The notes below the pieces were generated by a model. That model saw only the letters and a list, made by a program, of their open reading frames with translations. It was not told where the DNA came from and made no database searches. A DNA stretch of 64,000 nucleotides from Persicimonas caeni. GTDB lineage: Bacteria; Myxococcota_A; Bradymonadia; Bradymonadales; Bradymonadaceae. This document shows positions 1 to 64,000 of the stretch, piece after piece. The DNA lies in assembly GCF_006517175.1 (NCBI RefSeq), contig NZ_CP041186.1, forward strand, positions 3,995,074 through 4,059,073, in the 5' to 3' direction. Numbering within the stretch: the stretch's first letter is position 1; each line of letters begins with the position of its first letter. The translations under genes were made by a program, and so were the position numbers.

Positions 1-279
1 GGAGAGTCGAGCGAGGCGAAACCACCTTGCTGCTAAATACGAAAGACGGAGCGTATGACTCATCTGCTCCACGATGCAAAGAGGGTTTTAACTAATTCTC
101 TCCAGATCCATCTTTCAAGTTACTTGCCACCACGGGCATTCCGGCGCCCGAGTCAGAGTGCGGGGCGACCCGTGGTGGTGCACCTATTCACATTCATAGC
201 AATCACACCTGCTGATTTTCTGATAGCGCGTGCAGTACCGTGATGTGCGTAGCAAGAGCGATATGGTCGGAGCGAAACG
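1..279. other. Upstream non-coding region
   Basis: No convincing gene is seen here. A short open frame at 55-243 has no family features and no clear ribosome-binding site. A perfect 10-bp inverted repeat, CCACCACGGG at 127-136 and CCCGTGGTGG at 169-178, could form a hairpin. The end of the region should hold the promoter of the lipoprotein gene that starts at 280. Confidence 0.4.
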
Positions 280-1635
280 ATGTTGAAGGCGTTTGAACAA
301 CGAGCACTCTTGGTAGTGATTGTCGTGGCACTCTTGGGCTGTGCCTCCTGCGAGTCCCCAATTTCGGGGACGGATGCTGCAACAGACGCTACAGCCATCG
401 AGGACTCGGGTGATGGCGATGCGGATGCCGCCCGAGATACCGCCGAAGACACCGTTGAAGATGTCGTGTCACCACCCGATGTGCGCGAGGATGCTCAGGA
501 CGTTGTCGATGGCGATGTCGAGGACGCCGACGAAGCTGCAGAGCCGGTCGAATTCGACGCCTCGCTGTGGCAGCAGGAGAATCCCTGCAGCGGTGAAGTG
601 ACGTTTCCCGCGGACGACGAGGAGTTCTCACTTCCAACAGACGCAGTAACCCAGCAACGGCCGAAAATTACCCGCCAGGAGTTCATCGACGAGCTTGGTT
701 TCACTCCAGGAATGGCGTTGTCGATACGGCCGGGGGAGGCTGTCTATCCGAATGGCGTACGCGCCTACAATCTCTACGGAGAACCCGGAACCGATGTTCC
801 CATCCATGTCTATTCGTTCAACGACGCCGACGATTTCTCGCCATACCGCCTGAGCGTCACGGTGATGGTCGACTATGCCCCCGTCGAGGCGACCTACGAG
901 CGATGGAACCCCAATCGCAGCCAGAAGCTCATGGAGACCACCGCGACCGGCGTCAACTTTGGCCTAGAGTCGGATTTTGAGATCCTCGATGTGACCATTC
1001 CCGCCGAGGTCTTTACCGAGCGGCGCATGTACGAGATCAGCGTAAGCTACAATATCACGTCCGCCGACGGTGTGAGGGGGGGCGAATCTCGGCGCTACGC
1101 CTTGTTCAACGGAGGTTACTCCCGGCCCTGGCGCCCGTGCGCCGAGCCGAGGCTCGGGGTGCCGCGAAGCGACTGGGAGGAGTTGCTCTACATCCGCGGC
1201 ACCTCCAGCGATCTCGGTCCCCTTTTCTTCGAGGGGATCACCAGTGAGTTGGACACTCAAGAGATCATCGAAGTCGAGCCTGGCGAGACCCGACGCATGT
1301 TCTTTTCGGTGCTACGAACCGCAGACCCGCCCGAGGGAAAGCCTACGGTGCTCGTGCCCATGCTCGACGCCGAGCCGCTTGGGCCGGTCTGGTGGGTGAC
1401 TCAGGGGGGCGATGAGTACCGCACGATCGTCGATGCCAGAAAGAGCTTCGAGGTAACCTTTCCCGAGGAGCCCGGCGTCTATGTGGTGCAGGTGGCGACC
1501 TGGGAGGACCCTTACGTGTTCTGGAAGACGCGCGATGGAGTGGAGGTCGACGGCGTCTCGTTTGGAAGCAGCCGTGGCCTGCACGAAAGCTCCAACCCTC
1601 TTCATTTTCGCGTCATCGAGCCATCGAGTCCCTGA
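280..1635 (+). CDS. Asp-rich tethered lipoprotein, function unknown
   Basis: This is a 451-aa predicted lipoprotein. A hydrophobic signal peptide ends in a lipobox (LLGC, lipidated Cys21). An acidic Asp/Ala/Val/Thr tether of about 70 residues follows, typical of surface lipoproteins in this window, then a soluble domain of about 350 residues. The start is supported by GGAG 8 bases upstream of ATG. I do not recognise the soluble domain. It has beta-rich stretches and few cysteines, unlike the PPC lipoproteins further on. The gene is monocistronic and ends just before a GC-rich repeat fragment. The lipoprotein assignment is firm, the function unknown. Confidence 0.75.
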   Translation: MLKAFEQRALLVVIVVALLGCASCESPISGTDAATDATAIEDSGDGDADAARDTAEDTVEDVVSPPDVREDAQDVVDGDVEDADEAAEPVEFDASLWQQENPCSGEVTFPADDEEFSLPTDAVTQQRPKITRQEFIDELGFTPGMALSIRPGEAVYPNGVRAYNLYGEPGTDVPIHVYSFNDADDFSPYRLSVTVMVDYAPVEATYERWNPNRSQKLMETTATGVNFGLESDFEILDVTIPAEVFTERRMYEISVSYNITSADGVRGGESRRYALFNGGYSRPWRPCAEPRLGVPRSDWEELLYIRGTSSDLGPLFFEGITSELDTQEIIEVEPGETRRMFFSVLRTADPPEGKPTVLVPMLDAEPLGPVWWVTQGGDEYRTIVDARKSFEVTFPEEPGVYVVQVATWEDPYVFWKTRDGVEVDGVSFGSSRGLHESSNPLHFRVIEPSSP

Positions 1636-1645
1636 TGCACGCGCA

Positions 1646-1712
1646 CCGCGGGGCTGCACCGGCGCCCCAAACAACCGGGCGAGCTCCGCAGGCAGCAAGC
1701 AGCCGCTCCGCC
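1646..1712. repeat. Family G intergenic repeat fragment
   Basis: The stretch shares long near-identical segments (GGGGCTGCACCGGCGCCCC, then CAAACAACCGGGCGAGCTCC) with a copy at 53716-53790. It lies directly after the stop codon of the preceding lipoprotein gene. It is one of several dispersed intergenic families in the window. Confidence 0.7.
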
Positions 1713-1791
1713 TTGGAAGGGGATGCTCTGAGTGCTATACCTAACCCGAGAGCATTTTCTTCTTAGTGATAGTCCTTATGTGGAGGATTCG

Positions 1792-2634
1792 ATGAGTCGT
1801 CAGGCGTTTGCGAAGGTGCTGACGCTCGGGTTGCTGTTGCTGATGGCCGGCTGCGGCGTTCCCGAGGAGAAGCACAATGCGCTAAAGAAAGACTACGAGA
1901 ATCTCAAGATCGAGCTCGCCAACACCCAGCAGCAGGCGGCGAAGACCGAAGAGGATCTCAAAGCCCAGATCGCCGATCTCGAGGGGCGCATCGCCGCGCT
2001 CGAGAAGGACAAAAAAGACCTGCAGGCCAAGCTCGAAGAGGCTCAGGGGACCCTGGAGCTGTACGAGTCGAAGCACGGCTCGCTCGAAGAGCGGCTCAAC
2101 GCGACCAAAACCCAGTTGGCCGAGCTTCGCAAGCAGCAGGCCAAGGCCGAGGCGCGCTTGAAGCGCTTCCGCGAGATCGCCGGCAAATTCGCCAGCATGG
2201 TCGAGTCGGGCAAGTTGTCGGTCAAGATTCGCGACGGCAAGATGGTCATCGAGCTGGCCAACAACATCTTGTTCGACACCGGCAGCACGCGCATCAAAGA
2301 CGACGGTAAGGCCGCGCTCAACGAGCTGGCCGGCGTGCTCCAGCAGATCAAAAAGCGCGACTTTCTGGTCGCCGGCCACACCGACGACGTCGGCCAGGCC
2401 GAGGCGAACTGGGAGTTGTCGACCAAGCGCGCCGTCGAGGTGGTCCAGCTGCTCGAGGAGTCGGGTGTCGACCCGACCAAGCTGGCCGCGGCCGGCTACG
2501 GCGAGTACGACCCGGTGGCCAGCAACGAGACCGACGAGGGCAAGGCGCTCAACCGGCGCATCGAGATCATCATGATGCCCAACCTCGAAGAGCTTCCGAA
2601 CATCCCCAAAGATGTGATCGAAGGCTCGTCGTAA
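1792..2634 (+). CDS. OmpA-family peptidoglycan-binding lipoprotein with coiled coil
   Basis: This 280-aa protein starts at ATG 1792, preceded by GGAGGATTCG; an in-frame start 60 bases upstream lacks such a site. Its signal peptide ends in LMAGC (Cys21). Residues of about 30-140 are a Lys/Glu/Leu/Gln-rich coiled coil. The C-terminal 120 residues are an OmpA-like domain, with NILFDTGSTRIKDDG, the binding-site segment GHTDDVG, and a closing NRRIEI. Such proteins bind diaminopimelate in peptidoglycan and tether the outer membrane to the wall; the coiled coil may act as a spacer. The next lipoprotein starts 9 bases after its stop, so the two are probably co-transcribed. Confidence 0.9.
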   Translation: MSRQAFAKVLTLGLLLLMAGCGVPEEKHNALKKDYENLKIELANTQQQAAKTEEDLKAQIADLEGRIAALEKDKKDLQAKLEEAQGTLELYESKHGSLEERLNATKTQLAELRKQQAKAEARLKRFREIAGKFASMVESGKLSVKIRDGKMVIELANNILFDTGSTRIKDDGKAALNELAGVLQQIKKRDFLVAGHTDDVGQAEANWELSTKRAVEVVQLLEESGVDPTKLAAAGYGEYDPVASNETDEGKALNRRIEIIMMPNLEELPNIPKDVIEGSS

Positions 2635-2643
2635 GGCGCCCCA

Positions 2644-3450
2644 ATGCCTACCCACTTTCGGTCCGGTGCGTTCCTCCTCATCGCCGCGCTCTCCATGGCG
2701 CTGGGCGCGTGTTGGGGGACGACCGGGCCGGCTCTTCCCGATATGAGCGTCGAGCGCGACCAGGTCGATCGCCGCAGCGAGAGGCTGCGGTTGATCCGCC
2801 AGGTCATGCGCGAGGACTTGGCCGAAGTGCAGACGCTTCGCCAGGCCTTCGTCGACGCACCGCCGGGGCTGTACGCCCGGCCTTTCCCGCTCGATCTCTT
2901 CAAGCACGTGGCCGTCGACTGCCTCAACGAGCCGTGGGATCCCAACCAACTCGCCGTCGACGAGAACGGGCCAGATAAACCCGGACAAGATCAACCTGGA
3001 CAAGACGAGCCCGCCGGACAGCCGGGGCTGCAGCTCACCTGCAGTCCGGAATTTGTCGACCGTCTGCTGGTTGACCTCGAAGAGAAGGTGCCCGAGCGGC
3101 GCTCCGAGGCGATCGCCAAGCTCGAGACGCTCGACGGGCTGCGCCAGCTTCGTGGCAAGCTGCGCCAGCGCCTGCGGCGCATCCCGCCGATCTTGCGAGC
3201 CAGCCGCAGCATGCTCGCCGCCCGGCGGGCCGACTTGCGCCAGACACGCGCCACGTATGCGCGCCGGCGCACCGAATACAGCGCCGAGCGTTGGAAAGAG
3301 TTGACGCAGCGCTTAGACCTATACGAGCAGAACCTTCGGGCTTTGGACGAGCAGATCGAGCGCTTGACCGAGGCTTGGCCCTCTTGGGAGCCGGCCCTCG
3401 ACCAGAGTGTATCGATGCTCTATATGGAGCTCACGCAACTGTCCCCTTGA
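2644..3450 (+). CDS. Hypothetical helical lipoprotein
   Basis: This 268-aa predicted lipoprotein has a lipobox ending ALGAC (Cys23). The mature part is Arg/Leu/Glu-rich and almost entirely helical by composition, with a short Gln/Pro/Asp/Gly-rich linker near residues 108-130 (repeats of the type PGQDQPGQDEP). Two Cys lie around the linker. It follows the OmpA-like gene after 9 bases, so the pair may work together at the envelope. I recognise no family; a role in envelope organisation is inference from the neighbour only. Confidence 0.75.
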   Translation: MPTHFRSGAFLLIAALSMALGACWGTTGPALPDMSVERDQVDRRSERLRLIRQVMREDLAEVQTLRQAFVDAPPGLYARPFPLDLFKHVAVDCLNEPWDPNQLAVDENGPDKPGQDQPGQDEPAGQPGLQLTCSPEFVDRLLVDLEEKVPERRSEAIAKLETLDGLRQLRGKLRQRLRRIPPILRASRSMLAARRADLRQTRATYARRRTEYSAERWKELTQRLDLYEQNLRALDEQIERLTEAWPSWEPALDQSVSMLYMELTQLSP

Positions 3451-3490
3451 CGAGTCAGCCGTGCAGTACGGCGCTCGATGAAGATTTGTC

Positions 3491-5271
3491 GTGGAACGCC
3501 TGGGCCAGATCGTAACAGCTTTTCGGTGGCTACCCGACTATAACGGCAAGCGCTTTCGCGGTGACTTGGCCGCCGGATTGACCGTCGGGGTCATGCTCAT
3601 CCCCCAGAGCATGGCGTACGCAATGCTGGCAGGCATGCCGGCGATTTACGGGCTGTACGCCTCGCTCATTCCCCTGCTGATTTATCCGTTGTTGGGCACC
3701 TCGCGCCACTTGGCGGTGGGCACGGTCGCCATCGACATGCTCATCGTGGCCGCCGGCGTCGGCGCGCTGGCCCAGCCGCACACCGACCGCTACATCGAGC
3801 TGGCCATCCTGCTCGCCCTGCTGACCGGCGCGCTGCAGATCGGCATGGGTTTTTTGCGTCTCGGTTTTTTGGTCAACTTCTTGTCGCGGCCGGTCATCGC
3901 CGGATTTATGTCGGCCGCGCCGCTGATCATTGCGGCCAGTCAGTTAGGCAACCTTCTGGGCCTCGATCTGCCCAACACGCAGTATATCCACATTCTGTTC
4001 TGGGAGGCGTTCCAGCAGCTCGACCAGATCCACATGCTCACGCTCATCATGGGCGGGGTGAGCATCGCGGTGCTGCTCGGCCTGCAGTTTTGGAAGCCAT
4101 CGATCCCGGGGGCGCTCCTGGTGGTGATCGTCGGGATCGTGCTCGATTGGAGCCTGGGCCTCGAGAAGATGGGCATCGAGCTGGTGGGCGATATCCCGCA
4201 AGGCTTGCCGAGCTTCGGGTTTCCGGAGTTGACCCTCGAGGGCTTCAACGGCCTATGGGCCACCGCTCTGACGCTCGCGCTCGTGCAGTTCATGGGGGTG
4301 ATGTCGCTGGGCAAGGTCTTCGCCGCGAAGCACGACTACTCGGTCGACGCCAACCGCGAGCTCATTGCGATTGGCGCGTCGAACTTCTTGGGAAGCTTCT
4401 TTCGAAGCATCCCGGTGTCGGGCAGCTTTTCGCGAAGCGCGGTCAACGAGCAGTCGGGCGCGCGCACCCCGGTGTCCAACATCATCGCGGCGAGCGTGAT
4501 CGGGCTGACTCTGCTGCTGTTGACCGACGTCTTCTACTATCTGCCGGTGCCCGTGCTCGCCGCGATCATCATGGTCTCGGCCATCGGCCTGATCGACGTG
4601 CCCGAGCTGCGCTACCTGCTCAAGACGAAGCGTCGCGACGGGCTCATCGCCCTGCTCACCTTCGGCTGCACGCTGGCCATCGGCATCCAAGAGGGCATCT
4701 TGATCGGTATCGCCGCGTCGGTCATCGCCATCTTGTATCGCATCAGCCGGCCGAATATCGCCGAGCTGGGTCATATGCCGGGCACCAAGGATTTTCGCAG
4801 CTTGGAGCGCAACCCCGAGGCCGAGACGATCAAGGGCATCTACATCTTGCGCGTCGACGCGTCGCTGTCGTTCGCCAACGCCGACCTGATCAAAGACAAG
4901 CTGCTCGAGTCGCACTCGCATGGAGGCGACGAGTACCGCGCGCTGCTCATCGACGCCACCGGGGTCAACGACCTCGACACGACCTCGGCGGCGATGCTCG
5001 CCAAGGTGATCAACACGCTTGGAGAGCGCGACGTCGAGCTGTATATCGCTGGGGCGAAGGGACCGGTGCGCGACACGATCAAGCGCGCCGGGTTGCACGT
5101 CGAGCTGGGGCGCGAACACTTTACTCCCACGCTCGACCTGGCCGTGCAGCACGTGCTGTCGAGGTGGGGCAAGGAGCACCGCTACGATGTGCACGAGGCG
5201 AACGGCGAGTTGGAAGGCCACGACGAAACCAAGCACGACGAACACAAGCGCGACGAAACCAAACAGGAGCA

Positions 5272-5275
<4 letters not shown>
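3491..5275 (+). CDS. SulP (SLC26) family anion permease with STAS domain
   Basis: This 594-aa inner-membrane protein carries sulfate, bicarbonate or related anions. The N-terminus has the SulP layout: a short cytoplasmic lead (WLPDYNGKRFRGDLAAGLTVG), the motif PQSMAYAMLAGMPAIYGLYAS, and about a dozen hydrophobic helices up to residue 420. The C-terminal 130 residues are a STAS domain (IYILRVDASLSFANAD, then LLIDATGVNDLDTTSAAML). The tail is an Asp/Glu/Lys/His-rich sequence with repeats of the type DETKHDEHKRDETK. The start is GTG with only a weak Shine-Dalgarno site. The stop codon overlaps the next gene's start (ATGA), indicating translational coupling to a sigma-54 activator. The substrate cannot be read from the sequence. 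Confidence 0.92.
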
Positions 5276-6246
<971 letters not shown>

Positions 6247-6251
6247 ACCAC

Positions 6252-6343
6252 CAGATTCACCACGGGGACACGGGGGACACGGAGAGTGTTTTTCGAGAAA
6301 GAAGTTCCACTGTGTCCCCCGTGTTCTCCGTGGTGAGAATCTG
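6252..6343. repeat. Family H long imperfect palindrome
   Basis: Left arm CAGATTCACCACGGGGACAC and its continuation pair with a right arm that ends CCGTGGTGAGAATCTG. The arms are about 30 bp each around a loop of about 30 bases. It lies between the sigma-54 activator and a TTG-started gene, so it could act as a terminator or transcript-stabilising hairpin. There is no T-run after it. Confidence 0.7.
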
Positions 6344-6346
6344 CAG

Positions 6347-7378
6347 TTGAAGATCGAGCCCGATGTGTGCAAGTTAGCGCTCGCGAATCATCACCACTCC
6401 AGCACCACGAATCCGACTGTGATCTTTCAGGAAACCACACGCACACGCCGCCTTCTGGGACGAATCGAGCCGGGGGAAGACCTCGTCGAGACGTTGACCG
6501 ACCTTTGCCGCGAGCACGACGTGCACGCCGGCCAGATTCAGGCGATCGGCGCGCTCTCGCAGGCCGAGATCGCCCGCTTCGACGCCGAGAAGGGCGACTA
6601 CACCACGGTTTTTGCAGGCGAAGGCAACTTCGACCTGATCTCGCTCAGCGGCAACGTCTCGCGCCTGGGTGACCAGGTCGTCTTGCGCCTCGAGAGCTTG
6701 ATGAGCGTGATGGGGCCGGCCGGCCCGCAGGTCTTGTCGGGCCAGCTTCGCGCCGGCAAGGCCGCCTCGGTCGAGTTCGTCCTCGAGATCTTCGAAGATC
6801 TGGCCATGGAGCGACGCCTCGACCCCGACAGCGGTCGCCTCGACGTGCGCTCCATCCGACGCACCCAGGAGGCCAAGCCGGCGCCCAAGACGCCCGAGGC
6901 TCCTGCTGAGCCCGCCGCGCCGACTCCGGCCAAACCGGCCCGAGAGGAGAAGCCGGTCGCCAAGCCCGCCGAGAAGCCCGCGCGAGAGGAGAAGCCTGCC
7001 GAGAAGCCGGCGGCCAAAGAGCCCGAGCCTCAGAAGCCGATCGCCGGCAAAGGCATGTCCTGGAAGGACGCCGCCGGCGAGAGCTCGGAGGTCGCGTCGG
7101 GCAAGACGCCCTCGAGGCGCTCCAAGCCCGCCGAGACGACCAGCGCCGAGGACATCTACGGCGACATCGACTTCGAAGAGCCGCTCTTGGAGCCCGGCGA
7201 CATCCTCGAGCACCCCAAGCTCGGCTCGTGCCGCGTCATCAAGGTCGAAGAGGGCGATTTCGCCCACGTGCGGCTCCCCCGCGGCCGAATCCGCAAGCTG
7301 TCGCTCGAGATCGTCGACGTCGAGTTCGATCGCGAGGAGAACGGCCGACGCGTCTTCAAAGCCAAGATTGGTAGGTGA
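6347..7378 (+). CDS. PPC-domain (DUF296) DNA-binding-type protein with C-terminal beta module
   Basis: The first 160 residues match the PPC fold (plants and prokaryotes conserved, DUF296): RRLLGRIEPGEDLVETLTDL, then HAGQIQAIGALSQAEIARFD, then HVSL-like DLISLSGNVSR. In plants this fold accompanies AT-hooks; bacterial members are trimers of mostly unknown role. An Ala/Pro/Lys/Glu-rich linker of about 90 residues with EKPA/REEKP repeats follows. The last 60 residues hold GDILEHPKLGSCRVIKVEEG, which resembles small CarD- or Tudor-like beta barrels. The annotated start is TTG at 6347; GTG at 6419 (residue 25) is equally possible and begins just before the domain. The combination suggests a nucleic-acid-associated protein, which is inference. 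Confidence 0.75.
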   Translation: MKIEPDVCKLALANHHHSSTTNPTVIFQETTRTRRLLGRIEPGEDLVETLTDLCREHDVHAGQIQAIGALSQAEIARFDAEKGDYTTVFAGEGNFDLISLSGNVSRLGDQVVLRLESLMSVMGPAGPQVLSGQLRAGKAASVEFVLEIFEDLAMERRLDPDSGRLDVRSIRRTQEAKPAPKTPEAPAEPAAPTPAKPAREEKPVAKPAEKPAREEKPAEKPAAKEPEPQKPIAGKGMSWKDAAGESSEVASGKTPSRRSKPAETTSAEDIYGDIDFEEPLLEPGDILEHPKLGSCRVIKVEEGDFAHVRLPRGRIRKLSLEIVDVEFDREENGRRVFKAKIGR

Positions 7379-7420
7379 TCGTGTTCGTGAAATAGTGGGG
7401 CCTCGGTTTTTGAAGGCCTG

Positions 7421-7505
7421 CTACATAAGCAGTTAAGGACATAAGGGCTGCGATTCGAGGCTGAGGGACGATTCGCAGCCCCTATGTCTTTAAATGCCTA
7501 TGTAG
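7421..7505. repeat. Family A palindromic element, copy 1 (85 bp)
   Basis: The element begins CTACATAAGC and ends GCCTATGTAG, forming an imperfect hairpin with arms of about 38 bp. A second copy, also 85 bp between the same end motifs, lies at 61092-61176. It covers the first in-frame ATG (7484) of the Nudix gene downstream, so that ATG is unlikely to be the true start. It resembles a MITE or REP-type element. Confidence 0.85.
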
Positions 7506-7537
7506 ATGGCGCCCCATCCACTGCAAGGCGTACAAGC

Positions 7538-8140
7538 ATGCCGGAGTCGTTTAGCCCACAAGAGGTGCGTCGAAAACTCGAACGCCTCGACAACCAGCCA
7601 CGCAGTAGCTGGCACAGCGAGCGCGATTTTGCGCATCGCGACCTGTCGGCCTCGGCGGTGCTGATCCCGCTGAGCGAGTACGACGGCGATCTGCACGTGC
7701 TGTTCACCCAGCGCTCGCACGAGCTGCGCAACCACTCCGGCGAGATCAGCTTTCCGGGCGGGCGCCGCGAGGTGGAGGACGACTCGCTGGCCGAGACGGC
7801 GCTGCGCGAATCGTACGAAGAGATCGCGCTGCTCCCCTCCGACGTGCGCCTGTACGGCGCGCTGACGCGCATCCCGACGATCACCGGCTTCCAGGTGACC
7901 GCCTACGTCGGCGAATTCGACCACCCCTACGACCTGATCATCAACCCCGACGAGATCCACCTGATCTTCCAGGCCCCGCTGCGCGAGCTCGCCGACCCGG
8001 CGATCCACCGCGTCGAAGAGCGTGAGTTCGGCGGGCAGGTCTACCCGGTTCACTTTTTCGACTGGAACGGGCATGTTATCTGGGGAGCGACCGGTTTCTT
8101 GCTCCACACGTTTTTGAACTACATTGGAGCGAAGAAGTGA
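7538..8140 (+). CDS. Nudix hydrolase, CoA pyrophosphatase-like
   Basis: This is a 200-aa Nudix protein of the NudL/CoAse type, expected to cleave CoA or acyl-CoA to phosphopantetheine products and 3',5'-ADP. The CoAse-type leader and Nudix box are visible: NHSGEISFPGGRREVEDD, then ETALRESYEEIAL. The final Gly of the Nudix box (EExG) is Ala here. I chose ATG 7538, preceded by AAGG, because the earlier ATG at 7484 is inside a dispersed repeat. The last codons (GAKK) and the stop lie in the purine-rich family B repeat. coaBC, a CoA biosynthesis gene, follows on the same strand. Confidence 0.85.
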   Translation: MPESFSPQEVRRKLERLDNQPRSSWHSERDFAHRDLSASAVLIPLSEYDGDLHVLFTQRSHELRNHSGEISFPGGRREVEDDSLAETALRESYEEIALLPSDVRLYGALTRIPTITGFQVTAYVGEFDHPYDLIINPDEIHLIFQAPLRELADPAIHRVEEREFGGQVYPVHFFDWNGHVIWGATGFLLHTFLNYIGAKK

Positions 8141-8216
8141 AAGAGCGAAGAAGTGAAAGAGCAAAGGGCTGCTGACTGGTAATTTCGCTTTTTCGCTTCT
8201 TTGTTTCTTTGCTCTT
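8126..8216. repeat. Family B purine/pyrimidine inverted repeat
   Basis: A purine-rich arm built from units such as GCGAAGAAGTGAAAGA (8126-8166) faces a pyrimidine-rich arm of CGCTTCTTTG/CTTTGCTCTT units (8186-8216). The purine arm overlaps the stop codon of the Nudix gene. Related sequence occurs at 9945-10070 inside a coding region and at 58345-58653. Confidence 0.75.
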
Positions 8217-8275
8217 ACGAATTCGGTCGACAGGTTGATGCTGCTGTAACACCACGGACGTACACAACTGGCTAC

Positions 8276-9493
8276 ATGAATATTCTCATCGGAATCAGCG
8301 GGGGGATCGCCGCTTATAAGGCGTGCGAGATCGTGCGCGCCTTCAAAAAGCGCGGCGACGACGTGCGCGCGGTGATGACCAGCGGCGCGCAGGAGTTCGT
8401 GCGTCCGCTGACCTTGCAGATTCTGACCGAGAATACCGTCGGCACCGAGACCTTCGACGCGACCTTCGAGTCCGAGATCGGCCACATCGACCTGGCCCGC
8501 TGGGCCGACGTGGTGCTCATCGCGCCGGCGACGGCGAACTTGGTGGCGCGCATGGCCGCGGGCATGGCCAACGACCTGCTCACCACGATCATCTTGGCGA
8601 CGACCGCCCCGGTGGTGGTCGCCCCGTCGATGAACACCCAGATGTGGTTCAACCCGCTCGTGCAGCGAAACCTGCGCACGCTGGCCGACGAGGCCGGCTA
8701 CCTGGTCGTCGACCCCGACTCGGGCGAGCTCGCCTGCAAGGAAGTCGGCCCGGGCAGGCTTCCCGACCCGCCGGTGCTCCTCGACATGGTCGACGCGGCC
8801 GTCGCGCCCAAGATTCTGGCCGACAAGAAGGTCGTGGTCACCGCCGGGCCCACCCGCGAGCATATCGATCCGGCGCGGTTCATCTCGAACCCGTCGACCG
8901 GGCGCATGGGCTACGCCTTGGCGAGGGCGGCGAGCGCCTTCGGCGCCGACGTCGTGCTTGTGAGCGGCCCGACCACGCTGGATGCGCCCGCCGGTGTACG
9001 CCTCGTCGAGGTGACGGGCGCCCGGCAGATGCACGAGGCGGTGATGGCCGAGGCCGACAGCGCCGACTTCATCGTCAAAGCAGCGGCGGTGGGCGATTTT
9101 CGGCCCAAGCAGGCGTCCGACCAGAAGGTCGAGAAGGGCGCGATGGCCGGCAAGCTCGAGCTCGAGCGAAACCCGGACATCCTGGCCGAGCTCGGCCAGA
9201 AGTACGGCGCGCGCACCGACGGCCCGCTGGTGGTGGGTTTTGCCGCCGAGAGCTTCGACGTGGTCGAGCGCGGCAAGGCCAAGCGCGAGCGCAAAGGGGC
9301 GCATATGATGGTCGCCAACAAGATCGGCGGGGCACGCTCGGCGTTTGGCGCCGACGAGTCGCAGGTCGCCGTCATCAGCGACCGAGGTGTGACCGAGTAC
9401 GGGCCGGCGTCGAAGGACGCCTTGTCCCGCGAGATCTGGCGCGAGGCGGTCGCCTTGGCCAACAGTCGAACAGGCGAGGAGGACGGGCGATGA
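8276..9493 (+). CDS. coaBC: Bifunctional phosphopantothenoylcysteine decarboxylase / phosphopantothenate-cysteine ligase
   Basis: This 405-aa enzyme makes 4'-phosphopantetheine from phosphopantothenate and cysteine, two steps of CoA synthesis. The N-terminal CoaC flavoprotein half begins MNILIGISGGIAAYKACEIV. It holds the catalytic-His region IGHIDLARWADVVLIAPATAN and the PSMNTQMW motif. The CoaB half starts near residue 180 (VVVTAGPTREHIDPARFISN) and contains FIVKAAAVGDFRPK. An in-frame start 75 bases upstream was rejected because homologues begin at MNIL. The stop overlaps the next gene's ATG by 4 bases (ATGA), coupling it to a uracil-DNA glycosylase. Confidence 0.96.
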   Translation: MNILIGISGGIAAYKACEIVRAFKKRGDDVRAVMTSGAQEFVRPLTLQILTENTVGTETFDATFESEIGHIDLARWADVVLIAPATANLVARMAAGMANDLLTTIILATTAPVVVAPSMNTQMWFNPLVQRNLRTLADEAGYLVVDPDSGELACKEVGPGRLPDPPVLLDMVDAAVAPKILADKKVVVTAGPTREHIDPARFISNPSTGRMGYALARAASAFGADVVLVSGPTTLDAPAGVRLVEVTGARQMHEAVMAEADSADFIVKAAAVGDFRPKQASDQKVEKGAMAGKLELERNPDILAELGQKYGARTDGPLVVGFAAESFDVVERGKAKRERKGAHMMVANKIGGARSAFGADESQVAVISDRGVTEYGPASKDALSREIWREAVALANSRTGEEDGR

Positions 9494-10815
9494 GCAAGCG
9501 AGCCGAGTTGTATCGAGTCGTCCGCGACATGAAGAATTACCTGCGCTGGCAGCAAGCGAGCGGCGCCGCCGGCAGCGTGCCCGCACCGGCCGCCGAGCGC
9601 GAGGCGTTCGAGGCGCGCCAAAAAGCGCGCGAGAAGGCCAAGCTCGACCGGCTGACCAAGCAGTTGCAGGGCGGCGGCGAGAGCAGCTCCCGTGCGTCTA
9701 GCCCCAGTTCGAGTTCCAGGTCGAGTTCCAGCCCGAGCCCCAGCCACAAGCCCCAGGCTGCGCCGTCGCAAGACAAGCCGGCGAGCGAGGAGCAGCCGGC
9801 CAAGAAGCCCAGCTTCAACCCCTTCGGCTCCAAAGAGCAGAAGAAGACTCCCGAGGCTCCCAAATCCCAGGGCGGCTCGACTCCCTGGAAGAGCGGCATT
9901 GGCAGCCGCCCGAGGAAGCGCTTCGGCGGACGAAAGCAAACGGCTCAGAAAGCAAAGGCGCCAACGAGCGAAAGAGCGAAAGAGCAAAAGGCTCAAAAAG
10001 CAAAAGAGCCAACGAGCGAAAGAGCGAAGGAGCAAAAGAGCCAAAAGCCAAAAGAGCAAAGGCGGCCAAAAGCGCAACAGCAGCCCAGCAACGAGCCGCC
10101 CCCGATGGAGTACGGCTCGTTCTACGCCGACGAGGCCGACATGATGCCGCCGGCCGACTACGATCCGAGCGGCATGACGATGAGCGCGGCGAGGCCGTCG
10201 GAGCAGCCCCAGAAATCGGCCGCATCGAAAAAGCCGAAAAAGAAAGAGATGACCAACGCCGAGAAGCTCGAGTTTCTCGAGAAGTACTTGGGCGATTGTC
10301 AGCGCTGCGGGCTCTGCGAGCACCGCACCAATATCGCGTTCGGCGTGGGCGACGCGCAGGCCAAGCTCGTCTTCGTGGGCGAGGCGCCCGGTTACAACGA
10401 GGACCAGCAGGGCGAGCCGTTCGTGGGCAAGGCGGGCCAACTGCTCGACAAGATGATCGAGGCGATGGGCCTGAAGCGCGAGGACGTCTACATCTGCAAC
10501 GTCATCAAGTGCCGCCCGCCCGACAACCGCAACCCGCACCCCGAAGAGATCAAGGAGTGCTCGCCGTTTCTGCGCAAGCAACTCCAGGCGATCGAGCCTA
10601 CGGTCATCGTCACCTTGGGCAAATTCGCCTCGCAATTCGTCACCGGCGAGCAGGAGTCGATGGGCCGGCTGCGCGGCAAATGGCACGAGTGGAACGGCGT
10701 GCCGGTGATGCCGACGTATCACCCGGCGTATTTGCTGCGCAGCCCGCAGCAAAAGAAGAACGCGTGGAGTGATCTGCAGATGGTGATGGAACGATTGGGG
10801 TTGGGGGGGAGTTGA
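9490..10815 (+). CDS. Uracil-DNA glycosylase (Fe-S, family 4-like) with long disordered N-terminal extension
   Basis: This 441-aa protein excises uracil from DNA. The catalytic domain is the last 190 residues: Fe-S cysteines CQRCGLC, then VFVGEAPGYNEDQQGEPFVG, a Cys in EECS-like KECSPF, and HPAYLLR near the end. Typical members are about 200-250 aa, so the first 245 residues are extra. They are Ser/Pro/Lys/Gln-rich and include repeats such as SERAKEQKAQKAKEPT. Those codons (about 9945-10070) are made of the same GAAAGAGCGAAAGAGCAAA units found in intergenic family B repeats, so an element has apparently been captured in frame. The ATG has a strong GAGGAGG site and overlaps the coaBC stop. Confidence 0.92.
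   Translation: MSKRAELYRVVRDMKNYLRWQQASGAAGSVPAPAAEREAFEARQKAREKAKLDRLTKQLQGGGESSSRASSPSSSSRSSSSPSPSHKPQAAPSQDKPASEEQPAKKPSFNPFGSKEQKKTPEAPKSQGGSTPWKSGIGSRPRKRFGGRKQTAQKAKAPTSERAKEQKAQKAKEPTSERAKEQKSQKPKEQRRPKAQQQPSNEPPPMEYGSFYADEADMMPPADYDPSGMTMSAARPSEQPQKSAASKKPKKKEMTNAEKLEFLEKYLGDCQRCGLCEHRTNIAFGVGDAQAKLVFVGEAPGYNEDQQGEPFVGKAGQLLDKMIEAMGLKREDVYICNVIKCRPPDNRNPHPEEIKECSPFLRKQLQAIEPTVIVTLGKFASQFVTGEQESMGRLRGKWHEWNGVPVMPTYHPAYLLRSPQQKKNAWSDLQMVMERLGLGGS
9945..10070 (+). repeat. Family B repeat inside the glycosylase coding region
   Basis: Tandem degenerate units such as GCGAAAGAGCGAAAGAGCA run in frame through the uracil-DNA glycosylase linker. They encode SERAKEQKAQKAKEP-type repeats. The units match the intergenic purine arms at 8126-8166 and 58345-58464. 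Confidence 0.75.
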
Positions 10816-10825
10816 GAGGAGATTG

Positions 10826-10932
10826 AGATGCCTCTCCCTCGGTCCCTCTCCACTTCGCTTGCGCTACGTGGAAAGGTAGTCCTCTCCTTAATCCTCTCCC
10901 TCCCTTCGCTTCGCTACGGGTGGAGAGGAGCA
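10826..10932. repeat. Family D repeat, copy 1
   Basis: The region is a mosaic of CCTCTCCCTCGGTCCCTCTCC-like segments and CCTTCGCTTCGCTACGGG followed by TGGAGAGGAG. It can fold on itself and matches the larger array at 27338-27668. It fills most of the gap before the dehydrogenase gene at 10953. Confidence 0.65.
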
Positions 10933-10952
10933 CCTAGCTTAATTGGAGCGTT

Positions 10953-11999
10953 ATGGATTTTCGTAGTGGCGGACATGTGTATGGCCTGCATCGCGTCATC
11001 GAGCCGGAGGGCTCTTTGCCGCAGGCGGCGCAGCGTCTCGACAACGAGACGGGCGCCTACGACAACGAGATCGTCATCGACGTGCACACGTTGAACGTCG
11101 ACTCGGCGAGCTTCCACCAGATCGTGGGTGAGGTCGGGCGCGACGAGGTGGCGGTGGCGCAGCGGATTCGCTCCATCGTCGCCGAGCGCGGCAAGATGCA
11201 GAACCCGGTGACCGGCAGCGGCGGGATGCTGTTGGGCGAGGTGCGCGCGCTGGGCCCGAATTACGAGGGCCCGGTCGAGGTGAACGTGGGCGACAAGATC
11301 GCCACGCTGGTCAGCCTGACGCTGACCCCGCTCGACCTCGACAGCGTCGACAAGGTCTACCTCGACGCCGACCAGGTCGACGTGACCGGCACGGCCTACC
11401 TATGGCCGAGCTCGCCGCTGGTGCGCATGCCCGACGATATGCCCGAGCGCCTGGCGCTGTCGGCGCTCGACGTGTGCGGCGCGCCGGCGCAGACGAAGCG
11501 CCTGGTCGAGGGCGCCGAGCGCGTGCTCGTGCTCGGCATGGGCAAGTCGGGGATGATCTGCGCGGCGGCCGCGCGCGACGCCATGGGCGACGCGGGGCTG
11601 GTGTGCGGCTTCGACCTTCGCGACGACAACCTCGTGGCCATGAAAGAGGCCGGCATCGTCGACGACTACCGCTGCGGCAACGCCAAGAACCCGGTCGAGG
11701 TGCTCGAGTTGGCCCAGGAGATGGCCTCGGGAGAGCTTTTCGACGTGGTCATCAACACCTGCAACGTCTCCGACACCGAGATGGCCGCCATCCTACCGTG
11801 CAAAGACCGCGGTAAGGTCTACTTCTTCAACATGGCGACGAGCTTCGCCAAGGCCGCGCTCGGCTGCGAGGGCGTGGGGAAGGACGTCGATTTGTTGATC
11901 GGCAACGGGTATGCGCATGGTCATGCGCAGATGACGCTCGATCTCGTTCGCAAGTTCGACGTGGTGAGGGAGAGGATTGAGGCGTTGTTGGAGGCGTAG
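10953..11999 (+). CDS. kdd: L-erythro-3,5-diaminohexanoate dehydrogenase-like protein
   Basis: This 348-aa protein resembles the NAD-dependent deaminase that converts 3,5-diaminohexanoate to 5-amino-3-oxohexanoate in lysine fermentation. The N-terminus (YGLHRVIEPEGSLPQAAQRL, then IDVHTLNVDSASFHQI) is the most characteristic part. The nucleotide-binding fold is at VLVLGMGKSGMICAAAARDA. No aminomutase or cleavage enzyme of the pathway is seen nearby, so the protein may serve another amino acid or work with distant genes. ATG 10953 has a GGAG site. Its stop codon TAG lies inside the left end of the family E element. The family call is from recall and should be confirmed. Confidence 0.75.
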   Translation: MDFRSGGHVYGLHRVIEPEGSLPQAAQRLDNETGAYDNEIVIDVHTLNVDSASFHQIVGEVGRDEVAVAQRIRSIVAERGKMQNPVTGSGGMLLGEVRALGPNYEGPVEVNVGDKIATLVSLTLTPLDLDSVDKVYLDADQVDVTGTAYLWPSSPLVRMPDDMPERLALSALDVCGAPAQTKRLVEGAERVLVLGMGKSGMICAAAARDAMGDAGLVCGFDLRDDNLVAMKEAGIVDDYRCGNAKNPVEVLELAQEMASGELFDVVINTCNVSDTEMAAILPCKDRGKVYFFNMATSFAKAALGCEGVGKDVDLLIGNGYAHGHAQMTLDLVRKFDVVRERIEALLEA

Positions 12000-12176
12000 C
12001 TTTTTGGTGCCCCCCATCCGCCCTTCGCTTCGCTACGGGCACCTTCCCCCAGGGGAAGGGATGCCCCTGCGAAAAGCAATGTGGTTCAGCCGCGCTAAGG
12101 CAGCCCTTCCCCCGGGGGAAGGTGCCTCGCGCGCCTTACAGCGCGAGGCGGATGGGGGGCCTCAAAAAGCTACGCC
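11993..12176. repeat. Family E palindromic element, copy 1 (184 bp)
   Basis: The ends are inverted repeats (GGCGTAGCTTTTTGG at left, CAAAAAGCTACGCC at right). Inside are nested palindromes around CACCTTCCCCCAGGGGAAGG and CTTCCCCCGGGGGAAGG. A second copy is at 56677-56865. The two GGCGTAGC ends supply the TAG stop codons of both convergent genes: the dehydrogenase on plus and the amidohydrolase on minus. Confidence 0.9.
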
Positions 12177-13732
12177 TCACGTGAAGGAGCGACACGACGT
12201 CCCCCAACCCAAACCCCCAAAACACCCATCTCCCACATCTCCTCCGCCGTCACCTCGAACGGATCGCGGTCCAACGCGATCACATCCGCCGCAAACCCCT
12301 CGTCCAACCGCCCCAACACGCGCTCCCAATGCGCCGCGTACGCCGCGCCGGCGGTATAGGCCTCCAGAATCTGCTCGCGGGTGAGCGCCTTCTCGGCGAA
12401 GAACGCCTCGCCGCTCGTCGTCTTGCGGGTGAGCGCGGTGGCGATGCCGTACCAGGGGTTAGGGTCTTCAATCGGATAGTCGCTGCCGCCGGCCAGCGTG
12501 GCGTGGACGGCGAGTTCGGGCCAAGGGTAGAGGCGGTCGAGTTGGGTCTCCGACAGGACTTCGTGCGCCCAGGCGCCGTCGCTGCGCAGGTGAATCGGCT
12601 GGATGGAGGCGACGGCCGACAGGTCGCCCATCCGCTCGCAGTCGCGCTTGGTGAGCATCTGGGCATGCTCGAGGCGAGGGCGCACGCGGTGGCGGATGCG
12701 CTCGGGGACGGCGGCGAACGCCTCGATGACGTCGCGGCCGGCGGCGTCGCCGATGGCGTGGACGGCGACCTGCCAGCCGTCTTCCATCAGCGCGGCGACC
12801 TCGCGGGTGAGCTCGGTGCGTTCGGTCATCACCAAGCCGTGGCCGCCGCTTTTGTACGGCTCGAGCAGGTGGGCGCCCTCGGAGCCGAGCGCGCCGTCGG
12901 CGAAGAATTTGATCGCCGCGATCGACAGCCAGCCGTCTGAATCGTGGGTGGGGCCGACGTCGATTACCTCGCTCAGCCGGGCGTCGGTGCCGTCGACGAT
13001 GGTGTAGACCCGCAGCGGCAGCTCGCCTGCCCCGGCCATGTTGCGAAGCATGTCGAGGCGGTCGACGCCGGTGAACGCCATGTGGGTCGAGGTGATGCCG
13101 TGGCGCAAAAACTCGCGCGCGCTCTCCAAAAAGACCTGTCGGTCCTCCTCTTCGCTCGGCTCGGGGATGGCGTCGAGCACCGGGCGCATGGCGTGATCGA
13201 CCAGGACGCCGGTCAGCCGGCCGTCTTCGTCGCGCACCGCGCGTCCGCCCTCGCTGGGCGCGTAGTCCTCGCCCACCCCGGCGCGCCGAAGCGCCTCGGA
13301 GTTGACCGCGATGGCGTGGCGGTCGACGCGGTGGAAGCTGCACGGCACGTCGCCGAAGATCGCGTCGAGCTCGCGCCGGTCGAGGCGATCGCCGTCGGGC
13401 CAGGCGTGCTCGTCCCAGCCGTAGCCCAGGACCCAATCGGTCGGCGCGTCGGCCGGGTCGTAGGCGCGCAACCGCTCGTAGGCCTCGCGGGCCGACGTCG
13501 TGCCGGACAGATCGACCGTGCCCGCCCGCAGCCCCACGCCCCACAGATGGCAGTGGGCGTCGGCGAGCGCCGGAAAGAGGCACTCCCCCTCGGGTTCGAC
13601 GACGCGCTCGTCGGCCTCGCAAAGCTCCTCGGCCTGCTCGCCCACCGCGGCGATGCGTCCGTCGCGCACGAGCAGGGCGTTGGTCTTGCGTCCGGCGGCG
13701 TCGAGGTAGATTTTTTTGTGCTTGAAGAGCAT
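12170..13732 (-). CDS. Amidohydrolase family protein (amidohydrolase_3, YtcJ-like)
   Basis: This 520-aa metal-dependent hydrolase has the layout of the YtcJ/N-substituted formamide deformylase group. A small beta domain is followed by the metal motif ADAHCH (His60, His62), a Lys in AIKFFADGALGS, His in VAVHAIGDAA, His in LEHAQM, and the catalytic Asp in GGSDYPIE near residue 420. Substrates of this group are diverse amides, so none is assigned. No Shine-Dalgarno site precedes ATG 13732, because the family C repeat runs right up to the start codon. Its stop codon is inside the family E element shared with the convergent dehydrogenase gene. Confidence 0.88.
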   Translation of the reverse strand: MLFKHKKIYLDAAGRKTNALLVRDGRIAAVGEQAEELCEADERVVEPEGECLFPALADAHCHLWGVGLRAGTVDLSGTTSAREAYERLRAYDPADAPTDWVLGYGWDEHAWPDGDRLDRRELDAIFGDVPCSFHRVDRHAIAVNSEALRRAGVGEDYAPSEGGRAVRDEDGRLTGVLVDHAMRPVLDAIPEPSEEEDRQVFLESAREFLRHGITSTHMAFTGVDRLDMLRNMAGAGELPLRVYTIVDGTDARLSEVIDVGPTHDSDGWLSIAAIKFFADGALGSEGAHLLEPYKSGGHGLVMTERTELTREVAALMEDGWQVAVHAIGDAAGRDVIEAFAAVPERIRHRVRPRLEHAQMLTKRDCERMGDLSAVASIQPIHLRSDGAWAHEVLSETQLDRLYPWPELAVHATLAGGSDYPIEDPNPWYGIATALTRKTTSGEAFFAEKALTREQILEAYTAGAAYAAHWERVLGRLDEGFAADVIALDRDPFEVTAEEMWEMGVLGVWVGGRRVAPSREA

Positions 13733-13877
13733 GAGTGGTTGAGTGGTTCAGAGGTTGAGTGGTTTCTTGGCTGGTGCGCTCTCGCCCATTGTCAACGAAT
13801 CGCCTGATGGCCGTGGATCAAAGATGGTCGAGATCGGCGAGCTGTACAACCACTCGACCACTTAACCACTCAACCCC
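13733..13877. repeat. Family C inverted 9-bp tandem repeats, copy 1
   Basis: The left arm has GAGTGGTTGAGTGGTTCAG units (13733-13760), then a core starting TTTCTTGGCTG. The right arm has ACCACTCGACCACTTAACC-type units (13848-13877). The element abuts the start codon of the minus-strand amidohydrolase and lies 24 bases before the start of the plus-strand one. A relative is at 63186-63356. Confidence 0.8.
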
Positions 13878-13891
13878 GCCCGTGCTAGAGT
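13862..13891 (+). promoter_or_regulatory. Candidate promoter giving a nearly leaderless transcript
   Basis: TTAACC (13862-13867) and TAGAGT (13886-13891) are separated by 18 bases, and the ATG at 13901 follows the -10-like box by only 9 bases. The -35-like box lies inside the family C repeat. There is no Shine-Dalgarno site before this ATG, which would fit leaderless initiation. This is a prediction from spacing only. Confidence 0.4.
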
Positions 13892-13900
13892 CTCCAAACC

Positions 13901-14851
13901 ATGATCATCGACATTCACGTACATTTGGTCGCGCTGCGAGAAGATAACGGCTGCTACGTCAGCGACAAGATGTCGCGTGGCATCGTCTATCAACTGTTGA
14001 GCCGCGTGTTGGGCCTCAAGGGCGTCAGCCGCGGAGAGCTCGACGAGGCGTATCGCGACAGGTTGCTCGGCTGGGCGCACGACAGCGATCTCGACGGGGT
14101 CGGCGTGCTCGCCCTCGACGGCGTCTACGATGACGACGGCGAGTTCGATCGCGAGCGCACCCAGGTCTATGTGTGCAACGACTACTGTCTGAAGGTGTGC
14201 GAGGCGTCGGCCAAGTTGCTGCCGATCTGCTCGGTCAACCCGAAGCGCAAAGACGCCATCGAGGAGCTCGAGCGGGTCGTAGCGCACGGGGCGGTGGCCA
14301 TCAAGATGCTGCCCAACAGCCAGGGCTTCGACCCGGGCGACCCCGACTACCAGCCCTTCTGGCAGCGCATGGTCGAGCTGGGCGTGCCGCTGCTGATTCA
14401 CTCGTCGTTCGAGCATACCATCCCGCCCATCGACCAGTCGTTTGGCCGCCCCGAGCGGCTGCATGCGGCGTTGAGCGAAGGCGTGACGGTGATCTCGGCG
14501 CACTGCGCCAGCGCCGGCGTCGCGCATATCCACGAGGATATTGGCACCTGGCAGTCGATGCTCCGCGAGTTTCCAAACCTCTTCGGCGACATCTCGGCGA
14601 TGGCCTCGATGGCCCGGTTTCCGTACCTGAAGACCGTGCTGGCCGACGAGGTCGCCCGCGAGCGGGTGGCGCTGGGCAGCGACTTTCCGATCCCGGTGTC
14701 GCCCTGGCTCTTTCTGCCCCAGCTCGGCTTTCAAAAGGTGCGCGAGCTGAACAAGATCGACAACCCGCTGCAGAAGAATCTGGAGACGTTCAAGGCGATG
14801 GGCGTCGACAACGGCATTTTGCGTCGCGGTGAGCGACTGCTTAAGCTTTGA
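13901..14851 (+). CDS. Amidohydrolase family protein (amidohydro-rel TIM barrel)
   Basis: This 316-aa TIM-barrel hydrolase belongs to the amidohydrolase_2 type (decarboxylases and lactonases). The metal motif DIHVH is at residues 4-8. Also visible are a Lys in AIKMLPNSQGF, LIHSSF with a metal His, VISAHCAS, and the catalytic Asp in LGSDFPIP. The insert after the first motif (about residues 15-60) is longer than usual. The gene is divergent from the amidohydrolase_3 gene across the family C element, and the two may be a functional pair. Substrate unknown. Confidence 0.85.
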   Translation: MIIDIHVHLVALREDNGCYVSDKMSRGIVYQLLSRVLGLKGVSRGELDEAYRDRLLGWAHDSDLDGVGVLALDGVYDDDGEFDRERTQVYVCNDYCLKVCEASAKLLPICSVNPKRKDAIEELERVVAHGAVAIKMLPNSQGFDPGDPDYQPFWQRMVELGVPLLIHSSFEHTIPPIDQSFGRPERLHAALSEGVTVISAHCASAGVAHIHEDIGTWQSMLREFPNLFGDISAMASMARFPYLKTVLADEVARERVALGSDFPIPVSPWLFLPQLGFQKVRELNKIDNPLQKNLETFKAMGVDNGILRRGERLLKL

Positions 14852-14907
14852 CGCGACGAGCTGTGACGAAGCAAGCTGTGATGGAAACGTACGACCGGAG
14901 TGTTGGA

Positions 14908-16005
14908 ATGTTTGAAGGCATGTGGAGCCGAGCGCGCGCAGCAATCGTGACGACCTGTTTGATCGCGCTGGGCGCGGCCGGGTGTAGCTCCTCGGCCGGC
15001 GAGGCCTGCGCGACGGACGACGACTGCCAGCCCGGCTACGAATGCGTGAGCACCGGCGGAGTGGTGTTCGGCGAGAGCATCTGCCTGCTCGCCGAGCAGC
15101 CCACTGCGGACGCTCAGTCCGAGCAGCCCGACACCGGCGCCTCCGACACCGCCGACCTCGACGCCGAGGCTCCCTCGGACGTGGCCACCGACGCGAGCGA
15201 AGAGCCCGACACGCTCCAAGACCTCGAAGACGCGTCCGACGCCTCCGACACCACCGACCTCGAAGACGCTGCCGATGCAGACGCTGCCGATACCGACACG
15301 ACCGATGTGGTCGAAGATACGTCCGACGTCGGATGTACGCCGACCAACGGCGGCCAAGAGGCGTGCGACGGAGAGGACAACGACTGCGACGGCCAAGTCG
15401 ACGAGGGCGTCAAGACGACCTACTACCGCGACATGGACAGCGACGACTACGGCGTCACCGGGGACACGGTGGAGAGTTGCTCGCCGTCGCGCGACTACTC
15501 GGCGCTGCAGGGCGGCGACTGCAATGATCGGAATGAGGATATCAATCCGGGAGCCATCGAGACGTGTGACGGCCGCGACAACAACTGTGACGGCCAGATC
15601 GACGAAGGCGTGCTGACGACCTACTACCTCGACACCGACGACGACGGCTACGGCGTCACCGGTGACTCCCAGGAGAGTTGCTCACCGAGCGGCGACTACA
15701 CGGCTACCCAAGACGGCGACTGCGAGGACGGCAACGCCGACGCATACCCCGGCGCCACCGAGCAGTGCAGCCCGTTCATCGATTACGACTGCGACGGGGA
15801 CACGATGTGCGCTGATTCGGCGTGCGCTGGCGAGCCTTGCCTGACCTCCAACGGCTCGGGCTATTGCAGCTCGGGGTCGTGCGTCGTCTCTTCCGGATGC
15901 TTCGACGACACCGATTGTGGGTTCCGCGAGGATTGCCAGTTCTGCTCGGACGGCCCGAACGTGTGCTGCCCGGAAGGCCAACTGTGCCTGTGCCGTCAAA
16001 GGTAG
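14908..16005 (+). CDS. MopE-like lipoprotein with putative metal-binding repeats
   Basis: This 365-aa predicted lipoprotein has a lipobox ending LGAAGC (Cys26). A Cys-rich patch (CATDDDCQPGYEC) follows, then an acidic Asp/Thr/Ala tether (about 65-135). Two and a half MopE-type repeats come next: ACDGEDNDCDGQVDEG, DSDDYGV, GDCNDRNEDINPGAIETCDG, DNNCDGQIDEG, and TDDDGYGV. Their Asp/Asn clusters suggest calcium or other metal binding at the cell surface. The tail is Cys-rich. I chose ATG 14908 because GGAG stands 9-12 bases before it; frames open further upstream to 14848. The stop is 4 bases from the stop of the convergent lipase gene. Confidence 0.85.
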   Translation: MFEGMWSRARAAIVTTCLIALGAAGCSSSAGEACATDDDCQPGYECVSTGGVVFGESICLLAEQPTADAQSEQPDTGASDTADLDAEAPSDVATDASEEPDTLQDLEDASDASDTTDLEDAADADAADTDTTDVVEDTSDVGCTPTNGGQEACDGEDNDCDGQVDEGVKTTYYRDMDSDDYGVTGDTVESCSPSRDYSALQGGDCNDRNEDINPGAIETCDGRDNNCDGQIDEGVLTTYYLDTDDDGYGVTGDSQESCSPSGDYTATQDGDCEDGNADAYPGATEQCSPFIDYDCDGDTMCADSACAGEPCLTSNGSGYCSSGSCVVSSGCFDDTDCGFREDCQFCSDGPNVCCPEGQLCLCRQR

Positions 16006-16009
16006 GAGC

Positions 16010-17146
16010 TCAAACCGACTCGAGCATCACGCTGGCGATATCTTCCCAGAGCCACTCGAAGCTCTCGCGGTCGAATTTCGCCCCGGAGCCGAACCAATCG
16101 GCGCCGTCGCGCACGTCGAAGGGGCCGCGCAGATAGTGGCCGATCACGTCCAGGTGATCGGCGCGCACCACGCCTCGAAACTCTCCCCAGATCTGACTCA
16201 GGGTGGGCACGACTCCGTCGCTGGTCGATTCGGTGACCACGAACGGCAGCGGGCGCTTTTTGATGAGGTCCTCGGACTGGATGGGCGGGTGGTACGGGTA
16301 GCCGGCGTGAGCGCGCGAGGCGAGCGTCCACAGCAGCCCGTACAAGATCTTGTTGAGCGGGGTGAGCGCGTGGCGAAGCCGGATCTTCTTGATCACCTGC
16401 GTGGGCGGCGGCGCGGCGGTGGCGTACGAGACGTAGCGCACCTCCGGGTTGTCGATCGTGGTCGTGTTGAACAGGTCCATCCCCTCGGGGGTGAGCTGGA
16501 TCATCGAGCCCTGGTCTTCGATGATGGAGCGCAAGAACTGGCGCACCTCGGCCTCGACCGACGGGTTGAAGTCCTTCAGAAGTTGGTTGGTGACCTGCCG
16601 GATGAGCGTCTCGTCGAGGCCCAACAGGTCGTTGACCTTGGTCACCAGCCCCAACAGCCCACCTAGCAGCGACACCGGCCGGCGCCACAGCCCCACGATG
16701 ATCAAGAGCGTGACCAGGTACAGCAGGTTCTTGCCGTATAGCGTGCTGAAAAAGTTGGCCACCGGCGTGCCGTAATGCGGCCCCGAGATGCTCACGATCG
16801 TCTCGAGGTTGCAGTACAGCGCCTCGCGGTACTCGTCGAGGTCGAGGTGGGCGTCGGGGCTGGCGGCCAGCCGCGCGTCGAGCGCGCCGGTCGAGTGGCC
16901 CACGAAGTGAAGATGCACGCCCTCTTCGAACCCGCCGTTGTCGGCCACGGTCATGATCAGCTTTCGAGCGCGGTGGCGAAGCGACGCGGTCGGAAACGTC
17001 TTCACGCCGATGATCTCGACCTCCTCGCCGCGCCGCACAAACACGTCGGTGAGCGTCTCACGCACCTGGCGGAAGTAGGAGATGCCGCCGAGGGCGGCGA
17101 AGCCGAAAAAGCCCGGGATGAGGTAAATCTGGTGGCGGTTGGACAT
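16010..17146 (-). CDS. Alpha/beta-hydrolase, lipase-like
   Basis: This 378-aa predicted esterase or lipase has an oxyanion-region motif LIPGFFGF near the N-terminus and the nucleophile elbow GHSTG (Ser85). Candidate acid and His residues lie in TESTSDGVV and VVRADHLDVIGHY. A hydrophobic stretch around residues 140-168 (NLLYLVTLLIIVGLW) could be a lid helix or membrane anchor. There is no signal peptide, so a cytoplasmic or inner-membrane site is likely. It resembles triacylglycerol lipases with a long cap. The substrate is not determined. Confidence 0.8.
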   Translation of the reverse strand: MSNRHQIYLIPGFFGFAALGGISYFRQVRETLTDVFVRRGEEVEIIGVKTFPTASLRHRARKLIMTVADNGGFEEGVHLHFVGHSTGALDARLAASPDAHLDLDEYREALYCNLETIVSISGPHYGTPVANFFSTLYGKNLLYLVTLLIIVGLWRRPVSLLGGLLGLVTKVNDLLGLDETLIRQVTNQLLKDFNPSVEAEVRQFLRSIIEDQGSMIQLTPEGMDLFNTTTIDNPEVRYVSYATAAPPPTQVIKKIRLRHALTPLNKILYGLLWTLASRAHAGYPYHPPIQSEDLIKKRPLPFVVTESTSDGVVPTLSQIWGEFRGVVRADHLDVIGHYLRGPFDVRDGADWFGSGAKFDRESFEWLWEDIASVMLESV

Positions 17147-17332
17147 CTTGCTGCCTGGGTGGGAGTTCCTTCCAGTTCAATGGTTTACTGCACTGCCTCG
17201 TTCGGAGCAAGGATTGGAATCCCCCTCCCCAGCGCGTTTTTCAGCGCGAGGGACCCCAACACGCGATTGCTTCCCCACCCAAACCGCGTCTATATTTAGC
17301 TCGTCCAGCCTCGCTTTTATCCGAGACGAGCC
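17147..17332. repeat. Family F repeat fragment and thiD upstream region
   Basis: Within this gap, 17207-17265 carries AATCCCCCTCCCCAGCGCG followed by TTTTTCAGCGCG. That matches part of the repeat at 55600-55763. TATATTTAG at 17290-17298 is a possible -10 region for thiD, which is preceded by GAGACGAG. Confidence 0.55.
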
Positions 17333-18169
17333 ATGAGCCAAACACGTAGCCTTTTGACTATCGCGGGGACCGACCCTTCCGGCGGCGCCGGCATCCAGGT
17401 CGATCTGCAGGTCTTCCGGGACTGGGGCTTCCACGGGCTCTCCGTGATCACCGCGGTGGTGTGCCAGAACACCGCCGGGGTGAGCCGCTTCGAGGGTTTG
17501 TCGGCTCGCCTTGTCGAAGAGCAGCTCACCACGCTCTTCGACGACGTCGAGCCCGCCGGCATCAAGATCGGGATGGTCTCGCGCGCCGAGGTCGTCGACG
17601 TGGTGGCCAGCGTGGTCGAGCAGGCGCGCGAGGAGTTCGACTGTCCGGTCGTCTTCGACCCGGTGATGGCCAGCAGCGCCAGCCAGACGCTTAAAATGCC
17701 CGGCACCGTGTTGGCGATGCGCGAGCGGCTCTTGCCGCAGGTCGACCTGCTCACCCCCAACGTCGACGAGGCGCAGGTGCTGCTCCAACGCCCCATCGCC
17801 GACCGCCAGTCCTTCGAGGCGGCCGCCTCCGAATTGGTCGACCTGGGCTGTCGGGCCGTGTTGTTGAAGGCGGGGCACCTTCCCCGTGAAGAGGACGGCA
17901 TGCGCGACGTGCTGGCCGATGCGCAGGGTGTGCGCAGCCTGTCGGCGCTCGAGCGCGTCGATGAAGAGGTGCGCGGCACCGGCTGCCAGCTGTCGAGCGC
18001 GCTCGTGGCGGCGCTCGCCCAGGGGATGGCGCTCGACGAGGCGTGTGAAGAGGCGCGGGGCTATCTCAACCGGCTGCTTCACGAAAACCGGCGGCATATC
18101 GGACGTGGGCGAGCGGTGATTGTTCGCGGGGAAGATGCCCCGCAACAGCCCGACGCCTCTCAACTGTGA
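17333..18169 (+). CDS. thiD: Hydroxymethylpyrimidine/phosphomethylpyrimidine kinase
   Basis: This 278-aa ribokinase-fold enzyme phosphorylates HMP and HMP-P for thiamine synthesis. The N-terminal substrate motif TIAGTDPSGGAGIQVDLQVF is typical of ThiD. So are ITAVVCQNTAGV, KIGMVSRAEVV, FDPVMASSASQ, and LTPNVDEAQVLL. The anion-hole motif is RGTGCQLSSALVAALAQG, near residue 220. No other thiamine gene is adjacent. The stop codon lies within the first TGTGAC of the operator-like repeat that precedes the giant lipoprotein gene. Confidence 0.93.
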   Translation: MSQTRSLLTIAGTDPSGGAGIQVDLQVFRDWGFHGLSVITAVVCQNTAGVSRFEGLSARLVEEQLTTLFDDVEPAGIKIGMVSRAEVVDVVASVVEQAREEFDCPVVFDPVMASSASQTLKMPGTVLAMRERLLPQVDLLTPNVDEAQVLLQRPIADRQSFEAAASELVDLGCRAVLLKAGHLPREEDGMRDVLADAQGVRSLSALERVDEEVRGTGCQLSSALVAALAQGMALDEACEEARGYLNRLLHENRRHIGRGRAVIVRGEDAPQQPDASQL

Positions 18170-18180
18170 CAATCTGTGAC
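18165..18180 (+). promoter_or_regulatory. Operator-like direct repeat TGTGAC-N4-TGTGAC, site 1
   Basis: TGTGACAATCTGTGAC starts 74 bases before the ATG of the 2346-aa lipoprotein. The two hexamers are exactly 10 bp apart, one helical turn. Nearly identical sites, in the same orientation to their genes, precede the 1851-aa and 912-aa PPC lipoproteins. A weak -10-like TAATCA is at 18212-18217. Confidence 0.75.
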
Positions 18181-18238
18181 TTCACTGTCACCCGAGCACC
18201 TCCGATCGTGGTAATCAGACCACAAGCGGAGGGCTCCA

Positions 18239-21200
18239 ATGTCTACACAACTGTCGAAATCGATCGTTCGCACGTTCATCGTCTCGTTGACGCTCGCGCT
18301 GGCTGCCTGCAGCGGGGAGCCGGACGACAAGCAGGCGCTCGAGCCGGACGCCGGTGACGTGAGCGTCGACGCGGCGGATAGCGCAGACGTGGTGCCCGAC
18401 GTCGACGAGCCCGACGTCGAAGACGATACGGGCGTCGACGCCGACACGAGCGATACCGCGCCCGACGTCGAAGCAGACGCCGGCGATGTGTCCGGTGGCG
18501 ACACCGACTCCGACACCGGCGTCGACACCTGCATCCATTTCCCCTCCGCCGCTCCCCTCGCCGAAGGCCAAACAAGCGGCGACACCCGCAACTCGGTGCG
18601 CTCGTCTTTGGGCTCGTCGTGCACCGGCGGGGCCAACCAGGCGACCGAAGACGTCTACGTCTTCACCCTCTCCGAAGAGCGCCTGGCGCGGCTGACCGTC
18701 GACCCGGCGTGGTCGTCGAGCCTCGACCCGGTGGTGAGCCTCTACAAAGGATGCAGCGCCATCGCCGAGGAGCTGGTTTGCTACGACGAGCAGCCAAAGC
18801 GCGACGCCGAGCAGATCGACCGGATGCTCGAGCCCGGCACCTACTACGTGGTCGTGCAGGGCGCCGGCTACGACAACGAAGGCGCCTACACCATCGAGTT
18901 CGCCACCGAGCCCGTGGTCTGCTCGCCCGGCGAGTCGAGCTGCAGCGACGCGACGACCTCGCAGGTGTGCAACCCCTGGGGCACTCAGACCCACGAGTTC
19001 GCCTGCGAAGTGGGCTGCGACGCGACGACCGGTCATTGCCAGGTCGAGCCCGGCGAGATGTGCTACGCCGCCATCGACGCGACCGGCGGCTATACCGGCA
19101 CCATCGACTGGAGCCTGCACGCCAACGACTACGACCCGGGCTCCGGCGGGTGCGTGCCCAACAACCACACCACCAGCGCCACCGACGGTCCCGACGTGGC
19201 CTACCGCGTCGAGCTGCCGGCGGACTACGCGCTTCGCGTCAACCTCGAGATGGTCGACGACTACGGCTCGCTCTACCTGGCGCGCGACTGCCAGGACCTC
19301 GAGCAGACCTGCTTTGCGGCGGTCAACCGGGCCAGCCTGCGTGATTCGAGCGGCAACTTCCGCGAGCATATCGGCTACCATAACACCACCGGCGTCGCGC
19401 AGACCCTCTACGTGATCGCCGATACCGGCGCGGCCGACGTGGGCGGACTCGCCAATATCGCCATCGAGATGGGCACCCCCTCGTGTGTGCCCGAGACGAT
19501 GCAGTGCTCGGACGACGACCTGATGGTTTGCGACGCCGCCGGGCTCGACTTCGAAGTCAGCCGAAGCTGCCCGTTCGGCTGCGACACCGCCTCGACTAGC
19601 TGCAACCCCCCGACCAACCTGACCTGCAAGGGCGCGCTCGACCTGATTGCCGCCGGCGGCAGCTACACCGGCCTGATCACCGACTACACTCCCGATTACG
19701 ACCCGGGCTTCGACGGATGCACCTACAGGGAGGCTGCGGGCAAGGACGCGGTCTTCTCGCTCGACGCCCAGGCCGGCCAGATCGTCACGCTGACGATGGA
19801 CGCCGACTTCGACGCCTCGCTGTGGGTCACCACCGATTGCACCCTCGGCACCGACGCCTGCGTAGCCGGACGTGACGGGGAGAGCGAGTCGTTCGAGTCG
19901 CTCCAATTCGTCGCGCCCGAAACGGCCACCTACTACGTCATCGCCGACTCCGATCGCCTCGCCTCGGGCCTCTTTACGGTCACGGCTACCATCGACAACT
20001 TCCCGTCCTGCACGCCGGGCGCCTCGCTGGGGTGCTCGTCGGCGCACCACCTGTCGTATTGCGGCCAAGAGGGCGCTCCCGTCGACTACCTGTGCGAGAC
20101 GACCTGCACCAACGGCGCCTGCGACGCGCCGAGCGGCGATATCTGCCCCGACGCCCGCCCGCTGGCCTCGGGCGATTCGGTCAGCGGCACCCTCGAGGCG
20201 TCCAACGCCATCAACCCCGGCTCCGGGGTGGTCGGCGCGTGCGACTTCGGCGCCAATAGCGGGATCGGCCCCGACACCTTCTTCAGCGTCGACCTGGCCG
20301 CCGACGACCTGCTCGAACTGTCGCTGACGAGCACCTCGGTGGGCGTGATGATGTACCTGCTGCAGGACTGCAACGACGCCTCGAGCTGTCAGGTGCTCCG
20401 GCAGGGCGCGGGCGGCTTCGACCCCACCACGTTGAGCTACCGAGCCAGCCAGGACGAGACGATCTACGTCGTCCTCGACTACCGCTTCGCCAACTCGCCG
20501 CTGCAGACGGTCAGCTACAACCTGTCGGCGACGATCTCGAGCCCGCAGTGCTCCCCCGGCGAGTCGCGCTGCTCGAACCCGTATCTGGAGGTGTGCAACG
20601 ACCAGCGCGTCTTCGAGAGCTTTTTGTGCATGGGCGGCTGCTCGAACGACGCCTGCCTGGTGCCCTCCGGTGACGTCTGCCAGGACGCCGTCACCCTGCA
20701 GTCGGGCGACGTCGTCGAGGGGACCCTCGACGGGGCCAACACGCTGCAGCCGCCTGTAGGAGACGTCGGGTCGTGCTTCTTCAACTCGGCGGCGGACGGC
20801 AAAGAGCGCATCTACGCCATCGACCTGGCCTTCGGCGAGCGCCTCGACGCCAAGCTGCTCGCCAACGACTCGTCGCTGGTCATGTATCTGCTGTCGGACT
20901 GCGCGCAGTCGAATAGCTGCCTGTCGGCCACCCCGCGAGGCGGCGCGTTGCACCTCGACTATACGGCCTCGCAGGACGAGACGGTCTACCTGGTCGTCGA
21001 CGGCACCCGCGACGCCGCCTACAACTACGAGTTGAGCGTGTCGACGCATTTCCCCGGCTGCGGCACCGGCGCCGTGGCGTGCTTGCCCGACGGCAAGTCG
21101 CTGGGCCGGTGCACCAACGACCGGGTCTACGACCCGATCGTGTGCGCCACCACGTGCACCAACGCCGCGTGCGACCAACCCTCGGGCGACGTCTGCTTCG

Positions 21201-24200
21201 ACGCCGTGCCGCTGCAGTCGGGCGACTCGGTCAGCGGTGACTTCGGAGGCACCGACATCATCGACCCGGGCTCGGGGAGCCACGGGGCGTGCGATTTTGG
21301 CGACGACGGCGTGTCCGGCCGCGACACGATCTACTCGGTCGAGGTCGAAGCCGGCGAGATCTTCGAGGCGCGCCTGTCGACCTCGGATCCCGAGGCGGTG
21401 ATGTATCTGCTCGACGACTGCGGCCAGCCGTCGACCTGCATGGAGCGCACGACCTCGGGCACCCTGCGCTACGAAGCCACCCAGAACGACACCCTCTACC
21501 TCGTCGTCGACAGCCAAAACGGCAACCTGCGCCCCTCCACGGGCTTCACCCTCGACGTGATCGTGCAGACGCCGTCGTGCACCCCGGGCGCCAAGTCGTG
21601 CGTCGACAGCCAGACGCTGCAGTATTGCGACCGCTACGGGCTGTCGCGCGAGTACACTTGCGTCGACGAGACCGGCCAGAGCATCACCGCGTGCAACCAC
21701 TCGGCGTGCGACACGCCGCAGGGTGATTTCTGCGCCGACGCCGTCCCCCTGGCCGACGGAGACAACGTCTTTGGCTACTTCGACGGGACGAACTCGGTGC
21801 AGCCCGACGCGGGCTTCGTCGGCGGCTGCTGGTTCGGCGGGCAGGGCCCGGTGGGAAGCGACTTCGTCTACTCGGTCGACCTGCAGGCCGGCGAGGTGCT
21901 CGAGGCGACCGTGTACTCCTCGTCCGATCACGCCGTCGCCTATTTGCTGACCGACTGCTTGGACACGACCAGCTGTCACGACTCCATCGAGCCGGGCGAA
22001 TTGTGGTACGAGGCGACGACCGACGAGACCGTCTACATCGTCGTCGACCGCATGCTGGGCGCCAACGCGCCGACCGAGTCCTTCCAGGTGCTCGTCGAGA
22101 TCGCCACGCCCACCTGCACGCCGGGCGCCACCCAGTGCCGCGCCGACGGGGTGACCCTGGAGACGTGCAACGAGTACGGCGTCTGGGAAGCCTACGGCTG
22201 CCAGGACCCCACGAACAACCAGACCCAACAGTGTGTCAACGGAGCGTGCTCGCCGCAAATGGGTGATGTGTGCGACGACGCGATCGTGCTGCAGGATGGA
22301 GACAGCGTCACCGGCAACTGGGACGGCAACAACAGTATCGACCTGCCCGACGCCACCGTGGGAGCGTGCAGCTTCGACCCCGCCGGCACCGAAGGCGTGG
22401 GCAACGACACGATCTACGCGGTCGACATGCAGGCCGGCGAAGTGCTGCAGGCGACCTACCGGTCGGACAACTACACCGGCTTTATGTACCTGCTCGAGGA
22501 TTGCGCCGACGACCAGTCGTGCCTTGCGCGTACCGAGGGCGTCTCGGAGGACGACACGCTCGTCTACCAGGCCCCGGACGCGCGCCGAGTCTACCTGGTC
22601 GTCGACGACGACATCAATCTGGCGAGCTCCGGGACCTTCACCCTGTCGATCGACCTCGAGATGCCCGGCTGCACCCCGGGAGACTCCCGGTGCGGCCCCA
22701 ACGCGGCGACCGTCGAGGTGTGCAACACGGGCGGCGTGTACGAGTCGTTCCCGTGCACCGGCGGCTGCAACGCCGGGGCGTGCGTCCAGCAGACCGGCGA
22801 GTACTGCGCCGACGCGCTGACTCTGGTCGACGGCGACAGCGTCACCGGCGACTGGAGGGGCACCGACAGCATCCGCCTGGGCGGAGTATCGGGCGCGTGC
22901 GACTTCGGTGGGCAGCAGACCTCGGGCGCCGAGACGGTCTACCGGGTCGACCTGCAGGCCGGCGAGGTGCTCAGCGCCTACCTGACGGCGAGCCTGTCTC
23001 GCACCTCCTCGGTGATGTACGTGCTCGAAGATTGCCCGACGGTGGGCGGGAGTTGCCTGGCCAACAGCCCTACCGGCGACCCGCTCGAGCTGCACTACGA
23101 GGCGACGAGCACAGGCCCGGTCTACTTGGTGGTCGACGCGGTCGACCCCGAGGATTCGTCGGCCAGCTACACCCTCGACATCGACATCCAGACGCCCGGG
23201 TGCGTGGCCGGAGAGACGCGCTGCGGCTCGGGCGGCGGCACGCTGGAGACGTGCAACGAGTACGGGGTCTTCGAGCCGTTCTCCTGCAACGGGTCGTGCT
23301 CGGCAGGCCGCTGCGACAACCCCACCGGCGACTTCTGCTTCGATGCGGTCACGCTGGTCGACGGCGACGAGTTCACCGGCACGTTCGGCGACTACGCCGA
23401 CGACCTCAACCCGGGCACCGACACCTGCGTGCTCGACGCGAGGGACGAACAGGTCGGCCGCGACTCGGTCTACGCCGTGCACCTGCAGGCCGGCCAGACC
23501 CTGGATGCCACGCTGTACGCCACCGACACGAACGCCGGGATGTACGTCCTCGACAGCTGCACGGGCGACACCGCCACGAGCTGCACGCTCGCCGAACCGC
23601 GGTCGAAGGCCTTGTCGTACTATGCGCCCGTGACCCAGACCTACTATCTAGTCGTCGACTCGACGAACACCCACGGCCTGGGTGACTTCACCGTCACGGT
23701 CGACATCCACGCCAACCACACGTGCCAGCCGGGCGGAAGCAGCTGCGACGCCCAGACCGGCACGCTGAGCGTGTGCGACGACGAGGGGGCGGCCATACGG
23801 GCGACGGCCACGTGCACCTGGGGCTGCGACGGGCCGCGCTGCGCCGCGCCGCCCACGGCCAACGACACCTGCGCCCAGGCCGAGCTCATCACCGAGAGCA
23901 CCCGCATTCGCGACTCGTTCGATCGCTTCTCCAACCAGCACACGCCCCCCGACGGGGTCTGCACCGTGTTCAGTCCGCTGGCCGCCGACGCGGTCTACGC
24001 CGTCGAGCTGCAGGCCGGCGAGTCGCTGGTCGCCGAAGTGAGCGGCACGCCGGGGGCGATGGCCTACGTGCTCGACACCTGCGGGGACGACTCGCAATGC
24101 CTTGCAGCCGCTCGCCCAGTGGACGGCGACAATTACGGCACGGGGTACGTCGCCTCGAGCAACCGCACGGTCTACCTCGTCGTCGACGCCATCCCCGAGG

Positions 24201-25279
24201 ACAAGGCGGGCGACTTCGTGCTCGACGTCGACATCGCCCCGCAGCAATGCCAGCCCGGCGCCGCGATCTGCGACGGCTCGACGACCAAGAAGGTGTGCAA
24301 CGACTATGGCCGCTGGGAGGTCACCGAGTGTCCCTTCGGCTGCTACGCTGGCGCCTGTCACCCGGGCCCCAACGACAGCTGCGCGACCGCCCAGCAGACA
24401 GGCGGCGGCTCGTTTAGCGCCTCGTTCGATGCCTATACCAACCAACACGACCCGGCCCTGGCGCCCCCGAGCTGCACCGGCGACGCCGCCGCAGGCCCCG
24501 AGGCGGTCTACTTCGTCGACGCCCAGAAGAACGAGGTCATCCGCGCCAGCGTGCGCAGCCACGAGAACGTGGCGGTCTGGATCTCGACGAACTGCGCGAC
24601 CCCGCACGCCTTCTGCACCGCCGGCGCCGACGAGACCCGCGCGCAGCCTGAAATGGTCGAGTTCGTGGTCCCCGAGGACGGCCGCTACTACATCTTTGCC
24701 GACTCCTACGACCCGTCCGCCACCGGCGAGTTCCGCGTCGACATCGGCGTCGACCCGCCCGCCTGCGGGGCCGGCGCCTCGACGTGCATCGACAACGCCA
24801 CGCTGAGCTACTGCACAAACGACGGCACCGGTTGGGTCGACTACGCCTGCGACGGCGGCTGCTTCAACGGCGCCTGCACCCAGCCTTCGGGCGACGTATG
24901 CGCCGACGCTGTCCCGCTGACCGGCACGACCACGGTCACCGGCGACTTCACCTCGCTCTCCAACGCCCTCGACCCGGGCTACGGCGGCTGCACCGGCTAC
25001 GACGCCCTCGGCCCCGACGCCGCCTACGCCGTCACCCTCGCCGCCGGCCAGACGCTGACGGCCACGCTTCGCAACACCGCGCTCTCCGAGGACCTGTCGC
25101 TGTACGTCCTGAGCGACTGCACGGACGCGAAGGGCGCGTGTGTGGCCGGCTCGGACGTGTACGGGGCGGCCGACGAGACGGTCACCTATACGGCGACGGC
25201 CGACGAGACAGTGTACGTGGTGGCGGATAGCTACGATGTGGCGGTGGGCGTGTTCGAGTTGGAGGTGGTGGTGCAGTAG
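18239..25279 (+). CDS. Giant Cys-rich lipoprotein with 13 PPC-like beta-domains
   Basis: This 2346-aa predicted lipoprotein has a lipobox ending LALAAC (Cys24). An acidic Asp/Val/Thr tether of about 70 residues follows. Then a unit of about 165 residues repeats 12 times. Each unit starts with a six-Cys knot-like module (CTPGATQC, then a Cys-Asn/Asp pair before a Gly, then GxC). A PPC-like beta-sandwich follows, with GDxCxDA, VDLQAGEVL, MYLLDDC and VYLVVD signatures. One extra beta-domain precedes the first Cys module. About ten Cys per unit imply many disulfides outside the cell. PPC domains are usually appended to secreted peptidases, but no catalytic domain is present. A cell-surface adhesin or binding fibre is the inferred role. 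GGAGGG precedes the ATG. Confidence 0.85.
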   Translation: MSTQLSKSIVRTFIVSLTLALAACSGEPDDKQALEPDAGDVSVDAADSADVVPDVDEPDVEDDTGVDADTSDTAPDVEADAGDVSGGDTDSDTGVDTCIHFPSAAPLAEGQTSGDTRNSVRSSLGSSCTGGANQATEDVYVFTLSEERLARLTVDPAWSSSLDPVVSLYKGCSAIAEELVCYDEQPKRDAEQIDRMLEPGTYYVVVQGAGYDNEGAYTIEFATEPVVCSPGESSCSDATTSQVCNPWGTQTHEFACEVGCDATTGHCQVEPGEMCYAAIDATGGYTGTIDWSLHANDYDPGSGGCVPNNHTTSATDGPDVAYRVELPADYALRVNLEMVDDYGSLYLARDCQDLEQTCFAAVNRASLRDSSGNFREHIGYHNTTGVAQTLYVIADTGAADVGGLANIAIEMGTPSCVPETMQCSDDDLMVCDAAGLDFEVSRSCPFGCDTASTSCNPPTNLTCKGALDLIAAGGSYTGLITDYTPDYDPGFDGCTYREAAGKDAVFSLDAQAGQIVTLTMDADFDASLWVTTDCTLGTDACVAGRDGESESFESLQFVAPETATYYVIADSDRLASGLFTVTATIDNFPSCTPGASLGCSSAHHLSYCGQEGAPVDYLCETTCTNGACDAPSGDICPDARPLASGDSVSGTLEASNAINPGSGVVGACDFGANSGIGPDTFFSVDLAADDLLELSLTSTSVGVMMYLLQDCNDASSCQVLRQGAGGFDPTTLSYRASQDETIYVVLDYRFANSPLQTVSYNLSATISSPQCSPGESRCSNPYLEVCNDQRVFESFLCMGGCSNDACLVPSGDVCQDAVTLQSGDVVEGTLDGANTLQPPVGDVGSCFFNSAADGKERIYAIDLAFGERLDAKLLANDSSLVMYLLSDCAQSNSCLSATPRGGALHLDYTASQDETVYLVVDGTRDAAYNYELSVSTHFPGCGTGAVACLPDGKSLGRCTNDRVYDPIVCATTCTNAACDQPSGDVCFDAVPLQSGDSVSGDFGGTDIIDPGSGSHGACDFGDDGVSGRDTIYSVEVEAGEIFEARLSTSDPEAVMYLLDDCGQPSTCMERTTSGTLRYEATQNDTLYLVVDSQNGNLRPSTGFTLDVIVQTPSCTPGAKSCVDSQTLQYCDRYGLSREYTCVDETGQSITACNHSACDTPQGDFCADAVPLADGDNVFGYFDGTNSVQPDAGFVGGCWFGGQGPVGSDFVYSVDLQAGEVLEATVYSSSDHAVAYLLTDCLDTTSCHDSIEPGELWYEATTDETVYIVVDRMLGANAPTESFQVLVEIATPTCTPGATQCRADGVTLETCNEYGVWEAYGCQDPTNNQTQQCVNGACSPQMGDVCDDAIVLQDGDSVTGNWDGNNSIDLPDATVGACSFDPAGTEGVGNDTIYAVDMQAGEVLQATYRSDNYTGFMYLLEDCADDQSCLARTEGVSEDDTLVYQAPDARRVYLVVDDDINLASSGTFTLSIDLEMPGCTPGDSRCGPNAATVEVCNTGGVYESFPCTGGCNAGACVQQTGEYCADALTLVDGDSVTGDWRGTDSIRLGGVSGACDFGGQQTSGAETVYRVDLQAGEVLSAYLTASLSRTSSVMYVLEDCPTVGGSCLANSPTGDPLELHYEATSTGPVYLVVDAVDPEDSSASYTLDIDIQTPGCVAGETRCGSGGGTLETCNEYGVFEPFSCNGSCSAGRCDNPTGDFCFDAVTLVDGDEFTGTFGDYADDLNPGTDTCVLDARDEQVGRDSVYAVHLQAGQTLDATLYATDTNAGMYVLDSCTGDTATSCTLAEPRSKALSYYAPVTQTYYLVVDSTNTHGLGDFTVTVDIHANHTCQPGGSSCDAQTGTLSVCDDEGAAIRATATCTWGCDGPRCAAPPTANDTCAQAELITESTRIRDSFDRFSNQHTPPDGVCTVFSPLAADAVYAVELQAGESLVAEVSGTPGAMAYVLDTCGDDSQCLAAARPVDGDNYGTGYVASSNRTVYLVVDAIPEDKAGDFVLDVDIAPQQCQPGAAICDGSTTKKVCNDYGRWEVTECPFGCYAGACHPGPNDSCATAQQTGGGSFSASFDAYTNQHDPALAPPSCTGDAAAGPEAVYFVDAQKNEVIRASVRSHENVAVWISTNCATPHAFCTAGADETRAQPEMVEFVVPEDGRYYIFADSYDPSATGEFRVDIGVDPPACGAGASTCIDNATLSYCTNDGTGWVDYACDGGCFNGACTQPSGDVCADAVPLTGTTTVTGDFTSLSNALDPGYGGCTGYDALGPDAAYAVTLAAGQTLTATLRNTALSEDLSLYVLSDCTDAKGACVAGSDVYGAADETVTYTATADETVYVVADSYDVAVGVFELEVVVQ

Positions 25280-25350
25280 ACCGCCCAGAATAATCTGCAA
25301 CCCCGATTCGTTTTTTCCCGGAGGCCACGGTCGGGACAATTGGGAAGCAG

Positions 25351-27330
25351 ATGAAAGACGAAGTCACGAACACGGACGAGCAGCCGGGCTCGGTCGAAGA
25401 GCGCCTCGAGCAGCGTAGCTACGAGCTCGGCGAGCGCGTCAAAGAGCTCAGTTGTCTGTATGACATCTCGCAGATGCTGCTCGAGACGCGGTCTGACGAA
25501 CTCGAGTCGGTGCTCGAGCGTGTCGTCGGGCGGATTCCGGCCGGCTGGCAGCATCCAGAGTTGGCGGCCGCGCGCATTCGGGTCGGCGAGGTGGTCTGCC
25601 AGACCGACGGCTTTGCGCACACGCCTTGGGTCCAGCGCCAGCCGTTCACGGTCTGCGAGGGCGTCGAAGGCGTGATCGACGGCGTGGTCGAGGTCGCCTA
25701 CCTCGACGAGCCGCCCGAGCGGGGCGGCCAGGTCTTCATCGATGAAGAGGCGAAGCTCATCGAGGCGATCGCCGATCGTCTCTCCGAAGCGGTGCGCCGC
25801 GCGCAGGCCGAGGAGCGTGTGCGCTTCCAAGCGACCCTGCTCGAGGCGGTGGGCGAGGCGGTCATCGCCACGGACCTCGACGGGCGGGTGCTGTATTGGA
25901 ACGGACGCGCCGAGGCGCTGTTTGGCTGGAGCGAGCAGGAGGCGCTCGGCCGAAATATTCTCGAGATGAACACCCCTGAGGACGCCCGTGAGCGGGCCGA
26001 AGAGATTTTGGCCAACGTCGCCCGCGGCGAGCGTTGGTCGGGAGAGTTCGAGGTACGTCGAAAGGACGGCACGAGCTTTCCCGCCCAGGTGACCTCCAGC
26101 CCCATCCTCGACGAGGCCGGCCGGCTGGTCGGCGTGGTGGGCATCTCGCGCGACCTGACCGAGCGCAAGGCCATCGAGGCCCAGCTTCGCCAGGCGCAGA
26201 AGTTGGAGGCGGTGGGGCGGCTGGCCGGCGGCATCGCCCACGATTTCAACAACATGCTCACCGCCATCAAGGGCAACACGCAGCTCCTGCGGGAGGATGT
26301 CGGTGGCGACGAGGAGCTGATCGAGCACGTCGGCGAGATCGAGCAGGCTGCCCGTCGGGCGGCGTCGCTGACCCGACAGTTGCTCGCCTTCAGTCGACAG
26401 CAGGTCTTGCAGCCAGAGAAGCTGTGTCTGGCAGAAGTCGTCGGCGCGATGAAGCCGATGCTCGAGCGGCTCATCGGCGAGCACATCGAGCTCGACGTCC
26501 GCCCGCAGGCCGGTCTCGGCTTCGTCGAGGCGGACGAGGGCCAGCTCTCCCAGGTGGTCTTGAATCTGGTGGTCAACGCGCGCGACGCGATGGCCGGCGG
26601 CGGGCGGGTCGTCGTCGAGTTAGACAACGTCGAGCTCGACCGCCCCTGCGAGGGCGTCCCGGTCGAGGTGCCCGAGGGGCGCTACGTGGTGCTCTCGGTC
26701 GCCGACGAGGGCCACGGGATCGACGACGAGGTCCTCAATCACATCTTCGATCCCTTCTTCACCACCAAGAAAGATGGCAGCGGGCTGGGTTTGTCGACGG
26801 TCTACGGCATCATCAAGCAGAGCGGCGGGCATGTGCAGGTAGAGACCGAGCTGGGCGAAGGGACCGCCCTGCACGTGTATTTGCCCCGCGCCGAAGTCCC
26901 CCCGGAGGCGACGAACCCCAAGCCGACCAAGCCCCCCAAACGCCCGCCGGCGGCGCACGCCCACACGATCCTGGTCTGTGAGGACGAGCCGGTCGTGCGC
27001 CGGTTGGCGTCACGCGCATTGTCGCGCCAGGGTTATCGCGTGCTGGTGACCAAATCGGGCACCGAGGCGCTCGACGTGCTCGAGCGGGCCGACATTTCGA
27101 TCGACGTGGTCGTCTCCGACGTGGTCATGCCCGAGCTGGGCGGCCTGGAGCTGGCCGCGATCATCGACGAGCGTTGGCCGCAGATCCGCGTCCTGCTGAT
27201 CAGCGGCTACCCCAGCCGCGACGTGCTCGACGCCGACGCGCTCGAGATCGCCACGCCCTTTTTGCCTAAGCCGTTCGGGTTCGACGAGTTGTGCCAGAAG
27301 GTGGCTGAGTTGCTCGATGTTGATGGGTGA
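25351..27330 (+). CDS. Hybrid sensor histidine kinase (PAS-HisKA-HATPase-REC)
   Basis: This 659-aa kinase has no membrane segment, so sensing is probably cytoplasmic. Residues 14-150 form a coiled coil and GAF-like region (VKELSCLYDISQMLLETRSD). A PAS domain is at about 155-275 (IATDLDGRVLYWNGRAEALFGW). The phospho-acceptor is in GGIAHDFNNML (His297). The ATP-binding N, G1 and G2 boxes are at about 400-490 (VVNARDAM, DEGHGID, GSGLGLSTV). After a Pro/Lys linker, a receiver has Asp590 (VSDVVMPELGG) and Lys640. It lies between two large lipoprotein genes, 71 bases after the first. No output regulator is adjacent, so phosphotransfer to a distant partner is likely. Confidence 0.93.
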   Translation: MKDEVTNTDEQPGSVEERLEQRSYELGERVKELSCLYDISQMLLETRSDELESVLERVVGRIPAGWQHPELAAARIRVGEVVCQTDGFAHTPWVQRQPFTVCEGVEGVIDGVVEVAYLDEPPERGGQVFIDEEAKLIEAIADRLSEAVRRAQAEERVRFQATLLEAVGEAVIATDLDGRVLYWNGRAEALFGWSEQEALGRNILEMNTPEDARERAEEILANVARGERWSGEFEVRRKDGTSFPAQVTSSPILDEAGRLVGVVGISRDLTERKAIEAQLRQAQKLEAVGRLAGGIAHDFNNMLTAIKGNTQLLREDVGGDEELIEHVGEIEQAARRAASLTRQLLAFSRQQVLQPEKLCLAEVVGAMKPMLERLIGEHIELDVRPQAGLGFVEADEGQLSQVVLNLVVNARDAMAGGGRVVVELDNVELDRPCEGVPVEVPEGRYVVLSVADEGHGIDDEVLNHIFDPFFTTKKDGSGLGLSTVYGIIKQSGGHVQVETELGEGTALHVYLPRAEVPPEATNPKPTKPPKRPPAAHAHTILVCEDEPVVRRLASRALSRQGYRVLVTKSGTEALDVLERADISIDVVVSDVVMPELGGLELAAIIDERWPQIRVLLISGYPSRDVLDADALEIATPFLPKPFGFDELCQKVAELLDVDG

Positions 27331-27337
27331 GGGTTTG

Positions 27338-27668
27338 TGTTTTCCTCCTCCTCGGTCCTCCTCCACTTCGCTTTGCTTGCGGAGGAGGAGTCCCCTCCTC
27401 GGTCCTCCCCTACGCTACGCTACGCTTCGCTTCGCGCAGGGGAGGAAGATGTTGCTACTACGCACCTAGTACAGAGTTCGATTGAACGACGTCTTCCTCT
27501 CCGCCCGTAACGAAGTGGAGGGAAGGAGAGGACCGAGGAGAGGCCCCCCTCTCCACCCGTAGCGAAGCGAAGGGAAGGAGAGGGATCGAGGGAGAGGCCC
27601 AAACACCCTCTCCACCCGTAGCGTAGCGAAGCGAAGGGAAGGAGAGGGATCGAGGGAGAGGCCCCCAA
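27338..27668. repeat. Family D repeat array, copy 2
   Basis: The whole gap between the kinase and the convergent lipoprotein gene is repeat. It holds three blocks of the type CCCTCTCCACCCGTAGCG, then AAGCGAAGGGAAGGAGAGGG. A reverse-oriented block (CCTCCTCGGTCCTCC with TACGCTTCGCTTCGC) precedes them. The inverted blocks could fold into long hairpins and end both transcripts. A shorter relative is at 10826-10932. Confidence 0.75.
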
Positions 27669-27671
27669 ACC

Positions 27672-28880
27672 TCACTCCCCATCATCCGGATCCGGACAAC
27701 TCGGGATATCGCAGAAGCCGACGTGCGGCTCGGGGACGGTGGTGTCGGGGATGATGCAGATCTGGCCGGAGTCGCAGTCGGCGTCGGTCGCGCATAGCGG
27801 GCGGCAGACGTCGTTGCAGCCGCAGTAGCCTTCGGCGAAGCCGTCGACCACGTTGCACAGCTTCTGGAAGGGGGTGTCGGGGCACGATTCGCCGGGGCGT
27901 ACGTCGGGGGCGAGGCGCAGGGGGTCGTTGCTGCAGATGTCGCGGGTGTAGCCGCCGCCTGCGAACATGCAGGTGTAGCCGTCGGCGCAGCCCTGGCGGG
28001 CGTCGAAGTCGCACTCGCTCATGCAGCGGTGCTCGCCGGCCAGCGCGTCGCCCTCGCAGATCTCGTCTTGTTGGCAGCCGAGGACCGGCAGCGGCTCGGG
28101 CTGCTCGTCGGGGCAGCTCAGGCTGCCGTCGGAGCACGGTTGCCTGTTGCAGTCGGGGTCGAAGGCGCCGCACTCGCAGTTGCAGTACTCGCCGTCGCGG
28201 TACGACTGCACCGGGCAGGTCCAGCCCGACGGCGGGAAGGTTCCCTTGAAGCTGAAGTCGGCCACCTCGATGCACACTCCGCCGGGCACCGGCGTCGAGT
28301 AGCGACCCTCGCCGACCTCGACCTCGACCAGGCGCAGGTCCGTCACCGACACGTCGAGCGTGCGCTGGAACGGGTCGGCGTTGCTCACCAGCGTGCCGCG
28401 GTCGGCGAAGAAGGCGCGCTCGCGCACGTCGCCGCGGATGTAGAGGCAGTGCGCGCAGTTGCCGAAGTTGCTGTCGCGGCCCGGACCGAGCTCGAAGGTG
28501 CCCGTGTACGTCGCATTCCCGTAGCGCTCGAAGAGGATCGACAACTGGCGCGTCTCGCCCTCGATCTGCGGGCTCGCCTGCACCGAATACTCCACCGAGA
28601 CCCCGTCCTCGTAGACCTCGCCGACCGTCTGAGCGAGCTCGACTTGCAGGCAGTCGTCTTTGCCGACGTCGCTCGTGTCGGCGTCGTCGGCGTCGTCGGA
28701 GGTGTCTTCGGCTGTATCGGTCGCGTCGGTCGCGCCCGTGTCGGACGGCTCGGCAGTGTCGGCGGTGTCGGAGACGTCGGCGGCGCCGGTATCGGCGGTG
28801 TTGTTGCTCTGGGTATTGTCGTCGCTGCAGGCGCTGGTCAGAAGGGCGAGGGCCGATAAAATTACTGCGAGGCGCGTCAT
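27672..28880 (-). CDS. Cys-rich tethered lipoprotein, function unknown
   Basis: This 402-aa predicted lipoprotein has a lipobox ending LLTSAC (Cys18). An Asp/Thr/Ala tether (about 20-75, SDTADTAEPSDTGATDATD) follows, then a beta-rich domain of about 110 residues. The C-terminal 180 residues are dense in cysteine (for example EYCNCECGAFDPDC, and CGCNDVCRPLCATDADCDSG). I chose ATG 28880 because GGATG stands 7 bases before it; an in-frame start 27 bases upstream lacks a site. I recognise no family. It lies between the two giant lipoprotein genes but on the opposite strand, and no TGTGAC direct repeat precedes it. Confidence 0.75.
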   Translation of the reverse strand: MTRLAVILSALALLTSACSDDNTQSNNTADTGAADVSDTADTAEPSDTGATDATDTAEDTSDDADDADTSDVGKDDCLQVELAQTVGEVYEDGVSVEYSVQASPQIEGETRQLSILFERYGNATYTGTFELGPGRDSNFGNCAHCLYIRGDVRERAFFADRGTLVSNADPFQRTLDVSVTDLRLVEVEVGEGRYSTPVPGGVCIEVADFSFKGTFPPSGWTCPVQSYRDGEYCNCECGAFDPDCNRQPCSDGSLSCPDEQPEPLPVLGCQQDEICEGDALAGEHRCMSECDFDARQGCADGYTCMFAGGGYTRDICSNDPLRLAPDVRPGESCPDTPFQKLCNVVDGFAEGYCGCNDVCRPLCATDADCDSGQICIIPDTTVPEPHVGFCDIPSCPDPDDGE

Positions 28881-29019
28881 TTTTACATCCTGAGTGGGGC
28901 CAATCACGGTGCAATGCTTCCTGAAGTCTGTGGAGCGTAGTGTTTTTGGGCGTGGGAAGCAATTTTAAGGCGATTGGTTGGGCGGTTTGGGTTGTTGTGG
29001 GGGCCCACGCAAACCCAAA

Positions 29020-29035
29020 TGTGACACTCTGTGAC
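29020..29035 (+). promoter_or_regulatory. Operator-like direct repeat TGTGAC-N4-TGTGAC, site 2
   Basis: TGTGACACTCTGTGAC is followed by TTC, and a good -10-like TATAAG (29064-29069) begins 29 bases after the repeat. The ATG of the 1851-aa lipoprotein is at 29108. Sixteen bases of the site are identical to site 3 and differ at one base from site 1. Confidence 0.78.
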
Positions 29036-29107
29036 TTCATCCCCCACCCACCCTTCGCGACCCTATAAGGCGTACCAGTAGACCCCCCTCGCCTCGCGGA
29101 GGCCCCT

Positions 29108-32100
29108 ATGTCCTCGACGCTACTGTCCCCGACGCTACGCGCTCGCTCCATCGCCTGGATCTTCGTCTCGCTGACCCTCTTCCTCGCCGCCTGCAGCGAC
29201 GAGCCGACTCCGGCGGAGCCGGACGTCTCCGAGACGCCCGACGCCGGTGCAGACGTCGAGCCAGATACGACGCCGGACACCGCGCCGGACACCGCGCCCG
29301 ACTTGTGCGCGGGGCTCGAGTGTCCGGAGGGGACGTTGTGCAATCCGCAGACGGGTCTGTGCGAGGTGCAGAATACCTGCACCACTTCGGCCGATTGCGC
29401 TCAAGGGGAGAGCTGCCTCGACGCGCGGTGTGTGCCCTCCGAGGACGTGTGCGAGGTGCTCGGGTGCACGGGCAACCAGCATTGCCTGTACGACGAGGCG
29501 AGCGCGAGCGGGCGGTGTGAGGAGGACGACGTCAACGGATGTACGAACGCGCTCGATTGTGTCGGGGAGCGGGTGTGTGTGGCCGGGGCGTGTGCGGAGC
29601 CGCAGGCGTGTCGGGACGATATGCACGAGGCGAATGATCTCGTCTCGCAGGCCACCGAGTTCCAGGCGGCACAGTCGGGCGGGGTGGTGCAGGGGACGGT
29701 GTGCGCGGGCGACAGCGACCACTTCAAGTACAACCTGGCCTGGCAGACGACCTCGGCGGGCATGCTGACCGCGCGGCTGCAGTTCGCGCCCGAGGACGTG
29801 GGCGTGGGCGATGTGACCCTCGAGCTCGTCGAGCCGAGCGGGGCGGTGCGCCAGACGGCGACGAGCGACGCGAGCGGGCTGGTCGAGGTCGAGCAGCGGG
29901 TGCTCATCACCAACCAGGGCGAGTGGATCGTGCGGGTCAAAGATGCGGGCAACACCGAGACGGCCGGGGTGCGCTATGCGCTGTCGGTCGACCTCGTGCC
30001 CGAAGACGTCGACACGGCGTGTGAACAGGCCACCGAGCTGAGCGCGCCGCAGAGCATCCACGGGACGACCGACCTCAGCCAGAGCTTCGAGATGGGCTCG
30101 TCGTGCACGGCGAGTGACAACCGCTCGGGGGAGGTCGTCTACAGCTTCGAGTTGAGCGAGCAGAGCTGGGTGACGGCGACGGTCACCCCCGACGACGACG
30201 AGACGATGTCGCTGGCGGTGCGCACCGCGTGCGGGTTTGCGAGCACCGAGATCGCCTGCGAGAACCAGCAAGACGGGGTCGTCGAGTACGGCCAGGTGCT
30301 CGAGCCGGGGACATATTATGTGATCGTGCAGGGCCGCGAGGTGAGCAGCGGGGGCGGGTTTACGCTCGACCTCGACGCCGAGCCGGTGGTGTGCTCGTTT
30401 CGCGACAACGGCTGCGCCGACGCCGACACCGCCCGGGTGTGCGACGCCTCGCGCACCGGCTTCGACCAGGTGACCTGCCCGTCGGGCTGCGACTCCAATA
30501 CTGGCTATTGTCAGGCCGACGCCGAGTCGTGCATGACCGCCATCGACGCCAGCCAGGGGGGCACGTTCACCGGCGAGATTCACAATCTGCTGCGCCACCA
30601 CCGGTTGTCGGACACCAACCCCTGCTTGGGCCATCGGGTCGACGGCTCCGACGCGGTCTATCGGGTGGACGCCAACGGCGGGGACATGATTCGCGCCACC
30701 GTCGACGCGCCGTTCGACGCCGCGCTGTGGATCGCCGCGTCGTGCCCCGACGCCTCCGACAGTTGCGTGGCGGGCACGGACATGGACAACCCCGAAAAGC
30801 TCGACTTCGAGGTGCCCACCGACGGCACCTATTACGTGGTCGTCAGCGCGGTGGCGCGAGGCGCGGTGGGCACCTACACCCTCGACATCGAGGCCGGCGC
30901 CCCGCAGTGCATCCCCGGCGAGAAGCGCTGCCTCGACGCCGACACGATCGAGTATTGCGGCTGTGCGGCGAGCTGGGAGTACTACGACTGCGCCGCGAGC
31001 TGCGCGTCGGGCGAGTGTGCGACCTCGACGGGCGATATCTGCCCGGAGGCCATCCCGGCGGCCGACGGCGACACGCACACCTTCGACCCGACGTCGGCCC
31101 AGGACGATATCCGCGCCGTGGAGCATTGCCTCGGCGACGGCGCTCCCGCCCCGGACGGCTTCTATGCGGTCGAGCTCGACGCCAAGGAGGTCTTGGAGGT
31201 GACCGTCTCGGCGCAAAACGGGCGCGACGACACCGCCATCTACCTGCTCGAAGACTGCATGAACCCCGAGCAGACCTGCCTCAAAGGCGCCGACCGCGAG
31301 GGTGACGGGGGCGACGAGACGCTCCGATACCGCGCGCCTGTCGCCACGACGGTCTACGTGGTCGTCGACGGCGATAGCGCGGCGAAGGCGACCGGGCTGT
31401 GGGGCGTGTCGTTTACGATCCACTCGCCGCTGTGCACTCCTTACGACGCGCGCTGCGCCGGGCCCGACACCCTCGAGTATTGCGATGCTTACGGCATCGA
31501 GTGGGTGGAGCAGAGTTGCTACGGGTTTGGCTGCTCGGCCAACGCGTGCATCCCGCCGTCGAACGACACGTGTGCGACCGCCGCCGATGCGGGCACCACC
31601 GGGGCGAGCTTCCAGCACAATATCGAGCCGTACAGGATGGACTATCAGCTCCCAGTGGGCGAGTTCAGCTGCACGGGCTTCACCTCGTTCGGCCCCGACG
31701 CGGTCTACAAGGTCCACGCGCAGGCCGGCCAGGTGATCACCGCCGAGGTCAACTCGGTCTTCGACGCCCAATTGTGGATCACGACCGACTGTTCGACGCC
31801 GGCCTGGGAGCATTGCGTGGTCGGCGACGACGAATATGCCGGCTGGGCGGGGCTGCCGCCGAGCACCGAGAAGGTCCAGCACAAGGTGGAGACGACCGGG
31901 ACCTACTACATCATCGTGACCGCCGAGCAGATTACCCAGACCGACCAGTTCCCCAATGGCGACTTCACCGTCGACATCAGCGTCGACACGCCCATCTGCA
32001 CCCCCGGCGCCACGACCTGCCTCGACGCGCAGACGATGGAGTATTGCGGCAACTTCGGCCTGCAGGAGATCCGCTACGTGTGTGACGGCGGCTGCCAGAA

Positions 32101-34663
32101 CGGCGTGTGCGCCGACCCGCGCGGTCAGGTTTGCGCCGACGCGATCCCGGCCGACGACGGCGACTTCTTCGTCATCGACATGACCCAGCACGGCGACATC
32201 TCCGACCTGCACAAAAACCAGTGCGGGGGCACGACCAACAGCGTCAACGGCATGGCGAGCGACGGCCCCGAGGCCTACTTCGAGGTCGACCTGCAGGCCG
32301 GCGAGGTGCTCACCGTCCAGGCCACGCCCCACCACGACTACGACGACCCGATGATCTACGTGGTCACCGACTGCACCGACACGCCGCATACCTGCGAAGG
32401 GGGCGTCAACAACGCGCTGAAGGGGGAACGCGAGGTGTACCACTACCAGTCGTCGACAGATCAGACGGTCTACGTGGTCGTCGACAGCGCGCTGCGCACC
32501 CACGGGCGCGACGACTACGAGGTCTCGTTCGACATCGCCCCGCAGGTGTGCCAGCCCGGCCAGGCGCTGTGCCAGGACAAGATGTCGCGCACCTGCAACG
32601 AGGCGGGCACTGCCTGGATCGACGAGTGGTGCACCTTCGGGTGCACGGCCGGGGCGTGCGACCCGGCGAGCAACGATCGCTGCGTCGACGCGTTCCGCAT
32701 CCCGGGCTCGGGCCTGTACGACGTCGACATGTGGGACGTGACCAACACCGAGTCGCGCACCTGCCTGCCCAAGCCGGGCGACGCCGAAGAGGCGTTCTTC
32801 AAGTTCGAGCTCGCCGCCAACGAGGTGCTCGACGTCGAGGTGATCCCGTGGGCGGAGGCCGACGAGGTGCTCTTGAGCCTGGTCTCCGATTGCAACGACC
32901 CGTCGAACACCTGCCTGGCCGCCGCCGACAACCTCGACAGCGGCATGGCCGAGCGGATCATCTACCAGGCCGGCAACGCCCCCGAGACGGTCTATCTCAT
33001 CGTCGAGAGCGTCATCCAATGGAGCGCGCCGGGGACCGGCGAGACGCGCGGCATCCGGCTGCTCGACGTCAAGATGGGCCCGCGGGTGTGCAACCCGCTC
33101 GAGACGGTGTGCGCGAGTCAAACGGTGATGAGCTACTGTAACGAGAGCGGCACGACCTGGGAGACCTGGGCGTGCGACGGCATCTGCGCGAGCGGCGAGT
33201 GCGTCGACGCCACCGGCGAGACGTGCATCGACGCCATCGACGCCTCGGGCGGCGGCGTGTTCACCGGACGCATCGAGACGTTCGGCATCGACCACCCGCT
33301 GGGCGACTGGCGCACCAACTGCACCGGCTCGAGCGACGTCGGCCCCGACGTGGTCTACGAGGTCGAGGCCTACGCCGGCGACGTCATCCGCGCCGAGCTC
33401 GACGCCGATTTCTGGGGCTCGATCCGCATCGTCGACGACTGCACCGACGCGGTGAACAACTGCGTCATTGGCGAGTCCAACGGCAACCCGCGCGAGGTGA
33501 CCTACCGCGTGCCGAGCAACGGGACGTACTACGTGATCGTGTCGTCGTTCATGGAGGCGTCGCGCGGCGAATTCGAGGTGCGCATCGACGCCGGCCCGCA
33601 GATCTGCACCGCCGGCGACGCCCACTGCACCGGCTCGACCCTCGAGACGTGCAGCCCGAGCGGCACGAGCTGGCTGCAAAAGGACTGCCTGCACGGCTGC
33701 ACCACCGACGCGTGCGACTCGGCCCCCAACGACACTTGCGCGGGGGTCATCGACGCCACCGGCGGCGGAAGCTACACCGTCGACCCGGCGCTTCTGACCG
33801 ACACCGTCGACCTGGGCTCGACGGGCTGCCTGGGCGAGGCGACCCCGGCGCCCGACGCCTTCTACCGCGTCGACCTGGCCGCCGGCGACATCCTCGAGGC
33901 GACGCTGACCCCGCAATACTGGGGCGACGACCCGGCGATCTACCTCGTGAGCGACTGCGCGACCGCGCAGACGACGTGCTTGGACGGCGTCGACGAGGGC
34001 CAGCCGGGCGACGCCGAAGAGCTCGTCTACCAGGCCGCCCAGGCCGAGACGGTCTACCTGGTCGTCGACGGCGACTCAGTCGACGAGGCCAACAAGCTGT
34101 GGGACCTCGACATCGCCGTCGGCCCGCTCATCTGCAACCCCGAAGAGACGCGCTGCGCCGACGCGACCACGCTGGAGTATTGCGGCGTGCACGGCACGCG
34201 CTGGCACAGCTACACCTGCGACGGCTCCTGCTCGGCCGGCGCGTGCGCCACGCCCACCGGCGACGTGTGCATCGACGCCATCCCGGTGGGCGGCGGCGGA
34301 ACGTTCGCCGCGGACATGACGAGCTACACCAACACGCTCACCCCGCAAGCAGGCGCGTGCTACTCGAGCATGAGCCTTGGCAACGAGGTCGTCTACGCCA
34401 TCACGCTCGCCGCTGGCCAGACCGCCGACATCCGCGTGATCCCCGACCGCGACGACACCGCCGAGTTCTACCTGCTGTCGAGCTGCCTGCGCGACGACTA
34501 CGCGAACACCTGCCTGGCCGAGGCGACGCCGCCCGACCCGTTCACCAAGACGCTGGAGTATAGCTACACGGCGGTGAGTGACGAGACGGTGTATTTGGTG
34601 GTGGATGCTGCGTCGCAGGGGGCGCAGTCGGGGGTTTGGCAGGTGGATGTGGGGATTTGGTGA
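29108..34663 (+). CDS. Giant Cys-rich lipoprotein with PPC-like beta-domains (paralogue)
   Basis: This 1851-aa predicted lipoprotein has a lipobox ending LFLAAC (Cys29). A short Asp/Pro/Thr tether and a Cys-rich patch of about 120 residues (CTTSADCAQGESC, and similar) follow. Two PPC-like beta-domains then precede eight repeats of the Cys-module plus beta-domain unit seen in the 2346-aa protein (CTPGATTC, EYCGNFG, VDLQAGEVL, VYVVVD). The two proteins are clear paralogues by domain plan but are not simple tandem copies. No enzyme motif is visible. GGAGG precedes the ATG. The last codons run into the family G repeats. A shared upstream operator-like repeat suggests co-regulation. Confidence 0.85.
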   Translation: MSSTLLSPTLRARSIAWIFVSLTLFLAACSDEPTPAEPDVSETPDAGADVEPDTTPDTAPDTAPDLCAGLECPEGTLCNPQTGLCEVQNTCTTSADCAQGESCLDARCVPSEDVCEVLGCTGNQHCLYDEASASGRCEEDDVNGCTNALDCVGERVCVAGACAEPQACRDDMHEANDLVSQATEFQAAQSGGVVQGTVCAGDSDHFKYNLAWQTTSAGMLTARLQFAPEDVGVGDVTLELVEPSGAVRQTATSDASGLVEVEQRVLITNQGEWIVRVKDAGNTETAGVRYALSVDLVPEDVDTACEQATELSAPQSIHGTTDLSQSFEMGSSCTASDNRSGEVVYSFELSEQSWVTATVTPDDDETMSLAVRTACGFASTEIACENQQDGVVEYGQVLEPGTYYVIVQGREVSSGGGFTLDLDAEPVVCSFRDNGCADADTARVCDASRTGFDQVTCPSGCDSNTGYCQADAESCMTAIDASQGGTFTGEIHNLLRHHRLSDTNPCLGHRVDGSDAVYRVDANGGDMIRATVDAPFDAALWIAASCPDASDSCVAGTDMDNPEKLDFEVPTDGTYYVVVSAVARGAVGTYTLDIEAGAPQCIPGEKRCLDADTIEYCGCAASWEYYDCAASCASGECATSTGDICPEAIPAADGDTHTFDPTSAQDDIRAVEHCLGDGAPAPDGFYAVELDAKEVLEVTVSAQNGRDDTAIYLLEDCMNPEQTCLKGADREGDGGDETLRYRAPVATTVYVVVDGDSAAKATGLWGVSFTIHSPLCTPYDARCAGPDTLEYCDAYGIEWVEQSCYGFGCSANACIPPSNDTCATAADAGTTGASFQHNIEPYRMDYQLPVGEFSCTGFTSFGPDAVYKVHAQAGQVITAEVNSVFDAQLWITTDCSTPAWEHCVVGDDEYAGWAGLPPSTEKVQHKVETTGTYYIIVTAEQITQTDQFPNGDFTVDISVDTPICTPGATTCLDAQTMEYCGNFGLQEIRYVCDGGCQNGVCADPRGQVCADAIPADDGDFFVIDMTQHGDISDLHKNQCGGTTNSVNGMASDGPEAYFEVDLQAGEVLTVQATPHHDYDDPMIYVVTDCTDTPHTCEGGVNNALKGEREVYHYQSSTDQTVYVVVDSALRTHGRDDYEVSFDIAPQVCQPGQALCQDKMSRTCNEAGTAWIDEWCTFGCTAGACDPASNDRCVDAFRIPGSGLYDVDMWDVTNTESRTCLPKPGDAEEAFFKFELAANEVLDVEVIPWAEADEVLLSLVSDCNDPSNTCLAAADNLDSGMAERIIYQAGNAPETVYLIVESVIQWSAPGTGETRGIRLLDVKMGPRVCNPLETVCASQTVMSYCNESGTTWETWACDGICASGECVDATGETCIDAIDASGGGVFTGRIETFGIDHPLGDWRTNCTGSSDVGPDVVYEVEAYAGDVIRAELDADFWGSIRIVDDCTDAVNNCVIGESNGNPREVTYRVPSNGTYYVIVSSFMEASRGEFEVRIDAGPQICTAGDAHCTGSTLETCSPSGTSWLQKDCLHGCTTDACDSAPNDTCAGVIDATGGGSYTVDPALLTDTVDLGSTGCLGEATPAPDAFYRVDLAAGDILEATLTPQYWGDDPAIYLVSDCATAQTTCLDGVDEGQPGDAEELVYQAAQAETVYLVVDGDSVDEANKLWDLDIAVGPLICNPEETRCADATTLEYCGVHGTRWHSYTCDGSCSAGACATPTGDVCIDAIPVGGGGTFAADMTSYTNTLTPQAGACYSSMSLGNEVVYAITLAAGQTADIRVIPDRDDTAEFYLLSSCLRDDYANTCLAEATPPDPFTKTLEYSYTAVSDETVYLVVDAASQGAQSGVWQVDVGIW

Positions 34664-34666
34664 GGC

Positions 34667-34980
34667 GTCGCGCCGCGTAGAGCAACGAATGTGGTGATTG
34701 CGGATCGACCCCCCGGTGGGGTCGAGCTTCTATCGCGGAGCGGGGGCTTGCCCCCAGCGGAGCCCTCGCCGGTGCAGCCCCAAGGCTTGCCTTGGGGTCA
34801 ATCGTGTGATTCCTGAACACCGATCAAACTCGATTCCCACAATTGGGCAAGCCGTCGCGTCGCATAGAGCAACGGATGTGGCGATTGCGAATCAACCCCC
34901 CGCGGCAAGCCGCAGGGCTGCACGGGCGCTGGCTCCGCAGGGGCCAAGGCCCCGCTCCGCAGGGGGCGCATCGGAGAACG
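34667..34980. repeat. Family G repeats: direct and inverted copies
   Basis: Two direct repeats of about 46 bp, at about 34667-34712 and 34854-34899, share TAGAGCAACG, ATGTGG and GATTGCG. Around them are GC-rich family G blocks with local hairpins (GGGGCTTGCCCCC, CAAGGCTTGCCTTGG, CGGCAAGCCGC). The 378-base gap 34664-35041 otherwise holds only the terminator at its right end. Confidence 0.75.
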
Positions 34981-34981
34981 C

Positions 34982-35015
34982 AAAAAGCCCGGCCTCATGT
35001 GCGGCCGGGCTTTTT
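34982..35015. terminator. Bidirectional rho-independent terminator
   Basis: AAAAAGCCCGGCC and GGCCGGGCTTTTT flank an 8-base loop. This gives an 8-bp all-GC stem with a T-run on each strand. It sits between the convergent 1851-aa and 912-aa lipoprotein genes and should end both transcripts. Confidence 0.93.
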
Positions 35016-35041
35016 GCTACTTGTTAAAGTTCCCTACAACC

Positions 35042-37780
35042 TCACTTCCCCCCACTCGGCGGCGTATCCACCGCGGCGTGGAAGCTGTAGACACCCGTCT
35101 GACCCGCACGCGGCGACGGCCAGGCGACGCCCACGTAGTAGGTGCCCGTAGGCAGGCTGGCCGACGGGACGACCAGCGGGCCTTGTTGCATCGGGCCGCT
35201 GGTGACCACGTTGCCCATCGAGTCCTCGATCGCCCAGTAAATGGTGCCCGGGGACTCGGTGTAGAGCATCGGGTAGATGATCAGCGCCTTGTCGGTCGCG
35301 ATGGCGCTGTTGACCGTAAACTCGAGGTAGTCGACGTCGGTGGCGTCGGGGGTCTCGCCAAAGAAGCTGTCGCCCGAGGTCAGGTCGGCGAAGATGGTCG
35401 TAGTGGCCGTGGCGGTGGTGTCGTTGGACTCGGCGAGCATCGTGCCGGCGACGATGCTGACTTCGCCGGCGTAGCCGTGCTCATCCGGTGTCGGGTTGGT
35501 GACCTCGATGTAGTAGGTGCCGGTGGTCAGCCCGTCGGTCACGATCACACAGCCCTCGGAGGTCTCCGGGGTGGCGATGAGTTCGGCGCCGGTGCTGTCG
35601 AGCAGCTTGCAGCCGTAAGGCTTGGTGCCGATCCAGCTGCCGCCGGAGGTGTGCGCGATTTCGGCGACGAAGACCTCGTCGGAGGCCATGTCTTGGGCCA
35701 AATCGACCTGCCAGACGTCGACGTCGGTGCCGGCCAGCGTACCCACCAGGTCGCGGCCGATCGGCATCGGGGTAGCGTTGGCGGGGGTGTCGTTGGGTTC
35801 GGCGCCCTCGCGGATCGGCGGCAGATTCGCCGTCAAATCGAAGTTGTAGTCGGCGATGTCGCCGCCCGTCGGAGCGACGGCGAACTTGTAGGTGCCCGGC
35901 ATCAACACCATCTGACGGGTCTGGCTGAGCGTGCCCATACTCTCGCCGCTGTCGTCCCAAAACTCGAGGGTGATGCGCGCGAACATCTCGTCGGAGGTCA
36001 CCGACGAGGCGAGCTCGAGGCGGGTCTCGGCGGGGAACTCGACGAAGCCCCAGTCCTTTTGCTTGCGCCGCATCGCGCCGCCGGTGTGGCTTACGGAGCT
36101 ACCGATGCCCACCTGGCCCAGATCGATCGGGCTCTTGGAGGCGACGGTGATCGACTGGTCTTCCATGTCGTTGCCGTACGCAGAGACGACCTCGAGCACG
36201 TAGAACGCGTCGGGGTTGGTCGTGTACTGGTACAGAGCGCGATGGGAGACGAAGTCGCTGGAGTACGTCCCGACGTTTAACTCCGGTACCGCCACGCTGC
36301 CGTCGACCCGGTACAGGGTCAGGTGGCCGTTTTGAGAGTTGGCGTTGTCGTGGGTCAGCTCCAGAAACTGGTCGGCCGAGGCGCGGAAGGTGACGTAGAG
36401 GGTGTCGTCGCCGGCGACGGTCGTGGTGGGCGTGGACGCCTCGCTGTCAGCGGGGATCGAGCCGAGGGCGAACGCATTCAGGCTGGTCGCCGCGCCGGTG
36501 GCGAAGCTGTCCTGCGAGCCGCGCTTGCGCACGTAGTCGACGAGCACGTAGACCGAGCTGGCGTCGGGCACCTTGATGAAGGCTTCGCCGCTCGCCGAAA
36601 TCGGGAAGTTGTAGAAGGCGTTGGGCGCGTCGCCCCAGACGACGACTTCGGCGTCGATGTCGTCGGAGAGCTCGGCGAACTGCACCTTGACCAGCCCGTC
36701 CTGGGGGAGGTCGGTGATCTCGAAGAAGTTGTCGGTCAGCGTGCTGAACTCGCCGCTGACACCGTTGGTCAGCATGTCGCCCTGCGGCACACTGGTGGGG
36801 GCGTCGATCTTCTCGAACGTGCCCACATAACCCCAGTCGTCGCCGCCGAGAGGGCCGACGGCGCCGTCGGATTGCATCACGATACTCGGCAGGATCGTCA
36901 GGGTGTAGTCGCCCGACTTCGGGATCATGATCTGGCGGGCCGCCGAGGTGTCGAACGGGCTGTAGCGAACCCAGGTGCCGTCGGCGCTGGCGAGCTTGAA
37001 GCCCGGGGCAGGCATGCCCGTCGACTGCAGGGCGATCTCCATCCAGGTGCCCGCGTCGGCGCTGAAGTTGTAGACGTCGGCGTCTTGGTCGAGGGTGCCG
37101 TCGGCGTCGTGATCGGCCGGAGCGGCGATCGTGCCGGTGAAGACGTACTGCTCGCCGGCGGCTTTGAGGGTGATGTCGGCCGGATCGGAGACGGGCTGCG
37201 CCTCGGCGTGGTCGGCGTTGGCGGCCAACTCTTCGGCGTGGGTGGCGCACAGACCGTTGAGGATGATGTCGCCCTCCTGACACTGCGCATCGGGCATGCA
37301 CACCGCGTCGTCGACGCTGAAGTGGGTCCCCTCGGCGCACACCTCGTCGGTGGGCATGCAGCTGTCGCTGTCGGAGTCGTAGGCGGTGCCGACTGTGCAG
37401 GCCGCGTCGGTGATGATGCACTCGCCGCTGTTGGCGTCGCGCTCGGTGTTCGGGCCGCAGGTCGTCGGCGTCTCGACCACGCAGATGCCGTCCTGGGCGA
37501 CGGTACCTTCACCGCAGGTGATCTCGGTGTTGACGATACACTTGCCCTGCTCGGCGTCGAAGGTCGTGCCCTCGGCGCAAGCGCCCGACTCGGGCACGCA
37601 GGTGCCGTCTTCGGCGAGCACGGTGCCGTCGGCGCAGCCGTCGTCGGTCAGCGCGCATTCTCCGTCCATGGCCTGGGTGCCGGGGCCACAGGTCAACTCT
37701 TCGCCGCCGCCGCAGGCGGTCAACGTCGCGGCTGCTGCCAAGCAGCTCAAGAGGCCGATGAGGCGTCTTTTGAAGTGCAT
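35042..37780 (-). CDS. PPC-domain lipoprotein with N-terminal Cys-rich repeats
   Basis: This 912-aa predicted lipoprotein has a lipobox ending TLTAC (Cys23) with little tether. Residues of about 30-180 are eight or nine short Cys repeats of the type CAEGTTFDAEQGKC. The rest is beta-rich, with several PPC-like sandwiches: YNFSADAGTWMEIAL, then VWQVDLAQDMASDE, GTYYIEVTNPTPDEHGYAG, and LPTGTYYVGVAWPSP. It carries the typical lead-in AEPNDTPANATPM. No catalytic domain is seen. AGGAGAG stands upstream of the ATG. It is transcribed away from the large regulator at 38038, with the third operator-like repeat between them. Confidence 0.87.
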   Translation of the reverse strand: MHFKRRLIGLLSCLAAAATLTACGGGEELTCGPGTQAMDGECALTDDGCADGTVLAEDGTCVPESGACAEGTTFDAEQGKCIVNTEITCGEGTVAQDGICVVETPTTCGPNTERDANSGECIITDAACTVGTAYDSDSDSCMPTDEVCAEGTHFSVDDAVCMPDAQCQEGDIILNGLCATHAEELAANADHAEAQPVSDPADITLKAAGEQYVFTGTIAAPADHDADGTLDQDADVYNFSADAGTWMEIALQSTGMPAPGFKLASADGTWVRYSPFDTSAARQIMIPKSGDYTLTILPSIVMQSDGAVGPLGGDDWGYVGTFEKIDAPTSVPQGDMLTNGVSGEFSTLTDNFFEITDLPQDGLVKVQFAELSDDIDAEVVVWGDAPNAFYNFPISASGEAFIKVPDASSVYVLVDYVRKRGSQDSFATGAATSLNAFALGSIPADSEASTPTTTVAGDDTLYVTFRASADQFLELTHDNANSQNGHLTLYRVDGSVAVPELNVGTYSSDFVSHRALYQYTTNPDAFYVLEVVSAYGNDMEDQSITVASKSPIDLGQVGIGSSVSHTGGAMRRKQKDWGFVEFPAETRLELASSVTSDEMFARITLEFWDDSGESMGTLSQTRQMVLMPGTYKFAVAPTGGDIADYNFDLTANLPPIREGAEPNDTPANATPMPIGRDLVGTLAGTDVDVWQVDLAQDMASDEVFVAEIAHTSGGSWIGTKPYGCKLLDSTGAELIATPETSEGCVIVTDGLTTGTYYIEVTNPTPDEHGYAGEVSIVAGTMLAESNDTTATATTTIFADLTSGDSFFGETPDATDVDYLEFTVNSAIATDKALIIYPMLYTESPGTIYWAIEDSMGNVVTSGPMQQGPLVVPSASLPTGTYYVGVAWPSPRAGQTGVYSFHAAVDTPPSGGK

Positions 37781-37859
37781 GGTTCTCTCCTAATCACAGG
37801 GGGTTATGTCTTCGATTGGCGTCATCTTTAGTTGTAAAGAGCCTTTTGTTCACACTTAA

Positions 37860-37875
37860 GTCACAGAGTGTCACA
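37860..37875 (-). promoter_or_regulatory. Operator-like direct repeat TGTGAC-N4-TGTGAC, site 3
   Basis: On the minus strand this reads TGTGACACTCTGTGAC, identical over 16 bases to site 2. It is followed by TTAAG, and a -10-like CTAAAG lies at the same spacing as TATAAG at site 2. It is 80 bases before the start of the 912-aa lipoprotein gene and 162 bases before the divergent regulator gene. Confidence 0.78.
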
Positions 37876-37927
37876 GTTGGGTTGGGAGGGGGAAAACAAG
37901 CCGAGCCCGGAGGGCAAAGCCAACCCC

Positions 37928-38018
37928 TTTGGTAGCCCCCCGCGAAGTGAAGCGGAGCTGGGGGGAGAAGGGTGGGGATGAGGATGATAGCCCCCCGCGA
38001 AGCGGAGGGAGGAAGGCG
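37928..38018. repeat. Family D-like GC-rich repeat
   Basis: Two segments TAGCCCCCCGCGAAG (about 37932 and 37987) with GAAGCGGAG and a purine-rich run between form inverted and direct repeats. The block lies just upstream of the large regulator gene. Resemblance to family D is partial. Confidence 0.5.
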
Positions 38019-38037
38019 TTCACGACGGCGCGACAAT

Positions 38038-41000
38038 ATGTCACAATCGTCAGTGACGTTTGGCGGATCTGATCTCCCCGAGTTGCTGCTCATGGCGAAC
38101 CTGACCCCGAAAGCCTTTGTCGCGCTGCACCTGGCAGGCGCCAGCCAGTTGTGGGCCGATGTGCCCGAGGCGATGCCGGCGGCGGTCGAGAGGCTCGACA
38201 GATTGGTGGCTCGTACGCTCGACGAGGACTCGGGAGAGCTCGTGGCGACGCATCGCGCTGACACGATTGCGGTCTTCGATTCACCCGACGAGGCGATCGC
38301 CTGGGCGTGCCGGCTGCAACGCGAGCTCCTCCAATGCGACTGGTCTCCCAGGCTCCTCGAGCATCCACTCGCCGCCGAGAGCCGCGACGATGACGATCGG
38401 CTCGTCTTTCGCGGGCTGCGTCTCGGGTTGGGCGTCGAGTTGGGCACGCCGGTCAGGCGTCTGCACTGGCGAGACGGTCAGGTGCAGCTGGTCGGCGAGG
38501 TGGTCGATCGCGCCTGTGACTACGCCCAGCGAGCCGCCGCCGGCGGCATCGTGGCGGGCGCCGAGGCGGTCCACGCCCTCGAAGAGGGCGCCGCGCTCGA
38601 CCTCGAGATCGACGAGCTGGCCGCCGATGTAGGCCCGCCGCTCTACGCGATCACGGCGCGCGAGCTCTCCTGGCGGCGCCAGCAAAGCGCGCTGCAGGCG
38701 ACGTCGCGTCGGACGAACCTACCCTCCTACCGCACCCGGTTTTTCGGACGCGCCGCCGAGTTGGCCGTCATCGCCCGACTCGCCGATGAAGGGGCCTCGT
38801 GGGTCAGCTTGATCGGCACGGCCGGCATCGGAAAGACGCGCTTGGCCGTCGAGTTTGCCAGGCGATCGCTCCAAGACCGCACCGACGGGGGGCGCGAAGC
38901 GTGGTTTTGCGACCTGAGTGAGGCGGCCGGTGTTGCCGACGCGCTCTACGTGATCGCGCGAGTGATGGAGGTGCAACTGCCGCTCTCCGACGAAATCGAA
39001 GTGCTCGCCGACCGCCTCGAGAGCAGCGTGGCTGGGCGCGGCGACGTGTTACTGCTGATCGACAACGCCGAAGATCTCATCGACGAGCTCGCGCCGGTGT
39101 TGGAGGGCTGGCTCGAGGAGAGCGAGGGCTTGTTGCTCGTCGTCACCAGCCGGCGGCGCGCCGGGCATCGCCTCGAGACCGCCGTCGAGCTCGACTCGCT
39201 CGGCCGCGACGCGGCGCGCATCCTCCTCGAAGATCGCCTCGCCACCCCGCGCGGCGTGCAGGTGCGCTTCGGCGCTCAGGATCGCCCGGCGCTCCAGGAG
39301 ATCGTCGAGCGCTGCGGTGAGCTTCCGCTGGCGATCGAGCTGGTGGCGGCGAGCGGCCGGCGGTTGACCCCGCGCCAGCTTCTGCGCGCTTGGCAGGAGG
39401 ACGAGGCCGACACGCCCATGTCGCGCCTGCAGCAGGCGATCGCGCGCACCTTCGAGATGATCCAGCCTTTCGAGCAACACGCCTTGTTGCAGTGCTCCAT
39501 CTTCGCCGGTGGCTTCACCGTCGAGTCGGCTGCCGACGTCGTCGATCTGTCGAGCTTCGACGACGCCCCGGCGGTCAGCGACGTGCTCGAGACGCTGCAC
39601 AACCATTCGCTGTTGCGCTCGCGCGCCGGGCGTGACTCGGCCGAGGAGACCCGGCTGTCGATGTACGAGCCCGTGCGTGGCTTTGCGACCGCCCTACTCG
39701 ACGCGGAGGCTGCCGAAGAGGCGCGTGGGCGGCACGCCGCACATTTCGTACGCTGGTCGAAGAAGGCCGTCGCCGGGCTCGAGGGGGCTGCAGAGACCGA
39801 CTGGATTGGCCGGCTCACCGAAGAGTTGCCCAACCTGATCGCGGCCTACGAGCATAGCCTCGAGTGCGACCCGGACTCGGCGGTGCGCCTGGTCATCGTG
39901 CTCGGCGAGCTCGACAAGCGCGTCGGGCCGCTCGGCGGTCAAAAAGAGCGCGCCGATCAGGCGGTCGTCTTGGCCGAAGAGGTCGCCGACGACGCGCTTC
40001 TGGCCGAGGCGCTCGTCGTGCGCGGTCAGACCTGCATGTGGATTCACAAATACGACGGCGCGGCCGACGATTTCGCGCGCGCGCAGGAACTCGTCCGTGA
40101 GTCGGGTGACGCCTCGGTGCTGACGCGCGCGCTCTTGGGGCGCACCTTCGCGGTGGGTCACCGCGGCCATTATCGCGAGGGCCTCGAGTACGCCAAACAG
40201 GCATACGACGTCGCCCGCGGCAGCGGCACGCTCGACGAGATCGCCGCGCTGGCCTGGTGCGGGGTCATGCTCGGCAGCCTCGAGCGGGACGACGAGGGCG
40301 TGCGCCGGTTCAGCGAGGCGCTGGTGCTCGCCCGCCAGTTGGGCAACCCCAGCATGCTGGCGCGGGTGCTCTCCTCGTTGGGCACCGCCATCGGCGGCGA
40401 CCAGCCCGCCGAGGGGCGGCGCTACTTGAACGAGGCGCTCGAGATCTTCCGCACTCAGGGCAACCGCCGCCGAGCGACCGTGGCGCTCTTCGAACTCGCC
40501 CGCGTGGCCGGATGGGAGGGCGATCACCGCCGTGAGGAGCGCTATTACGACGAGGCGCTGGTCGAGGGCGCCTCGATCGGTGTGTCCCAATACGAGGCGT
40601 TACTGTTGCACGGGCGGGCGCGCTCCCGGTTCATGCGTGGCCAATACACCCGCGCCGAAGACGACCTCATCAGCGCCCTTGCCAAGGTGCAGAACCAGGC
40701 GTACCTCGATTTGAGCGTCTGGATCTGGTCGTACCTGGGGGCCTGCTACGCCGCGCTCGACCGATTGGCCGAAGCCGAGAAATTCTTCGCCCGCGCCGAA
40801 GAGGCCATCGAGGACACCGATGCGGCCAAGTTGGCCGTGGTCCTCGAGGTGCTGCGCGGCTTCCAGGTCGCCGCCAACGCCCGAAAGCTGTATGGCGCCG
40901 ACGACTTCGAGGCGGCCGAAGCCGAACTGGAGCGTGCCTACGCATGCTGCGAGTACCCGGGCCAAGAGGGCGTGCCCCACGTCAACGAGGCGCACGCTAT

Positions 41001-41406
41001 CGCCCGTGCGCTGCGCGAGGCGCTCGACATGCAGGTCGAGCAGGGATTGGTCCCCCCGCACGTCGCCCCGACCCGGCGCGTGCTCCAGCTCGGCCCCGAC
41101 GCGCGTTGGTTCGCCATCGACCGCGGCGAGCACGTCGACATCAGCCGCCGCGGCGCGCTGCGCAAGATCTTGGCGGCCCTGGTCGATCGGCGCTTCGATG
41201 CGCCCGGCGAGCCGATGTCGGTCGACGACGTCATGGCGGCGGGCTGGCCCGACGAGGTGCTCACCCCGAGCTCGGGCGCGCGCCGCGTCTACTCGACGAT
41301 CAACCGCATGCGTGATCTCGGCCTCGACGAGGTGCTGCAGACGGTCGACGACGGCTACATGATCGACCCGGCGGTCACCCCCGTACGCTCCAAACATCAC
41401 GACTGA
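38038..41406 (+). CDS. Large regulator: cyclase-like domain, NB-ARC-type ATPase, TPRs, C-terminal winged helix
   Basis: This 1122-aa protein has four parts. Residues of about 15-190 resemble a class III nucleotidyl cyclase domain (GLRLGLGVELGTPVRR, then LVGEVVDRACDYAQRAAAGG), but metal-binding Asp motifs are not evident, so it is probably non-catalytic. A STAND-type ATPase follows, with P-loop GTAGIGKTRLA (about 259) and Walker B VLLLIDNAEDL (about 336). Residues of about 560-1000 are TPR-like helical repeats. The final 90 residues (SRRGALRKILAALV to DDGYMID) look like a winged helix. The plan is that of signal-integrating transcription activators. The start is uncertain, since ATG 38038 lacks a good ribosome site. 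It is divergent from the 912-aa lipoprotein gene and next to operator site 3, which suggests it controls that promoter. Confidence 0.8.
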   Translation: MSQSSVTFGGSDLPELLLMANLTPKAFVALHLAGASQLWADVPEAMPAAVERLDRLVARTLDEDSGELVATHRADTIAVFDSPDEAIAWACRLQRELLQCDWSPRLLEHPLAAESRDDDDRLVFRGLRLGLGVELGTPVRRLHWRDGQVQLVGEVVDRACDYAQRAAAGGIVAGAEAVHALEEGAALDLEIDELAADVGPPLYAITARELSWRRQQSALQATSRRTNLPSYRTRFFGRAAELAVIARLADEGASWVSLIGTAGIGKTRLAVEFARRSLQDRTDGGREAWFCDLSEAAGVADALYVIARVMEVQLPLSDEIEVLADRLESSVAGRGDVLLLIDNAEDLIDELAPVLEGWLEESEGLLLVVTSRRRAGHRLETAVELDSLGRDAARILLEDRLATPRGVQVRFGAQDRPALQEIVERCGELPLAIELVAASGRRLTPRQLLRAWQEDEADTPMSRLQQAIARTFEMIQPFEQHALLQCSIFAGGFTVESAADVVDLSSFDDAPAVSDVLETLHNHSLLRSRAGRDSAEETRLSMYEPVRGFATALLDAEAAEEARGRHAAHFVRWSKKAVAGLEGAAETDWIGRLTEELPNLIAAYEHSLECDPDSAVRLVIVLGELDKRVGPLGGQKERADQAVVLAEEVADDALLAEALVVRGQTCMWIHKYDGAADDFARAQELVRESGDASVLTRALLGRTFAVGHRGHYREGLEYAKQAYDVARGSGTLDEIAALAWCGVMLGSLERDDEGVRRFSEALVLARQLGNPSMLARVLSSLGTAIGGDQPAEGRRYLNEALEIFRTQGNRRRATVALFELARVAGWEGDHRREERYYDEALVEGASIGVSQYEALLLHGRARSRFMRGQYTRAEDDLISALAKVQNQAYLDLSVWIWSYLGACYAALDRLAEAEKFFARAEEAIEDTDAAKLAVVLEVLRGFQVAANARKLYGADDFEAAEAELERAYACCEYPGQEGVPHVNEAHAIARALREALDMQVEQGLVPPHVAPTRRVLQLGPDARWFAIDRGEHVDISRRGALRKILAALVDRRFDAPGEPMSVDDVMAAGWPDEVLTPSSGARRVYSTINRMRDLGLDEVLQTVDDGYMIDPAVTPVRSKHHD

Positions 41407-41414
41407 GAACGCCC

Positions 41415-42203
41415 ATGGATCCCATCATCCTCGTGCTCCTCGGCATCGGCGGGGTCGTCTTCTATGTCCTCTTCAAGAAGAGCGAGGACAATCGGCGTGA
41501 GACCCTCGCCAAGCGACTCGGCCTGTCGGTCGATTCGAGCATGCTCGGCAAGGGCGTCTTGTCGGGGCGCTACGAGGGAATCCCTGTGCGTATCGAGGAG
41601 TTCCGCCGCGGCAACGGGCAGCGCTCGCGCACGCTCACGCAGATCACCGCCGACATCACCGTGCCCTTGCCCGAGGGGCTAAAGATCGTCCACGAATCCG
41701 ACCTCGCCCAGATCGGCAAGATCTTCGGCCTCCAAGACATCGTCATCCGCCACGCTCGCCTCGACCGGACCGCGGTGATCAAGGCGAAAGACCCCGACGC
41801 AGCGCGCGCTTTTTTGACCCAGGCCGGCAACGCCGACGCCTTGGCCGACTTCATGGAGCGCTATGAGAGCGCCAAGCTGTCGAAGGGCTCGATCGAAATC
41901 GAACGTTTCGGCCCGATGGAAGCCAACGCTCCCCTCGTGCTCGACGCGATGGCCGACCTGGTCAAAGTGCTCGCCGGCGAGCGCGAGTACCGCGGGGAAG
42001 TCGAGCCGTGGGAAGACGCCGGGCTCGATGCCGACTTTGCCGACGCCGGCGACCTCGTCAAAGCCGAACTCGCCCGCCGCAAAAAAGAAGGCCGAACGGC
42101 GAGCACGCCGTTCGACCGCGAGATGCCCCAGCCCGAGAAGTTCGGCCAGCCCCAACCCGGCCCTAAAAACGGATCGGGGTCGTCGGGGGATGGGAGTTGG
42201 TAG
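41415..42203 (+). CDS. Small membrane-anchored protein of unknown function
   Basis: This 262-aa protein has one N-terminal membrane helix (about residues 3-20, IILVLLGIGGVVFYVLF). A predicted cytoplasmic domain with mixed alpha/beta pattern follows, then a Pro/Gly/Ser-rich tail. I do not recognise the family. It starts 8 bases after the regulator's stop, so co-transcription is likely. Its TAG stop directly abuts the stop of the convergent AAA gene with no base between them. Confidence 0.7.
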   Translation: MDPIILVLLGIGGVVFYVLFKKSEDNRRETLAKRLGLSVDSSMLGKGVLSGRYEGIPVRIEEFRRGNGQRSRTLTQITADITVPLPEGLKIVHESDLAQIGKIFGLQDIVIRHARLDRTAVIKAKDPDAARAFLTQAGNADALADFMERYESAKLSKGSIEIERFGPMEANAPLVLDAMADLVKVLAGEREYRGEVEPWEDAGLDADFADAGDLVKAELARRKKEGRTASTPFDREMPQPEKFGQPQPGPKNGSGSSGDGSW

Positions 42204-43448
42204 CTACAGTTTGACCTTTTTGAGGTATTTCTCGACCTCTTTGTACGACCGATCCACCCCCCCGTATTTCACCAGATTGCGCGCCGTGCGCAGCCAGTCG
42301 AGCGTGGTCGGTTCGTGGTCATGGGCGGCCTCGACGAGGTCGGTCTGCCGTAACGGGCGCTCGCGGCCGGTGTCGAAGATCTCCGAGAGCACAATATCCT
42401 TGGCCGCCTCGATGATGCCGTCGATATCGGCGCCCGAGGCGTACTCGCTGGCGCGGGCGAGGGCGGCGTAGTCGAGCCCGTCGGTCGGCACCTCCTCGAG
42501 CTTCGAGCGAAACATCGCGGCGCGCGCGTCCTTGTCGGGCGGCGGCACGAAGATCTGGCGGTCGAAGCGTCCGGGTCGCTTCATCGCCTCGTCGACGTCC
42601 CACGGCATATTGGTGGCCGCGAGGACCAGCACTTGGTCGTTGTCGTGGGTGGCGCCGTCGAGTTGGTTGAGGAACTCGTTGACGATGGTGCGCGTGCCGT
42701 CACTATTGGCCTTCGAGCGGGCGTAGGCCAGGGCGTCGAGCTCGTCGAAGAAGAGCACCGCCGGGCGATTGGCTCGCGCCCGTTCGAACATGAGCGACAG
42801 GTTTCGTTCGCTCTCGCCGCGCCACATATTCAGGATATCGCTGATGCCGACGCCGATGAACGTCGCCTCGCATTCGGTGGCCACGGCGCGGGCGAGCATC
42901 GTCTTTCCGCAGCCGGGAGGACCGTAGAGCAAGACCCCGCCGCCGCTCTTTTTCTTGAAGCGCGCGAAGAGGCCGGGGCGGGCGAACGGCTCGACGATCT
43001 TGAGCCGCAGCGTCTTTTTGATCTTCTCCATGCCCACGATGTCGACGAAGCGCGTCGGGCGGGTTCCTGCGAGCGAGACGACTTGGCCTTCGGGTGCCTC
43101 GTCCTCGGCGTCGACCACGCGCAGCTGCGGGCCGCCGGCGGGCACGCGCTCGGTCTTGTCGTCGAAGCGTCGGGCGAGCGCCTCGTCGGGCTGGAAGTCG
43201 TGGCAATCGCTCGCCGCTTCGTAGGCCTCGCGCGCATCGTCGAGCTCGCCCTTGGCGACCAGGCAATGCGCGACGCCCAAGTGTCCGTGGGCGCTGTCGC
43301 CCTGCTGGCGCACGAGCAGACGGTATTGCGCGAGCGCGTCGTCGACTTGCTCGGCTGCGAGCAGTGCGTCGGCGTAGGCGCGGCGGGTGGCGGTATCGAA
43401 CGGGTCGCGCACGAGCGTGGCGGCCAAATCATCGAGCGTGGTGGACAT
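42204..43448 (-). CDS. AAA ATPase with N-terminal TPR-like region
   Basis: This 414-aa classic AAA protein has residues of about 1-90 as TPR-like helices (DALAQYRLLVRQQGDSAHGH, and so on). The single ATPase domain has P-loop GPPGCGKTMLARA (about 178-190). Its pore-loop region ISDILNMWRGESERNL is close to Vps4/katanin/spastin-type enzymes. Walker B is VLFFDELDAL, sensor LVLAATNMPWDVD, and the second region RPGRFDR. It probably unfolds or remodels a protein complex. It follows the TPR gene by 3 bases in a three-gene operon (44836 to 42204), so its client may be membrane-linked. Confidence 0.88.
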   Translation of the reverse strand: MSTTLDDLAATLVRDPFDTATRRAYADALLAAEQVDDALAQYRLLVRQQGDSAHGHLGVAHCLVAKGELDDAREAYEAASDCHDFQPDEALARRFDDKTERVPAGGPQLRVVDAEDEAPEGQVVSLAGTRPTRFVDIVGMEKIKKTLRLKIVEPFARPGLFARFKKKSGGGVLLYGPPGCGKTMLARAVATECEATFIGVGISDILNMWRGESERNLSLMFERARANRPAVLFFDELDALAYARSKANSDGTRTIVNEFLNQLDGATHDNDQVLVLAATNMPWDVDEAMKRPGRFDRQIFVPPPDKDARAAMFRSKLEEVPTDGLDYAALARASEYASGADIDGIIEAAKDIVLSEIFDTGRERPLRQTDLVEAAHDHEPTTLDWLRTARNLVKYGGVDRSYKEVEKYLKKVKL

Positions 43449-43451
43449 CTC

Positions 43452-44357
43452 TTAGAATCCTGTCTTTTTGAGCACGCGAGTCAAAATCGGCGGGTAGATC
43501 CACGACATGAGCACCCACCCGACGTACACGAACGTGATCGTCACGAAGGTCGACGCCGACGTGTATTTCTCGGCGACCGCCAGCATGATCAGGCCGGCGA
43601 CCCATACGGCGGCGACGCCGGCGTAGTCCCAGCGCACGAACGGATACCACGGCAGCATCGACCAGTGGGTGAGCGAGCGAAGCTCGACGAGCGCGTCGAC
43701 CATCTCCTCGTCGCCAGGGTCGTTTCGAAGCAATTGACGGCCGACCTCGAGGGCCTCGCGGTAGCGCTTTTGCTCGAGGAGGACCACGAACATCGACGAG
43801 GCGACGTGCTCGGCCTCCGGGTTGTTCTTGACCAGCTCCGACAGGTTCTGCGCGGCGTCGTCGATGCGCCCGCGCGCCACGTTGATGAGCAGGTCGATCA
43901 ACTCGACATATTCGCTGTGCGGGTCGCGGTAGCGCGCCTCGGCCATCAGCGCTTCGGCCTTGTCGAGGTGAAAGGTGAGCATCATGACGTGGGCGTACAT
44001 CGCGTACAGCTCCCCGTCTTCGGGGTACTCGCGGATCAACTCGATGACGAGCTTCTCGGCCGCCGGGTAGTCCTCGGTCGCGTTGTGGATGCGAAACAAG
44101 ATGAGGCGCGCCTCGAGATGCTCCGGCTCTCGCCCGAGCGCGCGGTAAATCTGGTTGTAGGCCTCACCGTAGTGGTCACGGCTGTAGGCAATGCGCGCGC
44201 CGAGCACGTAGTTCTGAATCGCCTCGGGCTCGAGGCGCACGGCGCGCTGGAGCCAGCTTTCAGCCTCGTCGAAGCGGCGCAGATCGATCAGTTGGTCGAC
44301 GCGTGCGTGGAGTTCATCGAGCTCGGTCGCTGCCATGGCAGGGGTCGCTTCATTCAT
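43452..44357 (-). CDS. TPR protein with C-terminal membrane helices
   Basis: This 301-aa protein has about six TPR-like helical pairs over residues 10-225 (RRFDEAESWLQRAVRLEPEA, and similar). Two C-terminal membrane helices follow (VAAVWVAGLIMLAVAEKY and TFVTITFVYVGWVLMSWIY). The helical repeats should face the cytoplasm. The ATG overlaps the stop of the upstream membrane-protein gene (ATGA), and the AAA gene follows after 3 bases. The set looks like a membrane-bound adaptor plus an ATPase, which is inference from context. Confidence 0.82.
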   Translation of the reverse strand: MNEATPAMAATELDELHARVDQLIDLRRFDEAESWLQRAVRLEPEAIQNYVLGARIAYSRDHYGEAYNQIYRALGREPEHLEARLILFRIHNATEDYPAAEKLVIELIREYPEDGELYAMYAHVMMLTFHLDKAEALMAEARYRDPHSEYVELIDLLINVARGRIDDAAQNLSELVKNNPEAEHVASSMFVVLLEQKRYREALEVGRQLLRNDPGDEEMVDALVELRSLTHWSMLPWYPFVRWDYAGVAAVWVAGLIMLAVAEKYTSASTFVTITFVYVGWVLMSWIYPPILTRVLKKTGF

Positions 44358-44836
44358 CCGAGAACCACCTTGGCTCCCGCCACAATCACCCACTGCACGA
44401 CCATCGCCGCCACGATGCACCCGATCGCGGCCTTCCACGGGTTGAGCGGCTCGGCGCCGACCATCGTGTTGGTGCGGTGCATGGGACGGTGCATGAAGTA
44501 GAAGCCGCCCCACACGACCAACCCGAAGCCGCGGATCAAGTAACGCCCCGTGCGACTCTCGCTGCCGAGCATGTCGGCTGGAATCATGTTGGCGACGTCG
44601 ACTGCGTAGACCACCCCGCCGATCCAGGCCACCGACGCGAGCGCGGCGAGTACGTACCAGCGAAGATCGTCTTTGGTTCGACGCAACTCCTGAGAGTTGA
44701 GCCACGAGAATGCGATGGCGGCGACCGGCCCGCCGAAGAACGACGTATAGAAGAGCGCCGTCGGCGAATAGAGCCGAACGGGCCGGTGTCCCGCCGACAG
44801 AGTCGGGGTCAGAAGGTCTTCACGGACGTGTGCCAT
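44354..44836 (-). CDS. Small polytopic membrane protein of unknown function
   Basis: This 160-aa protein has about four predicted membrane helices (ALFYTSFFGGPVAAIAFSWL; WYVLAALASVAWIGGVVYAV; LIRGFGLVVWGGFYFM; AAIGCIVAAMVVQWVIVAGA). It is the first gene of the operon with the TPR and AAA proteins, coupled to the TPR gene by a 4-base overlap. I recognise no family. It could be the membrane receptor or channel component of that unit. Confidence 0.75.
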   Translation of the reverse strand: MAHVREDLLTPTLSAGHRPVRLYSPTALFYTSFFGGPVAAIAFSWLNSQELRRTKDDLRWYVLAALASVAWIGGVVYAVDVANMIPADMLGSESRTGRYLIRGFGLVVWGGFYFMHRPMHRTNTMVGAEPLNPWKAAIGCIVAAMVVQWVIVAGAKVVLG

Positions 44837-45111
44837 GGCATCCCTGGCTGTGCGCGGTGGTGGTGCGAGAGCTGTTGCGCCGACAATCTAGCGTGTGGGT
44901 GGGGGCGTTGCAACGAAGGAGGCTCAAACTGCCGTTCACGTTCAGGTGCACGTGCACGTTCACGGAAAACCGCCCCAACCCCACGACACTGGACGCAGGC
45001 CGCGTCCTACGGTAGACGATTCCATTCGTATGGAAGGCACGGCCACCCCGAATTGTTACCGGTGCCGTTGCCCGTTCGTGTTCAACCGTAAACTCGCCAG
45101 CGAGGATCACC
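44837..45111. other. Divergent intergenic region (ileS / membrane-protein operon)
   Basis: The 275 bases should hold back-to-back promoters. Around 44935-44970 is a short repetitive stretch (GTTCACGTTCAGGTGCACG, then GTGCACGTTCACGG) containing the palindrome GTGCACGTGCAC. No T-box or clear riboswitch is seen upstream of ileS. Confidence 0.5.
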
Positions 45112-47988
45112 GTGGGTAAGGATTACAAAGCCACCCTCAATCTTCCGTCGACCGACTTCCCGATGCGCGCCAACCTCTCCGACCGCGAGCAGGACCAGAT
45201 TATGCGGTGGGAGCGTGACGACATTTACGGGAAGATGATTGCGCGGCGAAAAGACGAGGGCGCCCAGCGGTATATCCTGCACGACGGCCCTCCCTACGCC
45301 AACGGCAACATCCACCACGGCCACATCCTCAACAAGACGTTGAAGGACTTCGTCATCAAGTACCGCAACCTGGCGGGCTACCTGGCGGAGTACGTGCCCG
45401 GCTGGGACTGCCACGGGCTTCCGATCGAGCACAAGGTCGACCAGAACCTGGGCGAGAAGAAGCGCGACATGTCCAAGGTCGAGGTGCGACAGGCTTGCCG
45501 CGAGTACGCCGACAAGTGGGTCAATATCCAGGCCGAAGAGTTCCAGCGCATGATGATCTTCGGCGCCTGGGAGCGGCCCTACACCACGATGTCGTACGAC
45601 TACGAGGCGACGATCGTGCGTGAGCTGGGCAAATTCTTCGACAAGGGCATCGTCTACCGCGGCCTCAAGCCGGTCCACTGGGACTGGGCGGCCAAGACCG
45701 CGCTGGCCGAGGCCGAGGTCGAGTACGACGAGTTCCGCACCGAGCACGTCTACGTGAAGTTCCCCTTCAGCCAGCTCCCCGACGAGCTGGCCGAGAAGGC
45801 GGGCGACAAAGACGTGTACGTGCTCATCTGGACGACCACGCCGTGGACGCTTCCGGCGAACCTGGCCATCGCGCTCAACCCCGACCTGAACTACCAGCTC
45901 GTCGGCCACGGCGACGAAGTCTACGTGATGGCCGAGGGCCGTCGCGCCACCGTGCTCGAAGAGTGCGACATCGCCGAGGACGACGTCGAGACGCTCGCCA
46001 ATTTCGAGGGCCGCGAGCTCGTCGGTGAGCTCGGCGAGGGCAAGGGCTTGGCCGCAGATCACGCCTGGCTCGAGCGCGAGTCGGTGCTGCTTCCGGCCGA
46101 CTACGTCACCCTCGACCAGGGTACCGGCTGCGTTCACACCGCTCCCGGCCACGGTCAGGAAGACTTCCAGTTGGGCCAGCACTTCGGACTCGACGTCATC
46201 TGCCCGGTCGACCAGGAGGCGAAGTTTTATATCGACCTTCCGGTGCAAGCCGACGACGGCGAAAAGAACATGAAGGGCGTGCACGTGCTCACGGCGAACA
46301 AGTATATCGCCCAGCACCTGGCCAATATGGGCCGCCTGCTCAACAAGGCTGGCGACCGCATCACCATCCCGCGTTACCCGTACGGCTGGCGCACCAAAAA
46401 GCCGGTCATCTTCCGGGCGACCACCCAGTGGTTTATCGCCATGGAGCCCGAGACCGCCGGCAACCCCGACGGCCTTCGCCTGCGCGAAGAGGCGCTCGAC
46501 GAGATCCAGAAGGTCAACTGGGTGCCCGGCTGGGGCCAAGACCGCATCGAGGGCATGGTCGAAGGCCGGCCCGACTGGTGCATCAGCCGCCAGCGCTCCT
46601 GGGGCGCGCCCATCACGGTCATGTACTGCAACGACTGTGACGAGGCGCTGGCCACCGGCGAGCTGTGCAACCACGTCGCCGATCTCATCGAGGAAGAAGG
46701 CGCCGACGTGTGGTTCGACCGCAGCCCGGCCGACTTGTTGCCGGAAGGGATGAGCTGCGCCGAGTGTGGCGGAACGGAGTTCACCAAGGAGCAAGATATC
46801 CTCGACGTCTGGTTCGACTCGGGCGTCTCTTGGTCGGCCGTGCTCGAAAACGAGCTCGGCTGGGGCGACCTCGCCGACCTGTACCTCGAGGGCAGCGACC
46901 AACACCGCGGCTGGTTCCAGTCGAGCCTGCTGGCGTGTGTGGGCACCCGCGGCCACTCGCCGTACAAGACGTGCCTGACCCACGGGTTCGTGACCGACGA
47001 GGACGGCCACAAGTACTCGAAGTCGTCCAAGAACTTCGAGCCGCCCGAAAAGATGCTCCAGGAGTACGGCGCCGAGATCTTGCGCCTGTGGGTCGCTGCG
47101 GTCGACTACAAGGGCGACATCACGCTCAGCGACGAGATCTTGAAGCGCATCGCCGACGGCTACCGCAAGATCCGCAATACGTTCCGCTTCATGCTGGGCA
47201 ACCTGGGCAGCTTCGACGCCTCGCAGGCGGTCGACTACGACCGGTTGCACGACATCGACAAATGGGTGCTGCACCGCACCGCCGAGGTCGTCGAGCGTAT
47301 CCAAGAGGCGTACGAGAACTACCAGTTCCACACGATCTACCACACGCTCCTGCAGTTCATGACGGTCGACCTGTCCAATATCTACATGGACGTGACCAAA
47401 GACCGCATGTACTGCGAGCTGCCCGACGGCGAGGCGCGCCTGGCCGGCCAGACGGCCTATTGGAGCGTGCTGCACGCCCTGGTTCGCGCCACCGCGCCGA
47501 TCCTGTCGTTCACCTCCGAGGAGGTCTGGCAGCATCTGGACCACGGCGAGGACGATCCCGAGTCGGTCTTCTTGGCCGACTTCCCGGACGTGCCCGCCGA
47601 GTGGAAGAACGACGAGTTGGCTGCCAAGTGGGAGACGCTCTTGGAGGTGCGCCAGGACGTCCAGCGCGCCCTCGAAGAGAAGCGCGTGCCCCGCAAGCAG
47701 AAGAAGCCCGGCCAGATCGGCAGCAGCCAAGAGGCGCACGTCACCGTCACGGCCGAGGGCGACACGCTCGAGCTTCTTCGGGATTACGCCGAGATGCTCG
47801 ACGCGTTGTTCATCGTGAGCTACGCAGACGTCGTCGAAGGGGAAGTGCCCGAAGACCAGAGCGTCGGCGTCGAAGTGGTGCCCGCCGAGGGCGAGAAATG
47901 CCCGCGCTGCTGGAACTACTGGATCGAGCCCGGAAGTGACAAAGACGTGTGCGACCGCTGTGAATCGGTGGTCGAGCAGTTGGACTGA
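45112..47988 (+). CDS. ileS: Isoleucyl-tRNA synthetase
   Basis: This 958-aa class I synthetase charges tRNA-Ile. The nucleotide-binding signature is PYANGNIHHGH (HHGH at 68-71, in place of HIGH). The KMSKS loop is present as GHKYSKSSKNFEP (about 632). CP1 editing-domain signatures include WTTTPWTLPANLAIALNP. A C-terminal zinc site CPRCW with CDRC, near residue 930, is typical of bacterial IleS. Length matches the family. The start is GTG with GAGGAT upstream. lspA follows after 5 bases, a common bacterial arrangement. Confidence 0.97.
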   Translation: MGKDYKATLNLPSTDFPMRANLSDREQDQIMRWERDDIYGKMIARRKDEGAQRYILHDGPPYANGNIHHGHILNKTLKDFVIKYRNLAGYLAEYVPGWDCHGLPIEHKVDQNLGEKKRDMSKVEVRQACREYADKWVNIQAEEFQRMMIFGAWERPYTTMSYDYEATIVRELGKFFDKGIVYRGLKPVHWDWAAKTALAEAEVEYDEFRTEHVYVKFPFSQLPDELAEKAGDKDVYVLIWTTTPWTLPANLAIALNPDLNYQLVGHGDEVYVMAEGRRATVLEECDIAEDDVETLANFEGRELVGELGEGKGLAADHAWLERESVLLPADYVTLDQGTGCVHTAPGHGQEDFQLGQHFGLDVICPVDQEAKFYIDLPVQADDGEKNMKGVHVLTANKYIAQHLANMGRLLNKAGDRITIPRYPYGWRTKKPVIFRATTQWFIAMEPETAGNPDGLRLREEALDEIQKVNWVPGWGQDRIEGMVEGRPDWCISRQRSWGAPITVMYCNDCDEALATGELCNHVADLIEEEGADVWFDRSPADLLPEGMSCAECGGTEFTKEQDILDVWFDSGVSWSAVLENELGWGDLADLYLEGSDQHRGWFQSSLLACVGTRGHSPYKTCLTHGFVTDEDGHKYSKSSKNFEPPEKMLQEYGAEILRLWVAAVDYKGDITLSDEILKRIADGYRKIRNTFRFMLGNLGSFDASQAVDYDRLHDIDKWVLHRTAEVVERIQEAYENYQFHTIYHTLLQFMTVDLSNIYMDVTKDRMYCELPDGEARLAGQTAYWSVLHALVRATAPILSFTSEEVWQHLDHGEDDPESVFLADFPDVPAEWKNDELAAKWETLLEVRQDVQRALEEKRVPRKQKKPGQIGSSQEAHVTVTAEGDTLELLRDYAEMLDALFIVSYADVVEGEVPEDQSVGVEVVPAEGEKCPRCWNYWIEPGSDKDVCDRCESVVEQLD

Positions 47989-47993
47989 TATAC

Positions 47994-48734
47994 ATGAAGC
48001 CGAACGTCAAGAAGTACATCCTCTTTTTCGTCGTCATGTTGGTCGGCGTGGGTCTCGACCAGTGGTCGAAAGACTATGCCGCCGACCGCCTTGCGACGGT
48101 TCGCCCGGGCTACGTCCACCATCCGGTGGTGCTCGAGGTCGACGAGAGCGACAAAGGCGAGACGGTCGAGGAGTTCCTCGCCGGCGAGTTCACCAGCAAC
48201 GACGCCGACGAGATCGCCACGGTCGCCAACTACCACACCCGCACCGCCGACGGCGTGCCCCTCAAGGGCGACATGCAGGTCGAGCCGGGCCAGGAAATCG
48301 AGGTGACCAACCGCAAGGTCGTGGTCATCCAGGATTACTGGGATTTCCAGTACACCGAGAACCCGGGCGCGGCCTTCGGCCTGCTCGCCGACGGCAACAA
48401 AGAGTGGCGCGTGCCGTTCTTCGTCGTCGTCAGCCTCATCGCGGTGGTCATGATCCTATATATCCTGCACGGGGTGTATTGGGAGCAGCAGATTTTGGTG
48501 TGGGGCCTGAGCTTCATCGCCTCGGGCGCGGTCGGCAACTTCATCGACCGAATACGCTTCGGCTACGTTATCGACTTCATCGTCTGGAAATACACCAACG
48601 AGTACCGCTGGCCGACGTTCAATATCGCCGACGCGCTCATCTGCATCGGCGTGGCATTGATGGCCATCGAGCTCATCCGCGACGCGTTTCGGCCGCGGGG
48701 TAAGGACGAAGAGCCTGCGAAAGTCGAGGCGTGA
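47994..48734 (+). CDS. lspA: Signal peptidase II with enlarged extracytoplasmic loop
   Basis: This 246-aa enzyme cleaves lipoprotein signal peptides after diacylglyceryl transfer. Conserved family sequence is clear: TM1 ending VGLDQWSK, NPGAAFGLL (123-131), and the catalytic Asp pair in GNFIDRIRFGYVIDFI. WPTFNIADALICIG follows. Typical LspA is about 160-170 aa with NxGAAF near residue 53. Here about 70 extra residues (about 38-115, acidic) sit in the first periplasmic loop. It shares an operon with ileS. An insertion sequence now separates it from lgt, the gene for the preceding step of lipoprotein maturation. Confidence 0.94.
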   Translation: MKPNVKKYILFFVVMLVGVGLDQWSKDYAADRLATVRPGYVHHPVVLEVDESDKGETVEEFLAGEFTSNDADEIATVANYHTRTADGVPLKGDMQVEPGQEIEVTNRKVVVIQDYWDFQYTENPGAAFGLLADGNKEWRVPFFVVVSLIAVVMILYILHGVYWEQQILVWGLSFIASGAVGNFIDRIRFGYVIDFIVWKYTNEYRWPTFNIADALICIGVALMAIELIRDAFRPRGKDEEPAKVEA

Positions 48735-48757
48735 CGATTCTTCGAAGCGCTATTTAG

Positions 48758-50454
48758 CTGGAGTTTCGCCGAATTTGTCGGCGTTTTCTTCGGTGCGAGG
48801 GCATCTTGCCCTCGTAAATTGGGCCGAAGGTAGGCCGTTTCAGGCCGCCTTGCGAGCCCCATCGGCCCCTGGCGGCGCGTGTCGGGCCAGTTGAGTTGTC
48901 TGTTTTTCGTAAACCCGGTCGTCAGACCGGGTTTGCCATAATTGTTCTTGCTCCATCTGGCGGTGAAATGCCTGGAGCATGTCGACGAAACTGATTGTCA
49001 CTTTGTGCGGATACCACGGGGCCAGATAGCGCGCCCACCATATGTCTTTGAGCGGCTGACCATGGTCGAGATACCACAGCACCACAAAGCTGTAGCACAG
49101 CATTCCGAATGGAACCGTGCGCTCCGAGGCGATCGGCCGCCGCTCGATAGGAGCCTTGGGCCCGTGGATCGTCGAATCTGCAGGTTCGTCTCCTTGAGCG
49201 AATCCGTTTTGGACCTCCTCGATGCCCATGTACTGCTTGCAGTCACGGTAGCAGCTCTCCAGCGACCACCGCAGGCTCTGCGGAATCAGGACTTTGGGGC
49301 CCGAGCAGCCCGGCCGGCTTCGAAAGTAGTAGTTATCTTCGAGTCGTCCGCTCGGATCGCGAGTGATGACGACGGTCAGCACGCGATCCTTCCCGGCGCT
49401 CTTCCACTGAGCCTCAAATGTTTTGATCCAAAGCTGCAGTTGTTGACCATAGATGTAAAGGATTTGCTCTTTCCACGGCAGCTGGGGATCCTCAGCGAGC
49501 TCGGCCAACGATGGGAGCCGCTTGCCCCAGATGCGTCGGCGTCCCGGCCCCGGCGTTTGCTCGACCTTGGCATCAAAGAGAGCTGCATTGGCTTTGAATC
49601 GGCCGACCATCTCCATGTTATCGTCCAGGGCCGAAAAAACGGTCCTGTTGACGTAGTCGTTGTCGCCCACGACGACAAAATGGGCCTCGAGCCACCAGCT
49701 TCTCAAGACTGCGAGCATCTCGGCAAAAAGCTGGGGGCGGCTGCAATAGGCCTCAGGCGGACACAGCTTACGGGTGCGGTGCAGACGAAACAGCAACGGA
49801 ACGGCGATGCCGCCGCTGTGCATGAAACCGACCGGGACCCAAACTGCCAGCGTCACAAATTGAAGACCCCAGCAGAATGCCGACTTGCGCACCCTCTTGC
49901 CGGTGAGGGTCGAGCGCATCGGGTCTCGATGGATTCCGGCGCCCATCACAAAGGGCCCAGTGCGCCGGCAAACAGTATCATCCACAAGCACATACACCGT
50001 TTGTCCGAGTCGGGCCTTCAAAGCCAACGCCAGCAGATGGCCGAGCTCATCCAGGCTCCATTTGGCCCGCGAAAAGAACCGATAGAATATCGAGAAATGT
50101 TTGGGCTCACCGTCCGGTTTCATCCTCAGCCCCGGCATAAAACGGCCGGCGCGCAACAGGTTACTGATGCATCGCCTAGATTCACATCGGATCCAGGCCA
50201 ACATCAGGTAACTAAAGTTGTCGTAAGTCGGGGTGCTGAAGGCCGGTCGAAACATCTCGATGAGGGCTTTGATAGAGGCCATTGTCGAGCCAGGGCTTGG
50301 ACGGTTGGACTGCTTGGTGTACGCAACCCTAGCAACCACCTCCAAGCCCTTCTTATTTTCATTTCGACCACTTATGCCACGTACCTACTAATCGCTGAGC
50401 ATACTAGACGCGCCAACTCAAGGAGTGCCGCCTGAAAAGATGGCGAAACTCCAG
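48758..50454. mobile_element. Insertion sequence, 1697 bp, with 13-bp inverted ends
   Basis: The ends are perfect inverted repeats: CTGGAGTTTCGCC at 48758-48770 and GGCGAAACTCCAG at 50442-50454. The flanks carry a perfect 6-bp direct repeat, ATTTAG, at 48752-48757 and 50455-50460, which is the expected target duplication. One DDE transposase gene fills the element on the minus strand, and base composition is lower in GC than its surroundings. Intact ends, duplication and gene indicate a recent insertion. Confidence 0.92.
48840..50282 (-). CDS. DDE transposase
   Basis: This is a transposase of about 480 aa with the catalytic triad regions YVLVDDTVCRR (Asp), VVVGDNDYVNR (Asp) and SLESCYRDCKQYMGIEE (Glu, with the following Tyr/Lys pattern). 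The plan is IS4/IS701-like, but I cannot place the family exactly; a 6-bp target duplication is not diagnostic. ATG 50282 is the likely start. An upstream TTG at 50345 (21 more residues) is possible. The frame is intact, so the element may be active. Confidence 0.88.
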   Translation of the reverse strand: MASIKALIEMFRPAFSTPTYDNFSYLMLAWIRCESRRCISNLLRAGRFMPGLRMKPDGEPKHFSIFYRFFSRAKWSLDELGHLLALALKARLGQTVYVLVDDTVCRRTGPFVMGAGIHRDPMRSTLTGKRVRKSAFCWGLQFVTLAVWVPVGFMHSGGIAVPLLFRLHRTRKLCPPEAYCSRPQLFAEMLAVLRSWWLEAHFVVVGDNDYVNRTVFSALDDNMEMVGRFKANAALFDAKVEQTPGPGRRRIWGKRLPSLAELAEDPQLPWKEQILYIYGQQLQLWIKTFEAQWKSAGKDRVLTVVITRDPSGRLEDNYYFRSRPGCSGPKVLIPQSLRWSLESCYRDCKQYMGIEEVQNGFAQGDEPADSTIHGPKAPIERRPIASERTVPFGMLCYSFVVLWYLDHGQPLKDIWWARYLAPWYPHKVTISFVDMLQAFHRQMEQEQLWQTRSDDRVYEKQTTQLARHAPPGADGARKAA

Positions 50455-50460
50455 ATTTAG

Positions 50461-50568
50461 GCAGACAAACTACAAATTTGAGGGTCGTGTCAGCGACCTC
50501 GGTCGTCGGTTGGAACGATCCTTCGACACACGTTGGATAGAACGACCCCAAAATTGTAGTTTGTCCGC
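50461..50568. repeat. Long palindrome adjoining the insertion site
   Basis: The left arm is GCAGACAAACTACAAATTTG plus GGGTCGT (50461-50488). The right arm is ACGACCCC, AAAATTGTAG, TTTGTCCGC (50542-50568). They pair with two or three mismatches around a 53-base loop. The insertion sequence duplicated ATTTAG immediately at its left edge. It lies in the lgt upstream region. Confidence 0.85.
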
Positions 50569-50602
50569 TCAAATAGCACGCTTCAACTCTCGAAGGCCTC
50601 CG

Positions 50603-51631
50603 ATGTTCCCCACCTTATTCGACAGCTCCTGGATCGGCCTCGACGGCGCGCTGCACTTCACCATCCCGTCGTATTTCGCCGCCATCATGATCGGCTTTCT
50701 GGGCGCGGCCTACCTCGCTCAGAAAGACGCCGAGAAGATGGGCATCGAGCGGCACAAGTTCGTCGACTTCGCCATCTGGATGCTCATCGTCGGCGTGCTC
50801 GGCGCACGCTTCATGCACGTCATCGCCGACGGCCTCTTCTGGGACTACGTCCACCTGATCACCGACCCCTTCAAGCTCGACGGCCGCGAGTTGGCCAGCG
50901 GCGCGGCCTGCTTTGCCAACGAGCAATGCCTGGCCGACCAGCAAGCGGGCATGGATATCGGCGCGGTGTGCAACGTGGCCGACGGGCTGTGCTACCCGCA
51001 GCGCGACCCGTTTCGCTGGCTCAAATTCTGGGCCGGCGGCCTGACCATCTACGGCTCGCTCATCGGCACGGTCGCGGTGGCCTGGTACTTCATCAAGAAG
51101 AACGGCTGGGACACCTGGAAGATCTTGGACCTTGGCGGCTACGGCATCCCATTCGGGCTGTTCATGGGCCGCTTGGGCTGCCTGGCCGCCGGCTGCTGCT
51201 TCGGCGACGTCTGCCACATCGACTGGCTGGGCGTGCGCTTCCCGCAGGGCTCGCTGGCCTACCAGCACCACTTCGACAACCACTACGACGCGCTCAACAC
51301 GCAGTGGCACGAGGGCATCAAGGCGAGCCTGCTGGTGTACCCCACCCAGCTCATGTCGAGCCTGTACGCGCTGTGCATCTTCTTGGTCACGTACTTCTGG
51401 GTGCGCCCCAACAAGAAATTCGACGGGCAGGTCTTCTTGACCTTCGCCGTGCTCTATCCGATCGCGCGCTTCATGGTCGAGTTCCTGCGCGCCGACCAGC
51501 GCGGCACGATTCTGGGGCTGTCGACGAGTCAGGCGGTGAGCATCCCCGTCGTCCTGCTCGCCGCGTTCTTCCTTTGGAAAAAGTGGCGAGAGGCGAAGGC
51601 GGCGGAATCTTCGGGGAGCGAGGACTTGTAG
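50603..51631 (+). CDS. lgt: Prolipoprotein diacylglyceryl transferase (variant)
   Basis: This 342-aa membrane enzyme adds diacylglycerol to the lipobox Cys. Family features are FTIPSYFAAIMIGFLGA at the N-terminus, GGLTIYGSLIG (for HGGL), MGRLGCLAAGCCFGD in the Lgt signature position, and ARFMVEFLRADQRG near the C-terminus. The signature has Cys in place of the usual Asn/Glu-containing form, as in other deltaproteobacterial-type enzymes known to me. An insert at about residues 90-135 holds four Cys (ACFANEQC, CNVADGLC). ATG 50603 was chosen because upstream in-frame codons lie in the palindrome and match no family. Confidence 0.92.
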   Translation: MFPTLFDSSWIGLDGALHFTIPSYFAAIMIGFLGAAYLAQKDAEKMGIERHKFVDFAIWMLIVGVLGARFMHVIADGLFWDYVHLITDPFKLDGRELASGAACFANEQCLADQQAGMDIGAVCNVADGLCYPQRDPFRWLKFWAGGLTIYGSLIGTVAVAWYFIKKNGWDTWKILDLGGYGIPFGLFMGRLGCLAAGCCFGDVCHIDWLGVRFPQGSLAYQHHFDNHYDALNTQWHEGIKASLLVYPTQLMSSLYALCIFLVTYFWVRPNKKFDGQVFLTFAVLYPIARFMVEFLRADQRGTILGLSTSQAVSIPVVLLAAFFLWKKWREAKAAESSGSEDL

Positions 51632-51737
51632 AGCTGCGACCCTACCCGAAAACCTCACCTCATGTTAGATCTAAATCATCCCCAACGCGTTAGTACCGGT
51701 CGTAACCCACGACCGACTCTGTCTACGGAGGATGTAA

Positions 51738-53480
51738 ATGGATCTGACCCACCGGGCTCATGCCGCCGTCGTAGCGTTCATCGCCGCGACTTTCGTCACC
51801 TTCGCCGCTCCCGCTGACGCTGACGCCTTCTGCGGGTTTTACGTCTCGGGCGCCGAAGCCGACCTATACAACGACGCCACCATGGTCAGCCTGATGCGCC
51901 AGGGAAAGCGCACCGTGCTCGCCATGCAGAACAGCTACGAGGGGCCGCCCGAGGACTTCGCGATGGTGGTGCCCGTGCCGGTGGTGTTGGAGAAAAAGCA
52001 GGTCAAGACGCTGTCGGATGACGTGTTCAATCGCCTCGACCGGCTCACCGCGCCGAGGCTCGTCGAGTACTGGGAGCGGGACCCGTGCTACAAGCCGCCG
52101 AAGCGTCACTACTATGAATCCCAGGACATTGCAGGCGAGATGTCTTCGCGCTCGCGGCGAAGCTCGGCGAAGAAGTCCAAGCCCAAGGTCCAGGTCCACG
52201 CCAAGTTCAAGGTCGGCGAGTACGATATCGTCATCTTGAGCTCGACCGAGTCGACCGCACTCGAGGATTGGCTCAACCAGAACAAGTACAATATCCCCAA
52301 GGGCGCCGCCCCGTACTTCAAGCCGTATATCCAAAACGGCCAGTACTTCTTCGTGGCCAAGGTCGACGTCGAGAAGGTCAAGTTCCAGGACGGCAAGGCG
52401 GTGTTGTCTCCGCTGCGCTTCCACTACGACAGCGACGACTTCATGCTGCCGGTGCGCCTGGGGCTCATCAACTCGAAGGGCGCGCAAGACCTGATCGCGT
52501 TCGTGCTCGGCAAAAACCAGCGCTACGAGGTCGCCAACTACCCCAACGTGACCATCCCGACGAACATCATCGTCAACGAGGAGGTCAAAAAGAACTTCGG
52601 CGGCTTCTACAACGAGCTGTTCAACAACGTGATGAAGGAGAACCCCAAAGCGGTCGTCACCGAGTATAGCTGGGCGACCTCGACCTGTGACCCGTGCCCG
52701 GGCCCGCCGCTGCGGCCCAACGACATCCTGAGCCTGGGCGCCGACGTCATCGACGGCCAAGCCTCCAAGCCGTCGTCGTCGAACGACCCTCCCGGCCAGC
52801 GTCGCCGACGCCGCTTCGTGCAGCCACCGCCCCGCATGAATACCCGCGGCTGGGTCGTCACCCGCCTGCACGCCCGCTACAACAAGCACACCTTGGGCAA
52901 AGACCTCGTCTTCAAAAAGGCCCCGCCGATCATCGGCGGCCGAGGTATGCCGCAGGGCGCCGAGGGGATGATGCACGAGAAGGGCTCCCGGCAGGCCAAC
53001 GTCAACAACTTCCAGGGCCGCTACATCAAGCTCAACCACTGGGAAGGCGCCGTCGACTGCGAAAACCCTCGCCGCGGCGTGTGGGGTGGACCCAACGGCC
53101 AGGGCCAGGCGCGCTCGCAGGCCGCCGGCGACATCGCCTTCGACAAGCCCGAGTCGGACTACGCGCTCGCCAAATACGTCGAGGAGGAGAACGTCCCCGG
53201 CCTCAAATTCCCCACGAAGGACTACTCCGAGCCGGTCGGTAATCTCTTTCCGGTCGTCGATACGAAGTCCGGCGGCATGGGCGATGGCAAGATAAATGAC
53301 GGTAACGGCAACGACGGGAACAAGGCTAAGGACGGCTCGGGCGGCGAAGTGCGCCACCCGCGTGGCTCGGGCACCGGCGGGTGTGCTGGGCCGAGTGGAG
53401 AGTCGAAGGCCGGGCTGTCGTTTGTCGTGCTTCTGCTCGCGTTCGGTGGGCTCGGAAAAATCTTGTGGCGGCGGGAGTGA
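51738..53480 (+). CDS. DUF2330 protein with C-terminal sorting-like tail (copy 1)
   Basis: This 580-aa exported protein has a signal peptide ending ADADA, followed by FCGFYVSGAEADLYNDAT, the start of the DUF2330 domain. Other conserved parts are GPPEDFAMVVPVPVVLEK, YDIVILSSTES and VTRLHARYNKHTLG. The function of the family is unknown. The end is a Gly/Asn/Asp-rich linker, then GGCAGPSGESKAG, a hydrophobic stretch LSFVVLLLAFGGLG, and a basic WRRE. This resembles the MYXO-CTERM type of Cys-hydrophobic-basic sorting tail. GGAGG precedes the ATG. A close paralogue follows after 333 bases. Confidence 0.9.
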   Translation: MDLTHRAHAAVVAFIAATFVTFAAPADADAFCGFYVSGAEADLYNDATMVSLMRQGKRTVLAMQNSYEGPPEDFAMVVPVPVVLEKKQVKTLSDDVFNRLDRLTAPRLVEYWERDPCYKPPKRHYYESQDIAGEMSSRSRRSSAKKSKPKVQVHAKFKVGEYDIVILSSTESTALEDWLNQNKYNIPKGAAPYFKPYIQNGQYFFVAKVDVEKVKFQDGKAVLSPLRFHYDSDDFMLPVRLGLINSKGAQDLIAFVLGKNQRYEVANYPNVTIPTNIIVNEEVKKNFGGFYNELFNNVMKENPKAVVTEYSWATSTCDPCPGPPLRPNDILSLGADVIDGQASKPSSSNDPPGQRRRRRFVQPPPRMNTRGWVVTRLHARYNKHTLGKDLVFKKAPPIIGGRGMPQGAEGMMHEKGSRQANVNNFQGRYIKLNHWEGAVDCENPRRGVWGGPNGQGQARSQAAGDIAFDKPESDYALAKYVEEENVPGLKFPTKDYSEPVGNLFPVVDTKSGGMGDGKINDGNGNDGNKAKDGSGGEVRHPRGSGTGGCAGPSGESKAGLSFVVLLLAFGGLGKILWRRE

Positions 53481-53484
53481 TCGC

Positions 53485-53795
53485 CATCCGCGGAGCCGGG
53501 GCAAGCCCCGAGCGGAGCCCTTGCCGGTGCAGCCCCACGGCTTGCCGTGGGGTTTTGACGCCGAAAATCACATATGACCGCCAACAAGACGTTGCGCATC
53601 GGCAAATACGGCCGCAAATGCAATATTCGGCATGGCCAATTCGCCGCGACGAATATTGCCGAATTGTGAAAATCAAAGTTGGTACGGAGTTCAGGTGGCG
53701 CACGGTGTACCCCACGGCAAGCCGTGGGGCTGCACGGGCGCCCCAAACAACGGGGCGAGCTCCGCTGGGGGCAAGCCCCCGCTCCGCGAACTACA
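53485..53795. repeat. Family G inverted pair flanking a 150-bp core
   Basis: The left block (53489-53553, ending GCAGCCCCACGGCTTGCCG) and the right block (53709-53790, beginning CCCACGGCAAGCCGTGGGG) are inverted copies. The core between them is lower in GC and has its own inverted repeat, GCAATATTCG (53620-53629) and CGAATATTGC (53650-53659). The structure fills the 333-base gap between the two DUF2330 genes. Confidence 0.8.
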
Positions 53796-53813
53796 AATCA
53801 TTGGAGGGTTGAA

Positions 53814-55568
53814 ATGAGTTGGACTTGTCGGATCTCTACAGCTTTTTTGACGATCATCGTCGTTTCACTCCTCCTGCCCACCACCGCCTCGGCCTTCTGC
53901 GGCTTCTACGTCTCCGGCGCCAACGCCGACCTGTACAACAACGCCACCATGGTCAGCCTGATGCGCGAGGGAAAGCGCACGGTGCTCTCCATGCAGAACA
54001 ATTACGAGGGCCCGCCCAAAGACTTCGCGATGGTGGTGCCCGTGCCGGTGGTGCTCGAGAAAAAGCAGGTCAAGACGCTGCCCGACGACGTCTTCGCCCG
54101 CCTCGACCAACTCACCGCGCCGAGGCTCGTGGAGTATTGGGAGCGCGACCCGTGTGAAGTTCGGAAGAAGAAAGGCAGCCTGTTGCTCGATCTTGGCAGT
54201 AGCGGTCGCGGCAGCGCGGGCATGCAGTTCAGCGTGCCGGCCAAGGCGAAGGTCAAGGTCCACGCGCAGTTCAAGGTCGGCGAGTACGATATCGCCATCT
54301 TGAGCTCGACCGAGTCGACCGCGCTCGAGAAGTGGCTCAAACAGAATAAGTACAATATCCCCAAGGGCGCCGCCCCGTACTTCAAGCCGTATATCCAAAA
54401 CGGCCAGTACTTCTTTGTGGCCAAGGTCGACGTCAAAAAGGTCAAGTTCGAGGACGGCGAGGCCGTGTTGTCGCCGATTCGCTTCCACTACGACAGCGAC
54501 GACTTCGTGTTGCCGGTCCGGCTGGGCCTCATCAACTCGAAGGGCGTCCAAGACCTCATCGCCTTCGTGCTCGCCAAGGGCCAGCGCTACGAGGTGGCGA
54601 ATTACCCGAACGTGACCATCCCGACGAACGTGGTGGTCAACGAGAAGGCCAAAAAGAACTTCGGCGGGTTCTACAACGAGCTGTTCGACAACGTCTTGAA
54701 GGAGAATCCCAAGGCGGTGGTCACCGAGTACAGCTGGAGGACGTCGACTTGCGACCCGTGCCCGGGCCCGCCGCTTCGCAACAAGGACCTGATGACCTTG
54801 GGCGCCGACGTGCTGACCGCGGCGATGCTCGACAAGGCGGCCGAGCAACGTGAGGAGGCGCGTAAAAAATCGGGGAGTGTCGCGCCCGCGCCGCGACGCC
54901 GCGTCGTCCACCAAAACTGGGTCGTCACTCGCCTGCACGCCCGCTACAACAAGCACACGCTGGGCAAAGACCTCGTCTTCAAGAAGGCCAAGCCCATCGT
55001 CGGCGGCCGCGGCATGCCCCAGGGCGCCGAGGGCACATTCAGCGAGAAGGGCTCGAAGCAGGCCAACGTCAACAACTTCCAGGGCCGCTATATCAAGCTC
55101 AATCACTGGGCGGGCGACGTCGACTGCGAAAACCCGCGCCGAGGCATCTGGGGCGGGCCGGGCGGCCGCGGCAAGGCCAAGGCCGACGCCGCCAAAGACC
55201 TCGCCTTCGACGCCCCCAAGTCGAAGCTGGCGCTGTCCAAATACGTCGAGGAGAAGAAGGTCGCCGGTTTGAAGAAGGACGTCGCCAAGTACAACAAGCC
55301 GGTGGGCGACGTCTTGCCCTCGACGGGCGCCGAGTCGCCAGAGAAAGACGATCCCGAGAAAACCAAACCAGCGAAACCCAAAAGGGACAAAAACGACGAC
55401 GAGTCGTCGATGCTCCCGGCGTCCGGCGAGGACTCGGCGCGCGCCCAGACGGCCGCGTCGGGCGGCTGCGCCGGCCCGGGCGGGGCGTCCGAGGCGGGGA
55501 TGCCGCTCATCGTTCTGTTGCTCGCGCTCGGTGGGTTGGGGCGGGTTTTGTGGGGGCGGGAGCTTTGA
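53814..55568 (+). CDS. DUF2330 protein with C-terminal sorting-like tail (copy 2)
   Basis: This 584-aa paralogue of the preceding protein shows high identity through the domain (FCGFYVSGANADLYNNAT, then YFKPYIQNGQYFFVAKVDV). It differs in the linker near residue 120-145 and in the pre-tail region, which is Lys/Pro/Asp-rich here. The tail is GGCAGPGGASEAG, a hydrophobic LIVLLLALGGLGRVL, and WGREL. The start at ATG 53814 has a clear GGAGGG site; the frame upstream runs through the repeat and is not coding. Both copies are probably exported and retained at the envelope. Confidence 0.9.
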   Translation: MSWTCRISTAFLTIIVVSLLLPTTASAFCGFYVSGANADLYNNATMVSLMREGKRTVLSMQNNYEGPPKDFAMVVPVPVVLEKKQVKTLPDDVFARLDQLTAPRLVEYWERDPCEVRKKKGSLLLDLGSSGRGSAGMQFSVPAKAKVKVHAQFKVGEYDIAILSSTESTALEKWLKQNKYNIPKGAAPYFKPYIQNGQYFFVAKVDVKKVKFEDGEAVLSPIRFHYDSDDFVLPVRLGLINSKGVQDLIAFVLAKGQRYEVANYPNVTIPTNVVVNEKAKKNFGGFYNELFDNVLKENPKAVVTEYSWRTSTCDPCPGPPLRNKDLMTLGADVLTAAMLDKAAEQREEARKKSGSVAPAPRRRVVHQNWVVTRLHARYNKHTLGKDLVFKKAKPIVGGRGMPQGAEGTFSEKGSKQANVNNFQGRYIKLNHWAGDVDCENPRRGIWGGPGGRGKAKADAAKDLAFDAPKSKLALSKYVEEKKVAGLKKDVAKYNKPVGDVLPSTGAESPEKDDPEKTKPAKPKRDKNDDESSMLPASGEDSARAQTAASGGCAGPGGASEAGMPLIVLLLALGGLGRVLWGREL

Positions 55569-55869
55569 GCGCCCTTGCCTCTCGAGCGGTCCCCTTAGCC
55601 TCGCAGACAGCGCTCGGCACTTCCCCATGCGCTGGAAAACGCGCTGGGGAAGGGGATTGCAGGCAAGGAAAGTGGTTCATAGGTGCAATCCCCCTCCCCA
55701 GGCCGCTTTTCAGGACCAGGGGAGGTGGCGGCGTGGCGTAGCCATAGCCGCCGGAGGGGCCCCCTCAGCCAGCAAGGGACTCCAGCACGACCCACCGTTG
55801 GCAAATCCACCCAATTTCGGGTATCAACACCCCACCAATTGACGTGTTGCTGTCCCCGGTGGAGTTGCC
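55569..55869. repeat. Family F repeat region
   Basis: From 55600 to 55763 lies a mosaic of GCGCTGGGGAAGGGGATTGC and AATCCCCCTCCCCAGG segments, inverted with respect to each other around AGTGGTTCATAGG. Part matches 17207-17265, and the AGTGGTTCA core resembles the family E core. The last 60 bases hold the upstream region of the next gene (GGTGGAG site). Confidence 0.7.
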
Positions 55870-56667
55870 ATGAATTGCTCTCGCTTGCTGTCCCTCGTCT
55901 GCCTGATTGCTGCCAGCCTCGCCTTTACGAGCACCGCATCGGCCCAATCGAAAACTCGCGTCGACCTGTCGGTGGGCATCAAAGGAGGCGCGGCGATGTC
56001 CGCGGTCACCGAGGTGCCCAACCTGACCCCCGAGCAGTGGACGCGCTACGGCGCGCGCGACGACGTCTCCGGGTTCTTCGGCGCCTTCGGCGTCGGCGCC
56101 GCCGCCGGGCTCGCGCTCGAGGCGCGTGCTTGGGAGGTGCTGGGGCTGGAGACCGGCTTTTACTACTCGCAGGACCACGCCACCGGCTGGCTCGACAAAG
56201 AGCACGCCACCTCGAACACCAACCTCGGGCGCATCTACTCCGAGCAGGAGACCAGCGCGCTGCACATCCCGCTCTTGCTCAAGGTCAACGCCAAGACCGA
56301 GATGATTAAGCCCTTCTTCGGGCTCGGCCTGGAGTTCGTCCTGCAGCAAGACAGCGACCTGAGCTACCGCACCGACGACCGCGCCGTGGAGCCCTTCGAG
56401 CGCGAGTACGAGCGGCGCAACCGCATCGAGGAGTCGAGCTACACGCTGCTGCAAATCACCACCGGCATCGAGATCGACCTGGGCGAGGTGCGCATCCCCA
56501 TCGAAGTGCGCGCCGGCTACAACCTGGGCTGGGACGAGACCTTCAACGCCCGCGTCGACCCGCGCCAGCAGGACGACGGGAGCTACTTGCTGTTCTATAA
56601 CGGCGAGTATCTGGGGAACTTCGGGTTCTTTACGGGTGTGATGTATGACTGGGATTTGATGATTTAG
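55870..56667 (+). CDS. Outer-membrane beta-barrel protein (porin-like), unknown role
   Basis: This 265-aa exported protein has a signal peptide ending STASA, then alternating beta-strands of the OMP beta-barrel type (VDLSVGIKGGAAMSAV; ETGFYYSQDHATGW; LHIPLLLKVNA; IPIEVRAGYNLGW). It ends FTGVMYDWDLMI, where an aromatic-rich final strand fits insertion by the BAM machinery. Length and plan fit the PorT/outer-membrane beta-barrel group. No ligand is suggested. A GGTGGAG site precedes the ATG. Confidence 0.8.
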   Translation: MNCSRLLSLVCLIAASLAFTSTASAQSKTRVDLSVGIKGGAAMSAVTEVPNLTPEQWTRYGARDDVSGFFGAFGVGAAAGLALEARAWEVLGLETGFYYSQDHATGWLDKEHATSNTNLGRIYSEQETSALHIPLLLKVNAKTEMIKPFFGLGLEFVLQQDSDLSYRTDDRAVEPFEREYERRNRIEESSYTLLQITTGIEIDLGEVRIPIEVRAGYNLGWDETFNARVDPRQQDDGSYLLFYNGEYLGNFGFFTGVMYDWDLMI

Positions 56668-56676
56668 GGCATTGAA

Positions 56677-56865
56677 GGCGTAGCTTTTTGGCGCCCCCCA
56701 TCCGCCTCGCGCTACACCGCGCGCTCGGCACCTTCCCCCAGGGGAAGGGATGTCCCTGCGGAAAGCTACGTGGTTCAGAGGTGCTAAGGCAGCCCTTCCC
56801 CACGGGGAAGGTGGCTCGCGCGCCTTACAGCGCGAGACGGATGGGGGGTGCCGCGAAGCTACGCC
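56677..56865. repeat. Family E palindromic element, copy 2 (189 bp)
   Basis: It begins GGCGTAGCTTTTTGGCG and ends GCGAAGCTACGCC, with the same inner palindromes as copy 1 at 11993-12176 (CACCTTCCCCCAGGGGAAGG; GCCTTACAGCGCGAG). Here it starts 9 bases after a stop codon and supplies none. The rest of the gap to 56971 holds the upstream region of the cyclophilin gene. Confidence 0.9.
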
Positions 56866-56971
56866 CTGCTTTCCGCAGAGGCCCACCACCCCAGTTGACG
56901 AACGCCCCCACAAACGCCACATTACCCCACACTCGGAAGTATCAACCTCAACAACCCAAGAGGACACACCC

Positions 56972-57538
56972 ATGAGCACCCTCAAGAAATTCGACGAAAC
57001 CCCGTCCGATTACGTCTCCGGCGATGGCGAGCTGCACGCCATCCTGCACACCAACCACGGCGACATCGACGTCAAGCTGTTCGAAGACCGCGCCCCGAAG
57101 ACCGTGGCGAACTTCGTCGGTCTGGCGACCGGTCAGCGTGAGTACAAAGATCCGGGCACCGGCGAGTGGACGACCGGGTCGTACTACGACGGCATCATCT
57201 TCCACCGCATCATCGACGGCTTCATGATCCAGGGCGGCGACCCGACCGGCACCGGTCGCGGCGGCCCTGGCTACAAGTTCGAGGACGAGTTCCACCCGGA
57301 GCTTCGCCACGACTCGGCCGGCAAGCTGTCGATGGCCAACGCCGGGCCGAACACCAACGGCAGCCAGTTCTTCATCACCCTGGGCGCCACCCCGCACCTC
57401 GACGACCGCCACGCCGTGTTCGGCGAGGTCGTCGGCGGCATGGACGTGGTCCAAAAGATCGGCTCGGTGCAGACCGGCCGCGCCGATCGCCCGGTTAACG
57501 AGGTGGTGATCGAGAGCGTCGACGTCAAGCGCGTCTGA
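56972..57538 (+). CDS. Peptidyl-prolyl cis-trans isomerase, cyclophilin type
   Basis: This 188-aa cyclophilin catalyses prolyl isomerisation in protein folding. Family motifs are [36 protein letters not shown] (with the catalytic Arg), [35 protein letters not shown], and [20 protein letters not shown]. There is no signal peptide, so it is cytoplasmic. ATG 56972 has AGAGG upstream. An in-frame extension to 56750 lies in the family E repeat and was rejected. Confidence 0.95.
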
Positions 57539-57615
57539 TCGCGCACGGGTCTGATAGTGTAACGGTGCCGCCGCCGCCCACGACTGGCGACAGGAGGCGG
57601 CGAGTGGAGGAGACG

Positions 57616-58338
57616 ATGAGCAACGCCCTTTCCAAGCTTCTGGCCGCAGGCCTTCTAGTCGCCTTCGGCGTCTTCGTGCCGGCCTCCTCGCAGGCCGAGG
57701 GGTTGGCGCTGGGCGCCAAGGTCGGCGGCAACTGGAGCTTGTTGAGCAAGCCGTCCGATCCGGCCGGTGAGCCCTCGCTTTTGAGCGGCTCGGCCTTCGA
57801 CGGCATGGGCTTTCTCGTCGGCGGCACCGTTCACTATCCCCTCGTCGAGACCCAGGGCGCCGTGCTCGAGTTCGAGGGCGGCCTGCTCTTCAGTCGCCAC
57901 TCGGCGATGGGCTTCGAGCAAGATCCCGAGACGGGCAACCGGCGCGACGTCACCCTGCAGGCCAATATGCTGCGCGTGCCGCTGCTCGTTCACCTTCGCC
58001 GCGGCACCGCCGACACCCCGGCCAGCGGCTTTCGCCTCGGCGTCGGCCTCGAGCCGATGCTCGGCCTGCAGAGCGGGGCCATCGTCGATCCCGGCCCCGA
58101 AAAGCTGCACACCACGCCCACCTCCCATCTGGGCGCCACCGTCGCGCTCGGCTTCGACTACCAGGCGAACCCGCAACTGAGCATCCCCCTCGAGTTCCGC
58201 GCCACGTGGGACCCCTTCGTCGCCGACAACACCGTCGAGCGCTTCGACGACTTCAACACGTCGAACGACCCGGGCAACTACCAAGTCGCCTACAACTGGC
58301 AGTTGTTCTTCATGACCGGCGTGCGATGGCAGTTGTGA
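57616..58338 (+). CDS. Outer-membrane beta-barrel protein, unknown role
   Basis: This 240-aa exported protein has a signal peptide ending SSQAEG. Beta-barrel strands follow (GLALGAKVGGNWSLL; AVLEFEGGLLFSRHSAMGF; FRLGVGLEPMLGLQSG), ending with an aromatic-tipped FMTGVRWQL. It resembles the preceding OMP in size and plan but not in direct sequence. ATG 57616 has GGAGGAGA 5 bases before it; an earlier in-frame start was rejected. The stop is followed within a few bases by the family B repeat. Confidence 0.78.
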   Translation: MSNALSKLLAAGLLVAFGVFVPASSQAEGLALGAKVGGNWSLLSKPSDPAGEPSLLSGSAFDGMGFLVGGTVHYPLVETQGAVLEFEGGLLFSRHSAMGFEQDPETGNRRDVTLQANMLRVPLLVHLRRGTADTPASGFRLGVGLEPMLGLQSGAIVDPGPEKLHTTPTSHLGATVALGFDYQANPQLSIPLEFRATWDPFVADNTVERFDDFNTSNDPGNYQVAYNWQLFFMTGVRWQL

Positions 58339-58344
58339 GGGAGC

Positions 58345-58653
58345 ACAAGAAGAGTAAAGGAGCGAAAGAGTAAAGGAGCGAAAGAGTAAAAGAGTGAAAG
58401 AGCGAAAGAGTTGAGGCAGCGAAAGAGTAAAAGAGCGAAAGAGTAAATAAGCAAAGAAGCAAAACTCCCCCATTGCCTTTGTGGGACGCGTTGGCATGTT
58501 CAGCACGTAGCCCGACTTCACCCGTTTACTTCTTCACTCTTTTACTTTTTCACCCGTTTACTTCTTCACCCGTTCACTTCTTCACTCGTTTACTTCTTCA
58601 CTCTTTTACTTTTTCACTCGTTTACTTCTTCACTCCCTTTCACTTCTTCACCC
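58345..58653. repeat. Family B strand-asymmetric repeat, large copy
   Basis: A purine arm made of GGAGCGAAAGAGTAAA units (58345-58464) and a pyrimidine arm of TTTACTTCTTCAC and CTCTTTTACTTTTTCACCCG units (58514-58653) flank a 50-base non-repetitive core. The pyrimidine arm ends 8 bases before the ROK kinase ATG, leaving no Shine-Dalgarno site. Similar units occur at 8126-8216 and within the glycosylase gene. Confidence 0.85.
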
Positions 58654-58660
58654 TCTTGCC

Positions 58661-59623
58661 ATGTCCTTCTACGCTGGCTTCGACATCGGCGGCACGAACG
58701 CTCGCCTCAGTCTCTTCGATGATTCGTGGCAGGTTTTGGCCGAGGCGCGCGAGAGTGTGCGCGAGGCGCTGACGCCCGAGGAGGTCGGGCAGGCGATGCA
58801 TCGCATGCTCGAGGACGCCGGCGCCGAGGCCGGAGTCGACCCGGCGAGCCTCGCCAGCGTGGGCGTGGGCATCGCCGGCCAGCTCGACGCGACCGGCTCG
58901 GTCATCATCAACGCGCCCAACCTGGGCTGGCGGGATATTCGCTTCGCCGACATGCTCCGCGAGGAGCTCGAGGAGGACTTCGGCCAGCTCGATATCCGCA
59001 TCGTCAACGACCTGAGCGCGCTGTTGTGGGGCGAGCATTGCAAAGGGGCGATCACCGACGCCGACAACGTCTTGGCCGTGTACGTGGGCACCGGCGTGGG
59101 CGGGGCGATCTTGTCGAACGGCGAACTCATCAACGGCGCAGGCGGCAAGGCCGGCGAGATCGGTCACGCCAAGGTCGTGCCCGGCGGCCGGCTTTGCGGG
59201 TGCGGGCAGCGCGGCTGCGTCGAGGCGTACGCGGGCGGTGTCCACCTCGAGAGGATGGCCGCCGAGATCGCCGAGCCCGAGGGGCTCGACGCGGTGCTCC
59301 GACCCGGCGAGGCCATCACTGCCGACCTGTTCGAGGCTGACAAACTCGCCGCAGAGGGCCACGAGGCGTTCGACGAGCTGTGGGAGAGGGCCACCGACTA
59401 CCTGGCCCTGACGATGGCCAACGCCTGCACCCTGCTCAACCCGGCCGTACTGCTGTTGGGCGGCGGCATCCTCGACAACCTCGACGATTTCCGCGGGCGC
59501 GTGCTCACCAAAGTGCCCCCGCTGGTGCTCGAATCCGCCCGCGACGACCTCGAGATCCGCTTCCCCGAGTTGGGCGACGAGGCCGGAGTGTTCGGTGCCG
59601 CGAAGCTCGCACGAGGCACATGA
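58661..59623 (+). CDS. ROK-family sugar kinase (glucokinase-like)
   Basis: This 320-aa kinase has the ATP-phosphate motif FDIGGTNARLSLFD at the N-terminus. GVGIAGQLD and VGTGVGGAIL follow, then the ROK signature GEIGHAKVV and the zinc motif CGCGQRGCVEAY (about 179-190). Glucose or N-acetyl-sugar phosphorylation is likely. No Shine-Dalgarno site precedes the ATG, because the family B repeat runs up to it. The stop overlaps the next gene's start (ATGA), so the two are coupled. Confidence 0.9.
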   Translation: MSFYAGFDIGGTNARLSLFDDSWQVLAEARESVREALTPEEVGQAMHRMLEDAGAEAGVDPASLASVGVGIAGQLDATGSVIINAPNLGWRDIRFADMLREELEEDFGQLDIRIVNDLSALLWGEHCKGAITDADNVLAVYVGTGVGGAILSNGELINGAGGKAGEIGHAKVVPGGRLCGCGQRGCVEAYAGGVHLERMAAEIAEPEGLDAVLRPGEAITADLFEADKLAAEGHEAFDELWERATDYLALTMANACTLLNPAVLLLGGGILDNLDDFRGRVLTKVPPLVLESARDDLEIRFPELGDEAGVFGAAKLARGT

Positions 59624-61044
59624 GTCGTATGTCATCTAGCGAACCCAGCCAAACCTCCGGCGTCGTCCTCACGCGCGGCGCAGGCGGCGAGCTCGAACTC
59701 TTCTGGGCGCGCAGGCCGCACGATGCCGGCTTTATGGGCGGCTTCTTTTCGTATTTCGTCGGTCGCGTCGAGCGCGAAGATCACTCGACGCCCCTCGACG
59801 TCGACGAGGGCGAGCTCGCCGTCGCGCGGGAGTTCTACGCGGCGGCGACCCGCGAGCTCTTCGAGGAATCGGGGCTCAACTTCGAGGCGAGTCGGCTCGC
59901 GCACCTGGGCGGCTGGCGTACGCCGAGTTGGCTCGACGAGGATTTCTACACCGAGTTTTTCTGGCTGCACCTGAGCGACGAAGAGTGCGAGCGCCTCGGG
60001 GTCGACGAGCTCCATAAGAAAGTCGACCGCGACGAGATCGCCTTCTCGGAGTGGATTCGCCCCGAAGACGCGCTCGAGCGCTGGAGCACGGGGCGCGCGC
60101 CGATGACGCCGCCGCTCGTGGCCGTGCTCGACATCTTCGCGCACACGCCCCTCGACGAGGTCGCAGGCGAGCTCGACCGGCGCCGCGACGCCCACAGGCG
60201 CGACGCGCCCATGGAGATCGTCGGCGGCCTGAGCGTCCTGCCCCTCGAAACGGCGACCATCCCGCCGGCCACGCATACCAACTGCTATTTTGTGGGCGAC
60301 GAGCGCTTCGTGGTCATCGACCCGGGCTCGGCCGACGACGCCGAGCTCGAGCTCCTCTTCGGCGCGATCGATGGTTTCCTGGAGCAGGGGCGCGGGCTGG
60401 CCGCTGTGGTGCTCACGCACCACCATCGCGATCACGTCTCCGGGGTGTCGGCCCTCGTCGAGCGCTACGACGCCGAGGTCTGGGCGCATCACGAGCTGGT
60501 CGCTCGCCTCAAGGACTTGCCGGTCGACCGCGAGCTCGAAGACGGCGAGGCGATCGAGCTCGGCCCGGACACGTTGACCTGCCTGCACACGCCAGGTCAC
60601 GCCCCTGACCACCTGTGCCTGTTCCACGAGCGCACGAAGAGCGTCATCGCCGGAGATCTGGTCGCCTCGAAGGGGACGATCGTCATCAACCCGCCCGAGG
60701 GCCACGTCGGCCAGTACATGGAGAGCCTGCGGCGTATCCGCGAGCTCGGCCCGCGCACCATCTTTCCGGCCCACGGCTGGGCGATCACCGACCCGCGCGG
60801 GCGGCTCGACTTCTATATCTCCCACCGTATGAAGCGCGAGCGCGGCATTCTCGAGGCGCTCAGGCGCGCCTCGACGTCGGTCACGCCCATCGACCTCGTC
60901 CCCGAGGTGTACGACGACGTCCCCGCCCACGTGTGGCCGTTGGCCGCGCGCAGCCTGCTCGCCCACCTGGTGCATCTGGTCGAAGAGGATTTCGCCGAGA
61001 CCGATGGGCAGAAGTTTTGGGCCACCGAGAATTTGGGCGGGTAG
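59620..61044 (+). CDS. Nudix / metallo-beta-lactamase fusion hydrolase
   Basis: This 474-aa protein joins two hydrolase folds. Residues of about 1-190 are a Nudix domain (FFSYFVGRVERED, then the box with ATRELFEESGL). Residues of about 205-474 are a metallo-beta-lactamase domain with HxHxDH as THHHRDHVSG, a later His in TPGHAPDH, Asp in IAGDLVASKG, and PAHGWAI. The C-terminal helical part resembles LACTB2-type enzymes. Such fusions could act in succession on a nucleotide or acyl-CoA derivative, though the substrate is unknown. It overlaps the ROK kinase stop by 4 bases. A frame extension upstream is a shadow. Confidence 0.9.
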   Translation: MSRMSSSEPSQTSGVVLTRGAGGELELFWARRPHDAGFMGGFFSYFVGRVEREDHSTPLDVDEGELAVAREFYAAATRELFEESGLNFEASRLAHLGGWRTPSWLDEDFYTEFFWLHLSDEECERLGVDELHKKVDRDEIAFSEWIRPEDALERWSTGRAPMTPPLVAVLDIFAHTPLDEVAGELDRRRDAHRRDAPMEIVGGLSVLPLETATIPPATHTNCYFVGDERFVVIDPGSADDAELELLFGAIDGFLEQGRGLAAVVLTHHHRDHVSGVSALVERYDAEVWAHHELVARLKDLPVDRELEDGEAIELGPDTLTCLHTPGHAPDHLCLFHERTKSVIAGDLVASKGTIVINPPEGHVGQYMESLRRIRELGPRTIFPAHGWAITDPRGRLDFYISHRMKRERGILEALRRASTSVTPIDLVPEVYDDVPAHVWPLAARSLLAHLVHLVEEDFAETDGQKFWATENLGG

Positions 61045-61069
61045 GGTGTTTGTAAATCGAAGAGCATGT

Positions 61070-61197
61070 CTTGCAGGGATCGTTGCGCCAGCTACATAGG
61101 CATCTAAGGACATAGGGGCTGCGAGTTGGAGGCTCGGCACGATACGCAACCCTTATGTCCTTAATTGCTTATGTAGAAGGCGTTGCGCCCCTGCAAG
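61070..61197. repeat. Family A palindromic element, copy 2
   Basis: The 85-bp core, 61092-61176, runs from CTACATAGGC to GCTTATGTAG and matches copy 1 at 7421-7505. The pairing extends outward here: CTTGCAGGG at 61070-61078 and CCCTGCAAG at 61189-61197 form an outer stem. It lies after the Nudix/lactamase fusion and before the TPR gene. Confidence 0.85.
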
Positions 61198-61291
61198 GCC
61201 ACCGATAAAAGCCAGATCCAACTTGTACCCGCGCATCCAGCGCACAAATTTGTTAAAGTAGTTGCGTCAACGCCTAACCGCGCAGAGGACT

Positions 61292-63184
61292 ATGGCAATG
61301 AAGGTACGTCGACAGCTTGTGGCATGGATTGGTGCTGGCTTGATGCTCGCCGCGGGCACGCCCGCGTTTGCTCAGGACAGTAAACAACAGCAAAAGGCGC
61401 CCGCCGCCGAGTCGGAGGCGCAGGGCGACGCCGACAAAGCTGCCCTCGACCTGTTGGAGACGGCTCAGAAGCAGTATCAGGCAGGCAAGTGGGAGCAGGC
61501 GCGCGAGAGCTACAAGAAGGCCTACGATACGGCCCCCGACGACAGCCGCCTCAAGGCGCAAGCGGCGCTGGAGTGGAGCAGCCTTTTGTGGGAGCAGGGC
61601 GATTACGCCGCGGCCGACAAGCGCGTGGACGACGCGTTGAGGCGTGCGCGCAAGTTGAAGATGAACGAGGCCGTCGGCCGCCTGTTGCTCACTCAGGGCC
61701 ATATCCAAGCAAGCCAGGGTAAGCTTAGAAAGGCCGAAAACACCCTCAAAATCTGCATCAACCTGACCTCCGAGCAAAACGACGAGGTCTTCGGGGCGTT
61801 GTGCAAGCTCAACCACCGTCTGGTGCGCCAGCTTCGCGGGCGTCCGGCAGGGCCCGACTCCGACTATAAAAAGGCGATCGCGCAGCTCGAGGCCGCCGGC
61901 ACGCCGCTATCGGTGGGCTCGGCGCTGGCCAAGACCGCCGGGCTCTACGCCCAGGGCGGCAATCCTGCCAAGGCGCTCGAGTTGTTGAAGCGCGCCCAGC
62001 AGAGCTTCTCCAAGGCCGACAGCGTGCCCGCGCAGCTCAGAAACCGGCTGCGCATCGCCAAGTTGTTGCAGGAGCAGGGCCAGCACGCCCAGGCGGACAA
62101 GTACCTCGAGGGGCTGGTCGGCAAGTTCAGCGCCATGAATAACCGGCCCGCGCTGGTCGACGCGCTGGTGCTCACCGCCCAGTCCGAGATGCACAAGGGC
62201 AACGCGGCGGCCGCCCAGAAGCACTACGAGCGCGCATTGTCGGTGGCCAAGAAGACCAAGAGTCCGAATCTCATCGCCCGCAGCCAACTCGCCTTGTGCG
62301 AGTTCGGCGTGAGCGCTGGCAAGGGGAGCCAATTCGAGGACAAGTGCACGGCGGCGGCCAAGACCTTCGACAAGCTCGGCATCCCCGACCTCGCCGCGCG
62401 CTCGAACGCCCAGCTCGCCGGGCTGTACCACGCGCAGGGCCAGCTCAACAAAGCCAGCGCGATGTACTCCAAGGTGATCCAGCGCCTCGAGAAGACCGGC
62501 GTGCCCGGCACCCACGACACCCCGGCGGTGGCCACCTATCGCGCCAACCTGTGCCAGGTCGAGATGAGCCTGCGCTCCAACGGCGCGCACTACCTGTGCA
62601 AAAAGGCGCTCGAGGAGCTCGAGAAGCAGAAGTCGGCCAACCCGGCGATGCTCGCCGCGACCCACTACGGCGTGGGCGTCACCGCCGGACGCGACGGCTG
62701 GGCGCCCGGGGGGCTCGACCACCTGAACAAGGCCGTCGAGCTGTCGCTCGAGCAGACGCCCCCCGACCGCGCGCTCGCCTCCGATGCGATGCTGCGCCGC
62801 GGCATCATTTTGGGTCAGATGAAGAACAAAGAGGACGAGGCCGCTCACGCCTTCAAAAAGGGCATCGCCATCACCGAGCAGGACAAGTCCGACAGCCTGC
62901 GCGCCACCCGCGTGCAACTGCGCACCCAACTCGCCCAACTCCAGCTCGAAGAGAGGGAGTGGAAGACCGCCAAAGGCTCGCTCGAAGCGCTCATCGAAGA
63001 CGCCAAGGGCGACCCCCAGTCGCAAGCGTGGGCCTACAGCGGCTTGGCCCGGGCCGAGTTGAAGCTCGGTGACAAGAAGGCAGCCAAGAAGGCGCTCCAA
63101 AAGGGCTTGCCGTTGGCCAAGAAGGCCGGCGACAAGGAGTTGGTGAGCAACTTCAAAGAGAATTTGGAGAAGTTCGAGGAGTAA
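61292..63184 (+). CDS. Exported TPR protein, unknown role
   Basis: This 630-aa protein has a Sec signal peptide ending PAFAQ, a Gln/Lys/Ala-rich linker, and then helical tetratricopeptide-type repeats almost to the end. Examples are YQAGKWEQARESYKKAYDTA, GNAAAAQKHYERALSVAKK and LNKASAMYSKVIQRLEKTG. There are no further membrane segments, so it is a periplasmic scaffold candidate. ATG 61292 has AGAGG 6 bases before it. No partner gene is recognisable nearby. Confidence 0.85.
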   Translation: MAMKVRRQLVAWIGAGLMLAAGTPAFAQDSKQQQKAPAAESEAQGDADKAALDLLETAQKQYQAGKWEQARESYKKAYDTAPDDSRLKAQAALEWSSLLWEQGDYAAADKRVDDALRRARKLKMNEAVGRLLLTQGHIQASQGKLRKAENTLKICINLTSEQNDEVFGALCKLNHRLVRQLRGRPAGPDSDYKKAIAQLEAAGTPLSVGSALAKTAGLYAQGGNPAKALELLKRAQQSFSKADSVPAQLRNRLRIAKLLQEQGQHAQADKYLEGLVGKFSAMNNRPALVDALVLTAQSEMHKGNAAAAQKHYERALSVAKKTKSPNLIARSQLALCEFGVSAGKGSQFEDKCTAAAKTFDKLGIPDLAARSNAQLAGLYHAQGQLNKASAMYSKVIQRLEKTGVPGTHDTPAVATYRANLCQVEMSLRSNGAHYLCKKALEELEKQKSANPAMLAATHYGVGVTAGRDGWAPGGLDHLNKAVELSLEQTPPDRALASDAMLRRGIILGQMKNKEDEAAHAFKKGIAITEQDKSDSLRATRVQLRTQLAQLQLEEREWKTAKGSLEALIEDAKGDPQSQAWAYSGLARAELKLGDKKAAKKALQKGLPLAKKAGDKELVSNFKENLEKFEE

Positions 63185-63185
63185 G

Positions 63186-63356
63186 GGTTGAGTGGTTGAG
63201 TGGTTCAGTTGTTTAGTGGTTTCTTGGCTGCGGGATGTCGCCGGTTCGCGGCGTCTTTGCCCATCGGCTTCTACGCTAGAGCTTCTCGATTGCGCTTGCG
63301 AGCTCGATCACTCGACCACTGAACCACTGAACCACTGAACCACTGAACCACTCAAA
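63186..63356. repeat. Family C inverted 9-bp tandem repeats, copy 2
   Basis: The left arm is GGTTGAGTGGTTGAGTGGTT plus CAG (63186-63208), then TTTCTTGGCTG as in copy 1 at 13733-13877. The right arm is four tandem ACCACTGAA units and ACCACTCAAAC (about 63314-63356). It fills the gap and ends 4 bases before the mutM start codon. Confidence 0.85.
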
Positions 63357-63360
63357 CCCA

Positions 63361-64000
63361 GTGCCCGAATTACCCGAAGTAGAAATCACCCGCCGAAACC
63401 TCGTTCATTGGTGGGAGGGCCGCGCCGCCACTGAAGTCGTCGTGGTCGACGACAAACCGCTGCGCGACACCGACCCCGACGCGCTCGTCGAGGCTCTGAA
63501 GCAGCGTGCCGAGCGCATCGACCGGCACGGCAAATACACCGTGGTCCGTCTGGAGGATGGCTCGACGCTCATCGTTCATTTTCGGATGACTGGAAAGATC
63601 GTGCGCTGCGAGGAGCCCGAGCCCAAGTACGCGAGGCTGTCGTGGAAGGTAGACGACACCGGCTGGCTCGTCTTCAAGGACCAGCGCCGACTGGGCACCG
63701 TCCGGCTGCTCGCTCCGGACGAATTCGAGGAGTACGAGCCCATCCAAAAGATGGGGCCGGATGCCTTGGAGATCTCCGGCGAGCAGCTGCGCGAGCTGCT
63801 ACCCGAGCGGCGCATGCTCAAGACGGCGTTGATGGACCAAGAGGTCATCGCCGGGCTGGGCAATATTGCGGCGATCGAGATCATGTGGCGCATGCAACTC
63901 GGTCCGCGGGCCAAGTGCGGAGACCTGACTGACGAGCAATACGACGAACTTGCCGAGACCATCGTCGAGTTTCTCGAACACGTCATCGCCGTCGAACAAG
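63361..64000 (+). CDS. mutM: Formamidopyrimidine-DNA glycosylase, 3' truncated by the window
   Basis: The first 213 residues are present; the end lies beyond the window. The start is GTG, giving MPELPEVEITRR with the catalytic N-terminal Pro (after Met removal) and Glu. HGKYTVVRL, HFRMTGKIV, FKDQRRLGTVRL and the H2TH-region DQEVIAGLGNIAAIEIMW follow. The usual Tyr after GLGNI is Ala, but the DNA-contact Asn is kept. It repairs oxidised purines such as 8-oxoguanine. There is no Shine-Dalgarno site, since the family C repeat abuts the start. Confidence 0.9.
   Translation, partial: MPELPEVEITRRNLVHWWEGRAATEVVVVDDKPLRDTDPDALVEALKQRAERIDRHGKYTVVRLEDGSTLIVHFRMTGKIVRCEEPEPKYARLSWKVDDTGWLVFKDQRRLGTVRLLAPDEFEEYEPIQKMGPDALEISGEQLRELLPERRMLKTALMDQEVIAGLGNIAAIEIMWRMQLGPRAKCGDLTDEQYDELAETIVEFLEHVIAVEQ

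Follow-up and report, generated by a model that had tools for sequence, protein, structure and literature searches.

The window considered here is a stretch of 64,000 nucleotides from the genome of Persicimonas caeni, a marine predatory bacterium whose genome was searched as one contig of 8,047,206 bases; gene calls in the window and in the compared loci were made in this analysis. Two very large genes lie on its forward strand. They encode proteins of 2346 and 1851 aa, here called giant 1 (P0001) and giant 2 (P0002), and both open reading frames are present with the coordinates given in an earlier, sequence-only reading of this DNA. Their features are as follows, in window positions:

18239..25279, plus strand: giant 1, 2346-aa lipoprotein of the architecture P(CP)12 (open reading frame, Pfam PPC match, unit alignment)
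18239..18310, plus strand: giant 1 signal peptide and lipobox LAAC/SGEP with Cys24 (sequence)
18311..18529, plus strand: giant 1 acidic tether, 73 aa with 27 D/E (residue count)
18530..18919, plus strand: giant 1 first PPC domain, p0 (profile match, tree)
18920..25276, plus strand: giant 1 twelve Cys-module/PPC units, the last one at 24764-25276 (unit alignment, profile; last PPC also by tree)
29108..34663, plus strand: giant 2, 1851-aa lipoprotein consisting of a Cys-rich block, a PPC domain and P(CP)8 (open reading frame, Pfam PPC match, unit alignment)
29306..29611, plus strand: giant 2 N-terminal Cys-rich block, residues 67-168 (Cys positions)
29612..30391, plus strand: giant 2 canonical-looking PPC (residues 169-304, by eye) and chain p0 (residues 305-428, profile and tree)
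30392..34660, plus strand: giant 2 eight Cys-module/PPC units (unit alignment, profile)

The lipid anchor and acidic tether that had been ascribed to both proteins are borne out. The lipobox of giant 2 reads LAAC/SDEP with Cys29, and its acidic tether comprises 37 aa with 12 D/E. Wherever the start of a family member could be read, a lipobox is nearly always present, and Cys-rich blocks like that of giant 2 open most giants of the family. Giant 1 contains 125 Cys residues and giant 2 contains 104, and the net charges are about -274 and -226, respectively. Long open frames also run antisense to the two genes (18215-23482, minus strand, 1755 aa; 29135-33916, minus strand, 1593 aa); most likely these are no genes but a by-product of GC-rich codon usage.

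Each chain has the architecture P(CP)n, i.e. an extra PPC domain (P) is followed by n units, each of which consists of a six-Cys module (C) of about 38 aa and a four-Cys PPC domain. Both the profile and the unit alignment give n = 12 for giant 1 and n = 8 for giant 2, as the sequence-only reading had counted, whereas its unit size of about 165 residues was too small: the 20 window units measure 170-188 aa, with a mean of about 176. Pairwise identity among these units is 20-46%. Ten columns of the alignment hold Cys, and one holds Tyr, in every one of the 20. The earlier figure of about ten Cys per unit thus holds, with a single unit of giant 2 having eleven. Of 198 distinct Cys modules of full length in the wider family, 197 keep all six Cys, and 270 of 275 PPC domains keep all four. 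The idea of a disulfide-rich chain gains support from this conservation, and the Cys residues would be expected to pair. With a profile built from the window's own units, per-unit E-values go down to 1e-44 to 1e-54, and units from other genomes also reach 1e-47. Judged from these E-values, a chance pattern is excluded.

PPC (PF04151) is the sole Pfam family above cut-off in the giants (74.7 bits in giant 1 and 56.5 bits in giant 2, versus 25.9), which together with the structural matches below confirms the PPC-like sandwiches proposed before. A catalytic domain in the units, which would have spoken against the surface fibre of the earlier reading, was looked for with Pfam and NCBIfam and found in neither giant, and the motifs HExxH, GTSxAxP and GDSGGP are absent as well. 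It had been regarded as peculiar that PPC domains occur here without a peptidase. The giants indeed have none, but this is ordinary in P. caeni: seven further ORFs with PPC in its genome likewise show no peptidase domain in Pfam searches. Sequence searches of the PDB and of phages and plasmids returned no match.

An AlphaFold2 model of a unit pair, computed with 98 aligned natural sequences, reached a mean pLDDT of 92.0 and a pTM of 0.84. Foldseek ranks the two consecutive collagen-binding domains of ColG first (5iku, E 4.5e-10). The P domain superimposes on the collagen-binding domains of the clostridial collagenases ColH/ColG (3jqw, Z 12.8, rmsd 2.3, 108 aligned; 2o8o, Z 12.7, rmsd 2.4, 103 aligned) and, with a lower score, on the lysozyme inhibitor PliG (4dzg, Z 11.0, rmsd 2.4, 103 aligned). 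According to the model, the P domain adopts the PPC beta-sandwich, which is known as a fold of the binding type and as modelled names no particular ligand. The C module, modelled alone with a pLDDT of 95.5, has no Pfam match of its own in the giants, and its structural matches are all weak (Z <=3.9). They comprise CBM14-type folds (Der p 23, Z 3.9, rmsd 1.6, 37 aligned; Avr4, Z 2.6, rmsd 1.9, 38 aligned) and pacifastin inhibitors (up to Z 3.6, rmsd 2.3, 29 aligned, for 2f91). Neither the Cys spacing of CBM14/peritrophin-A nor the pacifastin Cys signature occurs in any of 160 modules, and on this ground we did not assign the C module to either family. Since the structural matches are weak and the Cys spacings differ, we regard the C module as a small, presumably disulfide-knotted fold of uncertain kinship. 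Judged from the structural neighbours of both domains, the chains could also be anchored inhibitor arrays directed against proteases or lysozymes, which would protect the predator against lytic enzymes, be they its own or those of its prey. However, the pacifastin signature is missing throughout, and the P domain scores higher against collagen-binding domains than against PliG, so that we consider such arrays very improbable.

A role of the C module as a spacer is suggested by the company it keeps. In a genome of the same class (G052), lipoproteins are built of many PPC domains that alternate with a Cys-rich spacer as in the giants, but there DUF4215 (PF13948) stands in place of the C module; DUF4215 itself was not matched in the giants by Pfam, even with E-values up to 1 admitted. 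We take this replacement as support for the spacer role. Likewise counted in its favour is the occurrence of the same C module ahead of an IgGFc_binding domain (PF17517), also in proteins of the window's own genome. Such IgGFc_binding proteins of Myxococcota have a lipobox, an acidic stretch and the Cys module in common with the giants; unlike the giants, they carry only 1-3 Cys modules, no P domains and a different C-terminal domain. By itself, the Cys module occurs in 138 of 284 genomes of Myxococcota and has thus been reused across the phylum.

The giants also resemble better-known systems in part. With bacterial collagenases (the collagen-binding domains of ColG/ColH and the PPC of Grimontia M9A collagenase) they share the PPC family and fold, and the M9A collagenase PPC has four conserved Cys as well (PMC6168687). 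In contrast to collagenases, the giants lack a catalytic module, are lipid-anchored and contain up to 14 PPC domains alternating with a six-Cys module. Here, PPC serves as the main body of the chain and not as a peptidase accessory. TraA, the myxobacterial kin-recognition receptor, is a surface protein of the same phylum with Cys-rich tandem repeats (PMC3820747). This is an analogy only, as TraA has a PA14-like recognition domain and a MYXO-CTERM anchor; neither was found in the giants, which give no Pfam match to PA14. CglB, also from this phylum, is a surface lipoprotein adhesin of Myxococcus gliding with a VWA domain (PMC12288465), which the giants do not have.

For a phylogenetic view of the chain we computed a tree from six giants, which belong to three genera and contribute 76 PPC domains. 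One clade (support 100/100) unites the first PPC domains, including those of both window giants. In giant 1 and four giants of two other genera, clades are additionally formed by the second PPC (100/99), by the third (98/91) and by the last (99/95). The middle positions are mixed and poorly resolved, and domain-by-domain best matches agree with the tree. Giant 2 has only the first PPC in common with this ordered group. The two giants, which had been termed paralogous, can therefore be regarded as such with respect to architecture and first PPC, but most units of giant 2 do not pair with units of giant 1. Across 15 giants, the last PPC has a mean identity of 35%, compared with 28-30% for middle ones, a mild hint at a special tip. 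In three Lujinxingia genomes, representing three species with one genome each, n = 12 and n = 13 are kept, and domain identity is 79-99% between two of them. As the end clades are ordered, the middle is mixed and n is stable in Lujinxingia, the chain has ends that are old and conserved one by one, and a middle in which the number of units changed over deep time. It had been proposed that repeat number may change by recombination and that unit numbers should be compared among strains. For the short term the former is unsupported: the window units are 20-46% identical, the longest exact DNA common to any two of them is 29 bp, and n is constant in the orthologues of the three Lujinxingia species. 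The comparison itself was made between species.

Chains of this type are a family trait. All 20 same-family relatives searched match giant 1, and the unit profile matched in 21 of 21 family genomes including the window's own, with 5-48 units each, in a sample containing one genome per species; outside this family, matches are for the most part less numerous and lower in score. Where counted in the family, n is 3-13, and the chains are often tandem paralogues. In one genome (G003, L044 and L045), about ten short-chain giants lie in tandem on one contig.

In the loci compared, no gene neighbourhood is conserved for the window pair. A hybrid histidine kinase gene (25351-27330), which starts 71 bp after giant 1, has no counterpart in the compared giant loci of relatives, and a secD-secF-recJ-like run (gene names read from sequence) adjoins a tandem giant pair in two other genera. 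These comparisons bear on the question whether the chains, instead of being mechanical adhesins, might capture nutrients, metal ions or prey debris in a multivalent manner. The repeated binding-type domains and the strongly negative net charge would fit such a role, as would the polyauxotrophy of these predators, which need prey material (PMC7460792). On the other hand, the compared loci have no conserved neighbour that encodes a transporter, a TonB-dependent receptor or an uptake function, and such charge is probably common in a salt-living lineage. We therefore regard capture as quite unlikely.

Upstream of both giants we found a direct-repeat element of 20 bp, which also precedes a third lipoprotein gene, P0004:

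18165..18184, plus strand: direct-repeat element TGTGACAATCTGTGACTTCA, 54 bp before the giant 1 start codon
29020..29039, plus strand: direct-repeat element TGTGACACTCTGTGACTTCA, 68 bp before the giant 2 start codon
37856..37875, minus strand: direct-repeat element TGTGACACTCTGTGACTTAA, 75 bp before the P0004 start codon, third window copy with one end mismatch
35042..37780, minus strand: P0004, lipoprotein of 912 aa, Cys-rich at its N-terminus, with EPND...A segments that resemble PPC (sequence; relatives in the family)

Whereas the window has three copies, none occurred in 100 shuffles of it. In the genome, three exact 16-base matches stand against about 0.001 expected, and the intact form TGTGAC-N4-TGTGAC-NT is rare, with only four copies. 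The fourth lies 178 bp before the gene of a 694-aa lipoprotein (L113:8086-10366, genome position 2968085 onward), which contains TSP3 repeats as well as a DHSGSM motif of MIDAS-like type. This motif is a point of comparison with CglB, but the protein gives no Pfam VWA match. By comparison, predicted lipoproteins make up about 15% of sampled genes (47/306), and none of seven one-mismatch copies lies ahead of a recognisable lipoprotein. The intact element was not found before the giants of other genera. Among relatives, however, G012 (L098) has an exact copy 55 bp ahead of a frame for an exported, trypsin-like protein, and an intact repeat precedes a Cys-rich lipoprotein in G005. The 10-bp direct repeat resembles response-regulator operators, and by this analogy it may be one. 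The shared element suggests that the giants are co-regulated with other surface-type lipoproteins, and P0004 is a probable member of their regulon. P0004 itself matches no Pfam family above cut-off; a cluster of its paralogues is situated at genome positions 1528973-1540185 (L075), one of them with PPC and P_proprotein domains. Since folding of the upstream DNA of the giants gave different hairpins (z -4.1 and -2.0), we claim no common hairpin.

In the five positions after the lipobox, the giants have on average 2.4 acidic residues, compared with 1.1 in ten other lipoproteins, reminiscent of the lipoprotein export signal of Bacteroidetes. In a larger sample of this genome, Cys-rich and Cys-poor lipoproteins did not differ (p 0.14). 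As acidic residues are common in all lipoproteins of the genome, we dropped the reading as a surface-sorting signal. A lipobox alone directs a protein to the outer membrane without specifying the side, and the acidic residues, not being specific within the genome, yield no demonstrable surface-export signal. The chains could accordingly sit in the periplasm at the inner leaflet, where they would bind peptidoglycan or another partner and serve as spacers or as scaffolds of the envelope. An extended chain of 25 domains, however, would by domain sizes measure tens of nm and exceed the usual periplasm; moreover, Pfam yielded no peptidoglycan-binding family in the giants, and the closest structures are extracellular binding domains. 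A periplasmic location therefore seems unlikely.

We favour adhesive rods as the best interpretation on the grounds of the lipid anchor, the conservation of the Cys residues, the presence of a binding-type fold in up to 14 copies, the contact-dependent predation in the family (PMC7188933, PMC7460792, PMC11509652) and the element ahead of other lipoproteins of surface type. We give a somewhat better than even chance (about 0.55) to the view that the giants are co-regulated, lipid-anchored, disulfide-stapled adhesive rods exposed at the surface, in which we infer the disulfides, exposure, rigidity, adhesion, regulator and role towards prey. The surface fibre for contact envisaged in the earlier reading is thus plausible; the common upstream element, the family-wide occurrence and the ordered end units go beyond it. 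As outer-membrane lipoproteins, the giants would begin their mature part with a flexible acidic tether, from which the long C/P chain would project beyond the cell, forming a rod that is stiff and resists proteases. The C modules would be disulfide-knotted spacers between P domains, and the latter would provide many weak binding sites, similar to the PPC domains of collagenases, which bind collagen (PMC6168687). The conserved last unit would most likely be the tip, and the rods could act as adhesins toward a cell, a surface or prey. Expression together with P0004 and the lipoprotein with the MIDAS-like motif would be achieved via the common direct-repeat operator.

Predation of bradymonads is reported to be contact-dependent, as it is in the cultured members of the family (PMC7460792, PMC11509652). 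The open-access reports considered here mention type IV pili, secretion systems and vesicles in this context, whereas a dedicated adhesin is not among the factors they name. The putative giant anchored rods, which occur family-wide, represent specific candidate genes for work on bradymonad predation. It is important to note that the predatory habit and the giant family are confounded by shared ancestry. A bolder and rather doubtful proposal is that the giants constitute the main prey- or surface-holding organelle of bradymonad predators, i.e. a lineage-specific class of rods on a lipid anchor, in which the units at base and tip are fixed and the reach is determined by a middle that is elastic in evolution; they would form one regulon with the MIDAS-motif lipoprotein.

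Several further features surround the giants. A gene for a Cys-rich lipoprotein with 29 Cys and no Pfam match (27672-28907, minus strand) is divergent from giant 2, and another Cys-rich lipoprotein, with MopE-type metal-binding motifs, is encoded at 14848-16005. The genes ileS, an lspA-like frame (read from sequence) and lgt lie close together at 45112-51631, which places lipoprotein-processing genes less than 20 kb from the giants. Divergent from P0004, positions 37972-41406 encode a STAND/NB-ARC type NTPase with TPR repeats. Between the giants (27496-27666) there is a tandem array of three 64-bp repeats, part of a dispersed element that has about 70 matches in the genome, many of them with an inverted partner nearby.
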